A DNA stretch of 64,000 nt from Frateuria hangzhouensis (GTDB lineage Bacteria; Pseudomonadota; Gammaproteobacteria; Xanthomonadales; Rhodanobacteraceae): assembly GCF_026410505.1 (NCBI RefSeq), contig NZ_JAPMIU010000011.1:1-64000 (forward strand), in the 5' to 3' direction. Each line of letters begins with the position of its first letter. Position 1 is the first letter of the stretch. The notes under the pieces are model-generated. The model worked only from the letters and a program-made list of their open reading frames with translations, was not told the origin of the DNA and searched no databases. The translations under genes were made by a program, and so were the position numbers. Of this stretch, positions 1 through 64,000 are shown one piece after another.

Positions 1-2
1 CA

Positions 3-104
3 GTCATGCGCAAGTACCTCACCGGTCTGTGGGCCTGCATGCAACGCGGCGAGACCTTCGATCCCACCAAGTTGTTCAGCGCCTGCCACCTCGCTAGGGG
101 TTGA
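3..104 (+). mobile_element. IS110-type transposase, C-terminal fragment (runs off left edge)
   Basis: An open frame enters from the left edge and stops with TGA at 102-104. The last 33 residues read VMRKYLTGLWACMQRGETFD and then a short tail. This resembles the C-terminal end of IS110-family transposases, where a conserved MRK...L...PFD segment closes the Transposase_20 domain; the match is from memory. Only the end of the gene is in the window, so intactness and the element's boundary cannot be judged. No terminal repeat is evident in the 78 bases before the fnr stop, and IS110 elements usually lack terminal inverted repeats anyway. Confidence 0.6.
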
Positions 105-182
105 CCGGTAACAGAGTATCTACAAGGCGTGCGGTGCGTCGAAGTGTGGCCGCAGTGGCGCTTGGCCTGGCAGGCGTGGGGC

Positions 183-944
183 TCAGTCCGGCAGCAGGCT
201 ACGGCCGATGTGGCGCAAGCCAGCCGGATCAAGGATCTCCAACTGGCGCCCCTCCACCTGGATCAGCCCCTGGCTGCGGAACCGGCTGAGTACCCGGCTG
301 ACGGTCTCGGCCGCCAGCCGCAGGTAGTTGGCGATGTCGCCGCGCGACATGCTGAGCTGGAACTGCGTGCCGGAAAAGCCGCGCACCGCATAACGCTGGC
401 CAAGGTCGGTCAGGAACGCGGCCATCCGCTCGTCGGCGCTGTGGTCGCCCGCCAGCAGGCTGGCCGAACCCAGCTCCTTGCTGAGCAGGCGGAACAGGTG
501 CGTCTGCACTGCCGGCATGCGCGCAGCCAGCGCACTCATCGCAGGGAAGGAGAAACGACAGAAATGCGAGGTCTCCAGCGCGATCGCATCGCACGGGAAA
601 TGCTCGGGATAGATCGCGTTCAGCCCGATCACCTCGCCGGGCAGGTAGAAGCCCAGCACCTGCTCGCGGCCTTCCTTGTCGACCATGCTGGTCTTCACCG
701 TGCCCGAGCGCACCGCGAAGATCGCGCGGAACGGGTTGCCGGTGCGGAACACGTACTCGCCCCCGCGGAATGGCCCGACGTGCTCGACCAGGCAATGCAG
801 CTCGCGCAGCTCTGGCTTGCCGTAGCCCACCGCCTGGCACGCGCTGGCAAAAGCGCAGGTGCGGCAGAAATGGGTCTCGTCGCCGTCGTCGGCGATCGGA
901 CTGGGCGGCTCGGGCAGGCGACCGGCCTGGTTTTCGGAATGCAT
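183..944 (-). CDS. fnr: FNR/ANR-type oxygen-sensing transcriptional regulator
   Basis: A 253-aa cytoplasmic regulator of the CRP/FNR family that switches genes between aerobic and anaerobic states through an oxygen-labile [4Fe-4S] cluster. All four cluster cysteines are present: C27, C30 and C36 in a CxxCxxxxxC arrangement near the N terminus, and C118 in the FPCDAI segment. The cyclic-nucleotide-like beta-barrel covers about residues 50-160. A winged helix with recognition helix AETVSRVLSRF (about 212-222) carries the E..SR residues that read TTGAT half sites in this family. I chose the ATG at 944, just before MHSENQ; an upstream in-frame start would run into hemN. The gene begins 23 bases after the hemN stop, and a perfect FNR box precedes hemN, so co-transcription and autoregulation are likely. 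The name anr is used for pseudomonad homologues. Confidence 0.93.
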   Translation of the reverse strand: MHSENQAGRLPEPPSPIADDGDETHFCRTCAFASACQAVGYGKPELRELHCLVEHVGPFRGGEYVFRTGNPFRAIFAVRSGTVKTSMVDKEGREQVLGFYLPGEVIGLNAIYPEHFPCDAIALETSHFCRFSFPAMSALAARMPAVQTHLFRLLSKELGSASLLAGDHSADERMAAFLTDLGQRYAVRGFSGTQFQLSMSRGDIANYLRLAAETVSRVLSRFRSQGLIQVEGRQLEILDPAGLRHIGRSLLPD

Positions 945-967
945 CAGCAAGACCCTGTGGCCCAACG

Positions 968-2368
968 TCAGATCGTACGCGAGAAGCGCTTTGGCGCTTC
1001 GTTCGCATGCAGATAGGCATCGAAGCACATGGCGATGCTACGGAGCAACAACCGCCCGCGGGGAGTGACCCGGATCATGCGCCCGTCCAGCGTGACCAGG
1101 CCGTCGTTGGCCAGCACGCGCAAGCGGCCGAGCTCGGGGGCGAAGTATTCATTGAACAGCAGCCGGTGGCGCGCGCCGAACAGGCGCGTGTCGATCTCGC
1201 CGTGGCACATCAGCTCGCCAATCAGGGTGCGCCGGACCAGGTCGTCCTCGTCCAGTTGCAGTCCGCGCGCGATCGGCAGGCGGCCGGTGTCCAGCGCGGC
1301 GTAATAGCCCGTAAGGTCGCGCGCGTTCTGGCTGTAGGTGTCGCCGATGCGGCCGATGGCGCTCACGCCCAGGCCGACGATGTCGCACTCGCCGTGGGTG
1401 GAATAGCCCTGGAAGTTGCGTTGCAGGGTGCCTTCGCGCTGGGCGCGGGCCAGCTCGTCGTCGGCGCGGGCGAAGTGGTCCATGCCGATGTAGACGTAGC
1501 CGGCGGCGGTGAGCCGTTCCAGCGCGCGGCCGAACAAGGCCAGGCGGGTGGCCGGGTCGGGCAGGTCCGCGGCGTCGATCTGCTTCTGCGCCTTGAACAG
1601 GTCCGGCAGGTGCGCATAGCCGTACACGGCGACGCGGTCGGGGTCGAGCGCGATCACCTCGGCGAGGGTGCGGTCGAAGCCTTCCAGGCTCTGCTTCGGC
1701 AGGCCGTAGATCAGGTCCACGCTGGCCGAGGCGAAACCCGCCGCGCGGCCGGCCTCGATCACCTCGCGCGTTTCGGCCACGCTCTGGATACGGTTGACCG
1801 CCTGCTGCACCACCGGGTCGAAATCCTGGATGCCCACCGACAGGCGATTGAAGCCCAGTTCGCCCAGGCCCCGCACGTACTCGCCGTCGGCGAAGCGCGG
1901 GTCGATCTCGATGCCGAACTCGCGCGCGCGCTCGCCGCTGAAGCTGAAGTGCCGGGCCAGCGACTCCATCAGCTCGCGCATGCGCGGCAGGTCGAGAAAG
2001 TTGGGCGTGCCGCCGCCGAAGTGCAGCTGCCGCACGGGGCGGTCGCGGTCGAACAGCGGCGCGGTCAGCTCAATCTCGCGGTAGAGCCGCTCCAGGTAGC
2101 GGTCGGCCTTGGCGATCTCGCGGGTGATCACGCGGTTGCAGCCGCAGTAGAAGCACGGGCTCATGCAGAAAGGCACGTGCATGTACAGCGACAGCGGGCG
2201 CGGAATCGGCTCCTCGTTGGACAGCCGGACCGCCTCGCGCAGGGTCGCCTCGCCGAAGCGCGCGTTGAATTGCGGCGCGGTCGGGTAGCTGGTGTAGCGG
2301 GGGCCGGCGGTGTCGTAGCGGGCGATCAGCGCCGGATCGAAGGCGGGGGCAGCGAGAATGTGGCTCAT
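968..2368 (-). CDS. hemN: Oxygen-independent coproporphyrinogen III oxidase (radical SAM)
   Basis: A 466-aa cytoplasmic radical-SAM enzyme that decarboxylates coproporphyrinogen III to protoporphyrinogen IX without oxygen, the anaerobic route of haem synthesis. The cluster motif is in FCMSPCFYCGCN, with C68, C72 and C75 (CxxxCxxC) and the HemN-typical extra C77. The N-terminal YDTAGPRYTSYPTA stretch and the GGGTPNFL glycine motif also fit, and the length matches true HemN rather than the shorter HemW (about 380 aa). It lies directly upstream of fnr on the same strand. A TTGATCCGGATCAA palindrome 33 bases before the ATG indicates direct FNR/ANR control, as known for hemN in other proteobacteria. 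Confidence 0.95.
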   Translation of the reverse strand: MSHILAAPAFDPALIARYDTAGPRYTSYPTAPQFNARFGEATLREAVRLSNEEPIPRPLSLYMHVPFCMSPCFYCGCNRVITREIAKADRYLERLYREIELTAPLFDRDRPVRQLHFGGGTPNFLDLPRMRELMESLARHFSFSGERAREFGIEIDPRFADGEYVRGLGELGFNRLSVGIQDFDPVVQQAVNRIQSVAETREVIEAGRAAGFASASVDLIYGLPKQSLEGFDRTLAEVIALDPDRVAVYGYAHLPDLFKAQKQIDAADLPDPATRLALFGRALERLTAAGYVYIGMDHFARADDELARAQREGTLQRNFQGYSTHGECDIVGLGVSAIGRIGDTYSQNARDLTGYYAALDTGRLPIARGLQLDEDDLVRRTLIGELMCHGEIDTRLFGARHRLLFNEYFAPELGRLRVLANDGLVTLDGRMIRVTPRGRLLLRSIAMCFDAYLHANEAPKRFSRTI

Positions 2369-2401
2369 GGCGCCAGTGTGGCGACCCGCACCACGGGACT
2401 C

Positions 2402-2415
2402 TTGATCCGGATCAA
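2402..2415 (-). promoter_or_regulatory. FNR/ANR box upstream of hemN
   Basis: TTGATCCGGATCAA is a perfect 14-bp palindrome matching the FNR/ANR consensus TTGAT-N4-ATCAA. Its near edge is 33 bases before the hemN ATG. That is close enough for the site to sit near a class II position if the leader is short; the transcription start is not known. The regulator itself is encoded just downstream of hemN. Confidence 0.85.
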
Positions 2416-2559
2416 GGCACGGGCGGGTCCGGATGGACAGAAGGTCGCGGGCGGATCCGGGCAGCTTGCCCCGTTCGGCCGACCGGCGCTTTCCCCGGGA
2501 AACGGGGGTTCTGGACGTATGCCGCTCCTGCTCCCCCGCAGAGGAAGATGCCCAGGCAG

Positions 2560-2793
2560 CTAGCCCCGCGGCGCATCCTGCAGGTAGGTACGCGCGGCCA
2601 ACATATCCCGCGCATCAAGCGCGTCGGCATCCAGCGAAACCACCTTGCCGCCGCCATGGCAGGACGCGCACAGGTTGTTCGGCCGGACCGCCGTGGCCTG
2701 TCCGGCCGCATGCGCCGGTACGGCGGCATACAGCGCCAATCCAAGCAACGGGGCGGCAACGGCGGCGGCAAGGATGGATGACGGACGCGGCAT
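2560..2793 (-). CDS. Small exported c-type cytochrome-like protein
   Basis: A 77-aa protein with an N-terminal signal sequence (residues 1 to about 29, ending in AVPAHAA) and one haem c attachment motif, CASCH, at residues 42-46. The mature part would be under 50 residues, much shorter than ordinary class I cytochromes c (80-120 aa), and no distal methionine ligand is obvious after the haem motif. The ATG at 2793 is preceded by AGGAG at normal spacing. It follows fahA on the same strand after 71 bases, so it may be the last gene of the tyrosine-catabolism run. It could be a minimal monohaem electron carrier, a haem-binding peptide, or the stub of a shortened cytochrome; the sequence cannot decide. 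Confidence 0.7.
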   Translation of the reverse strand: MPRPSSILAAAVAAPLLGLALYAAVPAHAAGQATAVRPNNLCASCHGGGKVVSLDADALDARDMLAARTYLQDAPRG

Positions 2794-2864
2794 GCGGGAC
2801 TCCTGTGTGAACGACGGCCGGCGGGCCGGGACCACCCAGGCGCCTGTGCGCCTGGGTGCGTCGA

Positions 2865-3851
2865 TCATGCCTTCATCGGTGTGATGGTTTGTTCGATGGC
2901 GCCGAAGATCGAGGCGCCCTGGGCGTCGGTGACGTCGATGCGCAGGCGGTCGCCGAATTTCAGGAACGGCGTGCTGGGCTTGCCGTCGCGCAGGGTTTCC
3001 ACCGTGCGCTGCTCGGCCAGGCAGGAGGCGCCCTTGCCGGTGTCTTCGTTGGCGATGGTGCCGGAGCCGACGATGGTGCCGGCGGTCAGCGGGCGGGTCC
3101 TGGCCACGTGCGCGACCAGCTGGGCGAAGCTGAACTGCATGTCCACGCCACACTCGGCCTCGCCGAACCACTGGCCGTTGAGCCAGGTGCGCATGGGCAG
3201 GTGCAGTTTGTCGTCCTTCCACGCATCGCCCAGTTCGTCAGGCGTGACCAGCACCGGCGACAGCGCCGAGCGCGGCTTGCTCTGCAGGAAGCCGAAACCC
3301 TTGGCCAGCTCGCCGGGGATCAGCCCGCGCAGCGAGACATCGTTGACCAGGCCGATCAACTGGATGTGCACCGACGCCTGCGCCGGCGTGGCGGCCATCG
3401 GCACGTCGTCGGTGACCACCACCACTTCGGCTTCCAGGTCGATGCCGTAGTCCTCGCTGGGCACCACCACCGGATCGCGCGGTCCGAGGAAGCCGGCACT
3501 GGTGGCCTGGTACATCAGCGGGTCGGTGTAGAAGCTTTCCGGCACCGTGGCGCCGCGCGCGCGGCGCACGCGCTCGACGTGCGGCAGGTAGGCCGAGCCG
3601 TCGACGAACTCGTAGGCGCGCGGCAGCGGCGAGGCCAGCGCGGCCATGTCCAGCTCGAACGCGTCCGGCACCCGGCCGGCATGCAGCTCGTCCGACAGCG
3701 TGTTGAGGCGCGGCGCGGCGTTGGACCAGTCGTCCAGCGCGGCCTGCAGCGTCGGCGCGATGCCGGCGGCCTTGACCGCGCGCTTGAGGTCGCGGCTGAC
3801 CACGATCAGCGTGCCATCGCGGCCGCCTTCCTTGAGACTAGCGAGTTTCAT
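2865..3851 (-). CDS. fahA: Fumarylacetoacetate hydrolase family protein
   Basis: A 328-aa cytoplasmic hydrolase that should cleave fumarylacetoacetate to fumarate and acetoacetate, the last step of tyrosine and homogentisate degradation. The C-terminal FAH fold is recognisable from the acidic metal-ligand segment YGIDLEAEVVVVTDD (E-x-E type) and GLVNDVSLRGLIPGE with a following Asp, then GFGFLQSKP and the late GSGTIANED glycine turn. The N-terminal part (about 1-75) matches the extra domain of bacterial FAHs about 330 aa long. The ATG at 3851 has GGAG eight bases upstream. Its position after hppD and hmgA supports this substrate over other FAH-fold activities. No maleylacetoacetate isomerase (maiA) gene is present in the window. 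Confidence 0.87.
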   Translation of the reverse strand: MKLASLKEGGRDGTLIVVSRDLKRAVKAAGIAPTLQAALDDWSNAAPRLNTLSDELHAGRVPDAFELDMAALASPLPRAYEFVDGSAYLPHVERVRRARGATVPESFYTDPLMYQATSAGFLGPRDPVVVPSEDYGIDLEAEVVVVTDDVPMAATPAQASVHIQLIGLVNDVSLRGLIPGELAKGFGFLQSKPRSALSPVLVTPDELGDAWKDDKLHLPMRTWLNGQWFGEAECGVDMQFSFAQLVAHVARTRPLTAGTIVGSGTIANEDTGKGASCLAEQRTVETLRDGKPSTPFLKFGDRLRIDVTDAQGASIFGAIEQTITPMKA

Positions 3852-3933
3852 TGGGACTCCGGTTGCAGACAGGGTGTTCTGGAGAATCCGCCACGAGCGG
3901 CGGGTGGGTTCATGGCCGGGAGGCGGCGGGTGG

Positions 3934-4530
3934 TCAACCGCAGCCTTCCACGTAGTCGACCTGGGGCGGTATCCCCGCGCGCCAGCGCGTCACCTTGCCC
4001 TGCGCGTCGGTTTCGAACACGAGCACGCCTGCGTCCCGCGGCCCGGTCACGCGCAGTACCTTGCCGCCGGTCACGTACTTGTGCGGCAGTTCGCTGACCC
4101 GGGCGCCGTAGAGCGCATGGATCTGCGCCGCGCTCATGCCGACCTTGCCCCCGCCCGGGGCCGTTTCCTTCGTGGTGCCGACGTCATAGCGCACGAAACG
4201 GCCCGCCTCGAACATGAAGGCGAAGTCCGACGGCGTGTCGACCCACGTGGGCGTCTGGTAGAAGCACGCTTCGCCCGCCGGACCCAGGCGCTCGAGTTCG
4301 CCTTGCCAGGCCTGGGCGAAGGCTTGTTCATCCATGCCGAAGCGCATGTCGCCGTAGCCGTCGTAGCGGGCCAGCGTCGCCACCGCTTGCGCCCCGGCCG
4401 GTGCAACGCTGCCTGCCACGGCCGGCACGCTTGCCGCCGTGGCGGCCGGTGCCGTGGCGGTGCCGCCCGGCTCGCCACCGCTGCAGGCGGCAAGCAGCAG
4501 CACGCCGGCCAGGCACGCCGGCCTGATCAT
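3934..4530 (-). CDS. Predicted lipoprotein of unknown function
   Basis: A 198-aa protein with a type II signal peptide: [16 protein letters not shown], lipobox LAAC with the lipidated Cys at 16. It is followed by an Ala/Pro/Thr-rich linker to about residue 50 and then a compact globular domain. No family is recognised beyond a general resemblance to small periplasmic lipoproteins with [19 protein letters not shown]-type starts. C89 and the near-terminal C197 could form a disulfide. Its ATG overlaps the hmgA stop (ATGA, 4527-4530), so translation is probably coupled to hmgA. A role in tyrosine degradation is not evident, since that pathway is cytoplasmic; it may simply have been captured by the operon. 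Confidence 0.82.
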
Positions 4531-5849
4531 TTGCGCTCCGGCTCGAAGTGCCGCGCGATGCCTTGCCAGCACTCGTAGTAGTTCTTCTGCAGTTGCGGCG
4601 ATTCCAGCGCCTGGCGCGTGGGCCGGATGACCTTGCGCGTCTCGAACATGAAGGCCATGGTGCCGCCGATGACGTCGGCCTTCGACAGATCGGCATTCGA
4701 TGCCTTCTCGAACGTGGCCGCGTCTGGCCCGTGACCGCTCATGCAGTTGTGCAGCGACGCGCCGCCGGGCGCGAAACCCTCGGCCTTGGCGTCGTACACG
4801 CCGGTGATCAAACCCATGAACTCGCTGGCCACGTTGCGATGGAACCACGGCGGCCGGAAGGTGTGCTGCGCCACCAGCCAACGCGGCGGGAAGATGGCGA
4901 AATCCATGTTGGCGGTACCGGGCGTGTCGCTGCCGGAGGTCAGCACGGTGAAGATCGACGGATCGGGATGGTCGAAACTGATCGAACCGATGGTGTTGAA
5001 GCGGCGCAGGTCGTATTTGTAGGGCGCGTAGTTGCCGTGCCAGCCGACCACGTCCAGCGGCGAGTGGTCGATTTTCGCCTCCCACAGCGCGCCCTGGAAT
5101 TTGGCAACCAGACGGAAGTCGCCTTCGACGTCCTCGTAGGCGGCGCAGGGCGTGAGGAAATCGCGCGCATTGGCCAGGCAGTTGGAACCGATCGGCCCGA
5201 GATCGGGCAGGCGCAGCAGCGCACCGAAGTTCTCGCAGACGTAGCCGCGCGCCTCGCCCCCGCGCTCATCGATATCCGGCAGCTCGACGCGGAAGCGCAC
5301 GCCGCGCGGGATCACCGCGATTTCCTGCGGCTCGACTTCGAGCACGCCCAGTTCCGTGGCGATGCGCAAGCGGCCCTGTTGCGCCACGATCAACAGCTCG
5401 CCGTCGGCGTCGTAGAAGAAGCGGCCCTGCATCGAACGGTTGGCCGCGTACAGATGGATGCCGATGCCCGCCTGCTCCGCCGGGCCGCCGTTGCCGGCGA
5501 TGGTCACCAGGCCGTCGACAAAGTCGGTGGGTTGCGTGGCGCCCGGCAACGGATCCCAGCGCAGCTGGTTGGGCGTGGCCGGGACTTCGTCGAAACGGTT
5601 GTGGAAGCGCTCGTGAGCCAGCGGTTCGAAGGGCTCGTGCACGGCCGCCGGGCGGATGCGGTAAAGCCAACTGCGGCGGTTGACGTGCCGTGGGGCGGTG
5701 AAGGCGGTGCCGGAGAGCTGCTCGGCGTAGAGGCCGTGCGCCACGCGCTGGGGCGAGTTCTGGCCCTCGGGAAGGGTGCCGGGGATCGCCTCGGTGGCGA
5801 ATTCGTTGCCGAAGCCGGATTGGTATCCGCTCGATTGCATGGTGCTCAT
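4527..5849 (-). CDS. hmgA: Homogentisate 1,2-dioxygenase
   Basis: A 440-aa cytoplasmic iron dioxygenase that opens the homogentisate ring to maleylacetoacetate. The family start [15 protein letters not shown] is present. The Fe(II) ligands fall at H337 in FHRN, E343 in ASEF and H373 in MSGHGPD, matching the human enzyme shifted by two residues. Length is as usual for the family. It lies between hppD (upstream, separated by the DUF559/REP element) and the lipoprotein gene it overlaps. The ATG at 5849 has no strong ribosome site; a second in-frame ATG at 5840 would remove only three residues. The open frame through the DUF559 remnant stops exactly on this start codon (TGA at 5846-5848), so coupling to that frame is possible but unproven. 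Confidence 0.96.
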
Positions 5850-6028
5850 CGCTTTTCGCTCTTGAGCCCCTCTCCCTCCGGGAGAGGGGTTGGGGTGAGG
5901 GTCCGGTCGTGCGCGGTGCGGAGGATCACCTCGAGCACCGCGTCCATCTGCTGCAGTACTTCGTTATCCCAGAAGCGCCGTACCTTCAGGTCCTTGGCCC
6001 CGAGAAAGCGCGTGCGCGTCCGATTCGT
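5846..6028 (-). pseudogene. Truncated DUF559-type endonuclease remnant inside the inverted-repeat element
   Basis: On the reverse strand one frame reads [20 protein letters not shown] then [19 protein letters not shown] and continues through the repeat as [12 protein letters not shown]. This matches, from memory, the C-terminal third of DUF559 (Vsr-like nuclease fold) proteins, which in xanthomonads and relatives often run out through exactly this kind of palindromic repeat. No start codon, no N-terminal catalytic part and no ribosome site are present, so it is a remnant rather than a gene. The frame ends on the hmgA start codon. Confidence 0.6.
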
Positions 6029-6082
6029 ATGATCGTCGTGCTGCGAGCCGTCGAGTTCTCTCCCGGAGGGAGAGGGGCTCAA
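5862..6082. repeat. Small element bounded by perfect 25-bp inverted repeats
   Basis: The 25 bases at 5862-5886 recur as an exact reverse complement at 6058-6082. Each copy contains its own near-perfect hairpin (CCCTCTCCC-TCC-GGGAGAGGG type), and the left copy is followed by the GGTTGGGGTGAGGG tail typical of some REP elements. The two copies enclose the DUF559 remnant. The whole unit (221 bp) sits between hppD and hmgA, which are otherwise consecutive genes of one pathway, so it looks inserted. The hairpins could also attenuate transcription or stabilise the mRNA between the two genes. Confidence 0.8.
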
Positions 6083-6087
6083 AAGCG

Positions 6088-7182
6088 TCAAAGCACCCCG
6101 CGCTTCATCTGATCCCGCTCGATCGACTCGAACAACGCCTGGAAGTTGCCCTCGCCGAACCCTTCGTTGCCCTTGCGCTGGATGATCTCGAAGAAGATTG
6201 GCCCGATGTTGTTCTGGGTGAAGATCTGCAGCAGCTTGCGCTGCTTGGTTTCCGCATCGGCGTCGATCAGGATCTTGTTCTTGCGCAGGCGTTCCACATC
6301 CTCGCCGTGGTTGGGCACGCGCATGTCGATCACGTCGAAGTAGGTGTCCGGGGTATCGAGGAACTCGACGCCCTGCTCGCGCATCGCCTCGACCGTCGCG
6401 TAGATGTCGTCGGTGAAGCAGGCGATGTGCTGGATGCCCTCGCCGTGGTAGGCATCGAGGTACTCGTTGATCTGGCTCTTCGGGTCGTTGGACTCGTTGA
6501 GCGGGATGCGCACGATGCCATCGGGCGCGGTCATCGCCTTGGACACCAGGCCGGTCTTGGCACCCTTGATGTCGAAGTAGCGGATCTCGCGGAAGTTGAA
6601 CAGCCGTTCGTAGTAGTCCGACCACTTCTGCATGTTGCCGAAGTAGAGGTTGTGCGTGAGGTGGTCGATGAAGGTCAGCCCGAAGCCTCTGGGGTTCTGA
6701 TCGGCGCCCTCGACCGGTGCATAGTCGCCGTCGTACACGTCGCCCTTGGCGCCGTAACGGTCGACCAGGTACAGCATGCAGTCGCCGATGCCCTTGACCA
6801 CCGGCGCATTGACCGCCTTGCTGGCCGCCTTGTGCTCGACCGCCTCGCCACCGTTGGCCAGCACCTTCGTGCATACCTCGTCCGAGGGCATCTTGAAGCG
6901 GATGGCGAAGCCGCAGGCGCTGGGACCGTGCTTGGCGGCGAAGTCGGCGGCGAAGGAATCCGGGTCCTCGTTGACCAGGAAGTTGACGCCGTTCTGGCGG
7001 TAGACGGTGATCGCGCGGCTCTTGTGCCTGAGCACCGCGGTGAAACCCATCTTGCGGAACAGCTCGTGCAGCTCCTGCCCGCGGCCGGCCGGTGCGGCGA
7101 ACTCGACGAACTCGAAGCCGTCGATACCCATCGGGTTCTCGAACGTGGTGACCTGCATGCCGAGGTTCGGTTGGGCGTTCAT
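6088..7182 (-). CDS. hppD: 4-hydroxyphenylpyruvate dioxygenase
   Basis: A 364-aa non-haem iron enzyme that converts 4-hydroxyphenylpyruvate to homogentisate, feeding hmgA. It has the two-domain VOC fold. The iron triad is visible in the C-terminal half: H174 in FIDHLTHN, H252 in GIQHIACF and E332 in IFFEIIQRKG. The conserved FTQNNIGP segment near 321-328 also fits. The start is the ATG at 7182, preceded by AGGAGA. It is the first gene of the tyrosine operon and is transcribed divergently from a MarR-family gene; the 107-bp gap must hold both promoters. Confidence 0.96.
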   Translation of the reverse strand: MNAQPNLGMQVTTFENPMGIDGFEFVEFAAPAGRGQELHELFRKMGFTAVLRHKSRAITVYRQNGVNFLVNEDPDSFAADFAAKHGPSACGFAIRFKMPSDEVCTKVLANGGEAVEHKAASKAVNAPVVKGIGDCMLYLVDRYGAKGDVYDGDYAPVEGADQNPRGFGLTFIDHLTHNLYFGNMQKWSDYYERLFNFREIRYFDIKGAKTGLVSKAMTAPDGIVRIPLNESNDPKSQINEYLDAYHGEGIQHIACFTDDIYATVEAMREQGVEFLDTPDTYFDVIDMRVPNHGEDVERLRKNKILIDADAETKQRKLLQIFTQNNIGPIFFEIIQRKGNEGFGEGNFQALFESIERDQMKRGVL

Positions 7183-7278
7183 GGCGCTCTCCTGGAATGG
7201 CGGAAGACGTAAGCTGGCAACGCGGCCACGCCGGCAAAGGATGCGCGGGGACCACGAAGAATTCGGCTAGATCTCCGT

Positions 7279-7296
7279 TATAGTTACATATGAAAC
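7279..7296. promoter_or_regulatory. Divergent promoter/operator candidate between hppD and the marR gene
   Basis: An AT-rich patch stands out from the GC-rich surroundings. TATAGT at 7279-7284 could be a -10 box for the rightward gene. The imperfect palindrome GTTACATATGAAAC at 7283-7296 covers the marR ATG at 7290 and has MarR-operator-like length and symmetry. If the -10 reading is right, transcription would start at about the ATG and the marR mRNA would be leaderless. No convincing -35 box is seen. The reverse strand offers TATAAC here for hppD. Confidence 0.35.
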
Positions 7297-7796
7297 CATT
7301 TGCAAGGAACCGCGCTGCCGTGCCAGCCAAGCGCCAACCCGCCCGGTCCCCGGCCGAACATGCCTCACTGGAGCATGCCCCGCTGGAGCTGGAGCACTTC
7401 CTGCCCTATCGGCTGTCGATCCTGTCCAACACCATCAGCCAGGCGATCGCCGACGACTATCAGCGCCGCTTCGACCTGTCGGTGACCGAGTGGCGGGTGA
7501 TGGCCGTGCTGGGGCGCTTCGACGGGCTATCCGCGCGCGAAGTGGCCGAGCGCACGGCGATGGACAAGGTCGCAGTCAGCCGCGCGCTGGCGCGACTGGT
7601 CGAGGCCGGCCGCGTGGACCGCGCGATCCACGACGGCGACAAGCGCCGCTCGGTGCTCAATCTCAGCGAGGCCGGCTGGGCGATCCACGATCAGGTGGCA
7701 CCGATGGCGAGGGCGCGCGAGCGGGAAGTGCTGGCCAGACTCACGGCCGAGGAGCGCACCTGGCTGGAGCGCATCCTCGACCGGTTGATGGGGTAA
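7290..7796 (+). CDS. MarR-family transcriptional regulator
   Basis: A 168-aa winged-helix regulator. After a Pro/Ala-rich N-terminal extension of about 32 residues the MarR fold starts at LEHFLPYRLSILSNTISQ. The helix-turn-helix is LSAREVAERTAMDKVAVSRA with the wing DRAIHDGDKRRSVLNLSEAG (DxRR type), then the C-terminal dimerisation helices. It is divergent from hppD, and in related bacteria a MarR protein in this position is a candidate repressor of homogentisate genes; the ligand is unknown. No Shine-Dalgarno sequence precedes the ATG at 7290. The start could be further in, for example the GTG at 7320, because the first 30 residues look non-conserved. Confidence 0.88.
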   Translation: MKPFARNRAAVPAKRQPARSPAEHASLEHAPLELEHFLPYRLSILSNTISQAIADDYQRRFDLSVTEWRVMAVLGRFDGLSAREVAERTAMDKVAVSRALARLVEAGRVDRAIHDGDKRRSVLNLSEAGWAIHDQVAPMARAREREVLARLTAEERTWLERILDRLMG

Positions 7797-7857
7797 CCGC
7801 CCCGCCAGCGGCCGAGCGGGGCACTCCCGCTTGTCACCGGTGGCAAGACCTTCTGAA

Positions 7858-9912
7858 TTACCGCGTTGCGGGAAGGCCGGAATTGAAAACCGATTGACCG
7901 GTGGACAGCGTCATCGACGGCACGCTTTGGCTAAAGGCGCATCCGGGTACATCCAGGCATCCGCCCCGGTTTTCCCAGAGCGTGAGTGCGTGCCCATCGG
8001 ACCACAGGACATCGGCCACGCCATCCCCGTCGTAATCGGCTACTGTCGCCACCCGGGAGCCACTGACGGCCGCTGGTACGCCAAAGCTCTTGATGGCGCG
8101 GGCCGCTCCGCCGTTCATCAGCCAATAGCCCCACTCCGCATCGTCGTCGGTCATCCACACCAGGTCAGCGCTGCCGTCGCCATCGAGGTCGCCGCGGCCG
8201 ACGATCTTCCAGGTCGCCGGGAAGTTCGCGACGAACTTCGAGACGAAGCCCTGTCCGCGCGAGATCCAGGTGTACAGATCGTGGCGATCGCTCGACCACA
8301 GGACATCCGCCCGCCCGTCAGCGTCGAAGTCGCCCACGGTGACCGGGTAATAGCCGGCCGTGTAGCGGATGACCTTGTAGCCGGTGCGGGTGGCACCGTT
8401 CATCAGCCAATAGGCGAACTGGTGCGTCGACTTGTGCACCCACGCCAGGTCGTCCCTGCCATCAGCATCGAAATCGCCCGCGCCGGCGACCGTCCAACCG
8501 GCTGGGTAGGTCCCTGCGAATTTCGAGGTGAAGCCGTTCGGGCCGCCCGACCAGACGTAGAGGTCATGACGCGGGCTAGTCCAGAGGATGTCGGCGATGC
8601 CATCGCCGTTGAAATCCGCCACCGCCGCCGGGTAGTAACCGGCGGTGATGGCCAAGTCGGTGGCAGTACCGCTGGCCGAGCCGATGGAGAGAATGCCCGG
8701 ACCTGTGAAAATCAGCGAGGAGACGCCCTTACCGGTGACATCGTCCTGGATGGGGACCACCAACTTGAAGATCGCGCCAGTTCCGTTGGGTCCAGAGTAA
8801 AGACTGATCCCGTAGATTGTCCTTGGCGCTCCCTGGATCAGGTTGGTGAGAACGGGTGCGGCGGTGCTGCGATCCGGATCCGGTTCCATGGTATGGAGCA
8901 CGCTATACCGCCCGTTAGGGGCCACCCTGAATATCACACCAGTCCCATAGCGGACATCGCTTCCGTTTAAATCGTTGATGCCGTAAATGCTTCCGTCCGC
9001 GCCGATCAGCAGGTCGCTGGGTTGATCCCCGTTTTTGATAACAAGACCGTCGAACTCGTGGATGATCGAAGAAGTGCCGTCCGCCGCAAGCCGGAACAAG
9101 GTGCCGTAGTGGTAGCCAAACCCTGGACCGCCCGACAACGTGCTTCCAACCAGATTGCCGCCCCCATCGATGACCAAAGCGCTCAGTTGGCCTCCTTCGT
9201 AGTCATCGGAAAGAACGCGCAGGACGGTGCATACGCCATCCTTGATTTTGAGGATGACCTCTCCTTCTTGCCTGAGTACCGTCACGTAGAATTCGCCGGA
9301 AAGGCCGGCGACCAGGTGTTCCACCGGCCAATCACCGACATCATTCCGAAAATCGTAGATCACCCGAGTGTCGCCCTGCGGATCGATCGCGACTAATGTC
9401 GGTCCTGAAGGGGCGTTGGCGATGCCGAAGACGTTTCCGTCACGGTCGACTACCAGATTGTGGGGGCTGGTCCACGAGCCGTAGGTACCCATATCTGGGT
9501 AGGTATGTACCCGTTTGAAACCCTCACTGCCGGAAACCGTAAAGGCGCTCGCCGTGGTCGTCCCGAATAATGAACCGTCCTTCAGGCGTACAAGGTCGCT
9601 GTACGCTTCATAAAAGAAGTCGTCGTAGGGCATTCCATCACCCCAATCGAACTCATGCAGCTTGGTGAAGTCACCCTGTAACGACATTGAGAAGACACCG
9701 GCCTGTTCGAAGTAATCGCCGGACGCCATTCCATAGATATACCCGTCGGTGTAGGCGATATCCAGCGGATTGGCGAGCCCGCCGGAACCCCAGGCAGGCA
9801 TGCTCCCGACCAGGCTGTAATGGGGCGAGGCGCAGATTGCCGCATCGGAAAACATCACTGCCACGATACATGCCAGCACCCGCAGGCGCCGGCTTGCCTT
9901 GTTATTTGACAT
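7858..9912 (-). CDS. Secreted FG-GAP/VCBS repeat protein with N-terminal propeller-like half
   Basis: A 684-aa exported protein; a signal peptide ends near residue 28 (DAAICAS). The first half (about 30-420) contains repeated blocks of the GSLFGTTT, GNVFGIANA, GSIYGINDL and RTIYGISL kind, each with a glycine-rich turn, resembling the GloVer-type tandem repeats of choice-of-anchor proteins. The C-terminal 270 residues carry five FG-GAP/VCBS-like repeats with calcium-loop motifs: DFNGDGIAD, DFDADGRDD, DFDADGRAD, DLDGDGSAD and DYDGDGVAD. Each is followed by an LW or VW strand, and two by YWLMNG. Surface adhesion or carbohydrate binding is plausible from the fold. No PEP-CTERM or LPXTG-like tail is present. 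The start has GGGGGAGAG upstream. It begins 36 bases after the POT transporter gene on the same strand and looks somewhat less GC-biased than its neighbours. Confidence 0.82.
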   Translation of the reverse strand: MSNNKASRRLRVLACIVAVMFSDAAICASPHYSLVGSMPAWGSGGLANPLDIAYTDGYIYGMASGDYFEQAGVFSMSLQGDFTKLHEFDWGDGMPYDDFFYEAYSDLVRLKDGSLFGTTTASAFTVSGSEGFKRVHTYPDMGTYGSWTSPHNLVVDRDGNVFGIANAPSGPTLVAIDPQGDTRVIYDFRNDVGDWPVEHLVAGLSGEFYVTVLRQEGEVILKIKDGVCTVLRVLSDDYEGGQLSALVIDGGGNLVGSTLSGGPGFGYHYGTLFRLAADGTSSIIHEFDGLVIKNGDQPSDLLIGADGSIYGINDLNGSDVRYGTGVIFRVAPNGRYSVLHTMEPDPDRSTAAPVLTNLIQGAPRTIYGISLYSGPNGTGAIFKLVVPIQDDVTGKGVSSLIFTGPGILSIGSASGTATDLAITAGYYPAAVADFNGDGIADILWTSPRHDLYVWSGGPNGFTSKFAGTYPAGWTVAGAGDFDADGRDDLAWVHKSTHQFAYWLMNGATRTGYKVIRYTAGYYPVTVGDFDADGRADVLWSSDRHDLYTWISRGQGFVSKFVANFPATWKIVGRGDLDGDGSADLVWMTDDDAEWGYWLMNGGAARAIKSFGVPAAVSGSRVATVADYDGDGVADVLWSDGHALTLWENRGGCLDVPGCAFSQSVPSMTLSTGQSVFNSGLPATR

Positions 9913-9948
9913 GCTCTCCCCCGTGGCCCCGTGGCCGTATCAGCCAAA

Positions 9949-11451
9949 TTACTTTATGCCATGCATCAACTTGTTGATCAGCGGCGCGATCAGCAGCAAC
10001 AACACGCCCGAGCCGATCAGCACCGCGAAGCTGAAAGTGAAGCCCGACAGCGCCGAGGCGACCGTCATGCCGGTATCGCCGCTGATCCAGCTGGCTACCA
10101 GGCCGGAGAAATCACCGCCGCCGGCGAGCGACAGGAACCAGCCGCCCATTGCCACGCCGACCAGTCGCGGCGGCGCCAGCTTGGTGACCATCGACAGGCC
10201 GATGGGCGACAGGCTCAGCTCGCCCAGGGTCTGCATCACGTAGCACAGCACCAGCGGCCAGAACGGGATCAGCCCGGCCGGCCCCAGCAGTTCCTTGAGC
10301 GCGTACACCAGCACCGCGAAGCCCAGCCCGTTGAAGATCAGGCCGAAACCGAACTTGCGCGGGATCGAAGGCTCCGCCTTGCGGCGCGCCAGCGCGGCCC
10401 ACACCAGCGTGACCAGCGGTGCGAACACCAGGATCGCCAGCGGCGTGACCGACTGGAACCAGCCGACCGGGAATACCCAACCGCCGAACATGGTGCGGTC
10501 GACCCAGTTCTCGGCCAGGAAGTTGAGCGAGGTGCCGAATTGGAAGTAGAACGTCCAGAACAGCACGCTGAAGACGAAGATGATCAGCATCGCGATCACC
10601 CGGTCCAGCTGCACGCGGTCGTGCCGCAGCGCCTCGACGATCAACATCGTCGCCACGCCGATGAACAACAATCCGAGCAGCCATTGCAGGCCCGCCGCGC
10701 CGACCCACGCCAGCAGCATGTACACCAGCGGCACCGCCACCGCCACGCCCACCAGCACCCAGGCCACGCGCACACGGCTTTCCATGCCCGGCAGCGGCCG
10801 CCCCACGTTCTTCAGCGTGCGCCGGCCGAACCAGAACCACAGCAGGCTGAGCAGCATGCCGACGCCGGCGGCGCCGAATACCACGCGGTAGTTCTGCTGC
10901 ATCGGCGTGTCGGTGAAGTGCGCGGCCATCCACCCGGTGAGCAGCGGCGCGACCAGCGCGCCGGCGTTGATGCCCATGTAGAACAGGGTGAAACCGCGGT
11001 CGCGGCGCGGATCGTCCGTGCCGTACAGCTGGCCGACCATGGAGGAAATGTTCGGCTTGAACAGACCGTCGCCCACCACCACTAGCGCCAGCCCCAGCAT
11101 CAGCAGCGGCTTGCTCGGCACCAGCAGGGTGAACAGACCGGCGGCCATCACCGCGGCGCCGAGCAAAATCGAGCGCTGGTAGCCGATCACCCGGTCGGCC
11201 ACGTAACCGCCGAAGATCGAAGCGGCGTAGATCAGCGCGGTGTACGCGCCGAACACGCCCGAGGCCCAGCCCTGCCCGGCCGCGTCGCCCTGGTAGAACT
11301 GCGCCACGATGTAGAGCACCAGCGCCCAGCTCACGCTGTAGAAGGCGAAGCGCTCCCAGAACTCGGTCATGAACAGCATCCACAGCGGACGCGGGTGGCC
11401 GAGCAGTTGCGGGTAGTCGGGCGCGGCGGCCGGCGTGGCGGTGTCGGTCAT
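9949..11451 (-). CDS. Proton-dependent oligopeptide (POT/PTR) transporter
   Basis: A 500-aa inner-membrane transporter of the POT family (major facilitator fold, 12-14 helices) that imports di- and tripeptides with protons. The family motif ExxERFxxY appears as EFWERFAFY in helix 1, followed by FGGYVADRVIGYQRSILLGA at the helix 2-3 loop (GG.LAD signature). FTLFYMGINAGALVAPLLTG and the late region ELSLSPIGLSMVTKLAP are also typical. Hydrophobic segments recur along the whole length. AGGGGAA precedes the ATG. It is convergent with nothing and follows kynA on the same strand across a REP-like hairpin. The substrate beyond small peptides cannot be told. Confidence 0.92.
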   Translation of the reverse strand: MTDTATPAAAPDYPQLLGHPRPLWMLFMTEFWERFAFYSVSWALVLYIVAQFYQGDAAGQGWASGVFGAYTALIYAASIFGGYVADRVIGYQRSILLGAAVMAAGLFTLLVPSKPLLMLGLALVVVGDGLFKPNISSMVGQLYGTDDPRRDRGFTLFYMGINAGALVAPLLTGWMAAHFTDTPMQQNYRVVFGAAGVGMLLSLLWFWFGRRTLKNVGRPLPGMESRVRVAWVLVGVAVAVPLVYMLLAWVGAAGLQWLLGLLFIGVATMLIVEALRHDRVQLDRVIAMLIIFVFSVLFWTFYFQFGTSLNFLAENWVDRTMFGGWVFPVGWFQSVTPLAILVFAPLVTLVWAALARRKAEPSIPRKFGFGLIFNGLGFAVLVYALKELLGPAGLIPFWPLVLCYVMQTLGELSLSPIGLSMVTKLAPPRLVGVAMGGWFLSLAGGGDFSGLVASWISGDTGMTVASALSGFTFSFAVLIGSGVLLLLIAPLINKLMHGIK

Positions 11452-11539
11452 GGGTTCCCCTAGGCGTGGAGGGCACGCTCAGCGCGCGCCACCGGGGACG
11501 TGTAACCGGCGCAAGGGCGCCACGTCAATGGCGCGGACA

Positions 11540-11602
11540 CCTGTAGGAGCGCACCTGGCGCGACTGCCATCCCTCGGTCGCGCCCAGGTGCGCACCCACA
11601 GG
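11540..11602. repeat. REP-like inverted repeat of the TGTAGGAGC type
   Basis: CCTGTAGGAGCGCACCTGG begins at 11540, and its inverted copy runs to CGCACCCACAGG ending at 11602; the arms are about 25 bases with few mismatches around a 12-base loop. This TGTAGGAGCGC signature is a well-known REP type in pseudomonads and xanthomonads. It sits between kynA and the POT transporter gene, both on the reverse strand, where it may block exonucleases or act as a weak terminator. No T tract follows. Confidence 0.75.
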
Positions 11603-11610
11603 AGAGGCGG

Positions 11611-12453
11611 TTACGTCCCCAGCACCGTGCGCACGTCGAGCAGTTCGGGGAAGAATTCCAGTTCCAGCGCCTTCTTCAGGAACGACACGCCGGACGAGCC
11701 GCCGGTGCCGCGGCGATGGCCGATGATGCGCTCGACCGTCTTCATGTGGCGGAAGCGCCACAACTGGAAACTTTCTTCCACGTCGACCAGCTGCTCGCAC
11801 AGGTAATATTCCGGCCAGAAGCCGGCGCGCTCTTCGTAGATGCGCTTGAGCACCGGCAACAGGTCGGCATGGCGCCGGTACGGCTGCGTCCAGTCACGCT
11901 CGATGAGTTCCGCCGGCACGGCGTGGCCGCGGCGCGCGAGGTAGCGCAGGAACTCGTCGTACAGGCTGGGCGCCCCCAGCACCGCGCGCAGCTGCGCCTG
12001 TGCCTCCGGGTCGTGGGCGAACACGGTGAGCATGTCGGCGTGCTTGTTGCCGAGTAGAAATTCGATCATGCGGTACTGCAGCGACTGGAAGCCCGACGAG
12101 GGGCCCAGGTTGTCGCGGAACTCCAGGTACTCGGCCGGGGTGAGCGTCTCCAGCACCGCCCACTGCTCGAACAGCTGGCGCTGCACCTGCTTGACGCGGG
12201 CGAGCACCTTCAGACAGGCGTCGACGTCGTCCTGGCGCAAATGCACGATCGCCGCCTTGAGCTCATGGATGACCAGCTTCATCCACAGTTCGGACACGTG
12301 GTGCTGCACGATAAACAGCATTTCGTCGTGCTGGCCGGTGAGCGGACGCTGCGCGGACAACAGGGTGCCCAGCTGCAGGTAACCGCCGTAGGTCAACTTG
12401 CCGTCGAGGTCCTTCTCGATGCCGGTTTCGAGGTCGCGCTGGTTGTCCGCCAT
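11611..12453 (-). CDS. kynA: Tryptophan 2,3-dioxygenase
   Basis: A 280-aa haem dioxygenase that opens L-tryptophan to N-formylkynurenine, the first step of the kynurenine pathway. The N-terminal [16 protein letters not shown] and the active-site [15 protein letters not shown] are typical. The substrate-binding [15 protein letters not shown] and the proximal haem ligand H236 in [15 protein letters not shown] with GTGGSSGV also match the Xanthomonas enzyme family. I set the start at the ATG at 12453 before MADNQRD; upstream in-frame sequence is low-complexity and unlike the family. No strong ribosome site is seen. No other kyn genes are nearby. It is divergent from the 2-oxo acid dehydrogenase operon. 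Confidence 0.95.
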
Positions 12454-12586
12454 GGGAGGTGCATCCGCTGCTGCAGGATCGAGCGCCCATGGTAATGGGC
12501 CGGCGACGCAGGCGGTCCTGATCCAGGGCAAGAATGGTGTGCCGGAGCCGGCCCGCCGGCCATCACAAGGCCTCCACACGCCCGCG

Positions 12587-12632
12587 CATGTTGCACCGTA
12601 CCTTGCAGCGCAACATGCCCGCCTGCTATCAA
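12587..12632 (+). promoter_or_regulatory. Promoter and inverted-repeat operator candidate for the E1-E2 operon
   Basis: TTGCAG (12603-12608) and TATCAA (12627-12632) are separated by 18 bases and could form a sigma-70 promoter for the gene starting at 12733. CATGTTGC (12587-12594) and its exact reverse complement GCAACATG (12610-12617) flank the -35 box and enter the spacer. An activator or repressor dimer bound there would control the promoter. Related operons are known to use Lrp-type regulators, but no regulator gene is adjacent. Confidence 0.4.
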
Positions 12633-12732
12633 ACGCGGTCTTTCCGGGACGAAAAGTGCGTGCCGGGCCCCACTGGAAGGGCCGCCGCCTCCCCCCGCAA
12701 GAAATCACCCACCCCATCTATGGGAGCGAGTC

Positions 12733-13818
12733 GTGTCCATCGCCGCCAAATTTGAAATCGAGTACCTGCAATACCTCGACGCCGAGGGCAAGCAGGTGCG
12801 TGATGACCTGCCTGCCTTCGCGCAGGACCTCGACCAGATGGTCGAGCTCTACAAGCTGATGCTTTCCACCCGCGTGTTCGACGCCAAGTCGATCGCGCTG
12901 CAGCGCACCGGCAAGCTCGGCACCTATGCCTCCTGCCTCGGCCACGAGGCCGCGCACGTCGGCATCGGCAGCGCCATGAAGCCCGAGGACGTGCTGGCGC
13001 CCAGCTACCGCGAATACGGCGCGCAGCTCTACCGTGGCGTGCAGCCGCGCGAGGTGTACATGTACTGGGGCGGCGACGAGCGCGGCAACGATTACCAGAA
13101 CGAGCCTGCGCGGCACGACTTCGCCTGGTCGGTGCCGATCGCCACGCAATGCCTGCACGCGGCCGGCTCCGCGCTGGCGTTCAAGATCCGCGGCGAGAAG
13201 CGCGTGGCGGTGTGCACGATCGGCGATGGCGGCTCGTCCAAGGGCGACTTCTACGGCGCCATCAACATCGCCGGCGCGCAGAACCTGCCGATGGTCGCCG
13301 TCATCGTGAACAACCAGTGGGCGATCTCGGTGCCGCGCAAGATCCAGTCCGGCGCGCCGACGCTGGCGCAGAAGGGCATCGCCGCCGGCCTGTACTGCAT
13401 CCAGGTCGACGGCAACGACATCATCGCCGTGCGCAAGGCCATGGAAGACGCGCTCGAGCGCGCCCGCAACGGCGAGGGCGGCAGTGTCATCGAGGCGGTC
13501 ACCTACCGCCTGGGCGACCACACCACCGCCGACGATGCCCGTCGCTACCGCGGCGAGCAGGAGGTCAAGGACGCCTGGGCGAAAGACCCGATGATCCGCC
13601 TGAAGAACTGGCTGGTCGCCAAGAAGATGTGGGACGACAAGAAGGAAGAAGCCTGGAAGGCCGAGTGCGACGACTGGATGGACAACGAGGTCAACGCCTA
13701 CCTCGAGACCAAGACCCAGCCGGTCACCGCGATGTTCGACTACACCTTCGCCGAAATCCCCGCCGACCTGGAAAAGCAGCGCGATCTCGCGCTCTCGCTC
13801 GAGAACAAGGCTCACTGA
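12733..13818 (+). CDS. pdhA: 2-oxo acid dehydrogenase E1 component, alpha subunit
   Basis: A 361-aa thiamine-diphosphate subunit that, with the beta subunit, decarboxylates a 2-oxo acid and passes the acyl group to the E2 lipoyl arm. The ThDP/Mg motif starts at GDGGSSKGDF (GDG 164-166) and closes with NNQWAIS (NN 193-194). RYRGEQEV near residue 275 resembles the phosphorylation-loop region of branched-chain E1alpha. Start is GTG at 12733 with GGGAG upstream. Four bases separate it from the beta-subunit gene. Substrate is uncertain: heterotetrameric E1 of this type serves either pyruvate or branched-chain oxo acids, and the symbol is used loosely. The E3 gene is not in the window. Confidence 0.9.
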   Translation: MSIAAKFEIEYLQYLDAEGKQVRDDLPAFAQDLDQMVELYKLMLSTRVFDAKSIALQRTGKLGTYASCLGHEAAHVGIGSAMKPEDVLAPSYREYGAQLYRGVQPREVYMYWGGDERGNDYQNEPARHDFAWSVPIATQCLHAAGSALAFKIRGEKRVAVCTIGDGGSSKGDFYGAINIAGAQNLPMVAVIVNNQWAISVPRKIQSGAPTLAQKGIAAGLYCIQVDGNDIIAVRKAMEDALERARNGEGGSVIEAVTYRLGDHTTADDARRYRGEQEVKDAWAKDPMIRLKNWLVAKKMWDDKKEEAWKAECDDWMDNEVNAYLETKTQPVTAMFDYTFAEIPADLEKQRDLALSLENKAH

Positions 13819-13822
13819 CGTC

Positions 13823-14803
13823 ATGGCACAGATCACCCTTATCGAAGCAGTCACCCAGGCACTGGCCTACGAGATGGCGCACGACGAATCGGTCGTGGTG
13901 CTGGGCGAGGACGTGGGCGTCAACGGCGGCGTGTTCCGCGCCACCCAGGGCCTGCAGGAGAAGTTCGGCGAGCTGCGCGTGCTCGACACGCCGCTGGACG
14001 AGACCACCATCGCCGGCGTCACCGTCGGCCTGGCCGCGCAGGGCATGAAGCCGATCGCCGAGGCGCAGTTCGAAGGCTTCATCTACCCGATGATGGAGCA
14101 GATCGCCTGCCACGCCGCGCGCCTGCGCAACCGCACCCGCGGCCGCATCACCGTGCCGGCGGTGTTCCGCGCACCGTGGGGCGGCGGCATCCGTGCGCCG
14201 GAGCATCACTCCGAGGCGAACGAACACCTGTTCACCAACATCCCCGGCCTGCGCGTGGTGCTGCCCTCCTCGCCGGCGCGCGCCTACGGCCTGTTGCTGG
14301 CGGCGATCCGCGATCCGGATCCGGTGATGTTCTTCGAACCCAAGCGCATCTACCGCCAGTACAAGGAAGAGGTGCCGGACGATGGCGAGGCACTGCCGCT
14401 GGACGTGTGCTTCGTGCTGCGCGACGGCACCGACGTGACCCTGGTGACCTGGGGCGCGCAGGTGAAGGAGACGCTGGAAGCGGCCGACGCGCTGGCCGCC
14501 GAGGGCATCAGCGCCGAAGTGATCGACGTCGCCACGCTGACGCCGCTGGACTTCGACACGATCGCCGAGTCGGTGGCCAAGACCGGCCGCTGCGTGATCG
14601 TGCACGAGGCACCCAAGACCGCCGGTTTCGGTGCCGAGATCGCCGCGCGCCTGGCCGAGGAATGCATGTTCGACCTGCTTGCGCCGGTCGAGCGCGTGAC
14701 CGGCTTCGACACGCACATCCCGCTGTTCCGCCTGGAAATGAAATACCTGCCCAGCACCGAGCGCGTGGTCGAGGCGGCCAAGCGCACGCTGGCGGCCAGC
14801 TGA
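13823..14803 (+). CDS. pdhB: 2-oxo acid dehydrogenase E1 component, beta subunit
   Basis: A 326-aa beta subunit of the heterotetrameric E1. Family hallmarks are the start ITLIEAVTQALAYEM, VVVLGEDVGVNGGVFRAT, LDTPLDETTIAGVTVGLAA, and the pyrimidine-binding region AEAQFEGFIYPMMEQI. PWGGGIRAPEHHSEANE carries the active-site histidine pair, and EVIDVATLTPLDFDTI lies in the C-terminal transketolase domain. The mature length is as usual. It begins four bases after the alpha gene. A pair of REP-like hairpins separates it from the E2 gene. Confidence 0.93.
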   Translation: MAQITLIEAVTQALAYEMAHDESVVVLGEDVGVNGGVFRATQGLQEKFGELRVLDTPLDETTIAGVTVGLAAQGMKPIAEAQFEGFIYPMMEQIACHAARLRNRTRGRITVPAVFRAPWGGGIRAPEHHSEANEHLFTNIPGLRVVLPSSPARAYGLLLAAIRDPDPVMFFEPKRIYRQYKEEVPDDGEALPLDVCFVLRDGTDVTLVTWGAQVKETLEAADALAAEGISAEVIDVATLTPLDFDTIAESVAKTGRCVIVHEAPKTAGFGAEIAARLAEECMFDLLAPVERVTGFDTHIPLFRLEMKYLPSTERVVEAAKRTLAAS

Positions 14804-14812
14804 CGCTCTGCT

Positions 14813-14915
14813 CCTCCCCCTGCTTGCAGGGGGAGGTCGGGAGGGGGTGGCTTTTGACTTGGAGCCCCAGATCAAGAGCACCCCTCCCCAACCCTCCCCT
14901 GCAAGCAGGGGAGGG
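14813..14915. repeat. Pair of REP-like palindromes between E1beta and E2 genes
   Basis: Two hairpins with perfect 11-bp arms and 2-base centres lie 55 bases apart: CCTCCCCCTGC-TT-GCAGGGGGAGG at 14813-14836 and CCCTCCCCTGC-AA-GCAGGGGAGGG at 14892-14915. They are near copies of each other with complementary centres, an arrangement like a bipartite interspersed mosaic element (BIME). Located inside an operon, they could change the ratio of E1 to E2 by stabilising the upstream message. Confidence 0.8.
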
Positions 14916-14945
14916 AGCCAAAACCCCCACTTTGGAACTCCGCCC

Positions 14946-16319
14946 ATGGCTGACATCAAGACGTTCTACCTGCCCGACCTCGGCGAAGGCCTCCCCGACG
15001 CGACCGTCGTCGAATGGCACGTGAAGGTCGGCGACACGATCAAGCTCGACGCCCCGCTGGCCTCGATGGAAACCGCCAAGGCGGTGGTCGAGGTGCCTTC
15101 GCCCTACACCGGCAAGGTGACCAAGCTCTACGGCGCCGCCGGCGACGTGATCGAGACCGGCGCCGCGCTGGCCGACTTCGAGCCCGACCCCAACGCCAAG
15201 CAGCGCGCCGAGGCCGAATCCACCGGCCACCACCATGGCCCGAAGAAGGGTGTCGGCAGCCCGGCACCGGACGACGGCGGCAAGGTGGTCGCCTCCGACG
15301 AAGGCGGCGAAGTGCAGACCGGCGGCAAGGACCGTGAAGACGAAGGCACCGTGGTCGGCGCCATGGTCAGCGGCAACCACGTGCACGTGGAGCAGGTCGC
15401 CACCGTCGGCGGCGTCAAGGCGGTGCCCGCCGTGCGCGCGCTGGCGAAGAAGCTCAAGGTGGACCTGGCCAAGGTGCGCCCGACCGGCGCCGATGGCGTG
15501 GTCACCATGAAGGACGTCAAGGACGCCGCCGCCAACGGCAGCGCCCCGCTCGGCGCGCGCGCCGTACCCGCTTCGGCAGGTCGCCACCTGGCGCCCGAGC
15601 TGCCGCAGCCGGAGCCGCAGCGCGGCCCGGTCTCGCTCGCCGGCAAGCCCGTGCGCACGGCCCCGCCGTCGCAGCCGGCCACCGGCCAGCCCGAGCAGCT
15701 CAAGGGCGTGCGCCGCAACATGGCCCGCGTGATGTCCGATGCCCACGCACAGGTCGTGCCGACCACGCTGGTCGACGACGCCGACCTGCACGCCTGGCTG
15801 GGCAAGCAGGACATCACCGCGCGCCTGATCCGCGCCATCGTGGCCGCCTGCAAGGCGGTGCCGGCGCTCAACGCCTGGTTCGACGGCAAGAACCTCACCC
15901 GCACCATGCACGGCCACGTCGACATCGGTATCGCGGTGGACACCGACGACGGCCTGTTCGTGCCTGCTCTGCGCAATGCCGACGTACTCGACGGCGCCGG
16001 CGTGCGTGCCGCGATCAAGCGCCTGCGCTCGCAGGTGGAAGACCGCAGCATCCCGTCGTCGGAACTGTCCGGCTACACCATCAGCCTGTCGAACTTCGGC
16101 ATGTTCGCCGGCCGCTATGCCACCCCGGTGGTCGTGCCGCCATGCGTCGCCATCATCGGCGCCGGCAAGCTCAGCCACGACGTGGTGGCGGTGATGGGCG
16201 GCATCGAGGTCCACCGCCGCATGCCGATCAGCCTCACCTTCGACCACCGCGCCGCCACCGGCGGCGAAGCGGCGCGCTTCCTCAAGGCGCTGCTGGACGA
16301 TCTGGCGCTGCCGCAATAA
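14946..16319 (+). CDS. 2-oxo acid dehydrogenase E2 component (dihydrolipoyl acyltransferase)
   Basis: A 457-aa core acyltransferase. One lipoyl domain (about 1-78) has the lipoylated lysine K45 in METAKAVVE. A charged Gly/His/Asp linker follows, then a peripheral-subunit-binding domain (about 157-192; VPAVRALAKKLKVDLAKV and GADGVVTMKDV), a Pro/Ala linker, and the catalytic domain from about 230. The catalytic motif HxxxDG reads H434-RAAT-G, so the usual Asp is Thr438. Branched-chain-type E2s of xanthomonads are remembered to carry a similar HRxxTGG form, so this may be a subfamily trait. The start is the ATG at 14946 (MADIKTF); a longer frame reads back through the REP repeats and is rejected. 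Confidence 0.92.
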   Translation: MADIKTFYLPDLGEGLPDATVVEWHVKVGDTIKLDAPLASMETAKAVVEVPSPYTGKVTKLYGAAGDVIETGAALADFEPDPNAKQRAEAESTGHHHGPKKGVGSPAPDDGGKVVASDEGGEVQTGGKDREDEGTVVGAMVSGNHVHVEQVATVGGVKAVPAVRALAKKLKVDLAKVRPTGADGVVTMKDVKDAAANGSAPLGARAVPASAGRHLAPELPQPEPQRGPVSLAGKPVRTAPPSQPATGQPEQLKGVRRNMARVMSDAHAQVVPTTLVDDADLHAWLGKQDITARLIRAIVAACKAVPALNAWFDGKNLTRTMHGHVDIGIAVDTDDGLFVPALRNADVLDGAGVRAAIKRLRSQVEDRSIPSSELSGYTISLSNFGMFAGRYATPVVVPPCVAIIGAGKLSHDVVAVMGGIEVHRRMPISLTFDHRAATGGEAARFLKALLDDLALPQ

Positions 16320-16392
16320 CGCAGGGGGTTGCGTGCTCTTCCCCGGTCCGCCGGGAAAGGGCTGGGGCGCTTGCCGCCCGACCCGAGAAAAG

Positions 16393-16422
16393 CGGAGCGC
16401 CCCGGGCGCTCCGTTTTCTTTT
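16393..16422 (+). terminator. Intrinsic terminator after the E1-E2 operon
   Basis: Arms CGGAGCGCCC (16393-16402) and GGGCGCTCCG (16404-16413) form a strong GC stem, followed directly by TTTTCTTTT (16414-16422). It lies 74 bases after the E2 stop and 48 bases before the next start, so it should end the dehydrogenase operon and leave the VOC gene with its own promoter. Confidence 0.85.
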
Positions 16423-16469
16423 CACGCCCCCGGGCGCACCCTTGGCCTTCCGTACTGACGGAGGTCCCC

Positions 16470-16853
16470 ATGCACCACAGCCGCCTCAGCACCATCGTGC
16501 TCGACTGCCAGCTCGACGACCTGGAACCGGCCATCCGGTTCTGGAGCGCTACGCTGGGCAAGCCGGTCGAGGACGCCGACCAGGACGGCGACGGTTGTTA
16601 CGCCGCGCTCGCCACGGCCGATGACGAGCCGATCATTCTGCTGCAGAAGGTCGAGCATGAGAGCCGCGTGCATCTGGACATCGAGACCGACGACCTGGAA
16701 GCCGAAGTGGCCCGGCTGGAGTCGCTGGGCGCCCGCGCCATCGCCTTCGTGCGCGAGCGTTGGTGGGTGATGCAAGCGCCCACCGGCCATCGCTTCTGCG
16801 TAGTGCAAAAACAGCGCGAGCGTTTCGGGCCGCACATCAACCGCTGGGATTAG
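16470..16853 (+). CDS. VOC-family (glyoxalase/bleomycin-resistance-like) protein
   Basis: A 127-aa single-domain protein with paired beta-alpha-beta-beta-beta modules. It starts TIVLDCQLDDLEPAIRFWSA, typical of the first glyoxalase-like module, and the second opens HLDIETDDLEAEVARLESLGA. It closes WVMQAPTGHRFCVVQ, where metal-binding members place a Glu; here no clear Glu ligand is seen at the end, while H673-equivalent positions such as HLDIE remain. Start is the ATG at 16470 after GGAGG. The reaction cannot be inferred. It may be one of the many glyoxalase-like proteins of unknown substrate. Confidence 0.85.
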   Translation: MHHSRLSTIVLDCQLDDLEPAIRFWSATLGKPVEDADQDGDGCYAALATADDEPIILLQKVEHESRVHLDIETDDLEAEVARLESLGARAIAFVRERWWVMQAPTGHRFCVVQKQRERFGPHINRWD

Positions 16854-16928
16854 CGGCCTTCGCGGTGTCGACGGCCGCGGAATGAACTGCTGATATCATC
16901 GAATATCGTTTATTTCTTCGTTGGCGTA

Positions 16929-18821
16929 ATGACTATCGGGGCTATCGGGGGCGGCGGGGGAAGCGCTGACGATCACGCGCATCGGGACGCCCTCGAATGG
17001 CTACTGATGGCGATACTCGCCGTCATCTGCATTCCATTGGCCTCGAGCGGACTGGTTCTACGGGCCGCCATCTGGCTGGGGCTTTCGTTTCACTCCGCAT
17101 CGCTTGCACTGGCCTGCGTGGTCGCGCCGGGCTGGATGTTGGCAGGCATGTTGTTCCTGCCCAAGCGCCCCCGGCCTGGTCCTTGTTCCGTCCGCCTGGA
17201 TCGCGCTGCATTGCTTGCGCTATCGGTCGCTTGCGTGGCCGCGGTCCTGTCCGTTTTGTGCCTGCATCGTGCGGACGCCGACGACGTCATCTATTTGCCG
17301 AAGCTCGTTTACGCGGTAGCCCACCCAGGCGTGGTCATGGATGGCGCCATTCACGAGATTGCGCACACTCCGGTGCTCGCGCTGCCATTGTCGGCAGCGG
17401 CTTACTATCCGACCGCGTACGAGTTTTCCCAGGCTGCCTTTGCGCACTTGAGCGGGATCGATCTGCTATGGGTCTATTACCGCCTGGCGCCTGCACTGAC
17501 GACATGGTTCGGCGTGCTTCTGCTCGCCTTCAATTTGCATTACCTCGGGGTTTCCAGGCGCGCATCGGCCGTTGCGGTGCTGCTCCTTGTCCCCCTTCTT
17601 TTGCTCATGGGCGAGAGCCACAGGAGCCTCGGCAACTTCACCCTTGTCCGCATGTATCAGGCCAAATGCGCCTTCATTTTTCTTGGCCTGCAGATCTTCA
17701 CCGCCCTGTCGCTGCTGTTTTTCCGAAAGCCGGACATCGCCCGATGGATGCTGCTTCTGGTCGGCGTGATTGCCGTGTCCGGCATGACGACGTCGGCATT
17801 GGTCATGCTGCCGCTGCTTTCCCTGCCGCTGTTCCTGGCCTGGTGGCTGGCTTTTGGTCACGGCGGCTCGCTATCGGCCAGCATCGGCAGGGGGGCGGCC
17901 TATGTCGCGGCGCTGTCGCCGGCCTTCGCTTTTGCGCTGGACTTCCGCGGTTACGCCCTTGCCCGCGCGGCGTATGGTTCCTCGCTCAACGCGGGTTTTC
18001 CCGGGGGCTTCCACGGCCAGCTCAACCTGGTAACGGGCGGCTCCGCGCTATCACCGACCCTGCTGCTTTTCGCATCTTCGGCTCTCGTGCTGGCCGGCTT
18101 CTGGCGCGAGCCCCGCCATCGTTTCCTGCTGGCAATGGCGGCATTGACCGTCATGTTCTATCTCAATCCCTGGATGGGTCCCTGGGTCATGCGGTACCTG
18201 ACCTCGGAGAATATCTATTGGCGGCTGTTCTACCTGCTGCCTTTGCTTCTCATGATGGGGGCTGCCGTGGGCGCCCTGTTCGAGAAGGTCGGTGGGGGCG
18301 CCCTGTTGCGGCGTGGGGTGCCGTTCGTCTGTTTCGCCGCTCTCGTAGCGGCCGTCTTCGTGTCACCGAGCTCGGTCATGCGGCCGGGCAATCGCGTCGA
18401 GGTCTCCGCACAGGGCTATCCGCTCGGCATTTACGCTGAAGATGCGCGCGCCTGCCTGCGCCTCGCCCGGCCGGGCGTGATACTTGCTCCGGTCGTGCTT
18501 GCACAGAACATGGCCGTGCTTTCGGCACGGCATGCGCAGGTGGTGACGCGTCCGGACTTCCTCGCCAACGCGCTTTTCGGCGACCGCGAAGAGTTCAAGC
18601 AGCGCATGAGCGCAGCAGCGGCCGTCGCCGGGAAAGGCGGCCGCCTGGAAGATCTGGTCGCGGTGGTGAGGCGCGTTCGGCCATCGACCGTTGTCGTCGC
18701 GCGCAAGGCACTCACCGCCACCATGGCATCGACGCTCGCGGACGAAGGATTCCACACGGATGGTGCGACCGGCCGCTGGATCGTTTACGGCCGTGCCGTA
18801 ACGGGCCCGATGGACCGATAG
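16929..18821 (+). CDS. Polytopic membrane protein, possible GT-C-like glycosyltransferase
   Basis: A 630-aa protein with about a dozen hydrophobic segments between residues 25 and 475 and a soluble C-terminal domain of about 150 residues. After the third helix comes an acidic pair in a loop, HRADADDVIYLPKL. This resembles the first-loop DD or DxD-type motif of GT-C glycosyltransferases and DUF6077-like proteins, and that resemblance is the only functional hint. SENIYWRLFYLLPLLLMMG near 410-430 is another conserved-looking block. No ribosome site is evident before the ATG, but the upstream gap is AT-rich (GATATCATCGAATATCG). It is convergent with a five-gene operon for a GtrB-like transferase and modifying enzymes. 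A three-part lipid-linked glycosylation system is therefore plausible. Confidence 0.7.
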   Translation: MTIGAIGGGGGSADDHAHRDALEWLLMAILAVICIPLASSGLVLRAAIWLGLSFHSASLALACVVAPGWMLAGMLFLPKRPRPGPCSVRLDRAALLALSVACVAAVLSVLCLHRADADDVIYLPKLVYAVAHPGVVMDGAIHEIAHTPVLALPLSAAAYYPTAYEFSQAAFAHLSGIDLLWVYYRLAPALTTWFGVLLLAFNLHYLGVSRRASAVAVLLLVPLLLLMGESHRSLGNFTLVRMYQAKCAFIFLGLQIFTALSLLFFRKPDIARWMLLLVGVIAVSGMTTSALVMLPLLSLPLFLAWWLAFGHGGSLSASIGRGAAYVAALSPAFAFALDFRGYALARAAYGSSLNAGFPGGFHGQLNLVTGGSALSPTLLLFASSALVLAGFWREPRHRFLLAMAALTVMFYLNPWMGPWVMRYLTSENIYWRLFYLLPLLLMMGAAVGALFEKVGGGALLRRGVPFVCFAALVAAVFVSPSSVMRPGNRVEVSAQGYPLGIYAEDARACLRLARPGVILAPVVLAQNMAVLSARHAQVVTRPDFLANALFGDREEFKQRMSAAAAVAGKGGRLEDLVAVVRRVRPSTVVVARKALTATMASTLADEGFHTDGATGRWIVYGRAVTGPMDR

Positions 18822-18858
18822 TTCCGCCAACAGCGGGTTACCGCGCAGGAAGCGACAC

Positions 18859-19215
18859 TCAGGCGCGGCTGGTGATGACCAGGCCGGCGATGACCAGCAC
18901 GAGCCCGATCATTTTCGGGGTCGACAGCGATTCGCCGAAGAACGGCACCGCGAGCAAGCCGACGAGCACGAAGTTGAGCGCCATGAACGGATAGACCTTG
19001 CTCAGCTCGAATCGCGAGATCGCGGCGATCCAGCACGCCGATGCAAGGAACGCGGCGGCCAGGCCGCTCAACACCCAGGGACGCAGGAACATGCCGACGA
19101 CGTAGGTCACAAGGCTGCCGTTCGCCGGCGGCGGCACCAGGCTCGTCTGCCACTTCAACACCAGCTGGCCATACACCGTGAAAAGAATAGTCAGGGCCAC
19201 GAAGAGATAATTCAT
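18859..19215 (-). CDS. Small EamA/SMR-like four-helix membrane protein
   Basis: A 118-aa inner-membrane protein with four predicted helices (about 2-22, 38-58, 62-84, 98-116). The end of helix 3 and the turn, FELSKVYPFMALNFVLVGLL, match the half-size EamA/DMT proteins such as ArnE/ArnF and other lipid-carrier flippase subunits. A late VPFFGESLSTPKMIGLVLVI block also fits. Its ATG overlaps the stop of the WbqC-like gene (ATGA). In gtr-type systems a small four-helix protein (GtrA) flips the lipid-linked sugar made by GtrB, and the present protein may fill that role. Drug efflux is the main alternative. Confidence 0.78.
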   Translation of the reverse strand: MNYLFVALTILFTVYGQLVLKWQTSLVPPPANGSLVTYVVGMFLRPWVLSGLAAAFLASACWIAAISRFELSKVYPFMALNFVLVGLLAVPFFGESLSTPKMIGLVLVIAGLVITSRA

Positions 19216-19913
19216 CGGTGTGCTCCTTCCCGCCAGCCCCACAGATAGTAGGGTGCATCGGGTCCGACGTTGAACAGAAGATCCAGGATCGATACCGCGT
19301 GTTCGAACGGCGGGTGCATTTGCGGATATTCGGGATAGCCCGAATAGTCCTTGTATTCGAGCGCGATGCCGGCTTGCTCGAAGCGCGCATCGTCGATGTA
19401 ATCCCGCGCGGAGGGGCCGGACAGATAGGTGGTGGCGCCGGCCTGCCTGACCAGGTCGAGCAGGCGATCCAGCTTGCGGCCTTCTACCGTGAATTCGCAC
19501 GAGTCGCGGAAGGCCGTGGTGATGCCCAGGCATTCGTTGGCGATCCGCCGCGTGAGGTACTGGTTCATCTCCGACAGGTTGGTCCAGGTGCGCCCGCAGT
19601 AGAACTCCTCGAACAGTTCGCGGTAGTGGCTGAAGTACGGCGCCTTTGCATAGTTCTGCTCGATGATCCGCCAGTGCTGGCGCTGCCAACGGTCGTCCGC
19701 TATCGCCACCTCGTGGATCAACCGGCTGGTGTCGGCCCCCACCGGCACCGTGAGCCACTTGAGGCCGTCCTTGGTCTTGACGCGATTGCGCGAACGCCAG
19801 TCGCGCACGGTGAACTGCACATCGTCGAGGAACACGAAGGTGTCCACGTCGCGGATGATGTCGAAGTAGCCCTTCCAGGGGATGTAGTTCGACTGGATGA
19901 TTGCGACACGCAT
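19212..19913 (-). CDS. WbqC-like family protein
   Basis: A 233-aa cytoplasmic protein that matches the WbqC family: start VAIIQSNYIPWKGYFDII, then FVFLDDVQFTVRDWRSRNRVK and WLTVPVG. A later TNLSEMNQYLTRRIANELG-like block and YLSGPSARDYID also fit. WbqC proteins are found in O-antigen and surface-glycan clusters; their chemistry is not settled, with proposals for amino-sugar or nucleotide-activated side-group transfer. It follows the ATP-grasp/HAD gene by 14 bases and overlaps the EamA-like gene. The start ATG at 19913 has only a weak GAGG-like ribosome site. Confidence 0.87.
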   Translation of the reverse strand: MRVAIIQSNYIPWKGYFDIIRDVDTFVFLDDVQFTVRDWRSRNRVKTKDGLKWLTVPVGADTSRLIHEVAIADDRWQRQHWRIIEQNYAKAPYFSHYRELFEEFYCGRTWTNLSEMNQYLTRRIANECLGITTAFRDSCEFTVEGRKLDRLLDLVRQAGATTYLSGPSARDYIDDARFEQAGIALEYKDYSGYPEYPQMHPPFEHAVSILDLLFNVGPDAPYYLWGWREGAHR

Positions 19914-19927
19914 CGTCGAGCCAGCCC

Positions 19928-21568
19928 TCAGCTACCGGCCTGGCGCAGGGCCAGCGGAAGTACCCGCAGGTCGGTTGCCGTCCAGGTCCGGCTGGCGACA
20001 TCGGGCGCGCAACGGGCCAGCAACGTCTCGTGTACCTGGAACCGGCCGCCGGGGCGTTGTACCAGGAGGCACGAGGCGTAACCCGCAGCGATCGCGCCCA
20101 TCGCATCGCGCGCCGGGTTGTCGCCGACCATCATCAGCTTGCCCGGAGCCAGTCCCAGCGCGGCTGCCGCCGCCTCGAACGCAGCCGGAGCGGGCTTTTC
20201 CGCGCCGTGTTCGCGAGCGAACACCACGGCATCGAAAGCCTCGGCCAGGCCCGGCGCGGCGGCCAGCTTGGCGCGCTGCGAGGCCGGAGGGTTGTCCGTC
20301 AGCAAGGCCAGGCCGAAGCCCATCTCCCGCAGCGTCCGCAGCACATCCAGGACTTCCTGGTGCAGTACGGCGCGTGCGGGCACCGCCGCCCGGTAGGCGG
20401 CGAGCAGGCGATCGCGCAGGTCCGTGCGACCGATGCCCGCGGCGACCAGGTCGATCAGCCGGGCGTGCTCGCCCTCCTCCAGCGCGACATACGTTTGCGA
20501 CAAAAGCGCTCCGGGTGCGATGTCATCGGCGAGGTCCCGCGAGGCCAGTTCCATCCGGTCGAGCATCCATCGCTTGTGGTCCAGCAGGGTGTCGTCCAGG
20601 TCGAAGACCACGCCGCGCAGGTGCTGCGGGAGGACAGGAACGGCTTGCTGGCGCAGCGGCCTGAACGTACGCACCTCGCGCCGCCCCGGCGTACCGGACC
20701 GACCCAGCAGGAAAGCGACCAGGTTGTTGCCCTCGGCCAGTGCGTGGCCACTCGAGGTGCCGTGCCGCGGATTGACGTCGGAGATGAACATCTGGCCGTC
20801 CGGCGTACGCAGCAGTTGGACATTGAACAACCCGCGGGCGCCGCCGCCGAGCAGCCATTGCCCCAATCGTTCTATCAGCGTCAGCGCTTCCGGATCGCGC
20901 GCGGTCTGGCTGATCACCGCGAAACCGCCGGAAGTGCGCACGCGCTTGCGCAACGTCAGCGGCGAGAGCCGTCCGTCGAAGTCGATCGCGAAATCGACGG
21001 ACAATTCCTCGAAGGCGTCGAGAAAGCGCACCCAGGCGTGCGATTGGGCCAACGCTTCCATGCCGGCCGCCTGCGCCTGGGCATGCGAATCCAACCGAAG
21101 CTTGCCCTGTCCGCCCCAACCGGAGCGGGGACGGCCGAACAGCGGAAACACGGCCAAAGGGCTGAGCTCGACCAATGCCTGCACGGGAAGCCGCGCCGCG
21201 GCCAGCGCCGCATACAAGGCCCGTTTGTCCAGCAACGTGTCCAGCAGCGCCGCAGGGCACACGGCCACGTGGGCACCCGCCTGCTGCAGGCGTCCGGCAA
21301 TCCGTGCGAGCGGCATCAGCTCGCGCTGGGTGGCCGGCACCACCAGGTCGATGTTTTCCGCACGCACCAGTTCGAGCAGGAAATCCTCGAAGGGTCCGGC
21401 CGGATCGAGTGGTGGCACCTGCACGTAGCGGTCGGCCAGCAGTTCGCCGATCGCGTCGCGGGTGCTGTCGGCGATGATCGCGCGACCTCCCGGAACGGCA
21501 TGGATCGCCTCCACCAGCCCCTGCCCCTGGAAGCCGCCGCCGGCAATGACAACGACGTTCAATCGCAT
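19928..21568 (-). CDS. ATP-grasp and HAD hydrolase fusion protein
   Basis: A 546-aa two-domain protein. Residues 1 to about 310 look like an ATP-grasp ligase: nucleotide-fold start VVVIAGGGFQGQGLVEAI, a glycine loop GRPRSGWGGQGK (143-155), and the metal end FISDVNPRHGTS with the typical D.NPR. The usual first Lys of the loop (KP) is Arg-Pro here. From about 315 a HAD phosphatase follows: VFDLDDTLLD with nucleophile D323 and D325, LLTDN (motif II), KPAPAAF (motif III) and VGDNPARDA (motif IV). A ligase joined to a phosphatase suggests that one substrate is activated and dephosphorylated in sequence. It overlaps the methyltransferase gene by 10 bases. The substrate is unknown; a sugar or amino-acid adduct for surface glycan is plausible from context. 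Confidence 0.8.
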   Translation of the reverse strand: MRLNVVVIAGGGFQGQGLVEAIHAVPGGRAIIADSTRDAIGELLADRYVQVPPLDPAGPFEDFLLELVRAENIDLVVPATQRELMPLARIAGRLQQAGAHVAVCPAALLDTLLDKRALYAALAAARLPVQALVELSPLAVFPLFGRPRSGWGGQGKLRLDSHAQAQAAGMEALAQSHAWVRFLDAFEELSVDFAIDFDGRLSPLTLRKRVRTSGGFAVISQTARDPEALTLIERLGQWLLGGGARGLFNVQLLRTPDGQMFISDVNPRHGTSSGHALAEGNNLVAFLLGRSGTPGRREVRTFRPLRQQAVPVLPQHLRGVVFDLDDTLLDHKRWMLDRMELASRDLADDIAPGALLSQTYVALEEGEHARLIDLVAAGIGRTDLRDRLLAAYRAAVPARAVLHQEVLDVLRTLREMGFGLALLTDNPPASQRAKLAAAPGLAEAFDAVVFAREHGAEKPAPAAFEAAAAALGLAPGKLMMVGDNPARDAMGAIAAGYASCLLVQRPGGRFQVHETLLARCAPDVASRTWTATDLRVLPLALRQAGS

Positions 21569-22299
21569 GGCCTGGCTTCGACGAAGATCGCGTTGCAGAT
21601 CTCCGGCAGGCCGAAACCGATCTCGTCCATCGACTCGACAATCCTGGGATCGAGTTCCAACGAGGCAAGCTGCGCGCTGGTCAGCGGCTTGAGCATCAGC
21701 CCCGCGCGACCGACCACCTCCAGCCCGCAGGAGGCCATCAGCGCATCCAGCGATTGCGGGTCGAAGTAGCGTCGGTGACCCAACGCGAGATCCGCGGGGC
21801 TGAGGTCGTGCACGTCCGGCAGCAGTCCCGCCGCATGCCCGATCAGACGGTGCAACGAATCGGCGTTGGGCACCGCCACCATCATGCGGCCACCGGGCGC
21901 GAGGAACCGGCGGAAACGCCGCAGCACCAGTTCCGGATCGTTGACGTGCTCGAGCACGAAGCCCATCTCGACGACATCGAAACGCTGGTCGGTCTCGAAC
22001 TCCTCGAAATAGGACTGTTCGAGCCGCACCTGCTGCGGCAGCGCGACCTCGCGCCGCAGCAGTTCGATGATATCGGCCGAACCTTCGACGATGACGTAGC
22101 GCTCGAGGCGTTCACCCAGGCCCTCGATCAGGCCCTTGACCGTGTAGCGATGGCCCACGCCCAGGCTGAGCAGGGAAAGCCGTTGCATGTGCGCCGTGCG
22201 CCGCAGCATCTGCTGCAGTCCTGCGCGCAGCAGCCGGACGTTGTCCTCGTAGTACTGGAAACCCGGCACGTAGGCGGCGTTGTCCTGGTCAATCAACAT
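21559..22299 (-). CDS. Class I SAM-dependent methyltransferase
   Basis: A 246-aa methyltransferase. Motif I is LSLLSLGVGHRYTVKGL (unusual GVG rather than GxGxG), the acidic end of strand 2 is VIVEGSADII, motif post-I to IV is FDVVEMGFVLEHVNDPELVL, and the following segment FLAPGGRMMVAVPNADSLHR is typical of methyltransferase type 11/23 proteins. A C-terminal extension (about 165-246) includes LGHRRYFDPQSLDAL as in sugar or lipid methyltransferases. It overlaps both neighbours (10 and 11 bases), so it is part of the glycosyl operon. The acceptor is unknown. Confidence 0.87.
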   Translation of the reverse strand: MLIDQDNAAYVPGFQYYEDNVRLLRAGLQQMLRRTAHMQRLSLLSLGVGHRYTVKGLIEGLGERLERYVIVEGSADIIELLRREVALPQQVRLEQSYFEEFETDQRFDVVEMGFVLEHVNDPELVLRRFRRFLAPGGRMMVAVPNADSLHRLIGHAAGLLPDVHDLSPADLALGHRRYFDPQSLDALMASCGLEVVGRAGLMLKPLTSAQLASLELDPRIVESMDEIGFGLPEICNAIFVEARPCD

Positions 22300-23290
22300 G
22301 GTCGTCGCACCCGGACTGTTCGATGTTTCTGACGATGAAGAGGGGGCGCTGCTGCCCCTGCACGAAGATCTTCGCCACGTACACGCCGATAACGCCCAGG
22401 CCCAGCATCATGATGCCGAAGAATGCCGTGAGCAGTGCCACGATGGTGGGAAAACCCATCATCGTCGACGCAGGGTCCAGCAGCTTGTGCACGACCACGT
22501 AGCTGGCGTTGGCCAGGGACACCAGCAGGGCGAATGCGCCCACCCAGAGGCTGGCATAGAGTGGTTTGGCCGAGAACGACGTCACCGCATGGGCCAGCAA
22601 TGCCACGCGTTTGGCCAGGGTGTACGACGAAGGCCCATGCCGATGCCTCTTCTCGACAGGAATGCCCAACTGCACGAACCCGGCCCAGTACATCATGCCC
22701 GCCAGGAACACGTTGCGGTCGCCGAGCGCCAGCAGCGCATCGACGTAGCGCCGCGCCATCAGGCGTTCGGTGACCACGCTGGGCGGCACCATGGTGTCGC
22801 TCAACCGGTTGAAGGCGGCCCAGAATGCCTGCCCGCCCCGGCGCTCGACCCAGCCACCCTTGCGCGTCTCCTGGTAACCGTAGACGACATCCGCGCCGCT
22901 CGCCTGCATTTTCGCCCACAAGTCCTCGAGGAACGCCGGTGGTACTTCGAGATCGCAATCGATGAGGAACACATGCGCGCCACGCGCGTGCGCCAGGCCC
23001 GCGAGCGCGGCGTGGTGGTGGCCGAAGTTGCGCGACAGTTCGATCAGCCGGATCCGGGGCCGCGCGCGGCACTGCTGGCGAACCCAGGCCGCCGAATCAT
23101 CCGGCGAGCCATCATCGACGAACACCAGCTCGTAGTCCGCGATACCCAGTCGAGCCAGGGCCGACACGCACTGATCGAGGAAATCGGGCAAATACGCGAG
23201 CGAGCGATACAACGTGGTGACGATGCTCAGCGCGGGCGCCGGAACCGGCATGCCTCCGCCGGTCGTTGGCATCGAATGACTGTTTGACAA
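22289..23290 (-). CDS. GtrB-like family 2 glycosyltransferase with two C-terminal helices
   Basis: A 333-aa GT2 enzyme of the dolichyl-phosphate-mannose-synthase/GtrB kind. It should move a sugar from a nucleotide donor to undecaprenyl phosphate at the inner membrane. Motifs seen are LSIVTTLYRSLAYLPDFL, LVFVDDGSPDDSA, ELSRNFGHHHAALAGL and DCDLEVPPAFL (DxD-like). Two membrane helices lie at about 235-262 and 278-305. GGGGAGGG is well placed for a TTG start at 23290; ATGs at 23272 and 23251 are alternatives. It is the first gene of the five-gene operon. Confidence 0.88.
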   Translation of the reverse strand: MSNSHSMPTTGGGMPVPAPALSIVTTLYRSLAYLPDFLDQCVSALARLGIADYELVFVDDGSPDDSAAWVRQQCRARPRIRLIELSRNFGHHHAALAGLAHARGAHVFLIDCDLEVPPAFLEDLWAKMQASGADVVYGYQETRKGGWVERRGGQAFWAAFNRLSDTMVPPSVVTERLMARRYVDALLALGDRNVFLAGMMYWAGFVQLGIPVEKRHRHGPSSYTLAKRVALLAHAVTSFSAKPLYASLWVGAFALLVSLANASYVVVHKLLDPASTMMGFPTIVALLTAFFGIMMLGLGVIGVYVAKIFVQGQQRPLFIVRNIEQSGCDDHVD

Positions 23291-23386
23291 CGCGCCGTCC
23301 CTCCCCCAGGACCCGACTTGACGAAGCGCGAGCCCCCGCTCGCTGCTTCAACCCATCTTAGTCCAAGACGGCAGCCGCCAGCGCGC

Positions 23387-24034
23387 TCAGTAGTCGCGCA
23401 CGTCCAGCAAGACCAGGTTGCGCACGCTGTAGGCGTTTTCGGCCGACGGCCAGGCCAATGCCGCGAGCGCACGATCACCGGCCGGCCAGGGCTCGTTGTC
23501 GAGCAGCGCTTCGGTCGCCAGCTTGCCGCCGGCGTCGCGCTGCAGGAACAGGCGGACCCAGTGCAGGCGTGGCGCGAGCGATTCGGCTTTCAGTGCGTCG
23601 GCCACCGCGGCCACCGCGCCGGGCGGCACCGCAACGTCGGCGCCTTCGACCAGGAAATGGCCGATGAACACATCCCACTGGCGCAACCCGATTTCCCATT
23701 GCGCCAGGTCGAGCTTGCGGTCGTCGGTGACGTACCAGCAGGCAGCCAGCAGCACCGGCAGAGCGCCGCGGGCGAAGCGGTCCAGCGCGTCACGGCAACC
23801 GGCCTCGCCCGGGCCATGCCCGGCGTAGCTCAATTCGAGCTGGCGGTCCTCGTCCAGCACGAGGTCGATGTCCAGGCGCCCTGGAAGGTCCGGTGTCGCC
23901 GCGGCGTGCCAGCTGGCGCGCACCGCCGGGAAGTCGCCATCGGTCAACAACCAGTCTTCGTCCGGCTCGAGTTCCACCTCGTGCCGTTCGAACAGGCGCA
24001 ACAACAAGGTCTGCAAAAGGTCGGGAGGCATCAT
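23387..24034 (-). CDS. Hypothetical protein with acidic N-terminal half
   Basis: A 215-aa soluble protein without a signal peptide or membrane segment. It is rich in Asp, Glu, Trp and Leu; the middle part reads ELSYAGHGPGEAGCRDALDR and the second half contains WEIGLRQWDVFIGHF. I do not recognise a family with confidence; it has the look of DUF6348-like immunity or storage proteins, but that is a guess. The ATG at 24034 overlaps the stop of the upstream small membrane protein gene, and GGGAGG is not upstream but inside the neighbouring ATGATG start. The two genes are probably translated together. Confidence 0.7.
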   Translation of the reverse strand: MMPPDLLQTLLLRLFERHEVELEPDEDWLLTDGDFPAVRASWHAAATPDLPGRLDIDLVLDEDRQLELSYAGHGPGEAGCRDALDRFARGALPVLLAACWYVTDDRKLDLAQWEIGLRQWDVFIGHFLVEGADVAVPPGAVAAVADALKAESLAPRLHWVRLFLQRDAGGKLATEALLDNEPWPAGDRALAALAWPSAENAYSVRNLVLLDVRDY

Positions 24035-24369
24035 CGTTTCACCGCGGTGCGGGGGTGCCACCACAGATAGCGCACCAGCATCGCCACTACCAGTACCGCG
24101 ACACAACCGCCGTAACCGAGCAGGGCCGGCAGCACCTGCTGCCAGATGGCGCCCGTGGCGCGGCCGAGGGCATCGACCGGCGGCGCCGGCGCGGCTGCGA
24201 AACCCCAGTCGGCACACCACACTGCGGTGATCGCCGCCACCAGCAGGGCAGCCCAGTCGAACACGCGCCGTACCGCGGTGCGCGGCAGGCTCTTGGGATA
24301 AGTGAAGTAAGCCCAGCCGAGGATCAACAACCAGGGCGCGAGCAGCAGCAGGGCGAGGTAGCGGAGCAT
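24031..24369 (-). CDS. Small membrane protein of unknown function
   Basis: A 112-aa protein with three hydrophobic segments: about 3-22 (MLRYLALLLLAPWLLILGW), 40-57, and 80-103. The ends are basic (WHPRTAVKR). A tyrosine- and proline-bearing loop YPKSLPRTAVRR follows the first helix. No known family is recognised. It lies 14 bases downstream of trpS on the same strand and overlaps the next hypothetical gene (stop and start share bases), suggesting a functional pair. Confidence 0.72.
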   Translation of the reverse strand: MLRYLALLLLAPWLLILGWAYFTYPKSLPRTAVRRVFDWAALLVAAITAVWCADWGFAAAPAPPVDALGRATGAIWQQVLPALLGYGGCVAVLVVAMLVRYLWWHPRTAVKR

Positions 24370-24383
24370 GGACGTCGCCTCGC

Positions 24384-25745
24384 TCAGGCCGCAGCGGCAA
24401 GCATGTCGAGCGCCTCGCGCAGGCGCTCGAGGGCCAGGTCGCGCGCCTGCTCGTCGCCGTACTCCGGGGTGCTGCCAAGGGTTTCGCCGTCCAGTTCGAG
24501 CAGCAGGCTGCCGGGTTTGATCTGCACCACGGCAGCGGCCGCGCCGAGCTGCTTGAGCCGCTTCTGCGCGGCGCCGGCGGCCTTGGGATCTTCGAAGGCA
24601 CGCGAGAGCAGCAGTTCCTCGCCGTCGCCGGCGAACAGGCGGAAACGGAAGCGGCCATCCTCGTCGCGGAAGCTGGCCAGGCGCGGCGGCTTGTCGTCGC
24701 GCGGCCGGGACCCGGCGGACGCGCCGGCGGTGGCGGCATGGCTGCCCAGACCGACCGCTTCGCGCAATCGCGCCATCTTCGGCGTGGCGATGGCGCGCGC
24801 CTTGCGTGCACCGTCGCGCAGGATCTCCTCGATATGGCCGGGCTGGGCCATCAACGATTCGTAGCGCTCGCGCATGGGCGCGATCTGCCCGTCCAGCAGT
24901 TCGAACAGCGCCTGCTTGGCCTCGCCCCAGGCAAGGCCCGCTTCCAGCGCGCGCCGGAACGCGGCCGCCTGCGCTTCATCGGCAAACGCGCGGTAGAGCG
25001 TGTACAGCGACGAGCCGTCCGGATCCTTCGGCTCGCCCGGCAGGCGCGAGTCGGTGACGATGCGCATCACCGCCTCGCGCAGCGCCTTGGCGCCGCCGGC
25101 GAACAGCGGGATGGTGTTGTCGTAGCTCTTGGACATCTTGCGCCCGTCCAGGCCCGGCAGCGTCGCCACCTGTTCCTCGATCTGCACCTGCGGCAGCACG
25201 AAGAAATCCTGGCCGTAGATGTGGTTGAAGCGCTGCGCGATGTCGCGCGCCATTTCCAGGTGCTGGATCTGGTCGCGGCCGACCGGCACCTTGTGCGCGT
25301 CGAAGGCGAGGATATCGGCGGCCATCAGCACCGGATACATGTACAGGCCCGCGTTGACGCCGGCATCGGTGTCCTCGCCCGCCTCGAGGTTCCTGTCGAC
25401 CGCCGCCTTGTAGGCATGCGCGCGGTTGAGCAGCCCCTTGGCCGTGACGCAGGTGAGCAGCCAGGTCAGCTCCGGGATTTCCGGGATGTCCGATTGCCGG
25501 TAGAAGGTGACCCGCTGCGGATCCAGCCCGCAGGCCAGCCAGCTCGCCGCGATCTCCAGCCGCGACCGCGCGATGCGCGCCGGATCGTCGCTCTTGATCA
25601 GCGCGTGGTAGTCGGCCATGAAGAAGAACGCATCGACGTCCTCCCGCCGGCTGGCGGCGATCGCCGGGCGGATCGCGCCGGCGTAGTTGCCCAGGTGCGG
25701 GGTACCGGTGGTGGTGATGCCGGTGAGGACGCGGATTCGGTTCAT
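24384..25745 (-). CDS. trpS: Tryptophanyl-tRNA synthetase with C-terminal extension
   Basis: A 453-aa class I synthetase that charges tRNA-Trp. The HIGH-type motif is TPHLGN (15-20) and KMSKS is at 203-207 in GRKMSKSYDN. The Trp-pocket region GLYMYPVLMAADIL (133-146) is also present. The catalytic protein ends near residue 335, the usual TrpRS length. Another 115 residues follow: an Ala/Gly/Arg linker and a domain beginning ASFRDEDGRFRFRLFAGDGE that resembles a DUF1508/YegP-like beta fold. I start at the ATG at 25745; an upstream GTG would overlap ccdB. It begins four bases after the ccdB stop, so ccdAB and trpS may share a transcript. Confidence 0.94.
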   Translation of the reverse strand: MNRIRVLTGITTTGTPHLGNYAGAIRPAIAASRREDVDAFFFMADYHALIKSDDPARIARSRLEIAASWLACGLDPQRVTFYRQSDIPEIPELTWLLTCVTAKGLLNRAHAYKAAVDRNLEAGEDTDAGVNAGLYMYPVLMAADILAFDAHKVPVGRDQIQHLEMARDIAQRFNHIYGQDFFVLPQVQIEEQVATLPGLDGRKMSKSYDNTIPLFAGGAKALREAVMRIVTDSRLPGEPKDPDGSSLYTLYRAFADEAQAAAFRRALEAGLAWGEAKQALFELLDGQIAPMRERYESLMAQPGHIEEILRDGARKARAIATPKMARLREAVGLGSHAATAGASAGSRPRDDKPPRLASFRDEDGRFRFRLFAGDGEELLLSRAFEDPKAAGAAQKRLKQLGAAAAVVQIKPGSLLLELDGETLGSTPEYGDEQARDLALERLREALDMLAAAA

Positions 25746-25749
25746 GCCT

Positions 25750-26067
25750 TCAGATACCACTGAAAAGAAAGTCGAGGGCGCAAAGAATGGCGTGGCTCTG
25801 CTCCTTGAGATTCGCCACCTTGCGGCGCAATGCGGATGCCGGGAGCGCAGCGAGCTCCGGCGTGTACATCACCCATGCGTCGCCATCCAGCTGCAGTTCG
25901 GGCATGAGCTTGTCCATCGCCCTGCCACCCACCGTCGAAGCCCGTCCCAGCGGCACGACGACGCAGGTGCGAAGCTCCGCGAGCAGGTCGGATTGCACGG
26001 CCAGGAGATAGGGAAATTGCTTATTGCCAGGCGCGTGCTCGTTGCGGAAGACATCAAAGCGAGCCAT
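25750..26067 (-). CDS. ccdB: CcdB-family toxin
   Basis: A 105-aa toxin of the CcdB family, which poisons the GyrA subunit of DNA gyrase. The sequence follows the family end to end: MARFDVFRNE start, PYLLAVQSDLLAEL (matching the VDVQSDI segment), RTCVVVPL, VMYTPELAALP and the terminal ALDFLFSGI. The last Trp-Gly-Ile of the plasmid F protein, important for gyrase contact, is Ser-Gly-Ile here, as in many chromosomal homologues. The ATG overlaps the ccdA stop (ATGA at 26064-26067 region), the standard coupled layout. Confidence 0.93.
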   Translation of the reverse strand: MARFDVFRNEHAPGNKQFPYLLAVQSDLLAELRTCVVVPLGRASTVGGRAMDKLMPELQLDGDAWVMYTPELAALPASALRRKVANLKEQSHAILCALDFLFSGI

Positions 26068-26297
26068 CAGAATGACCTGATGCCGTCGCTCCAGAGCCCA
26101 TCCCGCTCGATGTGGCGATTGTAGGCTTCGATGGCATCACGATTGGCTTCGCGCCATTTGTCGGCACGCCGCTGCCGCACGACCTCTGCCAGGTGTTGCT
26201 CGAACTCCTGCGAAAGGTTGATGTTCAACTCGCGCGCCTGCTCGAGTAAATCCAGGCGCACGGTGAGATTGGCCGCCTTCTTGGGAACGGATGCCAT
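26067..26297 (-). CDS. ccdA: CcdA-family antitoxin
   Basis: A 76-aa antitoxin. The N-terminal half KKAANLTVRLDLLEQARELN is a ribbon-helix-helix DNA-binding fold and NINLSQEFEQHLAEVV continues it. The C-terminal half, EANRDAIEAYNRHIERDG, is the toxin-wrapping arm conserved in CcdA proteins. The ATG at 26297 has GGAGGT at ideal spacing. Upstream palindromes built on ATGCGCA are the likely autoregulatory operator. The pair lies between arginase and trpS genes. Confidence 0.93.
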   Translation of the reverse strand: MASVPKKAANLTVRLDLLEQARELNINLSQEFEQHLAEVVRQRRADKWREANRDAIEAYNRHIERDGLWSDGIRSF

Positions 26298-26309
26298 CTT
26301 CCACCTCCG

Positions 26310-26343
26310 GTGCGCATGAGCGATGCGCACAGTATATGCGCAT
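26310..26343 (-). promoter_or_regulatory. ccdAB promoter and repeated operator palindromes
   Basis: GTGCGCAT (26310-26317) and ATGCGCAC (26323-26330) form a perfect 8-bp inverted repeat with a 5-base spacer. A further palindrome ATGCGCAT sits at 26336-26343. Between them the reverse strand reads TATACT (26336-26331), a near-consensus -10 box. Ribbon-helix-helix antitoxins bind arrays of short palindromes over their own promoter, so this is the expected CcdA-CcdB operator. The -35 region would lie at the rocF stop and is weak. Confidence 0.65.
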
Positions 26344-26357
26344 CGGCACGAGGTCGC

Positions 26358-27272
26358 TCAGCGGATCAGCGTGGACTTGCCGAACAGCGACTCGACCAGA
26401 TCCACCGCCAGATCGCCGGTCTGGTTGTGCACATCGTAGGCGGGGTTGAGCTCGACGATGTCCAGCGAGGCGAGCCGACCGGTGTCGGCGATCATCTCCA
26501 TGCACAGCTGCGCCTCGCGGTAGGTCGGGCCGCCGCTCACGGTGGTGCCCACGCCCGGCGCGATCGGCGGGTCGAGGAAGTCGACGTCGAAGCTCACGTG
26601 CAGGTGGGTGTTGTCGTCGAGGTCGGCCAGCGCCTCCTCCATCGTGCGCTTCATGCCGACCTCGTCGATATGGCGCATGTCGTAGATCTTCATGCCGGCC
26701 TCGCGCACCAGCTTCTTCTCGCCATCGTCGACCGAGCGGATGCCGATCTGGCGGAACACGTGCGGCGAGGTCGACGGCGTGTGGTTGCCGATGCCGGTGA
26801 GCTCGGCCGGGCCGTTGCCGCACAGGCAGGCCACCGGCATGCCGTGGATGTTGCCCGAGGGCGTCGCGTTGGAGGTGTTGAAGTCCGTGTGGGCGTCCAG
26901 CCACAGCACGCGCAGCTTCTTGCCCTGGTCGCGGCAGTGGTCGGCGACGGCGGAGATCGAACCGATCGCCAGGCAGTGGTCGCCGCCGAGCATCACCGGG
27001 ATGCGCCCGGCCTGCAGCTCCTGGCGTACGGCCGTATGCACGGCCATGTTCCAGGTGGCGACTTCGTCCAGGTGGCGATAGCCGTCGTCCGGCGGCAGCC
27101 AGGGATTGAGGGGGCCCTGCAGGTTGCCGCGGTCGACCACCTTCAGCCCGCGCGCGGCCAGCCGTTCGGCCAACCCGGCGACACGCAGCGCCTCCGGTCC
27201 CATCGAGGCGCCGCGGTGGCCTGCGCCGATGTCGGTGGGTACGCCGATCAAGCTGACTGTCTGCTGGGTCAT
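26358..27272 (-). CDS. rocF: Arginase
   Basis: A 304-aa manganese hydrolase that splits L-arginine into ornithine and urea. All metal motifs are present: H99 in GGDHCLAIGS, D126, H128 and D130 in LDAHTDFN, and D229 and D231 in SFDVDFLDP. The N-terminal GVPTDIGAGHRGASMGPEALR block and the late EPRTDNSG-equivalent region LNPAYDVHNQTGDLAV also fit arginase rather than agmatinase. The start is the ATG at 27272 (MTQQTVSL). It is upstream of ccdAB on the same strand, with tRNA-Thr further upstream. Confidence 0.94.
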   Translation of the reverse strand: MTQQTVSLIGVPTDIGAGHRGASMGPEALRVAGLAERLAARGLKVVDRGNLQGPLNPWLPPDDGYRHLDEVATWNMAVHTAVRQELQAGRIPVMLGGDHCLAIGSISAVADHCRDQGKKLRVLWLDAHTDFNTSNATPSGNIHGMPVACLCGNGPAELTGIGNHTPSTSPHVFRQIGIRSVDDGEKKLVREAGMKIYDMRHIDEVGMKRTMEEALADLDDNTHLHVSFDVDFLDPPIAPGVGTTVSGGPTYREAQLCMEMIADTGRLASLDIVELNPAYDVHNQTGDLAVDLVESLFGKSTLIR

Positions 27273-27325
27273 GGGGCCTCGTCCGTCCGGTAAGGTGCCC
27301 GGTGCGCTGGCGCGCACCGCATGGC

Positions 27326-27401
27326 TGGTGCCGGCAGCAGGAGTCGAACCCGCGACCTACTGATTACAAATCAGTTGCTCTACCAACTGAGCTATGCCGG
27401 C
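27326..27401 (-). tRNA. tRNA-Thr (anticodon TGT)
   Basis: On the reverse strand a full cloverleaf can be drawn: acceptor GCCGGCA pairing with TGCCGGC, a D arm with AGCTCAGTTGGTAGAGC, anticodon stem ACTGA/TCAGT around loop TTTGTAA (anticodon TGT), and a T arm with GGGTTCGACTCC. The CCA end is encoded (discriminator A at 27329, CCA at 27328-27326). It reads ACA and other Thr codons. Confidence 0.97.
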
Positions 27402-27479
27402 ATGAAGAAGGCACGGAGTCTAGCAGGCCGATTGTGGGCGCGCGTCGAGGGAACGCCCGTTCCCGCTCCCACCCGAAGG

Positions 27480-28163
27480 TCAGAAGCAGGTCGTGCTGTG
27501 CGAGCCGATGCCGGTCGTGCCCACGCGGCCGCGCCAATCGAAGCGCGCCCCATCGGCCACTACCAGGTCCAGCCAGTACTCGGGCACCTGTTCGGTGCGC
27601 TCCTGGATCTGCGCGGCGAAGCCGGCCGTGGTGACCTCGTCGCGGCGTTTGCGCGCGTTGGCCGGGTCCTTGAACAGGCCCAGCGAGATCGCATTGGGCT
27701 GGTCCCCGCCGGAGCTCATGACGAAGTAGTCGCCCACGTGCGCCGCCTCCAGCCGCCGCGCCAGCGCCAGGGCCTGGGCGCGGGTCCCGGGCGTGGGCAG
27801 GTAGACCCACCAGGCGCGAGCCTCGGTGGTGTGTTCCTGCCGCGAGCGCATGCGCACGCCGCTTCCGGCCAGTGCGCCGCGGGCGTTGCGCAGGTCCTGC
27901 GGGGTATCGAACGGGCCGATCGCCAGGCACCGGGTTTCGAGGACGGCGCTGCCGGAAGCCGCCGTCGCCGCGATGACGGGCACCACGGGTGCACGGCTGC
28001 TTGCCGGCGCGGCCGCCACCGATTGTTCGGACAACAAGTGCAGCATCGGCACGCCCGGGTCGGTAACGCTGCGGCCATGCGCGTCGTCCTGGCCCAGCAG
28101 CAACCAGGCGCCGACCGCAATATTGAGCGCAACCAGCAGGACGAACAGCAGGCGCAGGAACAT
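27480..28163 (-). CDS. SPOR-domain membrane protein
   Basis: A 227-aa bitopic protein: a short N terminus, one helix (about 4-24, LRLLFVLLVALNIAVGAWLLL), a Ala/Ser/Val-rich periplasmic linker, and a C-terminal SPOR domain (about 112-190). The domain begins TTEARAWWVYLPTPGTRAQA and includes YFVMSSGGDQPNAISLGLFK. SPOR domains bind denuded glycan strands at division sites, so a cell-envelope or division role is likely. The start at 28163 has GGGGAG five bases upstream; an ATG nine codons earlier is possible. It is the third gene of birA-coaX-SPOR, an order common in xanthomonads. Confidence 0.86.
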   Translation of the reverse strand: MFLRLLFVLLVALNIAVGAWLLLGQDDAHGRSVTDPGVPMLHLLSEQSVAAAPASSRAPVVPVIAATAASGSAVLETRCLAIGPFDTPQDLRNARGALAGSGVRMRSRQEHTTEARAWWVYLPTPGTRAQALALARRLEAAHVGDYFVMSSGGDQPNAISLGLFKDPANARKRRDEVTTAGFAAQIQERTEQVPEYWLDLVVADGARFDWRGRVGTTGIGSHSTTCF

Positions 28164-28191
28164 CGGACTCCCCTTCCAGACGCGGGCCATT

Positions 28192-28947
28192 CTAGTGGCG
28201 GGCGACGGCGTCCGATTGTGTCTGCGCCCACACCGCCAGGCCGTGCAGCACGCCGTGCTCGACCATGTTCGCGGACAATCCCAGCAATGGTGCCAGCGCC
28301 GCCGCGTCACCGCCGTCCAGCCGCACCGCGGGTGCCGTGCACAGCCGCGGCTGCATGCGCGCCACGAAGCGCTCGACCAGTGCCGCGGCGGCCTGCCAGC
28401 AGCCCGACACCACCGCGTCGGAGGTGTTGTCGGCAACGTCCACCAGCACGCCGGCGCTGCGCGGTCGCACCTGTGCGGTAGCGCCGAACAGAGACTGCTG
28501 CATCAGTCGCGGGCCGGGGGCGATCAGGCCGCCCAAGTGCTGGCCGTCGGCCGTCAGCGCGTCCAGGGTCAGCGCCGTGCCGACGCCGATCAACAGGCAA
28601 TCGCCCGCGCGGGCGGCATGGGCGGCAACCATCGCCAGGAAGCGATCCACGCCCAGCCGCTGCGGTTCGGGATAGGCATTGCGCACGCCGCAGGCGGCGG
28701 CGGGCGTGCGCAGCCAGTCGATGCGCAGCCCGAACCGGTCGCGCACCTGTGCCGCCACCAGTCGCTCACGCGCCTCGTCCACCACCGAGGCGCCAAACGC
28801 CGCCGCCGGTGCCGGCAGGGAGTCCCAGAAGGAACCGAGCAGCGTCGGGGCCTCGTCCCACGCCACCGCGCCATGGGCATGCCAGCGGCCACCGTCCTCC
28901 AGCGCCCATTTCAGGCGGGTGTTGCCCAGGTCCAGCAGCAGCCTCAT
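28192..28947 (-). CDS. coaX: Type III pantothenate kinase
   Basis: A 251-aa cytoplasmic kinase for the first step of coenzyme A synthesis, of the CoaX (ASKHA fold) type. Motifs: phosphate-1 LDLGNTRLKWAL at the N terminus, the pantothenate region RLGVDRFLAMVAA, phosphate-2 GVGTALTLDALT and a GGLIAPGPRLMQQSL block. The adenosine-site region VRLDGGDAAALAPLL is near the C terminus. Its ATG overlaps the birA stop (ATGA), so the two are coupled. No type I pantothenate kinase gene is seen nearby. Confidence 0.95.
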   Translation of the reverse strand: MRLLLDLGNTRLKWALEDGGRWHAHGAVAWDEAPTLLGSFWDSLPAPAAAFGASVVDEARERLVAAQVRDRFGLRIDWLRTPAAACGVRNAYPEPQRLGVDRFLAMVAAHAARAGDCLLIGVGTALTLDALTADGQHLGGLIAPGPRLMQQSLFGATAQVRPRSAGVLVDVADNTSDAVVSGCWQAAAALVERFVARMQPRLCTAPAVRLDGGDAAALAPLLGLSANMVEHGVLHGLAVWAQTQSDAVARH

Positions 28948-29915
28948 GCGCGGCGCACCGTGACGTCGGCACTGTCGACCGAGCGCAGCTCGCCGTTGGC
29001 CAGGCGCACCTGCAGCGCGCCGCGCGCGTCGATGCCGGCGCCGATGGCTTCGAAGTTCCCCTGCGCGCCGCTGAGCTTGAGCGCGCGGCCGGCCAGCAGG
29101 TCGTGGCGGGCGTAATCCTCGGCGAAGGGCGCGAAACCCTGCCGCTCGAACTGGCGCAGCCCGTCGGCCAGCGCGGCGACCAGCCGGGCGGCCACGAGGT
29201 TGCGATCCGGCAGCTCCCCGGCCAGCGTGGCCAGGTCGCAGGCCGGTTGCCCGGCCTGCGCGCGCAGCGCGTCGGTCAGGCGCAGGTTGAGTCCGATGCC
29301 GACCACCGCGGCGCAGGGCCCCTGGTACTCACCGCTCAGCTCCACCAGCACGCCCGCCAGCTTGCCTTCGGCAGTCAGCACGTCGTTGGGCCACTTGAGG
29401 CCGGCGCCCTGGATGCCGAGCGAATCGATCGCCCGCAGTACCATCGTACCCACCGCCAGCGACAACCCCGAGAGCGCGGCGAATCCCTGGTCGAACCGCT
29501 TGAGACAGGAGAGATAGAGATTCAGGCCCGGAGGCGACAGCCAGGTCCGGCCGCGGCGGCCGCGGCCGGCGGTCTGCGTTTCGGCCAGCACCATGCTGAG
29601 GTCGGCTGCCTCACCCAGGCGCCGCTGCAGTTCGCTGGAGGTCGAATCGAGTTCCCAGTGCACCTCCAGCGCGCCCAGCCGCGCCGCGCACCCGCGCGGC
29701 AGCGCGGCGCGGATGCGGGCCGCATCCAGCAGCTGCACGGGCCAGGGCAGACGGTAGCCGGCCGCACCGCGGGCCTCGACCGGCACGCCCCGCGCGCGCA
29801 GCGTCTCGACCTGCTTCCAGATCGCCGCGCGGGTGATACCGGCGCGATCGGCCAGCTGGGCGCCCGAAACGGCCTCGCCGGAGGCCAGTGCGGCCAGCAG
29901 TTGTCGGGGCTGCAT
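28944..29915 (-). CDS. birA: Biotin ligase and biotin operon repressor BirA
   Basis: A 323-aa bifunctional protein. The N-terminal winged helix (about 1-55, VSGAQLADRAGITRAAIWKQ) binds operators, and the central ligase domain forms biotinyl-AMP and transfers biotin to the carrier protein of acetyl-CoA carboxylase. The biotin loop is GRGRRGRTW (117-125) and KWPNDVL (174-180) is the substrate site; GKLAGVLVEL follows. A C-terminal SH3-like domain starts at about 270. I use the ATG at 29915; the preceding TTG at 29918 is an alternative. It is the first gene of the birA-coaX-SPOR operon. No bio operon is visible for it to regulate here. Confidence 0.95.
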   Translation of the reverse strand: MQPRQLLAALASGEAVSGAQLADRAGITRAAIWKQVETLRARGVPVEARGAAGYRLPWPVQLLDAARIRAALPRGCAARLGALEVHWELDSTSSELQRRLGEAADLSMVLAETQTAGRGRRGRTWLSPPGLNLYLSCLKRFDQGFAALSGLSLAVGTMVLRAIDSLGIQGAGLKWPNDVLTAEGKLAGVLVELSGEYQGPCAAVVGIGLNLRLTDALRAQAGQPACDLATLAGELPDRNLVAARLVAALADGLRQFERQGFAPFAEDYARHDLLAGRALKLSGAQGNFEAIGAGIDARGALQVRLANGELRSVDSADVTVRRA

Positions 29916-30103
29916 CAACCGGATACTCCAGGGTGGTACCCGGCCACGCGGGTGGAGGGGGAAAAAGTCGCGCGCATCGGCCGATTCTAGCCTTTCCGAC
30001 CTGCGTCACGCCCCGGCCGGACGCCCCGCGCCGGGCACTGGCAACGCCCTCACGTTTCTGCGACGATCCGGCCCTTGGCTGGTGGATCAAGGGGTTGGTC
30101 ACC

Positions 30104-30403
30104 ATGGGACTGAATCGCTGCCTGTTCGGATGCCTGCTCGCGCTGTCCAGCGTGGGTACGGCCTCGGCCATGGGCGCGTCCACGCAGGACCCCATCCCGC
30201 CGCACGCCACGATCGACAGCGGCAGCCGCGATGGCGGCGGCGACGCCTCCAGCGACGGCCGCGACTGCACCCTGCCCGGTCCCGCCAGCGACAGCTCCGA
30301 CGCCGGCATCGGTTCGGGCGGTGGTGACTCGATGGCACATCCGCGCGCCAGCCACCGCAGCGGCCTGGGCTGGCAGTCCCTGCTGCCGGGCTCGATCCAG
30401 TAA
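30104..30403 (+). CDS. Small exported Gly/Ser/Asp-rich protein of unknown function
   Basis: A 99-aa protein with a signal peptide (MGLNRCLFGCLLALSSVGTASA). The mature part of about 77 residues is rich in Ser, Asp and Gly: DSGSRDGGGDASSDGRDC, then SDSSDAGIGSGGGDS, and it ends GLGWQSLLPGSIQ. One cysteine remains after cleavage. AAGGGG lies at ribosome-site spacing before the ATG. I do not recognise a named family; the C-terminal WQSLLPGSIQ looks like a conserved tail of xanthomonad hypothetical proteins, from memory only. It is divergent from birA and convergent with phoQ. Confidence 0.65.
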   Translation: MGLNRCLFGCLLALSSVGTASAMGASTQDPIPPHATIDSGSRDGGGDASSDGRDCTLPGPASDSSDAGIGSGGGDSMAHPRASHRSGLGWQSLLPGSIQ

Positions 30404-30559
30404 GGCTTCGCCCGCGCGGCCCGGCAACGGGGCTGGAACCGGTCGGTACCCGCATCGCGATCGCGCTCGAAGGCGCTCTACGGAAAATCCGCCGACGCGT
30501 CGTCAGAACCGTACGGGCCCGGGACAACTGCCAGAACCCTCTGGCCGAAACGCCGGCCG

Positions 30560-31936
30560 TCAGCTCGCGGGCAGGTTCACGCCGAAGCGCGCGCCACCGA
30601 GTTCCGGTGAGCGGTCGACGGTCAGTTCGCCGCGGTAGGCCTTGACGATGTCCTGCACGATCGACAGGCCGATGCCGTGGCCCTGCACGCGCTCGTCGCC
30701 GCGCACGCCACGCTGGAGCACCTTCTCGATCTTGTCCCCGGCGATGCCGGGGCCGTCGTCCTCCACGCTCAGCCAGAGGCCCGGGCGCTGGCGGCCCGCC
30801 TGCGGCTGCGCCTTGACGACCAGCAGCACGTGGTGGCCCGCCCACTTGAAGCCGTTCTCCAGCAGATTGCCCATCAGCTCGAGCAGATCGCCCTGCTCGC
30901 CGTAGAACGCCGCGCCCTCGTCCATCTCGAACTCGCACAACACGTTCTTGGCGGCGTAGACCTTTTCCAGGCTGCGCACCAGATCCTCGGCGTGGCCGGC
31001 GATGGGCACCGCGCTGGCGAAGGTCTGCCGGCCGGAAGTCGCGGCGCGGGCGAGCTGGTAGGCCACCAGTTCGTCCATCCGGCGCACCTGGTCGAGCAGG
31101 TCGCCACGCAGGGCCGGTTCGTTGCCGGCCGATTCCAGCCGCGAGCGGATCACCGCCAGCGGCGTCTTCAGACTGTGCGCGAGGTCCGCCAGCGTGTTGC
31201 GGGTGCGCGTGCGCTGCTCGCGCTCGGAGTCGATGAAGGCGTTGATACGGTCGGTCAGCGCGGTCAGCTCCAGCGGGTACTGGCTGTCCAGGTGGTCGCT
31301 CTTGCCGCGCTCGACCCGGGCGATGTCGGTGGCCACCTTGCGCAGCGGCGTCAGGCTCCAGCGCAGCAGCAGCAACTGCAGCACGATCAGCATCACGCCC
31401 AGGATCGAGAGCATGCCCACCAGGGTGCGGCGGTAGACCGCGTTCTCCCCTTCGAACTGGTCCTCGCTCTGCGCGACCATGAAGGTGAGCCGCAGCGGCC
31501 TCTTGTCGGGCCGGTCCCAGGCCACGCCGAAGGCGTAGTAATACAGCCGTCCCATGCGCGTCTCGACCGGGCCGACGAAGCGGTTCTCGCCCGGTTCCAG
31601 CGTCTTGAGGAAGTTGAAATCGCGGCCGATCGCCGAGGACGATTCCCAGCGGAAACCCTTGTCGCCCAGCACCAGGGCGTAGAGTCCAGAGCCGGGTTGC
31701 GAGAAGCTCGGATCCGGCGGCGCGTCGGGCAACAGCACCTTGCCGTAGCGCGATACCTCGGTCCCGGCCAGGTAGGCCACGACGTAGTTCTGCAGGCGAT
31801 CGTGCAGGTTGTTGAGCGCGGTCTCGTGATTGGCCCGCGAGAGCGTCAGGCCAACCAGCCCGAGGAAGCCTGCCAGCACCAGGCCGGTGGCGATGGCCGC
31901 GCGCGCCGCCAGTGAAAACGGGCGAGGCGCAAACAT
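30560..31936 (-). CDS. phoQ: PhoQ-like sensor histidine kinase
   Basis: A 458-aa inner-membrane kinase. The first helix is at about 14-32, followed by a periplasmic sensor of about 135 residues and a second helix near 170-190. A HAMP-like segment leads to the HisKA box LADLAHSLKTPLAVIRSRL with the phosphorylated H254. The ATPase boxes are LMGNLLENGFKW (N), VEDDGPGIAG (G1) and GHGIGLSIV (G2). The order pepSY-phoP-phoQ and the sensor topology match xanthomonad PhoPQ. The stimulus in this organism (Mg2+, acid or peptides) is not shown by sequence. It lies 79 bases downstream of phoP. Confidence 0.88.
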   Translation of the reverse strand: MFAPRPFSLAARAAIATGLVLAGFLGLVGLTLSRANHETALNNLHDRLQNYVVAYLAGTEVSRYGKVLLPDAPPDPSFSQPGSGLYALVLGDKGFRWESSSAIGRDFNFLKTLEPGENRFVGPVETRMGRLYYYAFGVAWDRPDKRPLRLTFMVAQSEDQFEGENAVYRRTLVGMLSILGVMLIVLQLLLLRWSLTPLRKVATDIARVERGKSDHLDSQYPLELTALTDRINAFIDSEREQRTRTRNTLADLAHSLKTPLAVIRSRLESAGNEPALRGDLLDQVRRMDELVAYQLARAATSGRQTFASAVPIAGHAEDLVRSLEKVYAAKNVLCEFEMDEGAAFYGEQGDLLELMGNLLENGFKWAGHHVLLVVKAQPQAGRQRPGLWLSVEDDGPGIAGDKIEKVLQRGVRGDERVQGHGIGLSIVQDIVKAYRGELTVDRSPELGGARFGVNLPAS

Positions 31937-32015
31937 GTATCAGCGACCGTCCGTGGTCAGCGGACGGCGCGAGGCGTGCGTACTCTGGGGCCGCCGCAGG
32001 ACCATGCGCCGGCGC

Positions 32016-32708
32016 TCAGTCGTCGTCGCCGTCACTGCGGGGTATGGCGAAGCGATAACCGCGCCCGCGCACGGTTTCGATCGGCTTGAGCGCGCCTTCC
32101 GGATCGAGCTTGCGCCGCAGGCGACCGATGAACACTTCCAGCACGTTGGAGTCGCGGTCGAAATCCTGCTGGTAGATGTGCTCGGTGAGGTCGGCCTTGG
32201 AGACCAGCTCGCCGGCGTGCAGCATCAGGTACTCGAGCACCTTGTATTCGTAGCTGGTCAGGTCGACCGCTTTGCCCTCGACCACCACCGTCTGCGCGGT
32301 GGTGTCCAGCTTGATCGGGCCGCAGGCCAGCACCGGCTTCGACCAGCCGCTGGCGCGGCGGACCAGCGCGTTGATGCGCGCCAGCAGTTCCTCGACGTGG
32401 AACGGCTTGACCAGGTAATCGTCGGCGCCGTGCTTGAGGCCCTCGACCTTGTCCTGCCAGCTACCGCGCGCGGTGAGGATCAGGATCGGATAGCGCTGGC
32501 CGGCCTCGCGCAGCGCCCTGACCAGTTCCATACCGGACATCTTGGGCAGCCCCAGGTCGATGATCGCCAGGTCGAAGGGCACTTCGCGGCCCAGGTAGAT
32601 GCCTTCCTCGCCGTCCTGTGCGGCGTCGACCGCGAAGCCGTCGCGCTTCAGGCGCGCGGCCAGGGTCTCGCGCAAGGGCGCCTCGTCCTCTACCAAAAGG
32701 ATGCGCAT
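32016..32708 (-). CDS. phoP: PhoP-like response regulator (OmpR family)
   Basis: A 230-aa two-domain regulator. The receiver has acidic pocket residues in LLVEDEAPL, phosphoacceptor D51 in IIDLGLPKMSG, T78 in LILTARG and K100 in DDYLVKPF. The DNA-binding winged helix (about 130-222) shows LTSYEYKVLEYLMLHAGELVS-type start and VFIGRLRRKLDPEG with ETVRGRGYRF. The ATG overlaps the pepSY stop. It should be phosphorylated by the adjacent PhoQ-like kinase. Confidence 0.92.
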   Translation of the reverse strand: MRILLVEDEAPLRETLAARLKRDGFAVDAAQDGEEGIYLGREVPFDLAIIDLGLPKMSGMELVRALREAGQRYPILILTARGSWQDKVEGLKHGADDYLVKPFHVEELLARINALVRRASGWSKPVLACGPIKLDTTAQTVVVEGKAVDLTSYEYKVLEYLMLHAGELVSKADLTEHIYQQDFDRDSNVLEVFIGRLRRKLDPEGALKPIETVRGRGYRFAIPRSDGDDD

Positions 32709-33010
32709 CAGTGTTTCTCCTTCTTGCCTGCGCCGTTGCCGGCCGGGTGTTTGCCCGCGCCTGCACGCGGGGCATCGGACGAAATCGAAATGGTCCGCAC
32801 GTGTCCTTCCGGGGTGAGCACCTTGATGCGGTACTCGGTCCGCCGGCCGAACTTGCGCGGATCAGCCGACAATATCTTACCGCCGGTGTCCTGCTGCACC
32901 TTCGCCACCGCCTCTTCCAGGGTCAGCGGCGCCTTGTCCTGGGGCGAGGCCTGCACGGGGGCGGCCAGCAGCAAGGCCGGCAGGCTGGCGAGAAGCAATC
33001 GGGTAAACAT
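32708..33010 (-). CDS. PepSY-domain exported protein
   Basis: A 100-aa protein with a signal peptide (MFTRLLLASLPALLLAAPVQA) and a single PepSY domain: LTLEEAVAKVQQDTGGKILSA-type helix, then EYRIKVLTPEGHVRTISIS strands. The tail is Gly/Lys/His-rich (GAGKKEKH). PepSY proteins are often inhibitors or modulators of envelope proteases or kinases. It overlaps phoP (ATGA), so it may tune PhoQ signalling from the periplasm. The ATG at 33010 was chosen because upstream in-frame sequence lacks a signal peptide. Confidence 0.88.
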   Translation of the reverse strand: MFTRLLLASLPALLLAAPVQASPQDKAPLTLEEAVAKVQQDTGGKILSADPRKFGRRTEYRIKVLTPEGHVRTISISSDAPRAGAGKHPAGNGAGKKEKH

Positions 33011-33159
33011 CGATGGCAAGGTAGCGGCTCCAGCCCAAATAGCTAGCAGCCTAGGCAAACGGGCCTGAACCATGGCCGGATGGGCGCCGCCGGCATACCT
33101 TTCGGCCGCCCTGGCGAACACCTCCGGAACAGCGATGGGTCCGAGCACGTGATGGACGT

Positions 33160-34143
33160 TCATGCCGCGGCCCGACGACCGCTCGCGGCCTGTTCGAGCA
33201 GGCTCCAGCCGGCGCCCGGCAGGTGCGCTCCCTGGCTCAGCACGCGCCGGAACGTGCGCGCGCCCGGTTCGCCCTGGTACAGCCCCAGCAGGTGCCGGCT
33301 GATGTGCTTGAGCGCGGTGCCGCGACTGAGTTCCGCCTCGACGTAGGGCCGCAGGTGCGCGAGCACCTGCTCGCGCGTGGGCATCGGCACTCCGTACAGC
33401 GCCGACTCCAGCTGCGCAAGCATGTAGGGGTCGTGGTACGCGGCGCGGCCCAGCATCACGCCGTCGACCTGCGCCAGGTGCGCCTGCACCGCCTCGACGG
33501 TGGTGATGCCACCGTTGATCACCACGATCAACTCCGGAAACTCGCGCTTGAGGCGGTACACCCGCTCATAGTCCAGCGGCGGGATCTCGCGGTTCTCCTT
33601 CGGGCTCAGGCCCTGCAGCCAGGCCTTGCGGGCGTGCACCACCAGCACCTGCACGCCAGCCTCGATCATGGTTTCGGTGAAGCGCTGCAGGCCGGCGTAG
33701 TCGTCCTGGTCGTCCACGCCGATGCGGCACTTGACCGTCACCGGCACCTCCACCGCCGCACGCATGGCGCGGACGCAGTCGCCGACCAGCGCCGGCTCGC
33801 GCATCAGGCAGGCGCCGAAGCGGCCCGATTGCACGCGGTCGGACGGGCAGCCCACGTTGAGGTTGACCTCGTCGTAACCGGCCTGTGCCCCGAGCCGCGC
33901 CGCCTGCGCCAGTTCCTGCGGGTCGCTTCCACCCAGCTGCAGCGCCACGGGATGCTCCTGCTGGCTGTGTTCGAGCAAGCGCAACTGGCCGCCGCGCACC
34001 AGCGCGGCGCTGGTCACCATTTCGGTATACAGCCGTGCGTTGGGCGACAGCAGACGGTGGAAATAACGGCAATGCCGATCCGTCCAGTCCATCATCGGGG
34101 CGACGCAGAGGCGGAAGTCGGCGGGGGTGGCGGTCACACTCAT
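33160..34143 (-). CDS. dusA: tRNA-dihydrouridine synthase A
   Basis: A 327-aa flavoenzyme that reduces U20/U20a in tRNA D-loops. FMN-binding VAPMMDWTDRHCRYFHRLL at 14-32 is the DusA-specific start. The catalytic cysteine is C99 in NLNVGCPSDRVQSGRFGACL. VTVKCRIGVDDQDDY, VVHARKAWLQGLSPKENR and VINGGITT with GVMLGRAAYHDP complete the family motifs. Its stop is 149 bases upstream of the pepSY start on the same strand, so partial read-through into pepSY-phoPQ is possible. Confidence 0.95.
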   Translation of the reverse strand: MSVTATPADFRLCVAPMMDWTDRHCRYFHRLLSPNARLYTEMVTSAALVRGGQLRLLEHSQQEHPVALQLGGSDPQELAQAARLGAQAGYDEVNLNVGCPSDRVQSGRFGACLMREPALVGDCVRAMRAAVEVPVTVKCRIGVDDQDDYAGLQRFTETMIEAGVQVLVVHARKAWLQGLSPKENREIPPLDYERVYRLKREFPELIVVINGGITTVEAVQAHLAQVDGVMLGRAAYHDPYMLAQLESALYGVPMPTREQVLAHLRPYVEAELSRGTALKHISRHLLGLYQGEPGARTFRRVLSQGAHLPGAGWSLLEQAASGRRAAA

Positions 34144-34255
34144 GGCGCCATTGTACGGGGCGGGCGTGGCCGGTCGTGGCGGACGTCCTGATGAAAGTCG
34201 CCCGCAACGCCATCCACGCGGCGCGGGCGGGCCGGTACGCCGTGTCGCCCGCGGT

Positions 34256-35935
34256 TCAGACGCTCAGGACCGCCGCCACCGCCGGCTGCGCACAAAGGGC
34301 CTGCAGGCGATCGGCCAGGCGCAGGCTGAGCGCCACGATGGTGAAAGTGGGAAACGCCCAGCCGCCGGTAGGGAACACCGAACTGCCCGCGATGTGCAGG
34401 TTGTCCATGCCATGCACGCGGCAGTGCCGGTCGACCACGCCGTGGCGCGGATCGTCCGCCATCCGCGTGGTGCCCAGGTGGTGCGCGGTGCCCTGGACCC
34501 GCGGCGGCGTGCCGTCGTCGGCATCGACCCACGGCTCGGGCTGGAAGCGTCCGCCGCAGGCCCGCGCCAGTTCGTCGCCGAACAGGTGGGCGGCAGTGCG
34601 GTAGGTGTGGCGATCCAGTGCGGTGAGCCGCCAGTCGATGCAGACCTTGCGCTGGCCGAGGGCGTCGCGATCCTGGCCCAGCGTCACGCGGCTGTGCGGG
34701 TTGGGCGCCTGCTCGAAGTAGCCGACCAGGTCGACGTGGCTGCTGCGCACGGCCGGCTTGTCGGCCTTTTTGCGCACGAGCGCCCAGGCCACGTCGCCCA
34801 TGCCCAGACCCAGTTGCATGGCGAGCCTGGCCCAGGAGCCGGCGTCCGCCCTGGCCTCTGGCAGCGCCTCGTTGCGGGTGGCCGCGAACAGGTCGGACTC
34901 CAGCCGGCTCGCTTCGTCGCCGGCTACCGGGCGCATCGCCTTGCGCAGGCCGCGCAAGGCGCGCAGCCCCCGCGGCACCGGGCCTTCCACCGCAAACGGA
35001 TGGACCCGTCCGCTGAGCAGCCGATGCGTCCTCTGCGCCTGTTCCGACAGGCATATCTCCGGTATCGGCACGGTGCCCCGGGCACGCTCGCGGTCGTAGG
35101 GGCGCACCAGCCGGTCGAGCGCACCGCACGCCACCGTACCCAGCTTGCCGCTGGGATGATCCATGAAATAACGCCCGACCAGGTCGTGGGCGTTGCCCGG
35201 ACCGCCCGGGACCACCGCATCGGAAAGCAGCAGCAGCCGGGCATTCTCGATGCCGCCGCAGGCGAGCACGTAGTGGCGCGCACGCACCACCCCGCGGTGC
35301 CCGCCGAGCGAGCCGATGCGGGCGCCCCGCACCGCATCGCCGCCAGGGGCGATGTCCAGCTCCAGCAGGTTGGCGTGCAGCAGCACCGTGACATTGGGCT
35401 CGTGCGCCAGTTCGTCCAGGTAATCGCGCCCGAACAGCACCGGCGCGCGTATGAAAATCTGGTTGGTCAGCGTGCCGGCATCGAACGATATCGGCGCGCG
35501 CGCGGGCATCGAGCCGAATCCAAGGCCATCGATCGGGTGCGCCTGGATGCGGCAGATGTCACGCGCGCGTCGGTAATAGGGCTCCAGATCGGTCGCGGCG
35601 ATGGGCCATCCGCTATGCGCCACCCACTCGCGTGGACAAAGGTCCAGTGCGCTGAGCGGTATGCAACCACCGCCCCACAGATTGCAACTGCCGCCGAACG
35701 CGCGCATGCGCGATGTGCCCGGATCGAACGGCAACCCGTCGTCCGACGAATGCCCTTCGTACAGCGCCTGGCTGGATCGCTCGCCGGCCAGGCCGCCGCT
35801 TTCGAGCAGGCACACCCGCAGCGGCGTGCCGATGAAGGAACGGGCCATCGCGATGCCTGCCGCGCCCGCGCCCACGATACAGATATCCGCATCGAGCTCG
35901 GCTGCCGCCGAGCCCTCTAGGTAATCGACGATCAT
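34256..35935 (-). CDS. GMC-family FAD oxidoreductase
   Basis: A 559-aa flavoprotein of the glucose-methanol-choline family. FAD-binding DADICIVGAGAAGIAMARSF is at the N terminus, GGSCNLWGGGCIPLSALD is in the first third, and the C-terminal GMC domain has GTAHHLGTTRMADDP and the catalytic-end block DNLHIAGSSVFPTGGWAFPT. H near GTAHHLG fits the conserved active-site histidine region. The substrate is not predictable; sugar or sterol-like alcohols are typical. I favour the ATG at 35935, since the frame up to 36043 lacks conserved features. It is divergent from the EPS export operon across a 324-bp AT-rich gap and may belong to that island. Confidence 0.87.
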   Translation of the reverse strand: MIVDYLEGSAAAELDADICIVGAGAAGIAMARSFIGTPLRVCLLESGGLAGERSSQALYEGHSSDDGLPFDPGTSRMRAFGGSCNLWGGGCIPLSALDLCPREWVAHSGWPIAATDLEPYYRRARDICRIQAHPIDGLGFGSMPARAPISFDAGTLTNQIFIRAPVLFGRDYLDELAHEPNVTVLLHANLLELDIAPGGDAVRGARIGSLGGHRGVVRARHYVLACGGIENARLLLLSDAVVPGGPGNAHDLVGRYFMDHPSGKLGTVACGALDRLVRPYDRERARGTVPIPEICLSEQAQRTHRLLSGRVHPFAVEGPVPRGLRALRGLRKAMRPVAGDEASRLESDLFAATRNEALPEARADAGSWARLAMQLGLGMGDVAWALVRKKADKPAVRSSHVDLVGYFEQAPNPHSRVTLGQDRDALGQRKVCIDWRLTALDRHTYRTAAHLFGDELARACGGRFQPEPWVDADDGTPPRVQGTAHHLGTTRMADDPRHGVVDRHCRVHGMDNLHIAGSSVFPTGGWAFPTFTIVALSLRLADRLQALCAQPAVAAVLSV

Positions 35936-36259
35936 TCCATTGCCCCGATTGACCGAAAGGCTGCCCCCAGCGGGCGCGAGTATATGCCCGTGTTCTGCCT
36001 TGTGCGCGTGCCCGGCCCAAATGGCTTGGGACGCGCTTTCCATTCGGTTTCAACGCGTTCCCGGCGTTTGGCAAAGAAACGAAAACGCGCCGGCCATTCC
36101 AGAGGGACACGCCCCATGAAATAGCACATCGAAAAAACCCGGCCAGCCATTGTGAAAACCAACCCATTAACGCGTGACAGCACCTTCACAATTTGGCTGC
36201 AGCGTTCGCTTTTACTCTATGCTAACGTCAAAGTCTCAAAAACAATCGCCCAGGCCGCC
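35936..36259. promoter_or_regulatory. AT-rich divergent promoter region of the EPS island
   Basis: This 324-bp gap separates the GMC gene and the EPS export operon. From about 36115 to 36245 it is clearly richer in A+T than anything nearby. TTGGCT (36193-36198) and TATGCT (36218-36223) with a 19-base spacer are a poor sigma-70 candidate for the export operon. No palindrome of operator quality is obvious. No gene is seen, although an in-frame extension of the downstream ORF back to 36152 is open. If the GMC start is at 36043, its first 36 codons would lie in this interval. Confidence 0.4.
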
Positions 36260-36883
36260 ATGAACCGTTGCTGCCGTCTCGTTGCGTTGTTGTTTGTCTC
36301 CGTACTGGCCGGCTGCGCCTCCTCGGCCGGCACCCGTTCGGCGCCCACCCTCGATTCCGACCGCATGGCCGTCAGCGCTTACCACATCGGCGTGGACGAC
36401 CAGTTGCAGATTTCGGTTTGGCAGAATCCCGACCTGAGCGTCACGGTGCCGGTCCGCCCGGACGGAAAGATCACCGTGCCGCTGATCGGCGACGTCCAGG
36501 CCGGCGGCCAGACGCCCGAAGCCGTTGCCGCCACCATCCAGGGCAAGCTCAAGTCCTACGTGCGCGACCCGCAGGTGGCGGTGATCCTCACCCAGCTGCG
36601 CAGCCATGAATATCTGTCGCGGGTGCGCGTCACCGGCGCGGTACGTACGCCGGTATCGCTGCCCTATCGACAGGGCATGACCGTCCTTGACCTGGTGCTT
36701 GCCGCCGGCGGCACGACCGAGTTCGCCGCCCCGGACCGCACCGAGCTGTACCGCCGCGACGGCGATGGCGCCACCCAGGCGTACGCCGTGCAGTTGGGCA
36801 AGATCCTGCAAAAGGGCGAGCTGGCGACCAATTATCCGGTCCAGCCCGGCGACGTGGTCACCGTTCCACAACGCGCATTCTGA
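36260..36883 (+). CDS. Wza-like polysaccharide export lipoprotein
   Basis: A 207-aa outer-membrane lipoprotein. The lipobox is LAGC with C19. The polysaccharide export domain covers about 40-118 (YHIGVDDQLQISVWQNPDLS, VRPDGKITVPLIGDV), and one SLBB-like beta-grasp domain follows at about 121-205 (RVTGAVRTPVSLPYRQGMTV). At this size it corresponds to the short XrtA/PEP-CTERM-type export protein rather than to 380-aa Wza. It should form the outer-membrane exit of the EPS machine with the following chain-length protein. The ATG at 36260 is chosen because it begins the signal peptide MNRCCRLVALLFVSVLAGC. Confidence 0.9.
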   Translation: MNRCCRLVALLFVSVLAGCASSAGTRSAPTLDSDRMAVSAYHIGVDDQLQISVWQNPDLSVTVPVRPDGKITVPLIGDVQAGGQTPEAVAATIQGKLKSYVRDPQVAVILTQLRSHEYLSRVRVTGAVRTPVSLPYRQGMTVLDLVLAAGGTTEFAAPDRTELYRRDGDGATQAYAVQLGKILQKGELATNYPVQPGDVVTVPQRAF

Positions 36884-36939
36884 GAGCCCGGTACCGGGCT
36901 CTTGGCGGCAACACCGGGTCAATCACGACAGGGACTGCC

Positions 36940-38490
36940 ATGAACGAGCAACCCACCTCCCTCCAGGCTCTGGTGCCGGTGCTGGTCCACGAAGCGGGGC
37001 GGCGCCGCCTTGCGCTGGCCGGCATATTCGCGGCCATTGCGCTGGCCGCCCTGGCGGTCGGATTGCTCTGGCCCAAGAAATACGTCGCCTCCACCACGAT
37101 TCTGGTGCAGGAAAAAAGCATCATCACGCCGCTGATGGAGGGTGCCGCCACGCCCACCGGCAACGCCGACCGGGCCGGCATCGCGCGTGCCGTGATCCTG
37201 GGCAACAAGGTCATCGACCAGGTGTTTGCCGCCGGCGGCTGGGCGGCCACCCATCCTTCCCCGATCGAAAAGGAACGCATGATCGAGGACATCAAGGCAC
37301 GCACCAGCGTGCAGTTCTCGCGCGACAACCTGCTGACCATCAGTTACTTCGATTCCGACCCGCGGCGCGCCTATGAGGTGACCCGGCTGTTCGGCCAGCT
37401 GTTCATCAGCGAAAGCCTCGCCTCCAAGCAGCGCGAAAGCCGCGAAGCGTTCGAGTTCATCGATAGCCAGGTCGAGGCCTACCGGCAGAAACTGACCAGC
37501 GCGGAAAACAAGCTCAAGGCCTATCGCGAAGCCAACGCCGACGCACGGCCCGGCAGCGACGTGGCCACCCTCTCGCGCATCAACGACCTGCGTGCCCAGG
37601 TCGAGAACACGCGCATGGACCTGATGGAAAAGCGCTCGCAGGAAGCCTCGCTGGTGGCCCAGCTGTCCGGCGAATCCGAGATCACCGCCGTGCAGACGAC
37701 CGAAGGGGTCTATCACGCCCAGCTGGCCGAGCTGCAGGCACGCCTGGACAAGCTGCTGCTGAGCTACACGGCCGAGTATCCGGACGTGGTGCGGATCCGC
37801 CACCAGATGGAAGACGTGCAACGCCAGCTGGCCCAGGCCGAGCTGCGCAAACAGGGCGCGCAAGCGTCCGGCACGCCGACCGCGCTGGACAGCCACGCCC
37901 AGTTCAACCCGCTGTACCAGCAATTGAAGAGTCGCCTGTCGGCGCTGCGCGGCGAAGTGGCCGCGACCACCGCGCGCCTGGGCGCGACCGAAGCGATGCT
38001 CGGGAACGAGCTGGAACGCAGCCGGCACATCGCCGAATCGGCCAACGTCACCTCCGAGCTGACGCGCGACTACGACGTCAACCGGAACGTCTACCAGGAT
38101 CTGCTCAAGCGGCGGGAAAACGCGCGGGTCTCGATGAACCTCGAAGCGCGCCAGCGTGGCCTGACGTTCGTCGTGCAGAACGCCGCGGCGCTGCCGCTGG
38201 TGCCATCGGGGCTGCGCTTCATGCACTTCGGCCTGGCCGGCATGGCGCTGGCCTTCGCGGTGCCGTTCGGCTTGCTGTTCGGCGTCGCCCGCTACGACCC
38301 CAGGATACGCTCGGCCGAACAGCTGGGACGCCTGACCGGCCTGACCATGCTGGCTACGGTGCCGTACTACCCGACTGGCCAGGACCGGCGCCACCAGGCA
38401 ATGCAGAACAGCTTGCTGGCGTTGATCGTGTTTGCGGTGCTCGGCGCCTACCTGGTCGTTTTCTGGGTCAAGTTGCGGGGGCACGCATGA
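36940..38490 (+). CDS. GumC/Wzz-like chain-length determinant (XrtA-type)
   Basis: A 516-aa inner-membrane polysaccharide co-polymerase. Helix 1 is at about 22-44, the Wzz domain starts at KKYVASTTILVQEKSIITPL, and a long coiled-coil rich periplasmic part (about 165-390) has many Gln, Glu and Leu residues. Helix 2 is near 430-450 (FGLAGMALAFAVPFGLLFGV), and a third hydrophobic segment at 485-505 precedes a short cytoplasmic end. Three helices and the SAEQLGRLTGLTMLATVP block resemble the TIGR03007 group of PEP-CTERM loci. The stop overlaps the kinase-like gene (ATGA-type, 38487-38490). Confidence 0.9.
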   Translation: MNEQPTSLQALVPVLVHEAGRRRLALAGIFAAIALAALAVGLLWPKKYVASTTILVQEKSIITPLMEGAATPTGNADRAGIARAVILGNKVIDQVFAAGGWAATHPSPIEKERMIEDIKARTSVQFSRDNLLTISYFDSDPRRAYEVTRLFGQLFISESLASKQRESREAFEFIDSQVEAYRQKLTSAENKLKAYREANADARPGSDVATLSRINDLRAQVENTRMDLMEKRSQEASLVAQLSGESEITAVQTTEGVYHAQLAELQARLDKLLLSYTAEYPDVVRIRHQMEDVQRQLAQAELRKQGAQASGTPTALDSHAQFNPLYQQLKSRLSALRGEVAATTARLGATEAMLGNELERSRHIAESANVTSELTRDYDVNRNVYQDLLKRRENARVSMNLEARQRGLTFVVQNAAALPLVPSGLRFMHFGLAGMALAFAVPFGLLFGVARYDPRIRSAEQLGRLTGLTMLATVPYYPTGQDRRHQAMQNSLLALIVFAVLGAYLVVFWVKLRGHA

Positions 38491-39263
38491 ACAGCATGAA
38501 TTCGGCGCACGGCCTGGACGAGCACGCCGGCATGGACACCGCGCAGGTCACCGAACTGGCGCACCGGGCCTCCTCCAGCCATGCGATAGCGCGCATGGCC
38601 GAGGCCTCCGTCCTGGCTCCCGTGCAACTGGAACGGCGGCGCCTGATCCACCGGGACGAGTCGGTGCGCCGGCAGTCGGACGCCTTCCGCGAGATCCGCA
38701 CCCGCCTGCTGGGCATGGCCGACGGCCAGAACTTCATCACCCTGCTGGTCGCCGTCAGCCCGCGATCGGGCAGCAGCTTTGTGGCGCGCAACCTCGCCGC
38801 CGCGTTCGCCTTCGACGAGGCCAGGACCAGCCTGCTGATCGACTGCAATCTGCGCTATCCCGGGCAGCACAAGGCACTCGACGTCGACCCGGCATCGGGC
38901 GGGCTGATCGACTTTCTCGAATCGCCCGAGCGCGGCATCGGCGGCATGATCTACCCGACCGGCATCCCGCGTTTGCGGCTGCTGCCGGCCGGCAAGGCCC
39001 GCGAGAACGGCGCGGAATACTTCTCCTCGATGGCCATGCGCTCGGCGCTTGATGCGCTGCGCAATCGCTATCCGGACCGCTACATCTTTCTCGACGGGCC
39101 TGCCGCGGCGGGATCGCCGGACGCGCGCATCCTGTCCGACCTGGCCGACTTCGTGGTGTTGGTTGCCGGCTACGGCCGCGACACGGCCAAGGCGATCAGC
39201 CAGGCAGCGGCGAGCTTCGACCCCCGCAAGCTGGCCGGGGTGGTGTTCAACCACGCCCCCTGA
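38487..39263 (+). CDS. BY-kinase-like protein with degenerate Walker A motif
   Basis: A 258-aa cytoplasmic protein of the CpsD/TIGR03018 type that partners the chain-length protein. Walker A should read with GKS or GKT, but here VSPRSGSSFVARNLAAAFAF has Ser in place of the essential Lys. The A' motif is SLLIDCNLRYPGQ (Asp kept) and the B motif is YIFLDGPAAAG. The protein ends FNHAP without a tyrosine cluster. It may therefore be a non-catalytic regulator of polymerisation rather than a tyrosine kinase. It overlaps the upstream gene by four bases. Confidence 0.82.
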   Translation: MNSMNSAHGLDEHAGMDTAQVTELAHRASSSHAIARMAEASVLAPVQLERRRLIHRDESVRRQSDAFREIRTRLLGMADGQNFITLLVAVSPRSGSSFVARNLAAAFAFDEARTSLLIDCNLRYPGQHKALDVDPASGGLIDFLESPERGIGGMIYPTGIPRLRLLPAGKARENGAEYFSSMAMRSALDALRNRYPDRYIFLDGPAAAGSPDARILSDLADFVVLVAGYGRDTAKAISQAAASFDPRKLAGVVFNHAP

Positions 39264-39427
39264 CTTGCCGGACGGTCGGGGCGCGCGCGGGCTTGGGGGC
39301 GGTTGTGCACGTAGTGCCACGAACATCGAAGCGGCGTCGATCGCGATCGGCCGGGCAGCCGCTCCACGGTGATCGATGCTGCTGCACCAGACGGTTTGCC
39401 ACGGTCCACCTTTCAGGGATAGAGCGT

Positions 39428-40738
39428 ATGCCGGCACCCATCAAACTCGCGAGCGCCGTAGCGCTGGCCCTCTCCGGCGCCGCCGTCATGCCGGCCGTGG
39501 CCGGGACACTGGACTACACGCTGTACGGCGGCGTGGAGCACAGCGACAACATCGCCCTGGCGGCGGACGACCCGATCAGCCAGAACGTAGTGATCCCCGG
39601 CCTGAGCGTCGCCTACCTGCAGCAGGGATCGGAGCTGCAGGCCAACGTCGCCGGAAGGCTCGAGTACCGCGACTACCTGGGCAGCCGCTACACCGACCAG
39701 ACGCAGGTGCAGTTGGCCAGCCAGGCGAACTGGACGATCCTGCCGGCGCGACTGGACCTGGGCATACAGGATTACGCGGGCGTGCAGCCCATCGACCGGC
39801 TCAACAGCAACGCGCCGGACAACCAGCAGCAGACGAACGTGTTCACCTTCGGCCCCGCCCTGCACTTCCAGCTCGGCCCGTCCACGCGTGGGCAGGCGCA
39901 GCTGCACTACATCAACAGCTACGCGCAGAAGACCAAGGATTTCAATTCCCACCGCACCGAAGGCTCGCTGAGTCTGGTCAAGGACGTCAGCCCCACCGAC
40001 CGCGTGTCGGCTGCCCTGGAGGTCCAGCGCGTGTCGCTGACCGAGCGGGCCTCGAGCCCCGATTACGACCGCCGCGAACTGTTCGGTGGCTACGCGAGCA
40101 CGCTGTCGCGCCTGCAGATCGACCTGGCACTGGGCTGGTCGCAGATTGATTTCCAGCGCGCCGGTACGCCGACGGCCGACGGTCCGCTGGCGCGCCTGAC
40201 CCTCGACTACCACCCCAGCGAACGCAACACGCTGTCGATATCGGCGGCCCGGGAATATTCCGATGCGGCCGAGGACATACTCCAGCAACAACCGGTCGGC
40301 ATCCTCGAGGGCGCCGGCAGGGGCATCAACGTGAGCAACACGACGGTCGATTCCCAGGTCTATCTCGAACGCCGCCTCCGGCTCGCTTACGCCTTCAGCA
40401 GCGAACGGCTGACCTTCTCCATCGCGCCGCTGTATCGCAAGCTGGGCTACGTCAACGACCCCAGCCTGGACCAGACGACGCGCGGCGCCAGCATCGCCCT
40501 CGACTACCGGCTGCGCCCCACGCTCACGCTGTCCGCCATCGCATCAGGCGAGCGGCTGAACTATGACCGGCTCGAACGCCGGGACACGACCATCCATTAC
40601 GGGCTCGACCTGTCGCAGCAACGGACGCCCCATTGGGGCTGGCGGCTGTCCCTGCTGCGGCAACAGCGGCACAGCGACGAGCCCGGGCAGGGCTTCCACG
40701 AAAACCGGATCTACTTCGGAGTCATCTACACCCGATGA
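39428..40738 (+). CDS. EPS-associated outer-membrane beta-barrel protein
   Basis: A 436-aa exported protein with a signal peptide ending about AVAG. The remainder has alternating strands with many aromatic ends (LDYTLYGGVEHSDNI, LEYRDYLGSRYTDQT, NRIYFGVIYTR) and closes in an aromatic/Arg tail, as a beta-barrel should. Starting motifs GVEHSDN and late IHYGLDLSQQR are like the TIGR03016 group of PEP-CTERM-associated outer-membrane proteins, which are often next to the chain-length and kinase genes. It probably acts in EPS secretion or as the barrel partner of the Wza-like lipoprotein. The ATG at 39428 was chosen at the signal peptide. Confidence 0.85.
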   Translation: MPAPIKLASAVALALSGAAVMPAVAGTLDYTLYGGVEHSDNIALAADDPISQNVVIPGLSVAYLQQGSELQANVAGRLEYRDYLGSRYTDQTQVQLASQANWTILPARLDLGIQDYAGVQPIDRLNSNAPDNQQQTNVFTFGPALHFQLGPSTRGQAQLHYINSYAQKTKDFNSHRTEGSLSLVKDVSPTDRVSAALEVQRVSLTERASSPDYDRRELFGGYASTLSRLQIDLALGWSQIDFQRAGTPTADGPLARLTLDYHPSERNTLSISAAREYSDAAEDILQQQPVGILEGAGRGINVSNTTVDSQVYLERRLRLAYAFSSERLTFSIAPLYRKLGYVNDPSLDQTTRGASIALDYRLRPTLTLSAIASGERLNYDRLERRDTTIHYGLDLSQQRTPHWGWRLSLLRQQRHSDEPGQGFHENRIYFGVIYTR

Positions 40739-41523
40739 GCACGCGAACGGAGCGGGACGAACCCGGCTACTTCGGGCCCGGACAGGACCTGTTCGGCATC
40801 TACCATCCGGGCTGCCTCGGAGGCCGGCAGGCCGCGTTGCTGTGCCCTCCGCTGGGGCAGGACCTGATCCGCTGCCACCGGTTGTACCGGCAGCTGGCGC
40901 GGGCCCTGGCCAGCCTGGGGCTGGCGGTGTTGCGCTTCGATTACCACGGTACCGGGGACTCGGCCGGCGCCACCGGCGAGGTCGACTGGTCGCGCTGCCT
41001 GGCGGACGTCGCCACGGCGGCCGGGCAACTGCGCCTGCGCAGCGGCTGCGAGCAGGTGATCGGCTTCGGTGCCCGGCTCGGCGGCAGCCTGGCGCTCGCC
41101 GCCGCCGACCGTGCGCAGTTCGCCGAGCTCATCCTGTGGGATCCGGTACTCGACGGACCCGGCCATGTCGCTGCGCTGGACGCGCTGCAGTCCGCGCTGC
41201 GCCTGGACGGCAACCGCTTCGTCGCGCCGCGGCCGGCAGCCGCGCTGGCCGACCAATGGCAGGGCTTTGCCATCGGCGACGGCCTGCGCCAGCCGTTGGC
41301 CGGACTTCGCCTGGATCCGCCGCGCCGCCGTACCCTGCTGGTGTGCTCGAGTGCCGCCGATGGCAACGCCGACCACCATCGCTTCGCCGCCGCTGGCGCC
41401 GAGGTGGCCGCGCTGTCGCAACCCACGCCCTGGCAGGACCTGGCCCACCTGGAGACCGCAATCCAGTCGCACGAACTCATCGACATCGTGGGCCGCCGCG
41501 TGCAGGAGGCCACTTATGCATGA
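40735..41523 (+). CDS. Alpha/beta hydrolase-fold protein lacking the nucleophile serine (exosortase-associated hydrolase 2-like)
   Basis: A 262-aa alpha/beta hydrolase fold protein. FGIYHPG, ALLCPPLGQDLIRCHRLYRQ and LRFDYHGTGDSAG (oxyanion and strand-4 region) are characteristic of the serine aminopeptidase-like group that accompanies EPS loci. At the nucleophile elbow the sequence is GFGARLGGS, so the GxSxG serine is replaced by Arg, as remembered for the GLRLG form of exosortase-associated hydrolase 2 (TIGR03101). It may be a non-hydrolytic partner of the next protein. The start overlaps the barrel-gene stop, and the end overlaps the next gene by 8 bases. Confidence 0.8.
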   Translation: MSTRTERDEPGYFGPGQDLFGIYHPGCLGGRQAALLCPPLGQDLIRCHRLYRQLARALASLGLAVLRFDYHGTGDSAGATGEVDWSRCLADVATAAGQLRLRSGCEQVIGFGARLGGSLALAAADRAQFAELILWDPVLDGPGHVAALDALQSALRLDGNRFVAPRPAAALADQWQGFAIGDGLRQPLAGLRLDPPRRRTLLVCSSAADGNADHHRFAAAGAEVAALSQPTPWQDLAHLETAIQSHELIDIVGRRVQEATYA

Positions 41524-42364
41524 ACATGCCAGCCGGTTCGGTCGCGCCGACCACCTGGTCGGCATCTGCTCGCTGCCCGATGCGGACGCGCGCAGCACCG
41601 GCGTGATCGTGTTGAACGCGGGCCTGGTCCACCACATCGGCCCGTTCCGCCTGCACGTGGAAATGGCCCGCCAGCTCGCCGGGCGCGGCTACCCCACGTT
41701 GCGCTTCGACCTTTCGACCCTGGGCGACAGCAGCGCCAGCGGCGAACCGCTGTCGCGCGAGCAGCAGGTGCAAAGCGACGTGGCCGACGCCATGACCCTG
41801 CTTCGCGAACGGTCCGGCTGCACCCGGTTCGTGCTGGTCGGATTGTGCTCGGGCGCGCAGAACGCCCACCTGGTAGCCCGCGACAACGAGGCAGTGGCCG
41901 GCGTGGTGTTCCTCGACGGCTATGCCTATCGCACGACCGGCTTCAAGTTGCGCCACTACCTGCCGCGCCTGCTGAACCCGGCGCGGGTGGCGCGCCACCT
42001 CGTGCAGCGGCTGCGCCCCGCGCAGCCCGCCGGATCGGGCTTCCGGGTCGAGTTTCCGCCGCAGGCGCGCGTGCGCGAGGAGCTGGCCGGCATGCTCCAG
42101 CGCGGCCTCAGGCTCTGCTTCGTCTACAGCGGCGGGGCGACCGGCTATTTCAACCATCGCCGCCAATTCGGCGAGTGCTACGGGCGCGCCCTGGCCCGCC
42201 ACCCGGGCGTCAGCGTCAGCTTCCTCAAGCAGGTCGACCATACCTACATCCTGGTCGGCGATCGCGCGCGGCTGCTCGATGACATCGAAAGCTGGCTCTG
42301 CACGCATTTCCCCCACGTGGACGCGCCGCCGGAAACGCCGCATAACGTGGTAGCGATCCGCTGA
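41516..42364 (+). CDS. Alpha/beta hydrolase (exosortase-associated hydrolase 1-like)
   Basis: A 282-aa alpha/beta hydrolase. GVIVLNAGLVHHIGPFRLHV and LRFDLSTLGDSSASGE frame the oxyanion region. The nucleophile elbow is intact, GLCSGAQNA (GxSxG), and the late HTYILVGDRA supplies the catalytic His. The preceding protein has the same fold but no nucleophile, so the two may work as a pair. Such stand-alone hydrolases accompany acyl- or aminoacyl-activating enzymes in EPS islands and could release thioester-bound groups; the downstream NRPSs lack thioesterase domains. The ATG at 41516 begins MHEHASRFG. Confidence 0.8.
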   Translation: MHEHASRFGRADHLVGICSLPDADARSTGVIVLNAGLVHHIGPFRLHVEMARQLAGRGYPTLRFDLSTLGDSSASGEPLSREQQVQSDVADAMTLLRERSGCTRFVLVGLCSGAQNAHLVARDNEAVAGVVFLDGYAYRTTGFKLRHYLPRLLNPARVARHLVQRLRPAQPAGSGFRVEFPPQARVREELAGMLQRGLRLCFVYSGGATGYFNHRRQFGECYGRALARHPGVSVSFLKQVDHTYILVGDRARLLDDIESWLCTHFPHVDAPPETPHNVVAIR

Positions 42365-42391
42365 TCGGCCGGCATCGCGCCGCAATCGCCG

Positions 42392-44068
42392 CTAGCGTTC
42401 TTCCAGTCGCACCACGAAGCGGTCGCCCGGTCCACGGACATCGATGCGCCAGCCGCTGGTGTAATCCGCATCCACGCCGGTCCAGTCGACGGCCGTCAGG
42501 CTCGCGCCGGCAGGCGACAGCACGGTCATCCGCAGCCGGCCGGCCACCGCCGTGTTGCCCTTGATCGTCGGGCGCCCCGGCACATTGAGCTGGAATACCG
42601 CCTGGATACCGGGACTGACGGCAAAGCTGTCCTGCACGGTCAGCACCCGGTCCTGGAAATCGATCCGGCGCTGCCACGCACGCACCGCGGGGTCGCCGCC
42701 ATAGGCCGGGGTCAGGTCGGCCACCGCGTGCACCTGGCCGCCCGGACCGGTGGCTTCCAGCGTCAACGTGGAGGTGGTGGGCATGACCTGCGGCACGGGC
42801 TCGCCGTTGCGTTCGAAGCGGACGACGTTGTTGGTTTCCGTACCCTGCTGGATGCCGCTGTGGCTCCAGATGTTTTCGGTGACCGCCAGCCAGTCGCCCG
42901 CGAACAGGGTGAAGGCGCCCTGCGCCTGGTGCGCATGGACCTGGTCGAAGGGCCCGACGGTGAAATCCAGCCACATCGCATCGCGGCCCCAATCGGTGCG
43001 GGCGAACAGCTGCCCCACTCCGGTCGCGTGATAGACCAGCTCGTGCGGCGCCGTGCCGGCGTCGCCCGCCGGCAGCAGGTCGTGCCGGCTGTTGAAGCCA
43101 CTTTCCATCCGCTTGACCGAGATCCGGTGCAGCCACCAGGACGCCAGATTCGCCGCGGCGGCCTCGCGGGTCGACCTGCGCGCCTCCAGCATCAGCCAAC
43201 GCTCGTAATCGTAGAGCTCGGGCACCGATACGCGCGGCTGGTCGCCGATCGGCGCGAACCGGTCCATGGTCGGCACCGTGGCGTGCACCCAGTAGCGAAT
43301 GGTGTCAGTCAGGTGGCCATTGGCGTTGGCCAGGTCGACGCCGGTGCTGTCGTGCCATAGCCGGTACAGCCCGAACAGGGTCCGCAGCGAGGCGCCGTAG
43401 CTGGTGCCCTCGCGGCTGCCGCCCCCGGGCAGTCGGGCGACGTACGCCGTCAGCAGCGGCAGCCGGTCGTTCTGCAGAAAGGATTTCAGCGCGGCGTTGT
43501 CGCTGGCCAGCGTCCAATACATGGTGGCCTGCAGGAAACTGTAGAAATAGTTGTTGCCCGGGTCCTCGATGGCCCAGCCGTTGCCGGGCATCCAATGCCC
43601 GCCCCAGCGGGCCACGTACGGGTGCCACACGTTGGCGAGCGTCTGGTCGGCGTAGGCCTTCCAGCGCGCCTTCTGGTCCGGCGTGGCCAGCTCGCCGCAC
43701 CAGTCGTAGGCCAGCGCCATGTCGCGCAGCATCGGACCCACGCCGAGGAAGGAATCGCCCGCGATGGGCGGAGCCTCGCCGGCCGCCATCGCCGCCTCCG
43801 CGGCGCTCACCTGCGCCTCGACCATGCTCACGGCGAGCGCGCCATAGCGCCGCTCGCCGGTCAGCCGGTACATGTAGGCCGCATCGGTGGCGGAAAAACC
43901 GTAGCCGGGGTCGCCGGCCACGGCGCGGTCGACGAATCCCTTGAAGCGCCGGTACTCGGCCGAGTGCTTGTCCACGTACGACAGGTCGAGCTTCACCGCG
44001 GCCCGGGCCGCCGGCACCAGGGCCAGAAACAGGACCGCCATCCAGATCGCCACGCGATGTTGCGCCAT
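42392..44068 (-). CDS. Secreted heparinase II/III-like polysaccharide lyase
   Basis: A 558-aa exported protein (signal peptide MAQHRVAIWMAVLFLALVPAARA with cleavage near 23). The N-terminal alpha/alpha toroid includes AYDWCGELATPDQK and WAIEDPGNNYFYSFL, and the C-terminal beta-sheet domain includes WLDFTVGPFDQVHAHQAQGAFTLF-like strands where heparinase-type lyases place a metal-site His. It is a likely lyase acting on a uronate-containing polysaccharide in the periplasm or outside, trimming or turning over the EPS. It is the last gene of the reverse-strand operon. Substrate cannot be fixed from sequence. Confidence 0.8.
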   Translation of the reverse strand: MAQHRVAIWMAVLFLALVPAARAAVKLDLSYVDKHSAEYRRFKGFVDRAVAGDPGYGFSATDAAYMYRLTGERRYGALAVSMVEAQVSAAEAAMAAGEAPPIAGDSFLGVGPMLRDMALAYDWCGELATPDQKARWKAYADQTLANVWHPYVARWGGHWMPGNGWAIEDPGNNYFYSFLQATMYWTLASDNAALKSFLQNDRLPLLTAYVARLPGGGSREGTSYGASLRTLFGLYRLWHDSTGVDLANANGHLTDTIRYWVHATVPTMDRFAPIGDQPRVSVPELYDYERWLMLEARRSTREAAAANLASWWLHRISVKRMESGFNSRHDLLPAGDAGTAPHELVYHATGVGQLFARTDWGRDAMWLDFTVGPFDQVHAHQAQGAFTLFAGDWLAVTENIWSHSGIQQGTETNNVVRFERNGEPVPQVMPTTSTLTLEATGPGGQVHAVADLTPAYGGDPAVRAWQRRIDFQDRVLTVQDSFAVSPGIQAVFQLNVPGRPTIKGNTAVAGRLRMTVLSPAGASLTAVDWTGVDADYTSGWRIDVRGPGDRFVVRLEER

Positions 44069-44120
44069 TGCCGGATCCTCGTATCGCCTCCCTGTAGAGC
44101 CATCCCCCACCGCGCCTGCG

Positions 44121-44870
44121 TCAACGTCGCTTGCGCACGGCATGCCAGGTGTAATGGAACATGTAGACGGCCGAGGCCAGCCAGCCGAGCCGCTCGATGC
44201 GGCGGTAGATCCGCCATTGCCACTGCGCGGCACGGATCTTGTTGGAAGACACCGACCCTTCGCGTACCAGATACCAGGCCAGCGGCGCCGGCGCGCTGAC
44301 GCAGATCGCGCGGCCCGCGCGCCGCACCAGCTCCAGCCAGAACACGTAGTCCTCGTGGCCCACACGCTGGAATCCCGTGGCGCCGAGGCTGCGCTCGTAC
44401 ATGCCGGTCAGGTGGCCGATATGGTTGCTCTTGAGCATGTCGCGGTAGTCCACCGCCGGGCGCGGTCGCACCTGCGAGAGCAGTTGTCCCTGCGGCGTCA
44501 CCCGGTCGTACGGGCCATAGCTGACCCGCACGCCCGCGGCGATCATCTGCGCAAGCTGCCACTCGAGCTTGCGCGGATGCCACCAGTCGTCGCTGTCCAG
44601 GAAGGCGACGTGGCTGCCGGTGGCCGCGGCGATGCCGGCGTTGCGCGCGGCCGCGACGCCGCCGTTGCGGTCCAGCCGGATCGGCCTGACCCGTTCGTCG
44701 AGCGCGGCGTAAGCCTCGAGGATGTCCCACGAGCCATCGCTCGAACCGTCGTCGACGGTGATCAGCTCCAGCGACGGGTGCGTCTGCTGCAGCACCGAGT
44801 CGATCGACCGGCGCAACCACGGCTCGGCGTTGTATACCGGCATGACCACGCTGACCACTGAAGTCGACAT
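44121..44870 (-). CDS. Family 2 glycosyltransferase
   Basis: A 249-aa GT-A fold glycosyltransferase: VVSVVMPVYNAEPWLRRSID, LITVDDGSSDGSWDIL, GGVAAARNAGIAAATG and the DxD-type FLDSDDWWHPRKLEWQL. An ED-type catalytic region is HEDYVFWLELVRRAG. The C-terminal 40 residues are basic and Trp-rich, suited to membrane contact, but no true helix is evident. It should add a sugar to the lipid-linked EPS repeat. It sits 12 bases after the deacetylase-like gene in the EPS operon. Confidence 0.92.
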   Translation of the reverse strand: MSTSVVSVVMPVYNAEPWLRRSIDSVLQQTHPSLELITVDDGSSDGSWDILEAYAALDERVRPIRLDRNGGVAAARNAGIAAATGSHVAFLDSDDWWHPRKLEWQLAQMIAAGVRVSYGPYDRVTPQGQLLSQVRPRPAVDYRDMLKSNHIGHLTGMYERSLGATGFQRVGHEDYVFWLELVRRAGRAICVSAPAPLAWYLVREGSVSSNKIRAAQWQWRIYRRIERLGWLASAVYMFHYTWHAVRKRR

Positions 44871-44882
44871 GGTGGCGTTGTC

Positions 44883-46106
44883 CTAGGCCGCGCCAGCGTC
44901 GGCGCGCGCGGGCGTATCCGCCCCGGGCTTGTGCCAGCGCGAGTGCGGCGGCGGCGGCAGCAGGAAGTCGCGAAACCGTGCCGGATCGCCCGCATGGCCC
45001 GCTTCGGCGGCCTTGATGATGTTGTAGGTCTCGCGCGCGGTGACGTAATGCAGCACGTACCTGCGGCCGTCGTTGTAGGCGGACTCCAGGTGCGCATGCA
45101 TCGCGTCCACGGGTGCACCGAGCAGCGTGTCCAGGTCATGCTCCTGGGTGCCGTGGGTATGGATCTTGACGAACAGCCAGTCGGGGCGTCCGGCGACGTG
45201 GATGCCGGTGCGCACCCAGGCGTCCACGCGCTCCGGCGTGGGTGGGCAGGCGCGGCGTATGTCCGCGTTCTCGATGCGCGGCAGCACGCCCCACTTGCGC
45301 TCGCGCCAGTTCAGTGCGAGCGGACCCTGCACGATCATCAGGTCGCCCGTGGCGCGGCCACCGGCACGCACCGCCACGCCGTAATCGTGCGAGCGCGGCC
45401 GCGCCGGGTCGTCGGTGGCGTAGTAGATGGCGTTGACCGTGCGGGTCTGCGTGTCGCTGGGCGCCGAGGGCAACGTGAAGTCGGCATAGCAGCCGAGCTG
45501 GCGCAGCAGGATCAGCTCGTTGTTGAGGCCACACCAGCGGCCGTCCGCGCGCGCGTTGTCCAGGCACCAGTTGCCGTGGATGAAGCCGAAGCGCAACTGC
45601 CCGCTGGCCGGATCGCGCGACAGCGCGCCGTGGCGCTCGTGCAGGGTGTCGCAGAAGCGGCCGATCGTGGCGCGGAAGTTTTCTTCGGTGTCGTTGTCGT
45701 GGTGCAGGTGGATTTCGATCTCGCCGAAACCATCCGCGCACAGCGCCGCAAGCTTGTCCAGGTGCTCTTGGGCGTACTCCTCCTCCGGATAGAAAAAACT
45801 GTGCTGCGGCGGGCGCCCGTCGGCATCGCGGTGGCGCGCCGCCATGGCGCGATAGTCCTGGCACCAGCGGTCGACCCGGCGGCGCTGGCTGGGCAGGTCG
45901 GCCTTGCCCCACATCGGCTCGAAATGGTCGACGAAACAGAACATCACGTGCACCGGCCCGTCCACGGGCGCGGGGCGGCGGCGGCGCAGGTAATCGCGCA
46001 TCCACAGGTGCATGTTGCGCGCGCGCAGCAGCGCGTAGCCCGCCGCCATCGCCAGCACGACGAGCGCGGCGAGCGACAGCACGATCACGGCAGCCTGGCT
46101 GGTCAT
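44883..46106 (-). CDS. Membrane-anchored polysaccharide-deacetylase-like protein
   Basis: A 407-aa protein with one N-terminal helix (about 4-28, VIVLSLAALVVLAMAAGYALL) and a large domain reminiscent of the NodB-like TIM-type fold. Hallmarks are CFVDHFEPMWGKAD near the start of the domain (an acidic/His pair), FGEIEIHLHHDNDT, FGFIHGNWCLDNARADGRWC, and IKTHTHGTQEH-like FVKIHTHGTQEHD near the end. The acidic and histidine positions suggest a metal-dependent carbohydrate esterase, but the canonical TFDDG and H-S/T-xxH motifs are absent, so function is unassigned. The ATG at 46106 was chosen at the helix start. It lies between a true deacetylase gene and the GT2 gene. Confidence 0.72.
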   Translation of the reverse strand: MTSQAAVIVLSLAALVVLAMAAGYALLRARNMHLWMRDYLRRRRPAPVDGPVHVMFCFVDHFEPMWGKADLPSQRRRVDRWCQDYRAMAARHRDADGRPPQHSFFYPEEEYAQEHLDKLAALCADGFGEIEIHLHHDNDTEENFRATIGRFCDTLHERHGALSRDPASGQLRFGFIHGNWCLDNARADGRWCGLNNELILLRQLGCYADFTLPSAPSDTQTRTVNAIYYATDDPARPRSHDYGVAVRAGGRATGDLMIVQGPLALNWRERKWGVLPRIENADIRRACPPTPERVDAWVRTGIHVAGRPDWLFVKIHTHGTQEHDLDTLLGAPVDAMHAHLESAYNDGRRYVLHYVTARETYNIIKAAEAGHAGDPARFRDFLLPPPPHSRWHKPGADTPARADAGAA

Positions 46107-46144
46107 CGGCGATTCCTTGGGTGGCGTGGCGAAGGCATGGCGGC

Positions 46145-46831
46145 TCAACCGGCCGAGGACGAGGCGGCCTGGCGCGCGCGGCGCTGGTCCGCCGAGCGCG
46201 CATGGGGCAGCGCGCAGAAACGGAAGCCGGCGGCCTTCCACTCGCCGAGCAGGGTTTCCAGCACGCGGGTCGAACAGTCGCCGTCGTCGTGCATGAGGAT
46301 CACCTCGCCCGGCCGCGGCGGCACCTCGCGCATCCGCCTGATCAGTTCCGTCGGCGGCCGCCGCAGGTAATCCATGCTGTTGTAGGACCAGTAGGTCAGG
46401 TTGCGCCCGCGCACGGCGAAGTGCAGCGCCAGCGCCGGCGAAAAGACGCCGCGCGGCGGCCGGAAGCGGTGATGCCGCACGCCGTCGAAGCCGGCCAGCA
46501 GACGATCGGTCGCGTCGATCTCGTGCAGTTGCCGGGCCAGCGGCAACTGGCCGAAGTACGGGTGCGTGTAGGAGTGATTGCCGAGCCGGTGGCCCTCGGC
46601 CACCATCCGCTGCACCAGCTCGGGATGGCGCTCGACCTGGCGCCCGACCAGGAAAAAGCTGGCCGACGCCTGGTGCGCGCGCAGCAGGTCCAGCAGCACC
46701 GGCGTGCAGGCGTGGTCGGGGCCGTCGTCGAAGGTCAGGTAGAGCGCCTTGTCGGCACGGGCGCCGCGTGTGGAGACCAGCGCGTCCGGCAGCCACCCGA
46801 GCACCTGCATTTTCCGCGGCCGTAGATTCAT
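46145..46831 (-). CDS. Polysaccharide deacetylase (NodB-like, CE4)
   Basis: A 228-aa CE4 deacetylase. The five motifs are present: TFDDGPD (Asp base and metal Asp), HSYTHP (metal His pair), RPPRG, a Trp/Tyr segment YWSYNSMDYL, and LMHDDG with the catalytic His region. There is no signal peptide, so it may work on lipid-linked or cytoplasmic-side intermediates, unless translocated otherwise. Its start touches the GT4 stop (TGA then ATG). Likely role is removal of N-acetyl groups from the EPS repeat unit. Confidence 0.92.
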   Translation of the reverse strand: MNLRPRKMQVLGWLPDALVSTRGARADKALYLTFDDGPDHACTPVLLDLLRAHQASASFFLVGRQVERHPELVQRMVAEGHRLGNHSYTHPYFGQLPLARQLHEIDATDRLLAGFDGVRHHRFRPPRGVFSPALALHFAVRGRNLTYWSYNSMDYLRRPPTELIRRMREVPPRPGEVILMHDDGDCSTRVLETLLGEWKAAGFRFCALPHARSADQRRARQAASSSAG

Positions 46832-48088
46832 TCAGGTCACCCGGTCATCGAAGCGCGAACGCGATCGCTGGCGGAACGCGCCGGCGCGTGGCGGCACACT
46901 GGTGTGGTCGTGGCCATCGGCGTGCCCGTAGATTTCCGTGTAGCGCTCGGCCATGGTGCGGAACGAACCGTGCCGCAGGGCCCACTCGCGTCCGGCCTGG
47001 CCCATCGCCCGGGCGCGCGTGGCGTCGCCGAGGATGCCGATCATGGCCTCGGCCAGCGCCACCGGTTCGCCGGCCGGCACCAGCGCACCGTTGATGCCGT
47101 CACGGACGATCTCCGGGTTGCCGCCGACGCGGGTCGCCACGATCGGCAGCGCCGATGCGCATGCTTCCAGCAGCGCGATCGAGTAGCCCTCGGTGACGGA
47201 GGACATCACGAAAAGGTCGAGCCCGCGCAGCAGCGCAGGGATGTCGTTGCGGTCGCCCATGAAGAACACCCGCCCGGCGATGCCCTCCGCTTGCGCAAGC
47301 GCTTCCAGCGCCGGTCGCAACGAGCCGTCGCCGATCAACACCAGCGCGGTGTCGGGCAGCCGCTCGTGTACCCGCCGGAAGGCGCGCAGCAGCGTCGCGT
47401 GGTCCTTGGCCCAGGTCAGGCGGCCGACGAACCCGGCCAGGCGGGTGTCCGGCGGCACGCCCAGCGTCGCCTGCAGCCGCTGCCGATCCTCTTGCGACGC
47501 CGGTTCGAAGCGGTCGACGTGGATGCCGTTGGGCACCGCCAGGATCTTGTGCGCCGGAAGATCCGCGCGTTGCTGGAATTCCCTGCGCGCGGTTTCGCAG
47601 ACGGCGGCGACCGCGTGGGTGAACGCCATCGACTTGCCGTACAGCCATTCCAGCCGGTCGTCGCGCCACGAACGTCCGCGCGAACGGCTCTGCGCGGCGG
47701 CGCGGGTGGCGCCCATGCCATGCCGCGTGCTGACCACTCGCCGCAGGCGGAGGCCGCGCGATGCCAGCACCGCGTAGTAATGCGAGATCGCGTTGTGCGT
47801 ATGCAGGATCTCGGTGGCATGCGCGAGCAGGAAGCGGCGCGCCCTCCGGATGGCGCGCAGGTCCAGGCCGCGGCGCTTGCCGCAGCTGAGCACGGGCACA
47901 CCGAGTTCGGCCAGCTCCGGCGCCAGCGCACCGGGCGCGAACAGGCAGACCACCTGGCAGCGGTAGCCGGCATCCCGTTGTGCCCGCACCAGGTCGATCA
48001 CGACCCGCTCCAGGCCGCCGCGATCGAGGGACTCGACGAAGTGGGTGATGTTCACGGCAGCCTCGGGTCGTGGTGGCATCGAAGACAT
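46832..48088 (-). CDS. Family 4 glycosyltransferase
   Basis: A 418-aa GT-B glycosyltransferase. The N-terminal acceptor domain starts NITHFVESLDRGGLERVVIDL, and the donor domain has ILAVPNGIHVDRFEP, LAGFVGRLTWAKDHATLLRA and the ExxxE donor motif in SSVTEGYSIALLEACA. It resembles the PEP-CTERM-associated GT4 group (TIGR03088-like). I choose the ATG at 48088: AAGGA lies eight bases upstream, and the start is one base after the flippase stop. In-frame alternatives exist at 48097 and at a GTG at 48109. It should extend the lipid-linked oligosaccharide. Confidence 0.88.
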   Translation of the reverse strand: MSSMPPRPEAAVNITHFVESLDRGGLERVVIDLVRAQRDAGYRCQVVCLFAPGALAPELAELGVPVLSCGKRRGLDLRAIRRARRFLLAHATEILHTHNAISHYYAVLASRGLRLRRVVSTRHGMGATRAAAQSRSRGRSWRDDRLEWLYGKSMAFTHAVAAVCETARREFQQRADLPAHKILAVPNGIHVDRFEPASQEDRQRLQATLGVPPDTRLAGFVGRLTWAKDHATLLRAFRRVHERLPDTALVLIGDGSLRPALEALAQAEGIAGRVFFMGDRNDIPALLRGLDLFVMSSVTEGYSIALLEACASALPIVATRVGGNPEIVRDGINGALVPAGEPVALAEAMIGILGDATRARAMGQAGREWALRHGSFRTMAERYTEIYGHADGHDHTSVPPRAGAFRQRSRSRFDDRVT

Positions 48089-48089
48089 C

Positions 48090-49631
48090 TCAGGCATCCT
48101 TGCAGGCACGCTTGCCTGCCCAGGCCAGCAGGGCCACCAGTGCGGGAACCGCCGGCAGCCGTTCGTGCAGCCGCTGCATGTGCCCGATGTCGCCCCGGCT
48201 CCAGCAGCCCAGCGCGAACGTCAGCAACAGGTAGGCGACGGCGAAGGTGGCACCGCCCAATACCAGCGTCGGCAACGGCGTCCACAGCCCGCGCAGCGGC
48301 AGCACGGCGACGGCCGCCAGCGCCGCGGCGGAGATGATCCGCACCAGCCGCGGCCAGTCCGGCTGCAATCCGCTCACGCGCATGGCCAGGGCGACGATCG
48401 CCATGGCGGTGAGCACGTTGGCGATGGTGCAGGCCGCCACCGCGCCGGCCAGTCCGAAGTGCACGGTCAGCACCACGTCGAGCAGCAGCTTGAACGCCGC
48501 ATTGGCGATCACCAGCAACATGATGCTGCGTTGCCGGTCCGCACTGATCAGCAGGCTGGAGGCAGCCTGCGATACGGTGCCCAGCGCCGCGCCGAACAGG
48601 CAGATGGCGAACACCGGCGCCGCCGCGGCATAGGAGGCGCCGTACAGCAGACCGATCACGGCCGGGGCGAACACGAAGCCGAAGGCCACCAGCGGGGCGG
48701 CAAGCAACATCAGGTAGGTGGTCGCTCCGGCGAACCGCCGCCCGGCCAACGACATGCCGCGGCTCAGCGCGTTGGCCATCATCGGCAACAACAGGGCGCC
48801 GACCACGCCGGGCAGCAACAGCGCCGCGCCGGCGGCAAGCTGGAACGCCACCTTGAACTGTCCGGCCTCCGCGGGCGAGGCGAACAGGTTGAGAAACAGC
48901 ACCTCGACGTCGCTGGTGGCGACGAAACCGACGGTGATCGTGACCGCCACGTAGCGCATGTGGCGCGCGATCCGCCGCTTCAGTTCCGGCGACAGGCGGG
49001 CGCCCGCGGACGCCGGCACCAGCCGCGCCGTCTGGTAGTGCGAGACGCCGTAGAACACCGCGCTCGAAATCGCATACACCACCAGGAAAACGCCCATGGA
49101 AGCATCCAGCCACCACGCGCCGGCCACCATGGCCAGGTTGAGCGGGGTGGCGATCAGCGCCACCATCGCGGTGGCGCGAAAATTCTCCAGCCCCTTGCCC
49201 AGCGAGATGTTGAACATGTAGGGCGCGCGCAGGCTGATGGTCAGCGCCAGCAGGCCGAACAGGACCAGACGGTCGATGTCCGGCACCAGCTTGTCGCCAG
49301 CCAGCGCCGCCAACAGCCCGGTCGCGACCAGCACCAGCAGCAGGCAGGTCCGCTGGGTGCGGCGCAGGTAGCCGAGCAGCGGCCGGATCAGCTCCTCCCG
49401 GCCGCTGCCGCGGAATTCGGCGACGAACTTGATCGCCGCGCTGGCGGACCCGGCGTTGGTCATCGTCATGCCCACCGAAACCAGCCAGATCACCAGGCTA
49501 TAGATGCCGAAGCTCTGCGGCCCCAGGTGGCGCGCGATCAGGATCGACGTGAGCATGCCCAGGACATACTCGGTGTAGATCCCCGCCGAGGAGAACAAGG
49601 TATTGCGGAGCGCGCTCGCCGGTGCGTTCAT
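48090..49631 (-). CDS. Wzx-type polysaccharide flippase
   Basis: A 513-aa integral membrane protein of the MOP/PST superfamily. It has about 12-14 hydrophobic segments spread over the whole length. The start TLFSSAGIYTEYVLGMLTSI and SFGIYSLVIWLVSVGM are typical of the Wzx N terminus, and ADRQRSIMLLVIANAAFKLLLD is a usual C-domain motif. It should flip the lipid-linked repeat unit across the inner membrane. The ATG overlaps the ligase/polymerase stop at 49628-49631. Confidence 0.9.
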   Translation of the reverse strand: MNAPASALRNTLFSSAGIYTEYVLGMLTSILIARHLGPQSFGIYSLVIWLVSVGMTMTNAGSASAAIKFVAEFRGSGREELIRPLLGYLRRTQRTCLLLVLVATGLLAALAGDKLVPDIDRLVLFGLLALTISLRAPYMFNISLGKGLENFRATAMVALIATPLNLAMVAGAWWLDASMGVFLVVYAISSAVFYGVSHYQTARLVPASAGARLSPELKRRIARHMRYVAVTITVGFVATSDVEVLFLNLFASPAEAGQFKVAFQLAAGAALLLPGVVGALLLPMMANALSRGMSLAGRRFAGATTYLMLLAAPLVAFGFVFAPAVIGLLYGASYAAAAPVFAICLFGAALGTVSQAASSLLISADRQRSIMLLVIANAAFKLLLDVVLTVHFGLAGAVAACTIANVLTAMAIVALAMRVSGLQPDWPRLVRIISAAALAAVAVLPLRGLWTPLPTLVLGGATFAVAYLLLTFALGCWSRGDIGHMQRLHERLPAVPALVALLAWAGKRACKDA

Positions 49632-50896
49632 TGGAACGCCAGCAGGGTTCGGACCACGACATACAGGCCCACCACGATGGCCGCCGCGATCGCCGCCAGG
49701 CGAACCCAGTCGCGGCCCAGGGCAAAGCCCGGCAGCGAGGCAAACCGGCGCCGCGCGTTGGCATAGAACGCCACCACCAGTGCGGTGAGCAGATACAGCA
49801 CCAGCGTATAACTGCGACTGAGGAAGAACGCCGATGCCAGCCAGCCGCTGAGCGATAGCAGCAGCGTCATCGCGATCGCGCGCTCGGTAGCCCAGGCGGC
49901 GGTCGCCTGCGCATCCGGCAGCTCCGGCTCATGCCGCAACACCGTCAGCATCATCCAGAAGCAGTAGCCGACGAAGCCAAGCCACAGCGTGAACCCGACG
50001 AAGCCGGTCTCGGCCAGCACCAGGATCAGCGAGTTGTGCGCGGTGAGGTCGTTGTGGTCGGTGAAATTGCCGGCACCGACGCCGAACACCGGATGGGAGA
50101 GGAACATCTGCAACCCTTCGTACCAGGCGTCCACCCGGCCGCTGGCCGATTCCTCGCCCGGGCTCAGGTCTTCCAGCCGCGAGGGCAGCAGGAACAACCC
50201 GGCCAGTCCCACGCTGCCGAGCATGGCGGCTGCCACGACGCCATGCTTGCGCCACAGGTAAACGCCAAGGACCGCCGCCACCGCCAGCATCGCGCCGCGC
50301 GAATCGGTCAGGTAGATCGCGTAGAGCAGCATCAGCCCCGCGCCCAGCCAGAACACCCGGCCCAGTCCGAGGCCGCCGGCACGGCTGCCCAAAAACAGCG
50401 CCATCGGCAGGGTCAGCACGAAAAGCATGCCCAGGTCGTTGGGGTCGTTGAAGATGCCCACGTACTGGATACGACCGTCCTGGATCAGCGGCACGCCGGT
50501 CCAGCCGACGCCCGTATGCGCCTGCTCCACGCCATGCAATGCGAGCACCGTCGCGCACACCACGAACGCGGCCATGACGATGTAAACCTGCCGCGTGCTG
50601 GTGACCGCGTTGGCCAGGACGATGAAGGCCGCCACGATCGGGCCGAACTGCAGCAACTGGGCCAGCGCGCCTCCGGCCCAGCCGTTGGTGATCTGCGAGA
50701 ACATCATCACGACCAGGAACGCACCCAGCAGCAGGTACTGCGGCGCCGCGAACGACTTGTTGCGCGAGACCAGCCAGCCGCACAACGCCAGCACCAGCGT
50801 CATCGGCAGCAGCGGCAGGTTGGCCTGGACGAGCGCCGGATATTCCTGCGGCCGGATCAGCACCAATGCGAGATACAGCACGATGAAGAAAAACAT
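49628..50896 (-). CDS. O-antigen ligase/Wzy-like membrane protein
   Basis: A 422-aa polytopic membrane protein (about 11 helices) with the Wzy_C/O-antigen ligase signature: a large periplasmic loop after about 240 (GEESASGRVDAWYEGLQMFL), then HPVFGVGAGNF and a conserved HN pair in DLTAHNSLILVLAETG. It should polymerise the flipped repeat units, or ligate them to an acceptor. Start ATG at 50896 has no clear ribosome site. It lies between the flippase gene (overlap) and a deacetylase gene. Confidence 0.87.
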   Translation of the reverse strand: MFFFIVLYLALVLIRPQEYPALVQANLPLLPMTLVLALCGWLVSRNKSFAAPQYLLLGAFLVVMMFSQITNGWAGGALAQLLQFGPIVAAFIVLANAVTSTRQVYIVMAAFVVCATVLALHGVEQAHTGVGWTGVPLIQDGRIQYVGIFNDPNDLGMLFVLTLPMALFLGSRAGGLGLGRVFWLGAGLMLLYAIYLTDSRGAMLAVAAVLGVYLWRKHGVVAAAMLGSVGLAGLFLLPSRLEDLSPGEESASGRVDAWYEGLQMFLSHPVFGVGAGNFTDHNDLTAHNSLILVLAETGFVGFTLWLGFVGYCFWMMLTVLRHEPELPDAQATAAWATERAIAMTLLLSLSGWLASAFFLSRSYTLVLYLLTALVVAFYANARRRFASLPGFALGRDWVRLAAIAAAIVVGLYVVVRTLLAFQ

Positions 50897-50929
50897 GGAG
50901 GCCGCCGTCTACCGTGTTCGCCCGAGCGC

Positions 50930-52021
50930 CTAGCCGGCCCGCACGCGCTTGGGGTGCGCGAACACCTCCGGCAGCGAGGTCATGGCGGCGAACCAGTCGA
51001 TGTCCATGTCGCTCTCGACGGAAAGGCGCTGCAATCCGTAATGCGATGTGGCCGGCAGGCGATTGAGCCCGGTCACGTAATTGCAGGCCATGCGGAAGCC
51101 CGCCCGCCGGGCCGCTTCGATGACCTGCGGGTTGTACGAGTCCGGGCCGCCGACCGGATAGGACAGCACTTCGATCGGTGCGCCGATTTCACGCTGGAGC
51201 GTGCGCATGGATTGGTCGATCTCGGTCACCATGTCCGCCGGCGAAAGCTTGGCCAGGATATGGTGGTGGACGCCGTGCGAGCCCACCTCCATGCCCGCCG
51301 CGCGCATCTCGCGCAACTGGTCCCAGGTCATCGGACGGCACTGCGCGTGCCGGTCCGGCCGCATGCCCCAGGCCTCGCCGAGGCGGGCGATCACCGCCGC
51401 CTGGGTGATCGCATCGAGTGCCTTGAGATGGAACAGCAGTTCCTTGCCCAGCGCCCGGCGTCCGGCCAGCGTGGCGGGCATGGCCTGGTCGAAGGCCAGC
51501 TCGTCCACCTGCAACCGCTCAACCTGCGTGCGGCATAGCATGTGGACCAGCCAGTCGTAGGCATAAGGCATGCCGCTGTCGATATGGCCGGTGGAGACGA
51601 AAAACATGGCCGACATGCCCAACTCGCGCAATATCGGAAAGGCGACATGGTAATTGTCGTCATAACCGTCATCGAAAGTGACGATGAGCGGCTTTGGCGG
51701 CAACGGCCGACCGCTGTCCAGGGCGGCAATGAGTTGATGGAAACCTATCGGATCGTAATAACGCTTGACCAGCAGCATCTGTTCGCGGAACTGGTCCGGC
51801 GAGGCGCTGATTTCGTTGAGGTCGAAAGCGAATGCATCCGGGTTGCCGACATCGAGTACCCGGTGGTAAGCCAGGATGCGCAGATCCTTGCGCAATACGC
51901 GCCGCAACGTCGTCAATCCGGGCAGCACGCCGACGGCGCTGCAAAACGCAGCCAGCCGTTGCCGCTTTCCCGGTCGCTGCAGGGCAACTTGGTCGGATCC
52001 GTTGGCGGTTTCGGTAGTCAA
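50930..52021 (-). CDS. Polysaccharide deacetylase (CE4, N-terminally extended)
   Basis: About 363 aa if translation begins at the TTG at 52021, which has GGAG seven bases upstream. The deacetylase domain shows LRILAYHRVLD, TFDDGYDDNY (motif 1) with GMSAMFFVSTG, HGVHHHILAKLS (motif 2, metal His) and VLSYPVGGPDSYN (motif 3). The final LMH-type motif is not obvious, as in the PgaB-like subset. An earlier ATG at 52102 is possible, but its extra sequence has no signal. No membrane anchor is certain. It leads the eight-gene reverse operon, so its promoter should lie in the divergent gap before 52549. Confidence 0.83.
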   Translation of the reverse strand: MTTETANGSDQVALQRPGKRQRLAAFCSAVGVLPGLTTLRRVLRKDLRILAYHRVLDVGNPDAFAFDLNEISASPDQFREQMLLVKRYYDPIGFHQLIAALDSGRPLPPKPLIVTFDDGYDDNYHVAFPILRELGMSAMFFVSTGHIDSGMPYAYDWLVHMLCRTQVERLQVDELAFDQAMPATLAGRRALGKELLFHLKALDAITQAAVIARLGEAWGMRPDRHAQCRPMTWDQLREMRAAGMEVGSHGVHHHILAKLSPADMVTEIDQSMRTLQREIGAPIEVLSYPVGGPDSYNPQVIEAARRAGFRMACNYVTGLNRLPATSHYGLQRLSVESDMDIDWFAAMTSLPEVFAHPKRVRAG

Positions 52022-52548
52022 GGCAACGCTCCATGCGCAACTGACACACCAGGACGAGGGCCGTACGGCATACGCCGGCTTCAGGTGCCGGACCCTACGC
52101 ATACCGCTATATCGACCCCGTTTCGGAAGTATGGCACTACCTCGGGTGTCATGGGTGAAATTGCACGAAAACTTCACGTATGCGACGTCGCTTTAATCGG
52201 CGATTAACTCGACCCCTCCGCGTGCCCTGCGCATGCGAATGCAACGGGCATATGTACTCGCTGCAGAACATCGACTACCGTTACCTCCCTGCACGGTTTA
52301 TGCACTCGGCGGCGCAATTAATGCGCTGGTTGCTGGACATGTCGGCCAAGGGGAAACCGCGATGCGAATGCGCGCTGCGAAAGGCGGAACCCGATCGCAT
52401 GCCGGATTTTCGCGGCGCCCCGCGGCCCACGTCGATATCCGCCCCGCCCGGGCGACGCTGTATCGGGCGTTCCGTCCCGGCGGCATCGCCGCAGCGAGCT
52501 TCGCCGGCGAATCGGCCGCGGCGCCCGGCCGCGCGGGAGCCTGACGCC
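52022..52548. other. Divergent intergenic region without a recognised gene
   Basis: These 527 bases separate the EPS operon start (reverse) and a GT4 gene (forward). The frame of the GT4 gene is open back to 52180, but its upstream part (Arg/Pro/Cys-rich) shows no domain or signal, so I leave it out. The stretch from about 52090 to 52330 is lower in G+C than the genes around it and is the probable divergent promoter region. I see no strong -35/-10 pair or long palindrome. Confidence 0.5.
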
Positions 52549-53730
52549 ATGCGCGTGCTGGTCGTCACCTCGCAGTTCCCGATCCGCGACGAGCCCACGC
52601 GCGGCCGGCCGCTCGTGCAGACCGTGCAGCAGTTGGCGCGGATGGCAACCGTCCGCGTGATCAGCCCGGTTGCCGTCTATCCGCGCTGGGCGCGACCGGG
52701 CAGCTACGTGGCGCACGCTCCAGGTGCGCCGGCAGGACTGGACGGCGAGGTCGAGTATCCGTCCTACGCCGCCCTGCCCGGCCTGACCCGCCCCCTCAAC
52801 GGCTGGCTGTGCGCCCGTGCGATCGGTGATGCGCTGGCGCGCTTCCGGCCCGACGTGGTGCTGGCCTACTGGCTCTATCCGGACGCCTACGGCGCGATGC
52901 TGGCGGCGCGGCGTGCCGGCGTGCCGCTGGTCGCCGGTGCACGCGGTTCGGACATCCGCGTGCGTGGCGGGGTCAGCCGTCGGCTGACCTGCCGCGTGGT
53001 GCGCGATGCACGGCGCCTGCTGGTGGTCAGCGAGGACCTGGGCCGGCTGGCGGTACGACGCTACGGCGCCGATGCCTCGCGGGTGCGCGTCATTTCCAAC
53101 GGATGCGATGCGGCGACCTTCCATCTCGGCGACCGGATGGCCGCACGCCAGGCGCTCGGCGTGCCTCCGGACGCCGAGGTCGTGCTGTACGTCGGTCGAC
53201 TGGTCGCCGAAAAGGGGCTGCGCGAACTGTTCGAGGCGGCTCGCCGGATTGCGGTCCAGCGGCCCAGGCTGCAGTTGGTGCTGGTCGGCGGCGGTCCCAT
53301 GCAGGCTGAACTCGAAGCGCTGGCGGCAGCGAGCGACCACGTGCGACTGGCCGGCCCATTGGCACCGGCGGCCGTGGCGCAATGGATGGTGGCGGCCGAC
53401 CTGGTGACGCTGCCGAGCTATTCCGAGGGCCACCCCAACGTGCTGGTCGAGGCCCTCGCCTGCGGCCGCCCGGTGGTAGCCACCGACGTGGGCGGTATTC
53501 CGGAGGTGGTCGACGCGGCCAGTGGGGTGCTCATCCACCCGCGCGATAGTGCCGACCTGGCGCGCGGCCTGGACGAAGCCTTGCAGCGGCACTGGGACGA
53601 GGCGGCCCTCTCCGGGCGGTTCTCCCGCAGTTGGAGCCGCGTCGCCGAGGAAACCCTCGCGCAATGCGCCGAGGCGCTGGCCGATACCGGTGCGTGCACT
53701 GGCGGCATGGGGCGGGCAGAACCGGCCTGA
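52549..53730 (+). CDS. Family 4 glycosyltransferase
   Basis: A 393-aa GT-B enzyme: MRVLVVTSQFPIRDEPTRGR start, acceptor domain to about 180, then VRVISNGCDAATFHLGDRMA, VVLYVGRLVAEKGLRELFEA and the donor ExxxE motif in SYSEGHPNVLVEALACGRPV. It resembles TIGR04063/TIGR03087-like EPS glycosyltransferases. The ATG at 52549 has GGGAG upstream. It is the only forward gene between the EPS operon and the NRPS genes and ends 21 bases from the NRPS stop (convergent). Its last 25 residues have no family counterpart. Confidence 0.9.
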   Translation: MRVLVVTSQFPIRDEPTRGRPLVQTVQQLARMATVRVISPVAVYPRWARPGSYVAHAPGAPAGLDGEVEYPSYAALPGLTRPLNGWLCARAIGDALARFRPDVVLAYWLYPDAYGAMLAARRAGVPLVAGARGSDIRVRGGVSRRLTCRVVRDARRLLVVSEDLGRLAVRRYGADASRVRVISNGCDAATFHLGDRMAARQALGVPPDAEVVLYVGRLVAEKGLRELFEAARRIAVQRPRLQLVLVGGGPMQAELEALAAASDHVRLAGPLAPAAVAQWMVAADLVTLPSYSEGHPNVLVEALACGRPVVATDVGGIPEVVDAASGVLIHPRDSADLARGLDEALQRHWDEAALSGRFSRSWSRVAEETLAQCAEALADTGACTGGMGRAEPA

Positions 53731-53751
53731 ACGCCCGCGCCGGCCCGGCCC

Positions 53752-56700
53752 TCAGCGGTTGAAGAGCCGGCGCAACTTCCCACCCAGCGACAGCGTGCCC
53801 GAACGCGCGTCACCCCACGACTCCGGCAGTTCCGTCGCCAGCGATGCCAGGGTGCTCGTGGCCACGTGCAGCAGGTTCAGACGCACCCCGGTCTCCCTGT
53901 GCACGCGCGCGGTGAATTCCACCGCGAGCAGCGAATGTCCGCCCACGTCGAAGAAATTGTCGCTCGGTCGCACTGCCGCGATGCCGACCAGCTCGCGCCA
54001 GACCCTGGCCAGGTAGGCCTGGCGCGGATCGGTCAGGGGCGGCTGCGCCGCGGAGCCGGCCGGATCGTCCTCACCATGCAGCGAGCGCATCGATGCTGGC
54101 GCCGGCAGCGCCTTGCGGTCGATCTTGCCGTTGGGCGTCTTGGGCAGCGCATCGAGCCGTTCGATGTGCTGCGGCCGCATGTAGTCAGGCAGGGTCTCGC
54201 GCAGTCTGCCGATCAGGTGCTGGACGAGCTCGGGGGCGGCGTCGGCCACCACATAGAGCACCAGCCGCACGTCGTTGCCGCCGAACGATCGCGCCACCGC
54301 CACGCATTCGCGCACGGCCGGCTCCGCTGCGGCGGCCGCCTCGATGTCGCCCGGCTCGATGCGATATCCGCGGATCTTTATCTGATTGTCCGCACGGCCG
54401 TGAAAATACAGCACGCCCTCGCGCAGGCTGCCCAGGTCGCCGGTGCGGTACATGCGTGCATCGCCGCCGGCAAACGGATCGGCGACGAAGCGCTCGGCGG
54501 TCAGTTCGGGGCGGAACAGATAGCCGTCCGAAACACCGTCGCCGCCGATCCAGATTTCCCCCACCACGCCGGCCGGTACCGGTCGGCTGCTCGCATCGAG
54601 CACATAGATCCGCGTATTGGCGATCGGCTTGCCCAGCGGGATGGTGGCGACGTCCGGATCGATCCGCGCAACCGTCGACCAGATGGTCGTTTCGGTAGGG
54701 CCGTAGAGGTTCCAGAATTCCCCGCAGCTCCCGGCCATGGCACGTGCCAGCGTCAATGGCAGCGCCTCGCCACCGACGAACAGGCGCAGCCGCCGCACCA
54801 CGTGCTCCTGGCCCAGGCCCTGCAGCAGCTGCAGCAGCGACGGGGTGGTCTGCAGCACCGTGCAACCGGTACGTTCGATGAGCTCGAACAACGTCGCCGG
54901 CTCACGATGCAGCAGCTCGGTGGCAATGACCAGCCGGCCACCGACGATCAGCGGCAGGTACAACTCCAGGCCGGCGATGTCGAAGGACAGCGTGGTCACC
55001 GCACACAGCACGTCGTCGGCGCCGAACCCCGGTTCGCGGCACATGCTGAGCAGGAAGTTGACCAGGTTCCTGTGCAGGATCCGGACGCCCTTGGGTTCAC
55101 CGGTCGAGCCGGAAGTGAACAGCACATAGGCCAGGTCGTCTCCACGCACCGCGGGCAGCGGTGCTTCATCGACGCGCTCTGCGCGCAGTCGCGCCACTGC
55201 CAGCAGTTCGCGCCCCTCGGCGACCACCTCCGGCACCTGTTGCGGATCGGTCATGAGGACATGGCGCAGGCGCGCGTGCGTCGCCATGTGGCGTAATCGT
55301 CCATCCGGGAATTTGGGATCCAGCGGCACGTAGGCCGCGCCGCTGCGCAGGATGCCCAGCACCGCCACCAACATGTCCAGGCTGCGCGGCACGCACACGC
55401 CCACCATCTCGCCGCGGCCGATGCCACGCCGCCCCAGCGCCTGTGCGACCGCGCGGGTTGCGCGTTCCAGGGCGGCATAGTCGATCCGTTCGCCCTCGCA
55501 TTCGGCGGCGATGCGCCCCGGGGTCTGGCGCATCTGCGCTTCGATCAATGCCGTCAGCGCCTGCTCCCGGTCGTAGGCGCTTGCCGTTGCGTTCCATGCC
55601 TCCAGTACCTCACGGCGCGCATCGGTACCGAGCAGTTCCAGGTCGTCCACCGAGGCATCCGCGGCACCCTCGTCGACCATCGCGGACAACAGGGTCGCGT
55701 AAAGCCCGATCCAGCGCCGCACGGTGGAGCTGTCGTAGCGCGCGGTCGCGTAATGCACGTCCAGGGTGAGGGTCTCGCCGCTGTCGGCCAGGTTGAAATA
55801 CAGGTCCCAGTCCAACGCCACCCGCGGACATTCGCGCAGTTCATGGGCCAGCCCCGCGAAAGCCCGGGTCGGCAGGCGTGGCAACAGGTTGAACGTGACA
55901 CCGGTCAGCGGGGCTTCGCCGCCGCTGGCGCGCAGGCCGAGCGCACGCAGGATATTGGTCAACGTGGTGTCCTGGTGTGCAGCGGCATCCAGCAGCGCGG
56001 TATGGACCTGTTTCACCAGCTGGCCCAACGGGGCGCCGTGGGCGATGTCCAGGCGCACCGGCAACGCACTGACACCGTCGCCCATCACCACGCCGTTTCC
56101 GCTCAGCGCCAGCCCGGCGAACGGCACCGCCACCGCGAAATCGCGCTGTCCGGACAGCCGCGCCATCAACATGCCGAAGCCAGCCAGCAACAAGCCGTAC
56201 AGGCTGACACCATGACCCCGGGCCGCTTGCCTGAGCGCCACGGCCAGCGCAGGGTCGAAGTCGTACTGCTCGGTACCCGCGGCGTAGTCCGGTTGCGCGG
56301 GTGCCGGCCGATCGGCGGGCAACCGCAAGGCCGCGGGCGGCGCCTCATGCAGTGTCTTCCAATAGGCGAGGCTGGCAGCGCCGGCGCCGTCGCGACGGCG
56401 CGCCTGCTCATCGAGCAGATGGCGCCGGAACGATCCGGCCTGCGCAAGAGCGGGCTCCTTGTCGGCAACGTACGCGTTGTAGGAGGTGGCCAATTCATCG
56501 ACGAACAAGGCCATCGACCAGCCGTCCATGACCAGATGATGGGCGATCACGTGCAGCGCATGATCCGCCTCGCCAAGCCGTACGAGGGCGAACCGCACCA
56601 GCGGCGCCGCCGTCAGGTCGAACGGCCGGCCGGCCTGTTGTTCGCAGAACTCCCGCAGTCGTTCTTCGGCCTGCCCGTCGGCATAGTCCAGCAGTGCCAG

Positions 56701-58752
56701 CGGCAGGGTTGCCCCGGCCTCGAATCGCTGGCTGCTGCCGTCGCCGGCAACACTGAAGCGAAGCGCTTCATGGCGCTGCCAGACCGTGGCAAGCGCGCGC
56801 TCCAGCGCCGTCCTGTCCAGCGTGCCGCGCAGGCGGAGCAAGGACGATTCGTTGAAGGCGAGCGACGCCGTTTCGCCAAACTGGCACGCGAACCATTTCT
56901 CCATCTGTGCTTCGCTGAGCGGCAGCGCGAGGGGAAGATCCATGACCGGATCGTTTTGCGCCACCGGCGTTGGTGCATCGGGCGCGGATACCGTGCCGAG
57001 CGCGCGCGCCTGCTGTCGCGGCGTCGGCAGGTCGTACACCGTTTGTGCGGCCAGCGTCGCGCCGGCCAGTGCGCGCAGCCGGGTGACGAAAATCATGACC
57101 TGCAGCGAGTCGGCACCCAGATCGAACACGTTGGCGTCGACATCCACCGCGGGCACGCCCAGCAGTTGGGCCCAGAGGTCGGCGATGCGCACCTCGACCG
57201 CTTCGTCGCCTGGCGTGCCGACCGCCGCCATGGCAATGGTGGACTCGGCTTCCAGCCGGCGGCGGTCGATCTTGCCGTTCGGCGTGCGCGGCAACGTTCG
57301 GCGTACCACAACGCGATGAGGCCGGGCGAAGGCGGGCAGCCGCTCAGCCAGGTGTCGCCCGAGCTCGGCCTGGACCGATTCGGTGGAGACTGCGAGGTCA
57401 TCCAGCAGGACATGAGCGACCAGACGCCGTCCGGCGGAGCCCGCGGGAGCCACCACCGCCACCTGGCTTACCGCCGCGTGAGTGGCCAGGACGCCTTCCA
57501 CCTCTGCCAGCTCGACACGATGTCCGGCAATCTTCACCTGATCGTCCGTCCGGCCGAGAAACGTGAGATGGCCATCAGCCGCGCGGCGCACCCGGTCGCC
57601 GGAGCGGTACACCCGCTCTGGCGCGGCGCCCGCGGCTTCCAGGTGCACGAAGCAACCGGCACTCGGGATGGGGCGGTTGATGTAACCGTCGGCCAGGCAC
57701 GCACCTGCGATCAGCAACTCGCCGTCGGCGCCGACTGGTACCGGTTGCATCGCTTCGTCCACCACATGCAACCGCACGGTCGGTCGCGGTTGGCCCAACG
57801 GCGGACGGTCCGGCCATTGTGCCGGATCACCGGCGAGCGAATGGCTGGTAACGAATACGCTGGCTTCGGTGGGGCCGTACTCGTTGTGGAGAACGGCTCC
57901 AGGCATGGCGGCAAACAACTGGCGGATGGCCGGCGTGATCACCAGCGCTTCGCCACCGGTAGTCACATCGCGCAGCGCCTGCGGTCGTGCGCCGCCCTCG
58001 GCGTGGGCCTGCGCCATGGCAAACAGCGAGACATAAGGCAGCGATATCCGCTCGATGCGCAGCCTGCGCAGGTGTTCCAGCAGGCCGAAAGGGTCTTGGC
58101 GAAGTGTTTCGGGCGCGATCATCAGCGTCCCGCCGGTCGCCAGAGTCGCGAAGACATCGCGCACGGCCGGATCGAAGCCAAGGGGCACGTACTGTAGTAC
58201 GCGCGCTGGCCGGCCCAGGCGCGGATGGTTCACGTGCCAGGCCACCAGGTCATCGAGCGCACGGCGCGGCAGCACCGCGCCCTTGGGCTGCCCGGTCGAA
58301 CCCGAGGTGAAGATCACATAAGCCGGCTGATCGGCCGCCGCGGCCACGGCATCGATCGGGGCGCCGGCGACGGTCGACTCCAGCACGGGCAGCCCCAAGG
58401 CCTGCAATGCCCCACCATGCATGTCGGGCCCGGCCACGATCAGCCGAGGCCGCGCGTCTCGCACCATGCTGGCCAGGCGGGCAGGCGGGTGGGACAGGTC
58501 CAGCGGCAGCCAGGCCGCGCCGGCGCAGTACACCGCCAACATGCTCACGATGCTTTCGACCGAACGGTCGCAGGCCACGCCGACGATGTCTCCCGGTGCG
58601 GCCCCCTCCCTCCGCAGGCGCCCCGCTAGCGCCAGCGTGCGCGTACGTAGCGTGGCGTAGTCGAGTTCGCACTGGTCGTCCGACAAAGCCAGGCGCGCGG
58701 GATCCATCTCGGCCCAATGCAGAAAGCCGAGCGCCATGTGATCAGCTTGCAT
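53752..58752 (-). CDS. Non-ribosomal peptide synthetase, A-T-C-A-T without thioesterase
   Basis: A 1666-aa NRPS. Adenylation domain 1 (about 25-500) has IFTSGSTGQPKGAV (A3), EYGPTEAS (A5), YRSGDRVRR and PNGKIDR (A10). Carrier 1 has DLGADSL with the phosphopantetheine Ser at 549. The condensation domain (about 605-1045) has HHLVMDGWS (HHxxxDG). Adenylation domain 2 (about 1070-1560) has LFTSGSTGEPKGVRI, LYGPTETTIW and PNGKIDRK, and carrier 2 has VGGHSLL. The chain ends LSLGGKLRRLFNR with no release domain. Domain 2 has a specificity line read by eye as D-I-L-Q-F-G-L-I-W-K, close to a glycine-type code; domain 1 (FDPAV start) is unassigned. It begins with an A domain, so it could start a chain. 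AGGGGG lies just before the ATG at 58752. Confidence 0.93.
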   Translation of the reverse strand: MQADHMALGFLHWAEMDPARLALSDDQCELDYATLRTRTLALAGRLRREGAAPGDIVGVACDRSVESIVSMLAVYCAGAAWLPLDLSHPPARLASMVRDARPRLIVAGPDMHGGALQALGLPVLESTVAGAPIDAVAAAADQPAYVIFTSGSTGQPKGAVLPRRALDDLVAWHVNHPRLGRPARVLQYVPLGFDPAVRDVFATLATGGTLMIAPETLRQDPFGLLEHLRRLRIERISLPYVSLFAMAQAHAEGGARPQALRDVTTGGEALVITPAIRQLFAAMPGAVLHNEYGPTEASVFVTSHSLAGDPAQWPDRPPLGQPRPTVRLHVVDEAMQPVPVGADGELLIAGACLADGYINRPIPSAGCFVHLEAAGAAPERVYRSGDRVRRAADGHLTFLGRTDDQVKIAGHRVELAEVEGVLATHAAVSQVAVVAPAGSAGRRLVAHVLLDDLAVSTESVQAELGRHLAERLPAFARPHRVVVRRTLPRTPNGKIDRRRLEAESTIAMAAVGTPGDEAVEVRIADLWAQLLGVPAVDVDANVFDLGADSLQVMIFVTRLRALAGATLAAQTVYDLPTPRQQARALGTVSAPDAPTPVAQNDPVMDLPLALPLSEAQMEKWFACQFGETASLAFNESSLLRLRGTLDRTALERALATVWQRHEALRFSVAGDGSSQRFEAGATLPLALLDYADGQAEERLREFCEQQAGRPFDLTAAPLVRFALVRLGEADHALHVIAHHLVMDGWSMALFVDELATSYNAYVADKEPALAQAGSFRRHLLDEQARRRDGAGAASLAYWKTLHEAPPAALRLPADRPAPAQPDYAAGTEQYDFDPALAVALRQAARGHGVSLYGLLLAGFGMLMARLSGQRDFAVAVPFAGLALSGNGVVMGDGVSALPVRLDIAHGAPLGQLVKQVHTALLDAAAHQDTTLTNILRALGLRASGGEAPLTGVTFNLLPRLPTRAFAGLAHELRECPRVALDWDLYFNLADSGETLTLDVHYATARYDSSTVRRWIGLYATLLSAMVDEGAADASVDDLELLGTDARREVLEAWNATASAYDREQALTALIEAQMRQTPGRIAAECEGERIDYAALERATRAVAQALGRRGIGRGEMVGVCVPRSLDMLVAVLGILRSGAAYVPLDPKFPDGRLRHMATHARLRHVLMTDPQQVPEVVAEGRELLAVARLRAERVDEAPLPAVRGDDLAYVLFTSGSTGEPKGVRILHRNLVNFLLSMCREPGFGADDVLCAVTTLSFDIAGLELYLPLIVGGRLVIATELLHREPATLFELIERTGCTVLQTTPSLLQLLQGLGQEHVVRRLRLFVGGEALPLTLARAMAGSCGEFWNLYGPTETTIWSTVARIDPDVATIPLGKPIANTRIYVLDASSRPVPAGVVGEIWIGGDGVSDGYLFRPELTAERFVADPFAGGDARMYRTGDLGSLREGVLYFHGRADNQIKIRGYRIEPGDIEAAAAAEPAVRECVAVARSFGGNDVRLVLYVVADAAPELVQHLIGRLRETLPDYMRPQHIERLDALPKTPNGKIDRKALPAPASMRSLHGEDDPAGSAAQPPLTDPRQAYLARVWRELVGIAAVRPSDNFFDVGGHSLLAVEFTARVHRETGVRLNLLHVATSTLASLATELPESWGDARSGTLSLGGKLRRLFNR

Positions 58753-59048
58753 CCTTCCCCCTAACGATCGAATTCCCGTTCGTTCAAAGCAGCAAAGCAG
58801 TCATTGCACAGCCTGGATCCGGAAAGTACCGCAATTGCCAAATGCGTACCAATGCGCGTCATCGCGGCCATTTTTTTGATAGGAGCGCGCGCGATCCCGT
58901 GCGGACAAGGAGTGCCGTTCCCGCTGGGCAAATGCGGCGACCGGACGGCGTACATGCGGCCCGTTCAAATGGCGCGGACGGGGCACGTCACGCCACCTGC
59001 GCCGCGGCGACGACCCGCGGAGGCGTCCAACACCGCGAACCATCGCCC
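58753..59048. other. Gap between the two NRPS genes
   Basis: These 296 bases hold no recognisable gene. A run of seven T on the forward strand at 58871-58877 is not next to a stem and points the wrong way for a terminator of the upstream NRPS. Part of the gap is lower in G+C and could hold a promoter for the second NRPS gene, but no good box pair is seen. Confidence 0.4.
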
Positions 59049-62000
59049 TCAATCGGACCTGCCAATGCCCAGCAGACGGCGCAGCCGTGAACCTATCGCC
59101 GTCCGCGAATCCGCCGGCGGCTGTGGCACCGAGGCGCCCCCTTCGGGAAGCGCAGCGGCGAGCGCGGCCAGCGTGCCGGTGGCGATATCCAGCAGATTGA
59201 TGCGCACGCCGGTTTCCCTGCGCACGCGCGCCGTCAGCTCCATCGCCAGCAGCGAATGCCCACCCACGTCGAAGAAATTGTCGCTTGGCTGGACCTGGGC
59301 CACTCCGATGAGTTCGCACCACAGCGTCGCCAGATATCGCTCGCGCGGCTCGGCATCGGCCAACCAGCCGGCACGGTCTTCTGCGGGCGTCACCCCGGTG
59401 CGCAACTGCGGCATGGGCAACGCCTTGCGGTCGACCTTGCCGTTGGGTGTGCGCGGCAACGCCGGCAGTGCCACCAGGTACTGCGGCTGCATGTAGCCTG
59501 GCAGTTGCGCGGCGAGCCGGCCGCGCAGGCGCGGCAGCAGGCTGGTTTCGGCTTCGCCGGAGGCGACGTACAGCAGCAGCCGGCGGTCCTGCGCATCGAC
59601 GTCGTGGATGGCCGCGACACATTCGTCGACCGCCGGATCCTCCCGCGCGATCGATTCGATCTCGCCCAGCTCGATGCGGAAACCGCGCAGCTTGATCTGG
59701 AAATCGAGCCGGCCCAAATGTTCCAGCGTGCCGTCGCTGCACCAGCGTCCGCGGTCGCCGGTGCGATACATGCGCGCGCCCGGGAGCCCCGCGTATGGAT
59801 CGGCGACGAAACGTTCGGCGGTCAGGTCGGGCCGATGGCGATAGCCCAGCGCGACGCCGGCACCGCCGATCCAGATTTCGCCGGGCACGCCCACGGGACA
59901 ACGCTGCCCTTGCTCGTCGCGGATCCACACTGTGGTGTTGGCGATCGGCTTGCCGATGGCGATGCGCTCGCGCGGGTGCTCGACGCGCCAGCAGGTCGAC
60001 CACACCGTGGTCTCGGTCGGGCCGTACAGATTCCACACTTCGCTGCAGCGGGCCAGCAATTGGGCAGCCAGTTCCGGCGACAGCGCCTCGCCGCCGCACA
60101 AGGCGCGGAAGCCCGGGGTGCCGCACCAGCCCGCCTGCAACAGCGCCTGCCAGGTGGCCGGCGTCGCCTGCATCACGGTGGCGTGGCTCGCCATGAGCAA
60201 GCCCTTGAGCGCCTCGCCGTCCATCGCGTCATCGCGCCGGGCCACCACGACCTCACCACCGACGCTCAACGGGCCGAACAGCTCCAGCACGGCGATATCG
60301 AAAGACAACGTGGTCACCGCCAGCAGCCGGTCGTCCTCGCGCAGGCCGGGACGGGCCGCCATGGCGGTAAGGAAATTCACCGCCGCCCGGTGCGCAATCT
60401 CCACGCCTTTGGGCTTGCCGGTGGAACCGGAGGTGTAGATCACGTAGGCGATCGCATCGGGAGAGACCTGCGCTTCGACCGGCAGCGGCATCGCGGGCAG
60501 ATCCTCCATCGCCGCCGATTCGTCGAGCAGCAGCACCTCGCACTCGCAGGCCGGGAAACGCGAGAACAGCCGCTGCTCGGTCACCAGCACCGCCAGCCCG
60601 GCGTCCTCGAGCATGAAGGCCAGCCGCCCGGCCGGGAACGACGGGTCCAGCGGCACATAGCCCGCGCCGGTCTTGAGCGCGCCCAGCAGCGCGGCGACCA
60701 TGTCGAAGCCGCGGTCCAGCGCGATGCCGACCAGCGCGCCCGACCCCGCGCCGCGCGCGCGCAACGCATGCGCGATGCGGTTGGCGCGGGCATCCAGTTC
60801 GGCGTAGGTGAGTCGCGCATTGGCGCCGCGCAGGGCGATGCGTTGCGGGGTCCGCCGGGCCTGGGCCTCGACCAGGCCATGCAGGCTCTGCGCGGGAATC
60901 TCCGCGGCAGTGGCATTCCAGCGTTCCAGTTGCGCGATCTCGTCCGGCGGCAGCAGCGCCAGCCGGCACACCGGCTGGTCCGGCTCGGCCAGCGCCGAGG
61001 CCAGCAGCGCTTCGTAGTTCCTGCGCAGGCGCGCGGCGGCCTCGGTATCGAAAAGATCGGTGCTGTAGGTCAGTCCACCAAGCAGGCCGTGGTCCTGTTC
61101 GATGAACCACAAGCCCAGGTCGTCGGCGGCGCCGCGCTGGAACACCGGCAGGTGCTCGTGCCTGAGCTGCGCCCAGCACAGGTTGCGGTGGCGCACGTCC
61201 TGGAACGAGAAGCTGGCCTGGTAGATCGGCGAGCGGCTTTCGTCGCGCGGCACGCGAAGGTCCCTGACCAGTCGTTCGAATGGCACGTCCGGGCAGGCGA
61301 AGGCATCGAGCACCACGCCGCGCACCTGTTGCAGGACGGTGTTGAACGAGGCCTGCGGATCGATCTGCAGCCGCAACGGCAGGGCGTTGACGAAGAAGCC
61401 CATCACCGATTCGAGCTCGGCCGTCTCCCGCCCGCGCACGGGCACGCCGACGATCAGGTCGCGCTGGCCGCCGCTGCGGTGCAGGAACACGTAATAGGCC
61501 GCCAGCAACACCATGAACGAAGTGGTGCCGGTGCGCTGGCCCAGCCCGCGCACCGCTTCCATGCCCTCGGTCGACAGCCGGATCCACTCGGTGGCGCCGG
61601 CGCCCGACGGCCGTGGCGGGCGTGGGCGGGCCGCGGGCAGCTCCAGCGGTTCGAGCGGGCCGGCCAGGCGTTCGCGCCAGTGCGCAAGCTGGCGCTCCAG
61701 TTCCGGGCCCTGCATCCAGTCGCGCTGCCAGGCGGCAAAGTCGCCGTACTCGACCGCCGGCGGCGGCAAGGCCATCGGCCGGCCTTCGCAGGAAGCGGTA
61801 TAGGCCTCCGACAGCTCCGCGTACAGCAGATCGAATGACCAGCCGTCCCAGATGATGTGATGGGCCATGAAGAAGAACACGTGGTCCTGCTCGGCGAGCT
61901 TGAACAGCCGCACGCGGAACAGCGGCGCAGCGGCCAGGTCGAAGGGCTCGGCGATCATTGCATCGAGCCGCTGCATGAGTGCCGCCTCGCGTTCCCGCAG

Positions 62001-64000
62001 CGACGCGCCCGGCAGCGTCTCGACGGGCAGCAGGCGCACCTTCAGCGTCTCGTGGATGCGCTGCACGGCCGCGCTGTCATCCTGCTCGATCGACGTGCGC
62101 AGGATGGCCTGGCGATCGACCACCTGCTGTAGCGCACGCTCGAACGCGGCCTCGTCCATCGGCCCGCGCAGGCGATGCGCCGAGGGCGTGTTGTAGACCA
62201 CCCGCCCCGGGTGCAGTTGTTCCAGGTACCAGAGCCGCTGCTGCATCAACGACAGCGGGGCGCGTTGGCGGTCGGGCAGCCGCGGGATGCGCCTGCGATC
62301 GGTGGCCGCGCCGCCCTGCCCTGCGGCGCGGATGGCCTCGGCCAACCGCGCCGCGGTCTGCGCTTCGAACACCGTGCGCATCGGCAGTGCCAGCTCCAGC
62401 TCGCGATTGAGCCGGGCGACCAGTTGCGCCGCCAGCAGCGAATGCCCGCCGCGTTCGAAGAAGTTGTCTTCGACGCCCGGCTCGCTGCCGAGGACGGCCG
62501 CCATGGCCGTCACCACGCGCTGCTCGAGCGCGTCGCGCGGGGCGACGCGGCCGGCTTCTGCGGGAGATCCCTCCTCCGGGACCGGCAGCCGTGCGCGGTC
62601 GATCTTGCCGTTGGGCAGCCGCGGCAGCGCCGCCAGCACGACGAGGTGCTGCGGGATCATGTAATCGGGCAACGCCTCGCGCAGGTGTGCGCGGAGCGCC
62701 GCTTCGTCGACGGTGGCACCGGGGGCCGCCACCACGTGCGCGAGCAGGCGCACGTCGCCGGGACGGAGTTCGCGCGTGGTGGCCAGGGCATCGGCGACGC
62801 CGGGCAGGCTCAGCAGGCGCGCCTCGATCTCGCCCAGTTCGATGCGAAAACCGCGCAGCTTGACCTGGAAATCGAGCCGGCCCAGGTGCTCAAGCGTGCC
62901 GTCCGGACGCCAGCGGCCGCGATCGCCGGTGCGGTACATGCGGGCATCCGGCGTTGACGCGAACGGATCGGCGAGGAAGCGTTCGGCGGTCAGTTCCGGC
63001 CGATGGCGATAGCCCAGTGCGACGCCGGTTCCGCCAATCCAGATCTCGCCCGGCACCCCCAACGGGCAAAGCTGGCGCTGCTCGTCGAGGATCCACACCA
63101 CCGTGTTGGCGACCGGCGTGCCGATGGCGATGCCCTCGCGCGGATGCTCGACGCGCCAGCAGGTCGACCACACCGTGGTTTCGGTCGGGCCGTACAGGTT
63201 CCACACCTCGCCGCAACGGGCAAGCAATTGCTCCGCCAGGTCCGGCGCCAGCGCCTCGCCGCCACACAGTGCGCGGAAGCCGGGCGCCGGCGCCCAGCCG
63301 GTTTCCAGCAGCATGCGCCAGGTGGCCGGCGTGGCCTGCATCACGGTGGCCTGGCTCGACTCGAGCAGGCGTTTGAGTGCTTCGCCGTCCATCGCCTGCT
63401 CGCGTCGGGCCATCACCACCTCGCCACCGACGGCGAGCGGCCCGAACAGTTCCAGCACCGCGATGTCGAAGGACAGCGTGGTGACGGCCAGCAGCCGGTC
63501 GTCCGCGTGCAGCCCCGGTCGCCCCGCCATGCTGGCGAGGAAGTTCGCCGCCGCCCGATGGGGAATCTCCACGCCCTTGGGCTGGCCGGTGGAACCGGAG
63601 GTGTAGATCACGTAGGCGACCGCCGTGGCATCCACATCGGCATCGTCAGGGCGGGACGCCGGTGCTGCCGCGAGCGCATCGCCGGCCTGGTCAAGCGCCA
63701 GCACCGGGCGACCGCGCAGATCGAAGCGCCCGGCATGCCGCGCCTGGGTGACCAGCACGGCCAGGCTGGCATCGCTGACCATGTAGTTGAGCCGCTCGGT
63801 GGGAAAGCCCGGATCGAGCGGCACGTAGCCTGCACCGGCCTTGAGCACGCCGAGCACGGCCGCGAGCATGCCCACGCCCCGGTCCAGCGCGATGCCGACC
63901 AGCGCGCCGGCACGCACGCCATGGCCGCGCAGCACGTGCGCGATGCGATTGGCAAGCGCGTCCAGTTCGGCGTAGGTCAATGCCTGTTTGCCGAAGTGCA
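59049..64000 (-). CDS. Non-ribosomal peptide synthetase, partial (A-T-C-A-T visible, 5' end beyond window)
   Basis: At least 1650 aa; the reading frame is open to the right edge (FGKQALTYAELD, the A2 core of an A domain), so upstream domains are missing. Visible order: A domain (to about 62600), carrier with RGGHSLL (about 62440), condensation with AHHIIWDGWS (about 61850), a second A domain (about 60900-59430) and a second carrier with VGGHSLL (about 59260). Both A domains read D-I-L-Q-L-G-L-V-W-K by eye, a glycine-like or small-residue code, and are about 80% alike including long DNA identities. The end is IGSRLRRLLGIGRSD with no thioesterase or reductase. It is transcribed ahead of the other NRPS gene; both may form one assembly line. 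Confidence 0.92.
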   Translation of the reverse strand, partial: HFGKQALTYAELDALANRIAHVLRGHGVRAGALVGIALDRGVGMLAAVLGVLKAGAGYVPLDPGFPTERLNYMVSDASLAVLVTQARHAGRFDLRGRPVLALDQAGDALAAAPASRPDDADVDATAVAYVIYTSGSTGQPKGVEIPHRAAANFLASMAGRPGLHADDRLLAVTTLSFDIAVLELFGPLAVGGEVVMARREQAMDGEALKRLLESSQATVMQATPATWRMLLETGWAPAPGFRALCGGEALAPDLAEQLLARCGEVWNLYGPTETTVWSTCWRVEHPREGIAIGTPVANTVVWILDEQRQLCPLGVPGEIWIGGTGVALGYRHRPELTAERFLADPFASTPDARMYRTGDRGRWRPDGTLEHLGRLDFQVKLRGFRIELGEIEARLLSLPGVADALATTRELRPGDVRLLAHVVAAPGATVDEAALRAHLREALPDYMIPQHLVVLAALPRLPNGKIDRARLPVPEEGSPAEAGRVAPRDALEQRVVTAMAAVLGSEPGVEDNFFERGGHSLLAAQLVARLNRELELALPMRTVFEAQTAARLAEAIRAAGQGGAATDRRRIPRLPDRQRAPLSLMQQRLWYLEQLHPGRVVYNTPSAHRLRGPMDEAAFERALQQVVDRQAILRTSIEQDDSAAVQRIHETLKVRLLPVETLPGASLREREAALMQRLDAMIAEPFDLAAAPLFRVRLFKLAEQDHVFFFMAHHIIWDGWSFDLLYAELSEAYTASCEGRPMALPPPAVEYGDFAAWQRDWMQGPELERQLAHWRERLAGPLEPLELPAARPRPPRPSGAGATEWIRLSTEGMEAVRGLGQRTGTTSFMVLLAAYYVFLHRSGGQRDLIVGVPVRGRETAELESVMGFFVNALPLRLQIDPQASFNTVLQQVRGVVLDAFACPDVPFERLVRDLRVPRDESRSPIYQASFSFQDVRHRNLCWAQLRHEHLPVFQRGAADDLGLWFIEQDHGLLGGLTYSTDLFDTEAAARLRRNYEALLASALAEPDQPVCRLALLPPDEIAQLERWNATAAEIPAQSLHGLVEAQARRTPQRIALRGANARLTYAELDARANRIAHALRARGAGSGALVGIALDRGFDMVAALLGALKTGAGYVPLDPSFPAGRLAFMLEDAGLAVLVTEQRLFSRFPACECEVLLLDESAAMEDLPAMPLPVEAQVSPDAIAYVIYTSGSTGKPKGVEIAHRAAVNFLTAMAARPGLREDDRLLAVTTLSFDIAVLELFGPLSVGGEVVVARRDDAMDGEALKGLLMASHATVMQATPATWQALLQAGWCGTPGFRALCGGEALSPELAAQLLARCSEVWNLYGPTETTVWSTCWRVEHPRERIAIGKPIANTTVWIRDEQGQRCPVGVPGEIWIGGAGVALGYRHRPDLTAERFVADPYAGLPGARMYRTGDRGRWCSDGTLEHLGRLDFQIKLRGFRIELGEIESIAREDPAVDECVAAIHDVDAQDRRLLLYVASGEAETSLLPRLRGRLAAQLPGYMQPQYLVALPALPRTPNGKVDRKALPMPQLRTGVTPAEDRAGWLADAEPRERYLATLWCELIGVAQVQPSDNFFDVGGHSLLAMELTARVRRETGVRINLLDIATGTLAALAAALPEGGASVPQPPADSRTAIGSRLRRLLGIGRSD

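Follow-up and report, generated by a model that had tools for sequence, protein, structure and literature searches.

A PKS/NRPS module and a candidate hydrolase release pair in a Wzx/Wzy-type exopolysaccharide locus of Frateuria hangzhouensis

The locus described here joins modular peptide assembly with Wzx/Wzy polysaccharide synthesis, and the combination recurs across many genera of the family. The explanation that we favor, whose chances we judge to be even, is that an optional PKS/NRPS module sits in an XrtA-type exopolysaccharide (EPS) locus and that a pair of alpha/beta-hydrolase-like proteins, Hyd1 and Hyd2, unloads its chain, probably onto the EPS repeat unit. Such a role suggests a function for two hydrolase families whose only label is exosortase-associated, and it offers NRPS lines that lack a thioesterase a release mechanism that can be tested directly. 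The window, meaning the whole stretch of 64,000 nucleotides that was analysed, covers positions 1-64000 of a 128451-base contig (genome code G000).

Gene content of the exopolysaccharide island

The island (Table 1) and its continuation to the right hold a complete set for the Wzx/Wzy-dependent pathway in one locus, comprising a flippase, a polymerase, Wza/Wzc-like export proteins and an initiating transferase. The last of these (TIGR03013) is encoded to the right of the hybrid gene and on the same strand, together with an Sfp-like phosphopantetheinyl transferase (PPTase) and TviC- and TviB-like genes. A sequence-only reading of the window had placed the NRPS genes as a direct continuation of an EPS island. 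The island is real, with TIGR03027 and TIGR03007 matched over their cut-offs, but because EPS genes stand on both sides, the NRPS genes lie in its middle and not at its end. No exosortase (PF09721) match was found in the genome, and from its protein families we classify the island as a predicted exosortase-less, XrtA-type Wzx/Wzy EPS locus. No peptide exporter was recognised among the annotated island genes with NCBIfam and Pfam models.

Two proteins of the island are poorly described by existing families. The weak heparinase II-like protein had no Pfam match, and its true start probably lies further in. The uncharacterised protein next to the family 2 glycosyltransferase had no NCBIfam match and nothing significant in Pfam or PDB; it persists in EPS loci that have no NRPS module. 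Beside wza lies a gene for a GMC-type oxidoreductase (34256-36043, minus strand; Pfam), which may belong to the module because its homologue is found beside epsB and the PPTase gene in many relatives.

Table 1. Coordinates, strand and supporting matches of the island genes and the assembly-line genes.
Feature	Position	Strand	Basis
Wza-like EPS export protein	36152..36883	+	TIGR03027 over cut-off
Chain-length determinant	36940..38490	+	TIGR03007 over cut-off
Tyrosine autokinase-like protein	38487..39263	+	TIGR03018, E 7.6e-49, below cut-off
Outer-membrane beta-barrel-like EPS protein	39293..40738	+	TIGR03016, E 4.1e-17, below cut-off
hyd2, alpha/beta-hydrolase-like partner	40735..41523	+	TIGR03101, E 1.1e-22, below curated cut-off; 4-base overlap with preceding gene
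hyd1, alpha/beta-hydrolase (Cys111/Asp241/His242), proposed release enzyme	41516..42364	+	TIGR03100, E 3.9e-22, below curated cut-off
Weak heparinase II-like protein, possible EPS lyase	42392..44365	-	PDB phmmer E 1.8e-4 to heparinase II, short match
Family 2 glycosyltransferase	44121..44870	-	NCBIfam TuaG-like, below cut-off
Uncharacterised protein, among the island's best conserved	44883..46187	-	70-82% identity in fetched family loci
Polysaccharide deacetylase	46145..46831	-	Pfam PF01522; no obvious signal peptide (by eye)
Family 4 glycosyltransferase	46832..48109	-	TIGR03088-like, below cut-off
Wzx-type flippase	48090..49631	-	Pfam PF01943
Wzy/O-antigen ligase-type protein	49628..50896	-	Pfam PF04932
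Polysaccharide deacetylase	50930..52177	-	Pfam PF01522
Family 4 glycosyltransferase	52549..53730	+ (opposite strand)	NCBIfam
NRPS1, 1666 aa, A-T-C-A-T	53752-58752	-	Pfam
NRPS2, 2151 aa, C-A-T-C-A-T	59049-65504 (59049-64000 inside window)	-	Pfam on whole protein
Hybrid A-T-KS-AT-ACP-aminotransferase	65501-72790 (outside window)	same as NRPS2	Pfam

The assembly line

Both NRPSs had been read from the window as A-T-C-A-T proteins. This order holds for NRPS1, in which Pfam detected two AMP-binding, one Condensation and two PP-binding domains, but the whole NRPS2 protein contains two of each, since its first condensation domain sits beyond position 64000 and its gene starts at 65504. NRPS2 is preceded by the hybrid gene, with which it shares a 4-base overlap and which encodes, in order, an AMP-binding domain, a carrier, a ketosynthase, an acyltransferase, a second carrier and a class III aminotransferase. 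The acyltransferase carries the motif HAFH, which we take to mark a malonyl type. The HHxxxDG motifs, the carrier serines of the NRPS lines and the active-site motifs were intact in a motif check, and Pfam detected no thioesterase, reductase or terminal condensation domain in the hybrid, NRPS1 or NRPS2, which bears out the earlier description of intact lines without a terminal release domain. NRPS1 ends in a carrier followed by a short basic tail. The genome has three condensation-domain matches, all at this locus.

NRPS1 appears to be an optional extra, and it and NRPS2 do not form an equal pair as judged from the syntenic locus of G005, a member of the same genus, where NRPS1 is absent and its best match (39%) falls on NRPS2. 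An NRPS1 with 61% identity is present in G188, and a scan of the contig collection with NRPS1 yielded one Anaerolineae fragment at 31% identity. In loci L098 and L100 (G048 and G047), and also in G059, G073 and G075, NRPS1-type A-T and C-A-T parts stand on either side of KS-AT-ACP-aminotransferase at about 50% identity, and this arrangement suggests that NRPS1 belongs to a lineage of the same assembly line.

From the domain architecture, the predicted product of the hybrid and NRPS2 would contain two amino acids in addition to a starter residue and a single aminated unit derived from malonyl. NRPS1 would make a separate two-residue chain, since its first A-T has no condensation domain to accept the NRPS2 chain. 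At the PheA positions, the adenylation codes of NRPS2 and of the second adenylation domain of NRPS1 presumably resemble glycine-type codes and that of the hybrid starter valine-type codes; we treat these assignments as leads only.

Two further genes accompany the assembly line in relatives. A conserved protein without a Pfam match, encoded beyond the window at 73013-73840 of the contig (minus strand), adjoins the hybrid or epsB in most of 20 loci. A Cupin_8/JmjC-like oxygenase gene lies directly upstream of the hybrid in G053 (L075:13413-14330). Homologues are present in another 10 of the 20 loci, some of which have a second copy, but none was seen in the window's locus; a possible role is hydroxylation of the chain.

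Linkage of the hybrid to EPS genes within the family

With the T-aminotransferase portion of the hybrid as query and a threshold of E 1e-80, matches were detected in 88 of 197 family genomes, and the 81 of these with at least 52% identity are referred to as hybrid carriers. A TIGR03027 wza over cut-off was present in 80 of the 81 carriers, compared with 107 of the 197 genomes overall (Fisher p 3e-30, a value inflated by the shared ancestry of genomes of one family). Hybrid and wza were on the same contig in 63 cases and within 60 kb of each other in 59 of these; two of the four far pairs were read (G122 and G142), and in both the hybrid still has wzy, gt4, deac1 and deac2 as neighbors. The seven weaker matches (41-51% identity) were accompanied by wza in three genomes. 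Among the six genomes of the genus, the hybrid was found in G000, G004 and G005 and not in G001, G002 or G003. The island genes of the syntenic G005 locus are 70-92% identical to those of the window, and extra sequence between deac2 and gt4b appears by eye to encode a glycosyltransferase and an oxidoreductase/epimerase.

Neighborhoods of up to 20 kb on each side were fetched for 20 of the 88 genomes, and epsB was present in 18 of these loci. The G149 locus has wza, wzc, kinase and barrel genes instead of epsB, and the G028 locus has only glycosyltransferase-like EPS neighbors within the fetched stretch, with wza 47 kb away. Clear exosortase matches (E below 1e-60) occur in nine of the 197 genomes, all with wza and none with the hybrid; weak or partial matches (24-38 bits) occur in sixteen others, some of which are hybrid carriers (e.g., G061 and G097). 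The linkage of the hybrid with EPS genes within the family is, on these gene neighborhoods, evidently not due to chance. The earlier proposal of an NRPS-EPS link is thus strongly supported by conserved linkage in the family, with the amendment that the hybrid precedes NRPS2 and the two NRPSs are not equivalent. The NRPS/PKS genes, the PPTase gene and the hyd pair very probably constitute one functional module of this EPS locus.

The hydrolase pair

Past position 64000, no release domain is present in the hybrid or NRPS2; a probable release pair, hyd2-hyd1, lies instead inside the island at 40735-42364, its two genes overlapping by 8 bases. Hyd1 and Hyd2 are only distant relatives of TIGR03100 and TIGR03101, because their scores (78.8 and 80.8 bits) fall below the curated cut-offs (168.45 and 202.75 bits, respectively). 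Cys111, Asp241 and His242 of Hyd1 were invariant in the alignment of 45 distinct homologues (45/45), and the residue at the nucleophile position (elbow) of Hyd2 was Arg in 44 of 46 homologues and Gln in two. Of the 26 canonical loci that score above the TIGR03100 cut-off, 25 also show a Cys elbow (L194 among them; not seen in L199), and Arg elbows of the hydrolase 2 type occur in part of the 26. Both proteins match the Abhydrolase and Hydrolase_4 models of Pfam and not PF00975. A profile built from the Hyd1 alignment retrieved general alpha/beta-hydrolases only from the PDB, and a single-sequence AlphaFold2 model of Hyd1 had a mean pLDDT of 44.7.

At a survey cut-off of E 1e-15, hyd1 was detected in 77 of the 81 hybrid carriers. 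Two of the four exceptions, G028 and G127, have lines that end in a thioesterase; in the other two, G147 and G191, the hybrid is on contigs of 12.0 and 3.5 kb. Among the 20 fetched loci, a thioesterase matching the G028 query, itself a Pfam Thioesterase, was found only in G028, and that of G127, which is outside the 20 loci, is 86% identical to it. The C-termini of most other last NRPSs are short basic-hydrophobic tails (e.g., LGGRLRQLFGRR), and different ends are found in the extra C-A-T genes of G082 and G155. A search with TIGR03100 at E 0.001 in 14 hyd1-lacking genomes (the nine exosortase genomes, G009, G030, G034, G028 and G127) gave at most 29.1 bits, which is background level because matches also appeared in 8 of 14 control genomes.

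Outside the 81 hybrid carriers, hyd1 also occurs in six genomes. The hybrids of three of them (G018, G052 and G102) are more distant, and there hyd2-hyd1 lie behind NRPS genes. The hybrid was not found in G138 (77% complete) or G196 (440 contigs), both of which have EPS genes and hyd2-hyd1, and G194 has a weak hyd pair away from its wza. In ten family genomes (G018, G047, G052, G059, G061, G073, G075, G086, G097 and G102) the pair comes immediately after the last NRPS gene and on its strand; in the window, G005, G048, G138, G188 and G196 it follows the barrel gene of the EPS export row.

G009, G030 and G034 have wza and no hybrid. Retained in their EPS loci, at 33-77% identity, are tviB, wza, wzc, kinase, barrel, lyase, gt2, the uncharacterised protein, deac1, gt4, wzx, wzy and deac2. 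Condensation domains are absent from these three genomes, and no NRPS/PKS-domain, PPTase or hyd match was found in the 40 kb read from each, where epsB falls outside all three stretches and that of G034 ends at deac2, with the usual NRPS site outside. The polysaccharide machinery can therefore exist without the module, whose parts are absent together. G002 of the same genus has NRPS genes elsewhere in its genome, but no hybrid and no hyd1; hyd1 thus does not simply accompany any NRPS.

Homologues outside the family

Among 369 genomes at the class level the hybrid was found in 10, eight of them outside the family. The question raised with the sequence-only reading, whether homologues occur regularly without EPS genes, has two answers: they do not within the family, but outside it EPS neighbors were clear at only one (G367) of the eight hybrid loci. 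The hyd pair is near the hybrid in G241, G386 and G367, and directly behind the last NRPS in G367. The G440 locus has a thioesterase; in G456 a thioesterase-like stretch lies at the NRPS locus, with the hyd genes on a separate contig; and neither hyd pair nor thioesterase was found at the hybrid loci of G312, G373 and G526. Of 15 stretches around non-canonical class-level hyd1 matches, eight contain a gene with an A or C domain, which in seven is within about 1.5 kb and on the same strand. In the distant genomes G341 and G386, hyd2 is fused behind the last NRPS carrier and hyd1 follows with a 4-base overlap; no EPS genes were recognised there with the island reference set. In G410, a cyclic-peptide ABC exporter gene comes right after hyd2-hyd1. 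Since it adjoins NRPSs without recognised EPS genes and, in one case, such an exporter, the pair is not glycan-specific and is a general partner of carrier-bound chains; for the same reason, the transfer of peptide onto polysaccharide proposed earlier remains something that we infer for this locus.

These contexts speak for a rival reading in which the module yields a free secreted peptide, such as a signal, siderophore or antibiotic, that Hyd1 and Hyd2 release by hydrolysis or cyclisation; the genes would lie in an EPS locus because the cell surface or the biofilm is where both products act. That comparable lines in G028 and G127 carry a canonical thioesterase fits this reading as well. We nevertheless regard it as unlikely: the island has no recognised peptide exporter, wza accompanies nearly every hybrid carrier, and in six genomes including that of the window the pair is embedded in the EPS export row.

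Proposed release and transfer of the chain

In the explanation that we favor, Hyd1, with its Cys, Asp and His, and the Arg-bearing Hyd2 would act in trans to unload the chain from the terminal carrier, replacing a thioesterase. In the cytoplasm the chain would pass to the lipid-linked repeat unit, where an amine exposed by the deacetylases is one possible attachment point, and the decorated unit would be flipped by Wzx and then polymerised to give a peptide-decorated EPS. That the pair performs release is likely; the EPS repeat unit as acceptor is a more tentative assignment, a little short of even. The explanation as a whole draws on the wza association (80/81 carriers; 59/63 pairs within 60 kb), the presence of epsB in 18 of 20 loci, the co-occurrence of hyd1 with the hybrid (77/81), its absence where a thioesterase is present, its position behind the last NRPS, the hyd2 fusions, the joint absence of the module's parts, the invariant Cys-Asp-His and the lack of a recognised exporter in the island. 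Counted against the favored explanation are the contexts in G341, G386 and G410, the single EPS locus among the eight outside the family, G456, and hyd1 without a detected hybrid in G138, G194 and G196.

A bolder form of the same explanation, possible though further from even, is that the Cys/Arg pair is a carrier-to-glycan acyltransferase that would move a beta-amino peptide from the PKS/NRPS line onto the lipid-linked repeat unit, and that the canonical pair of exosortase loci would do likewise with a simpler activated acyl or aminoacyl group.

Hyd1 and Hyd2 could instead be type II editing thioesterases that clear misloaded carriers, with the actual release performed by another transferase of the island, a condensation-like or glycosyltransferase-like protein. 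The separation of the pair from the NRPS genes in the window and the generic alpha/beta-hydrolases that are its nearest solved relatives agree with this, and the conserved uncharacterised protein could be the transferase. This reading is improbable, since hyd1 was not found in the thioesterase lines of G028 and G127, where editing would still be useful, hyd2 is fused behind the last carrier in some lines, the Hyd1 elbow is Cys rather than Ser, and the uncharacterised protein is also present in G009, G030 and G034, which have no condensation domain. Least probable is a reading in which the product forms a glycolipopeptide, or a lipid anchor for the polysaccharide, instead of a repeat-unit substituent. 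It shares the locus evidence of the favored explanation, and a PKS-like RkpA reportedly acts in Sinorhizobium K-antigen synthesis, but the module is not an essential anchor because G009, G030 and G034 have syntenic EPS loci without it, and the locus encodes a TIGR03013 transferase for starting on polyprenyl in the usual way.

Comparison with known systems

We did not find this combination of known kinds of machinery, with its proposed release pair, described in the open-access literature: no title or abstract start reported an NRPS encoded within an EPS locus of the Wzx/Wzy or XrtA type, and passages of PMC9040847 and PMC10434035 contained nothing on an NRPS-bearing EPS locus. The closest relatives of the island are the XrtA/PEP-CTERM EPS loci, with which it shares the NCBIfam families of its export, chain-length and initiating proteins (TIGR03027, TIGR03007 and TIGR03013) and a hydrolase pair with Cys and Arg elbows as in the canonical pair. 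It differs in that its genome lacks an exosortase, for which reason we do not class it as a PEP-CTERM system, in the presence of a PKS/NRPS line and a PPTase gene, and in hydrolases well below the curated cut-offs.

The assembly line, with KS-AT-ACP-class III aminotransferase followed by C-A-T modules, has the architecture of PKS/NRPS lines of the microcystin McyE and mycosubtilin type. Unlike those lines, it ends in a carrier and a short tail without a thioesterase and sits in a polysaccharide locus. The PF00975 thioesterase of G028, whose line shares hybrid and NRPS2 homology with that of the window, holds the place in the last step that Hyd1 and Hyd2 would take, and belongs like them to the alpha/beta-hydrolase fold family; in contrast to it, Hyd1 and Hyd2 form a two-protein pair that has Cys and Arg as elbow residues and matches Abhydrolase and Hydrolase_4.
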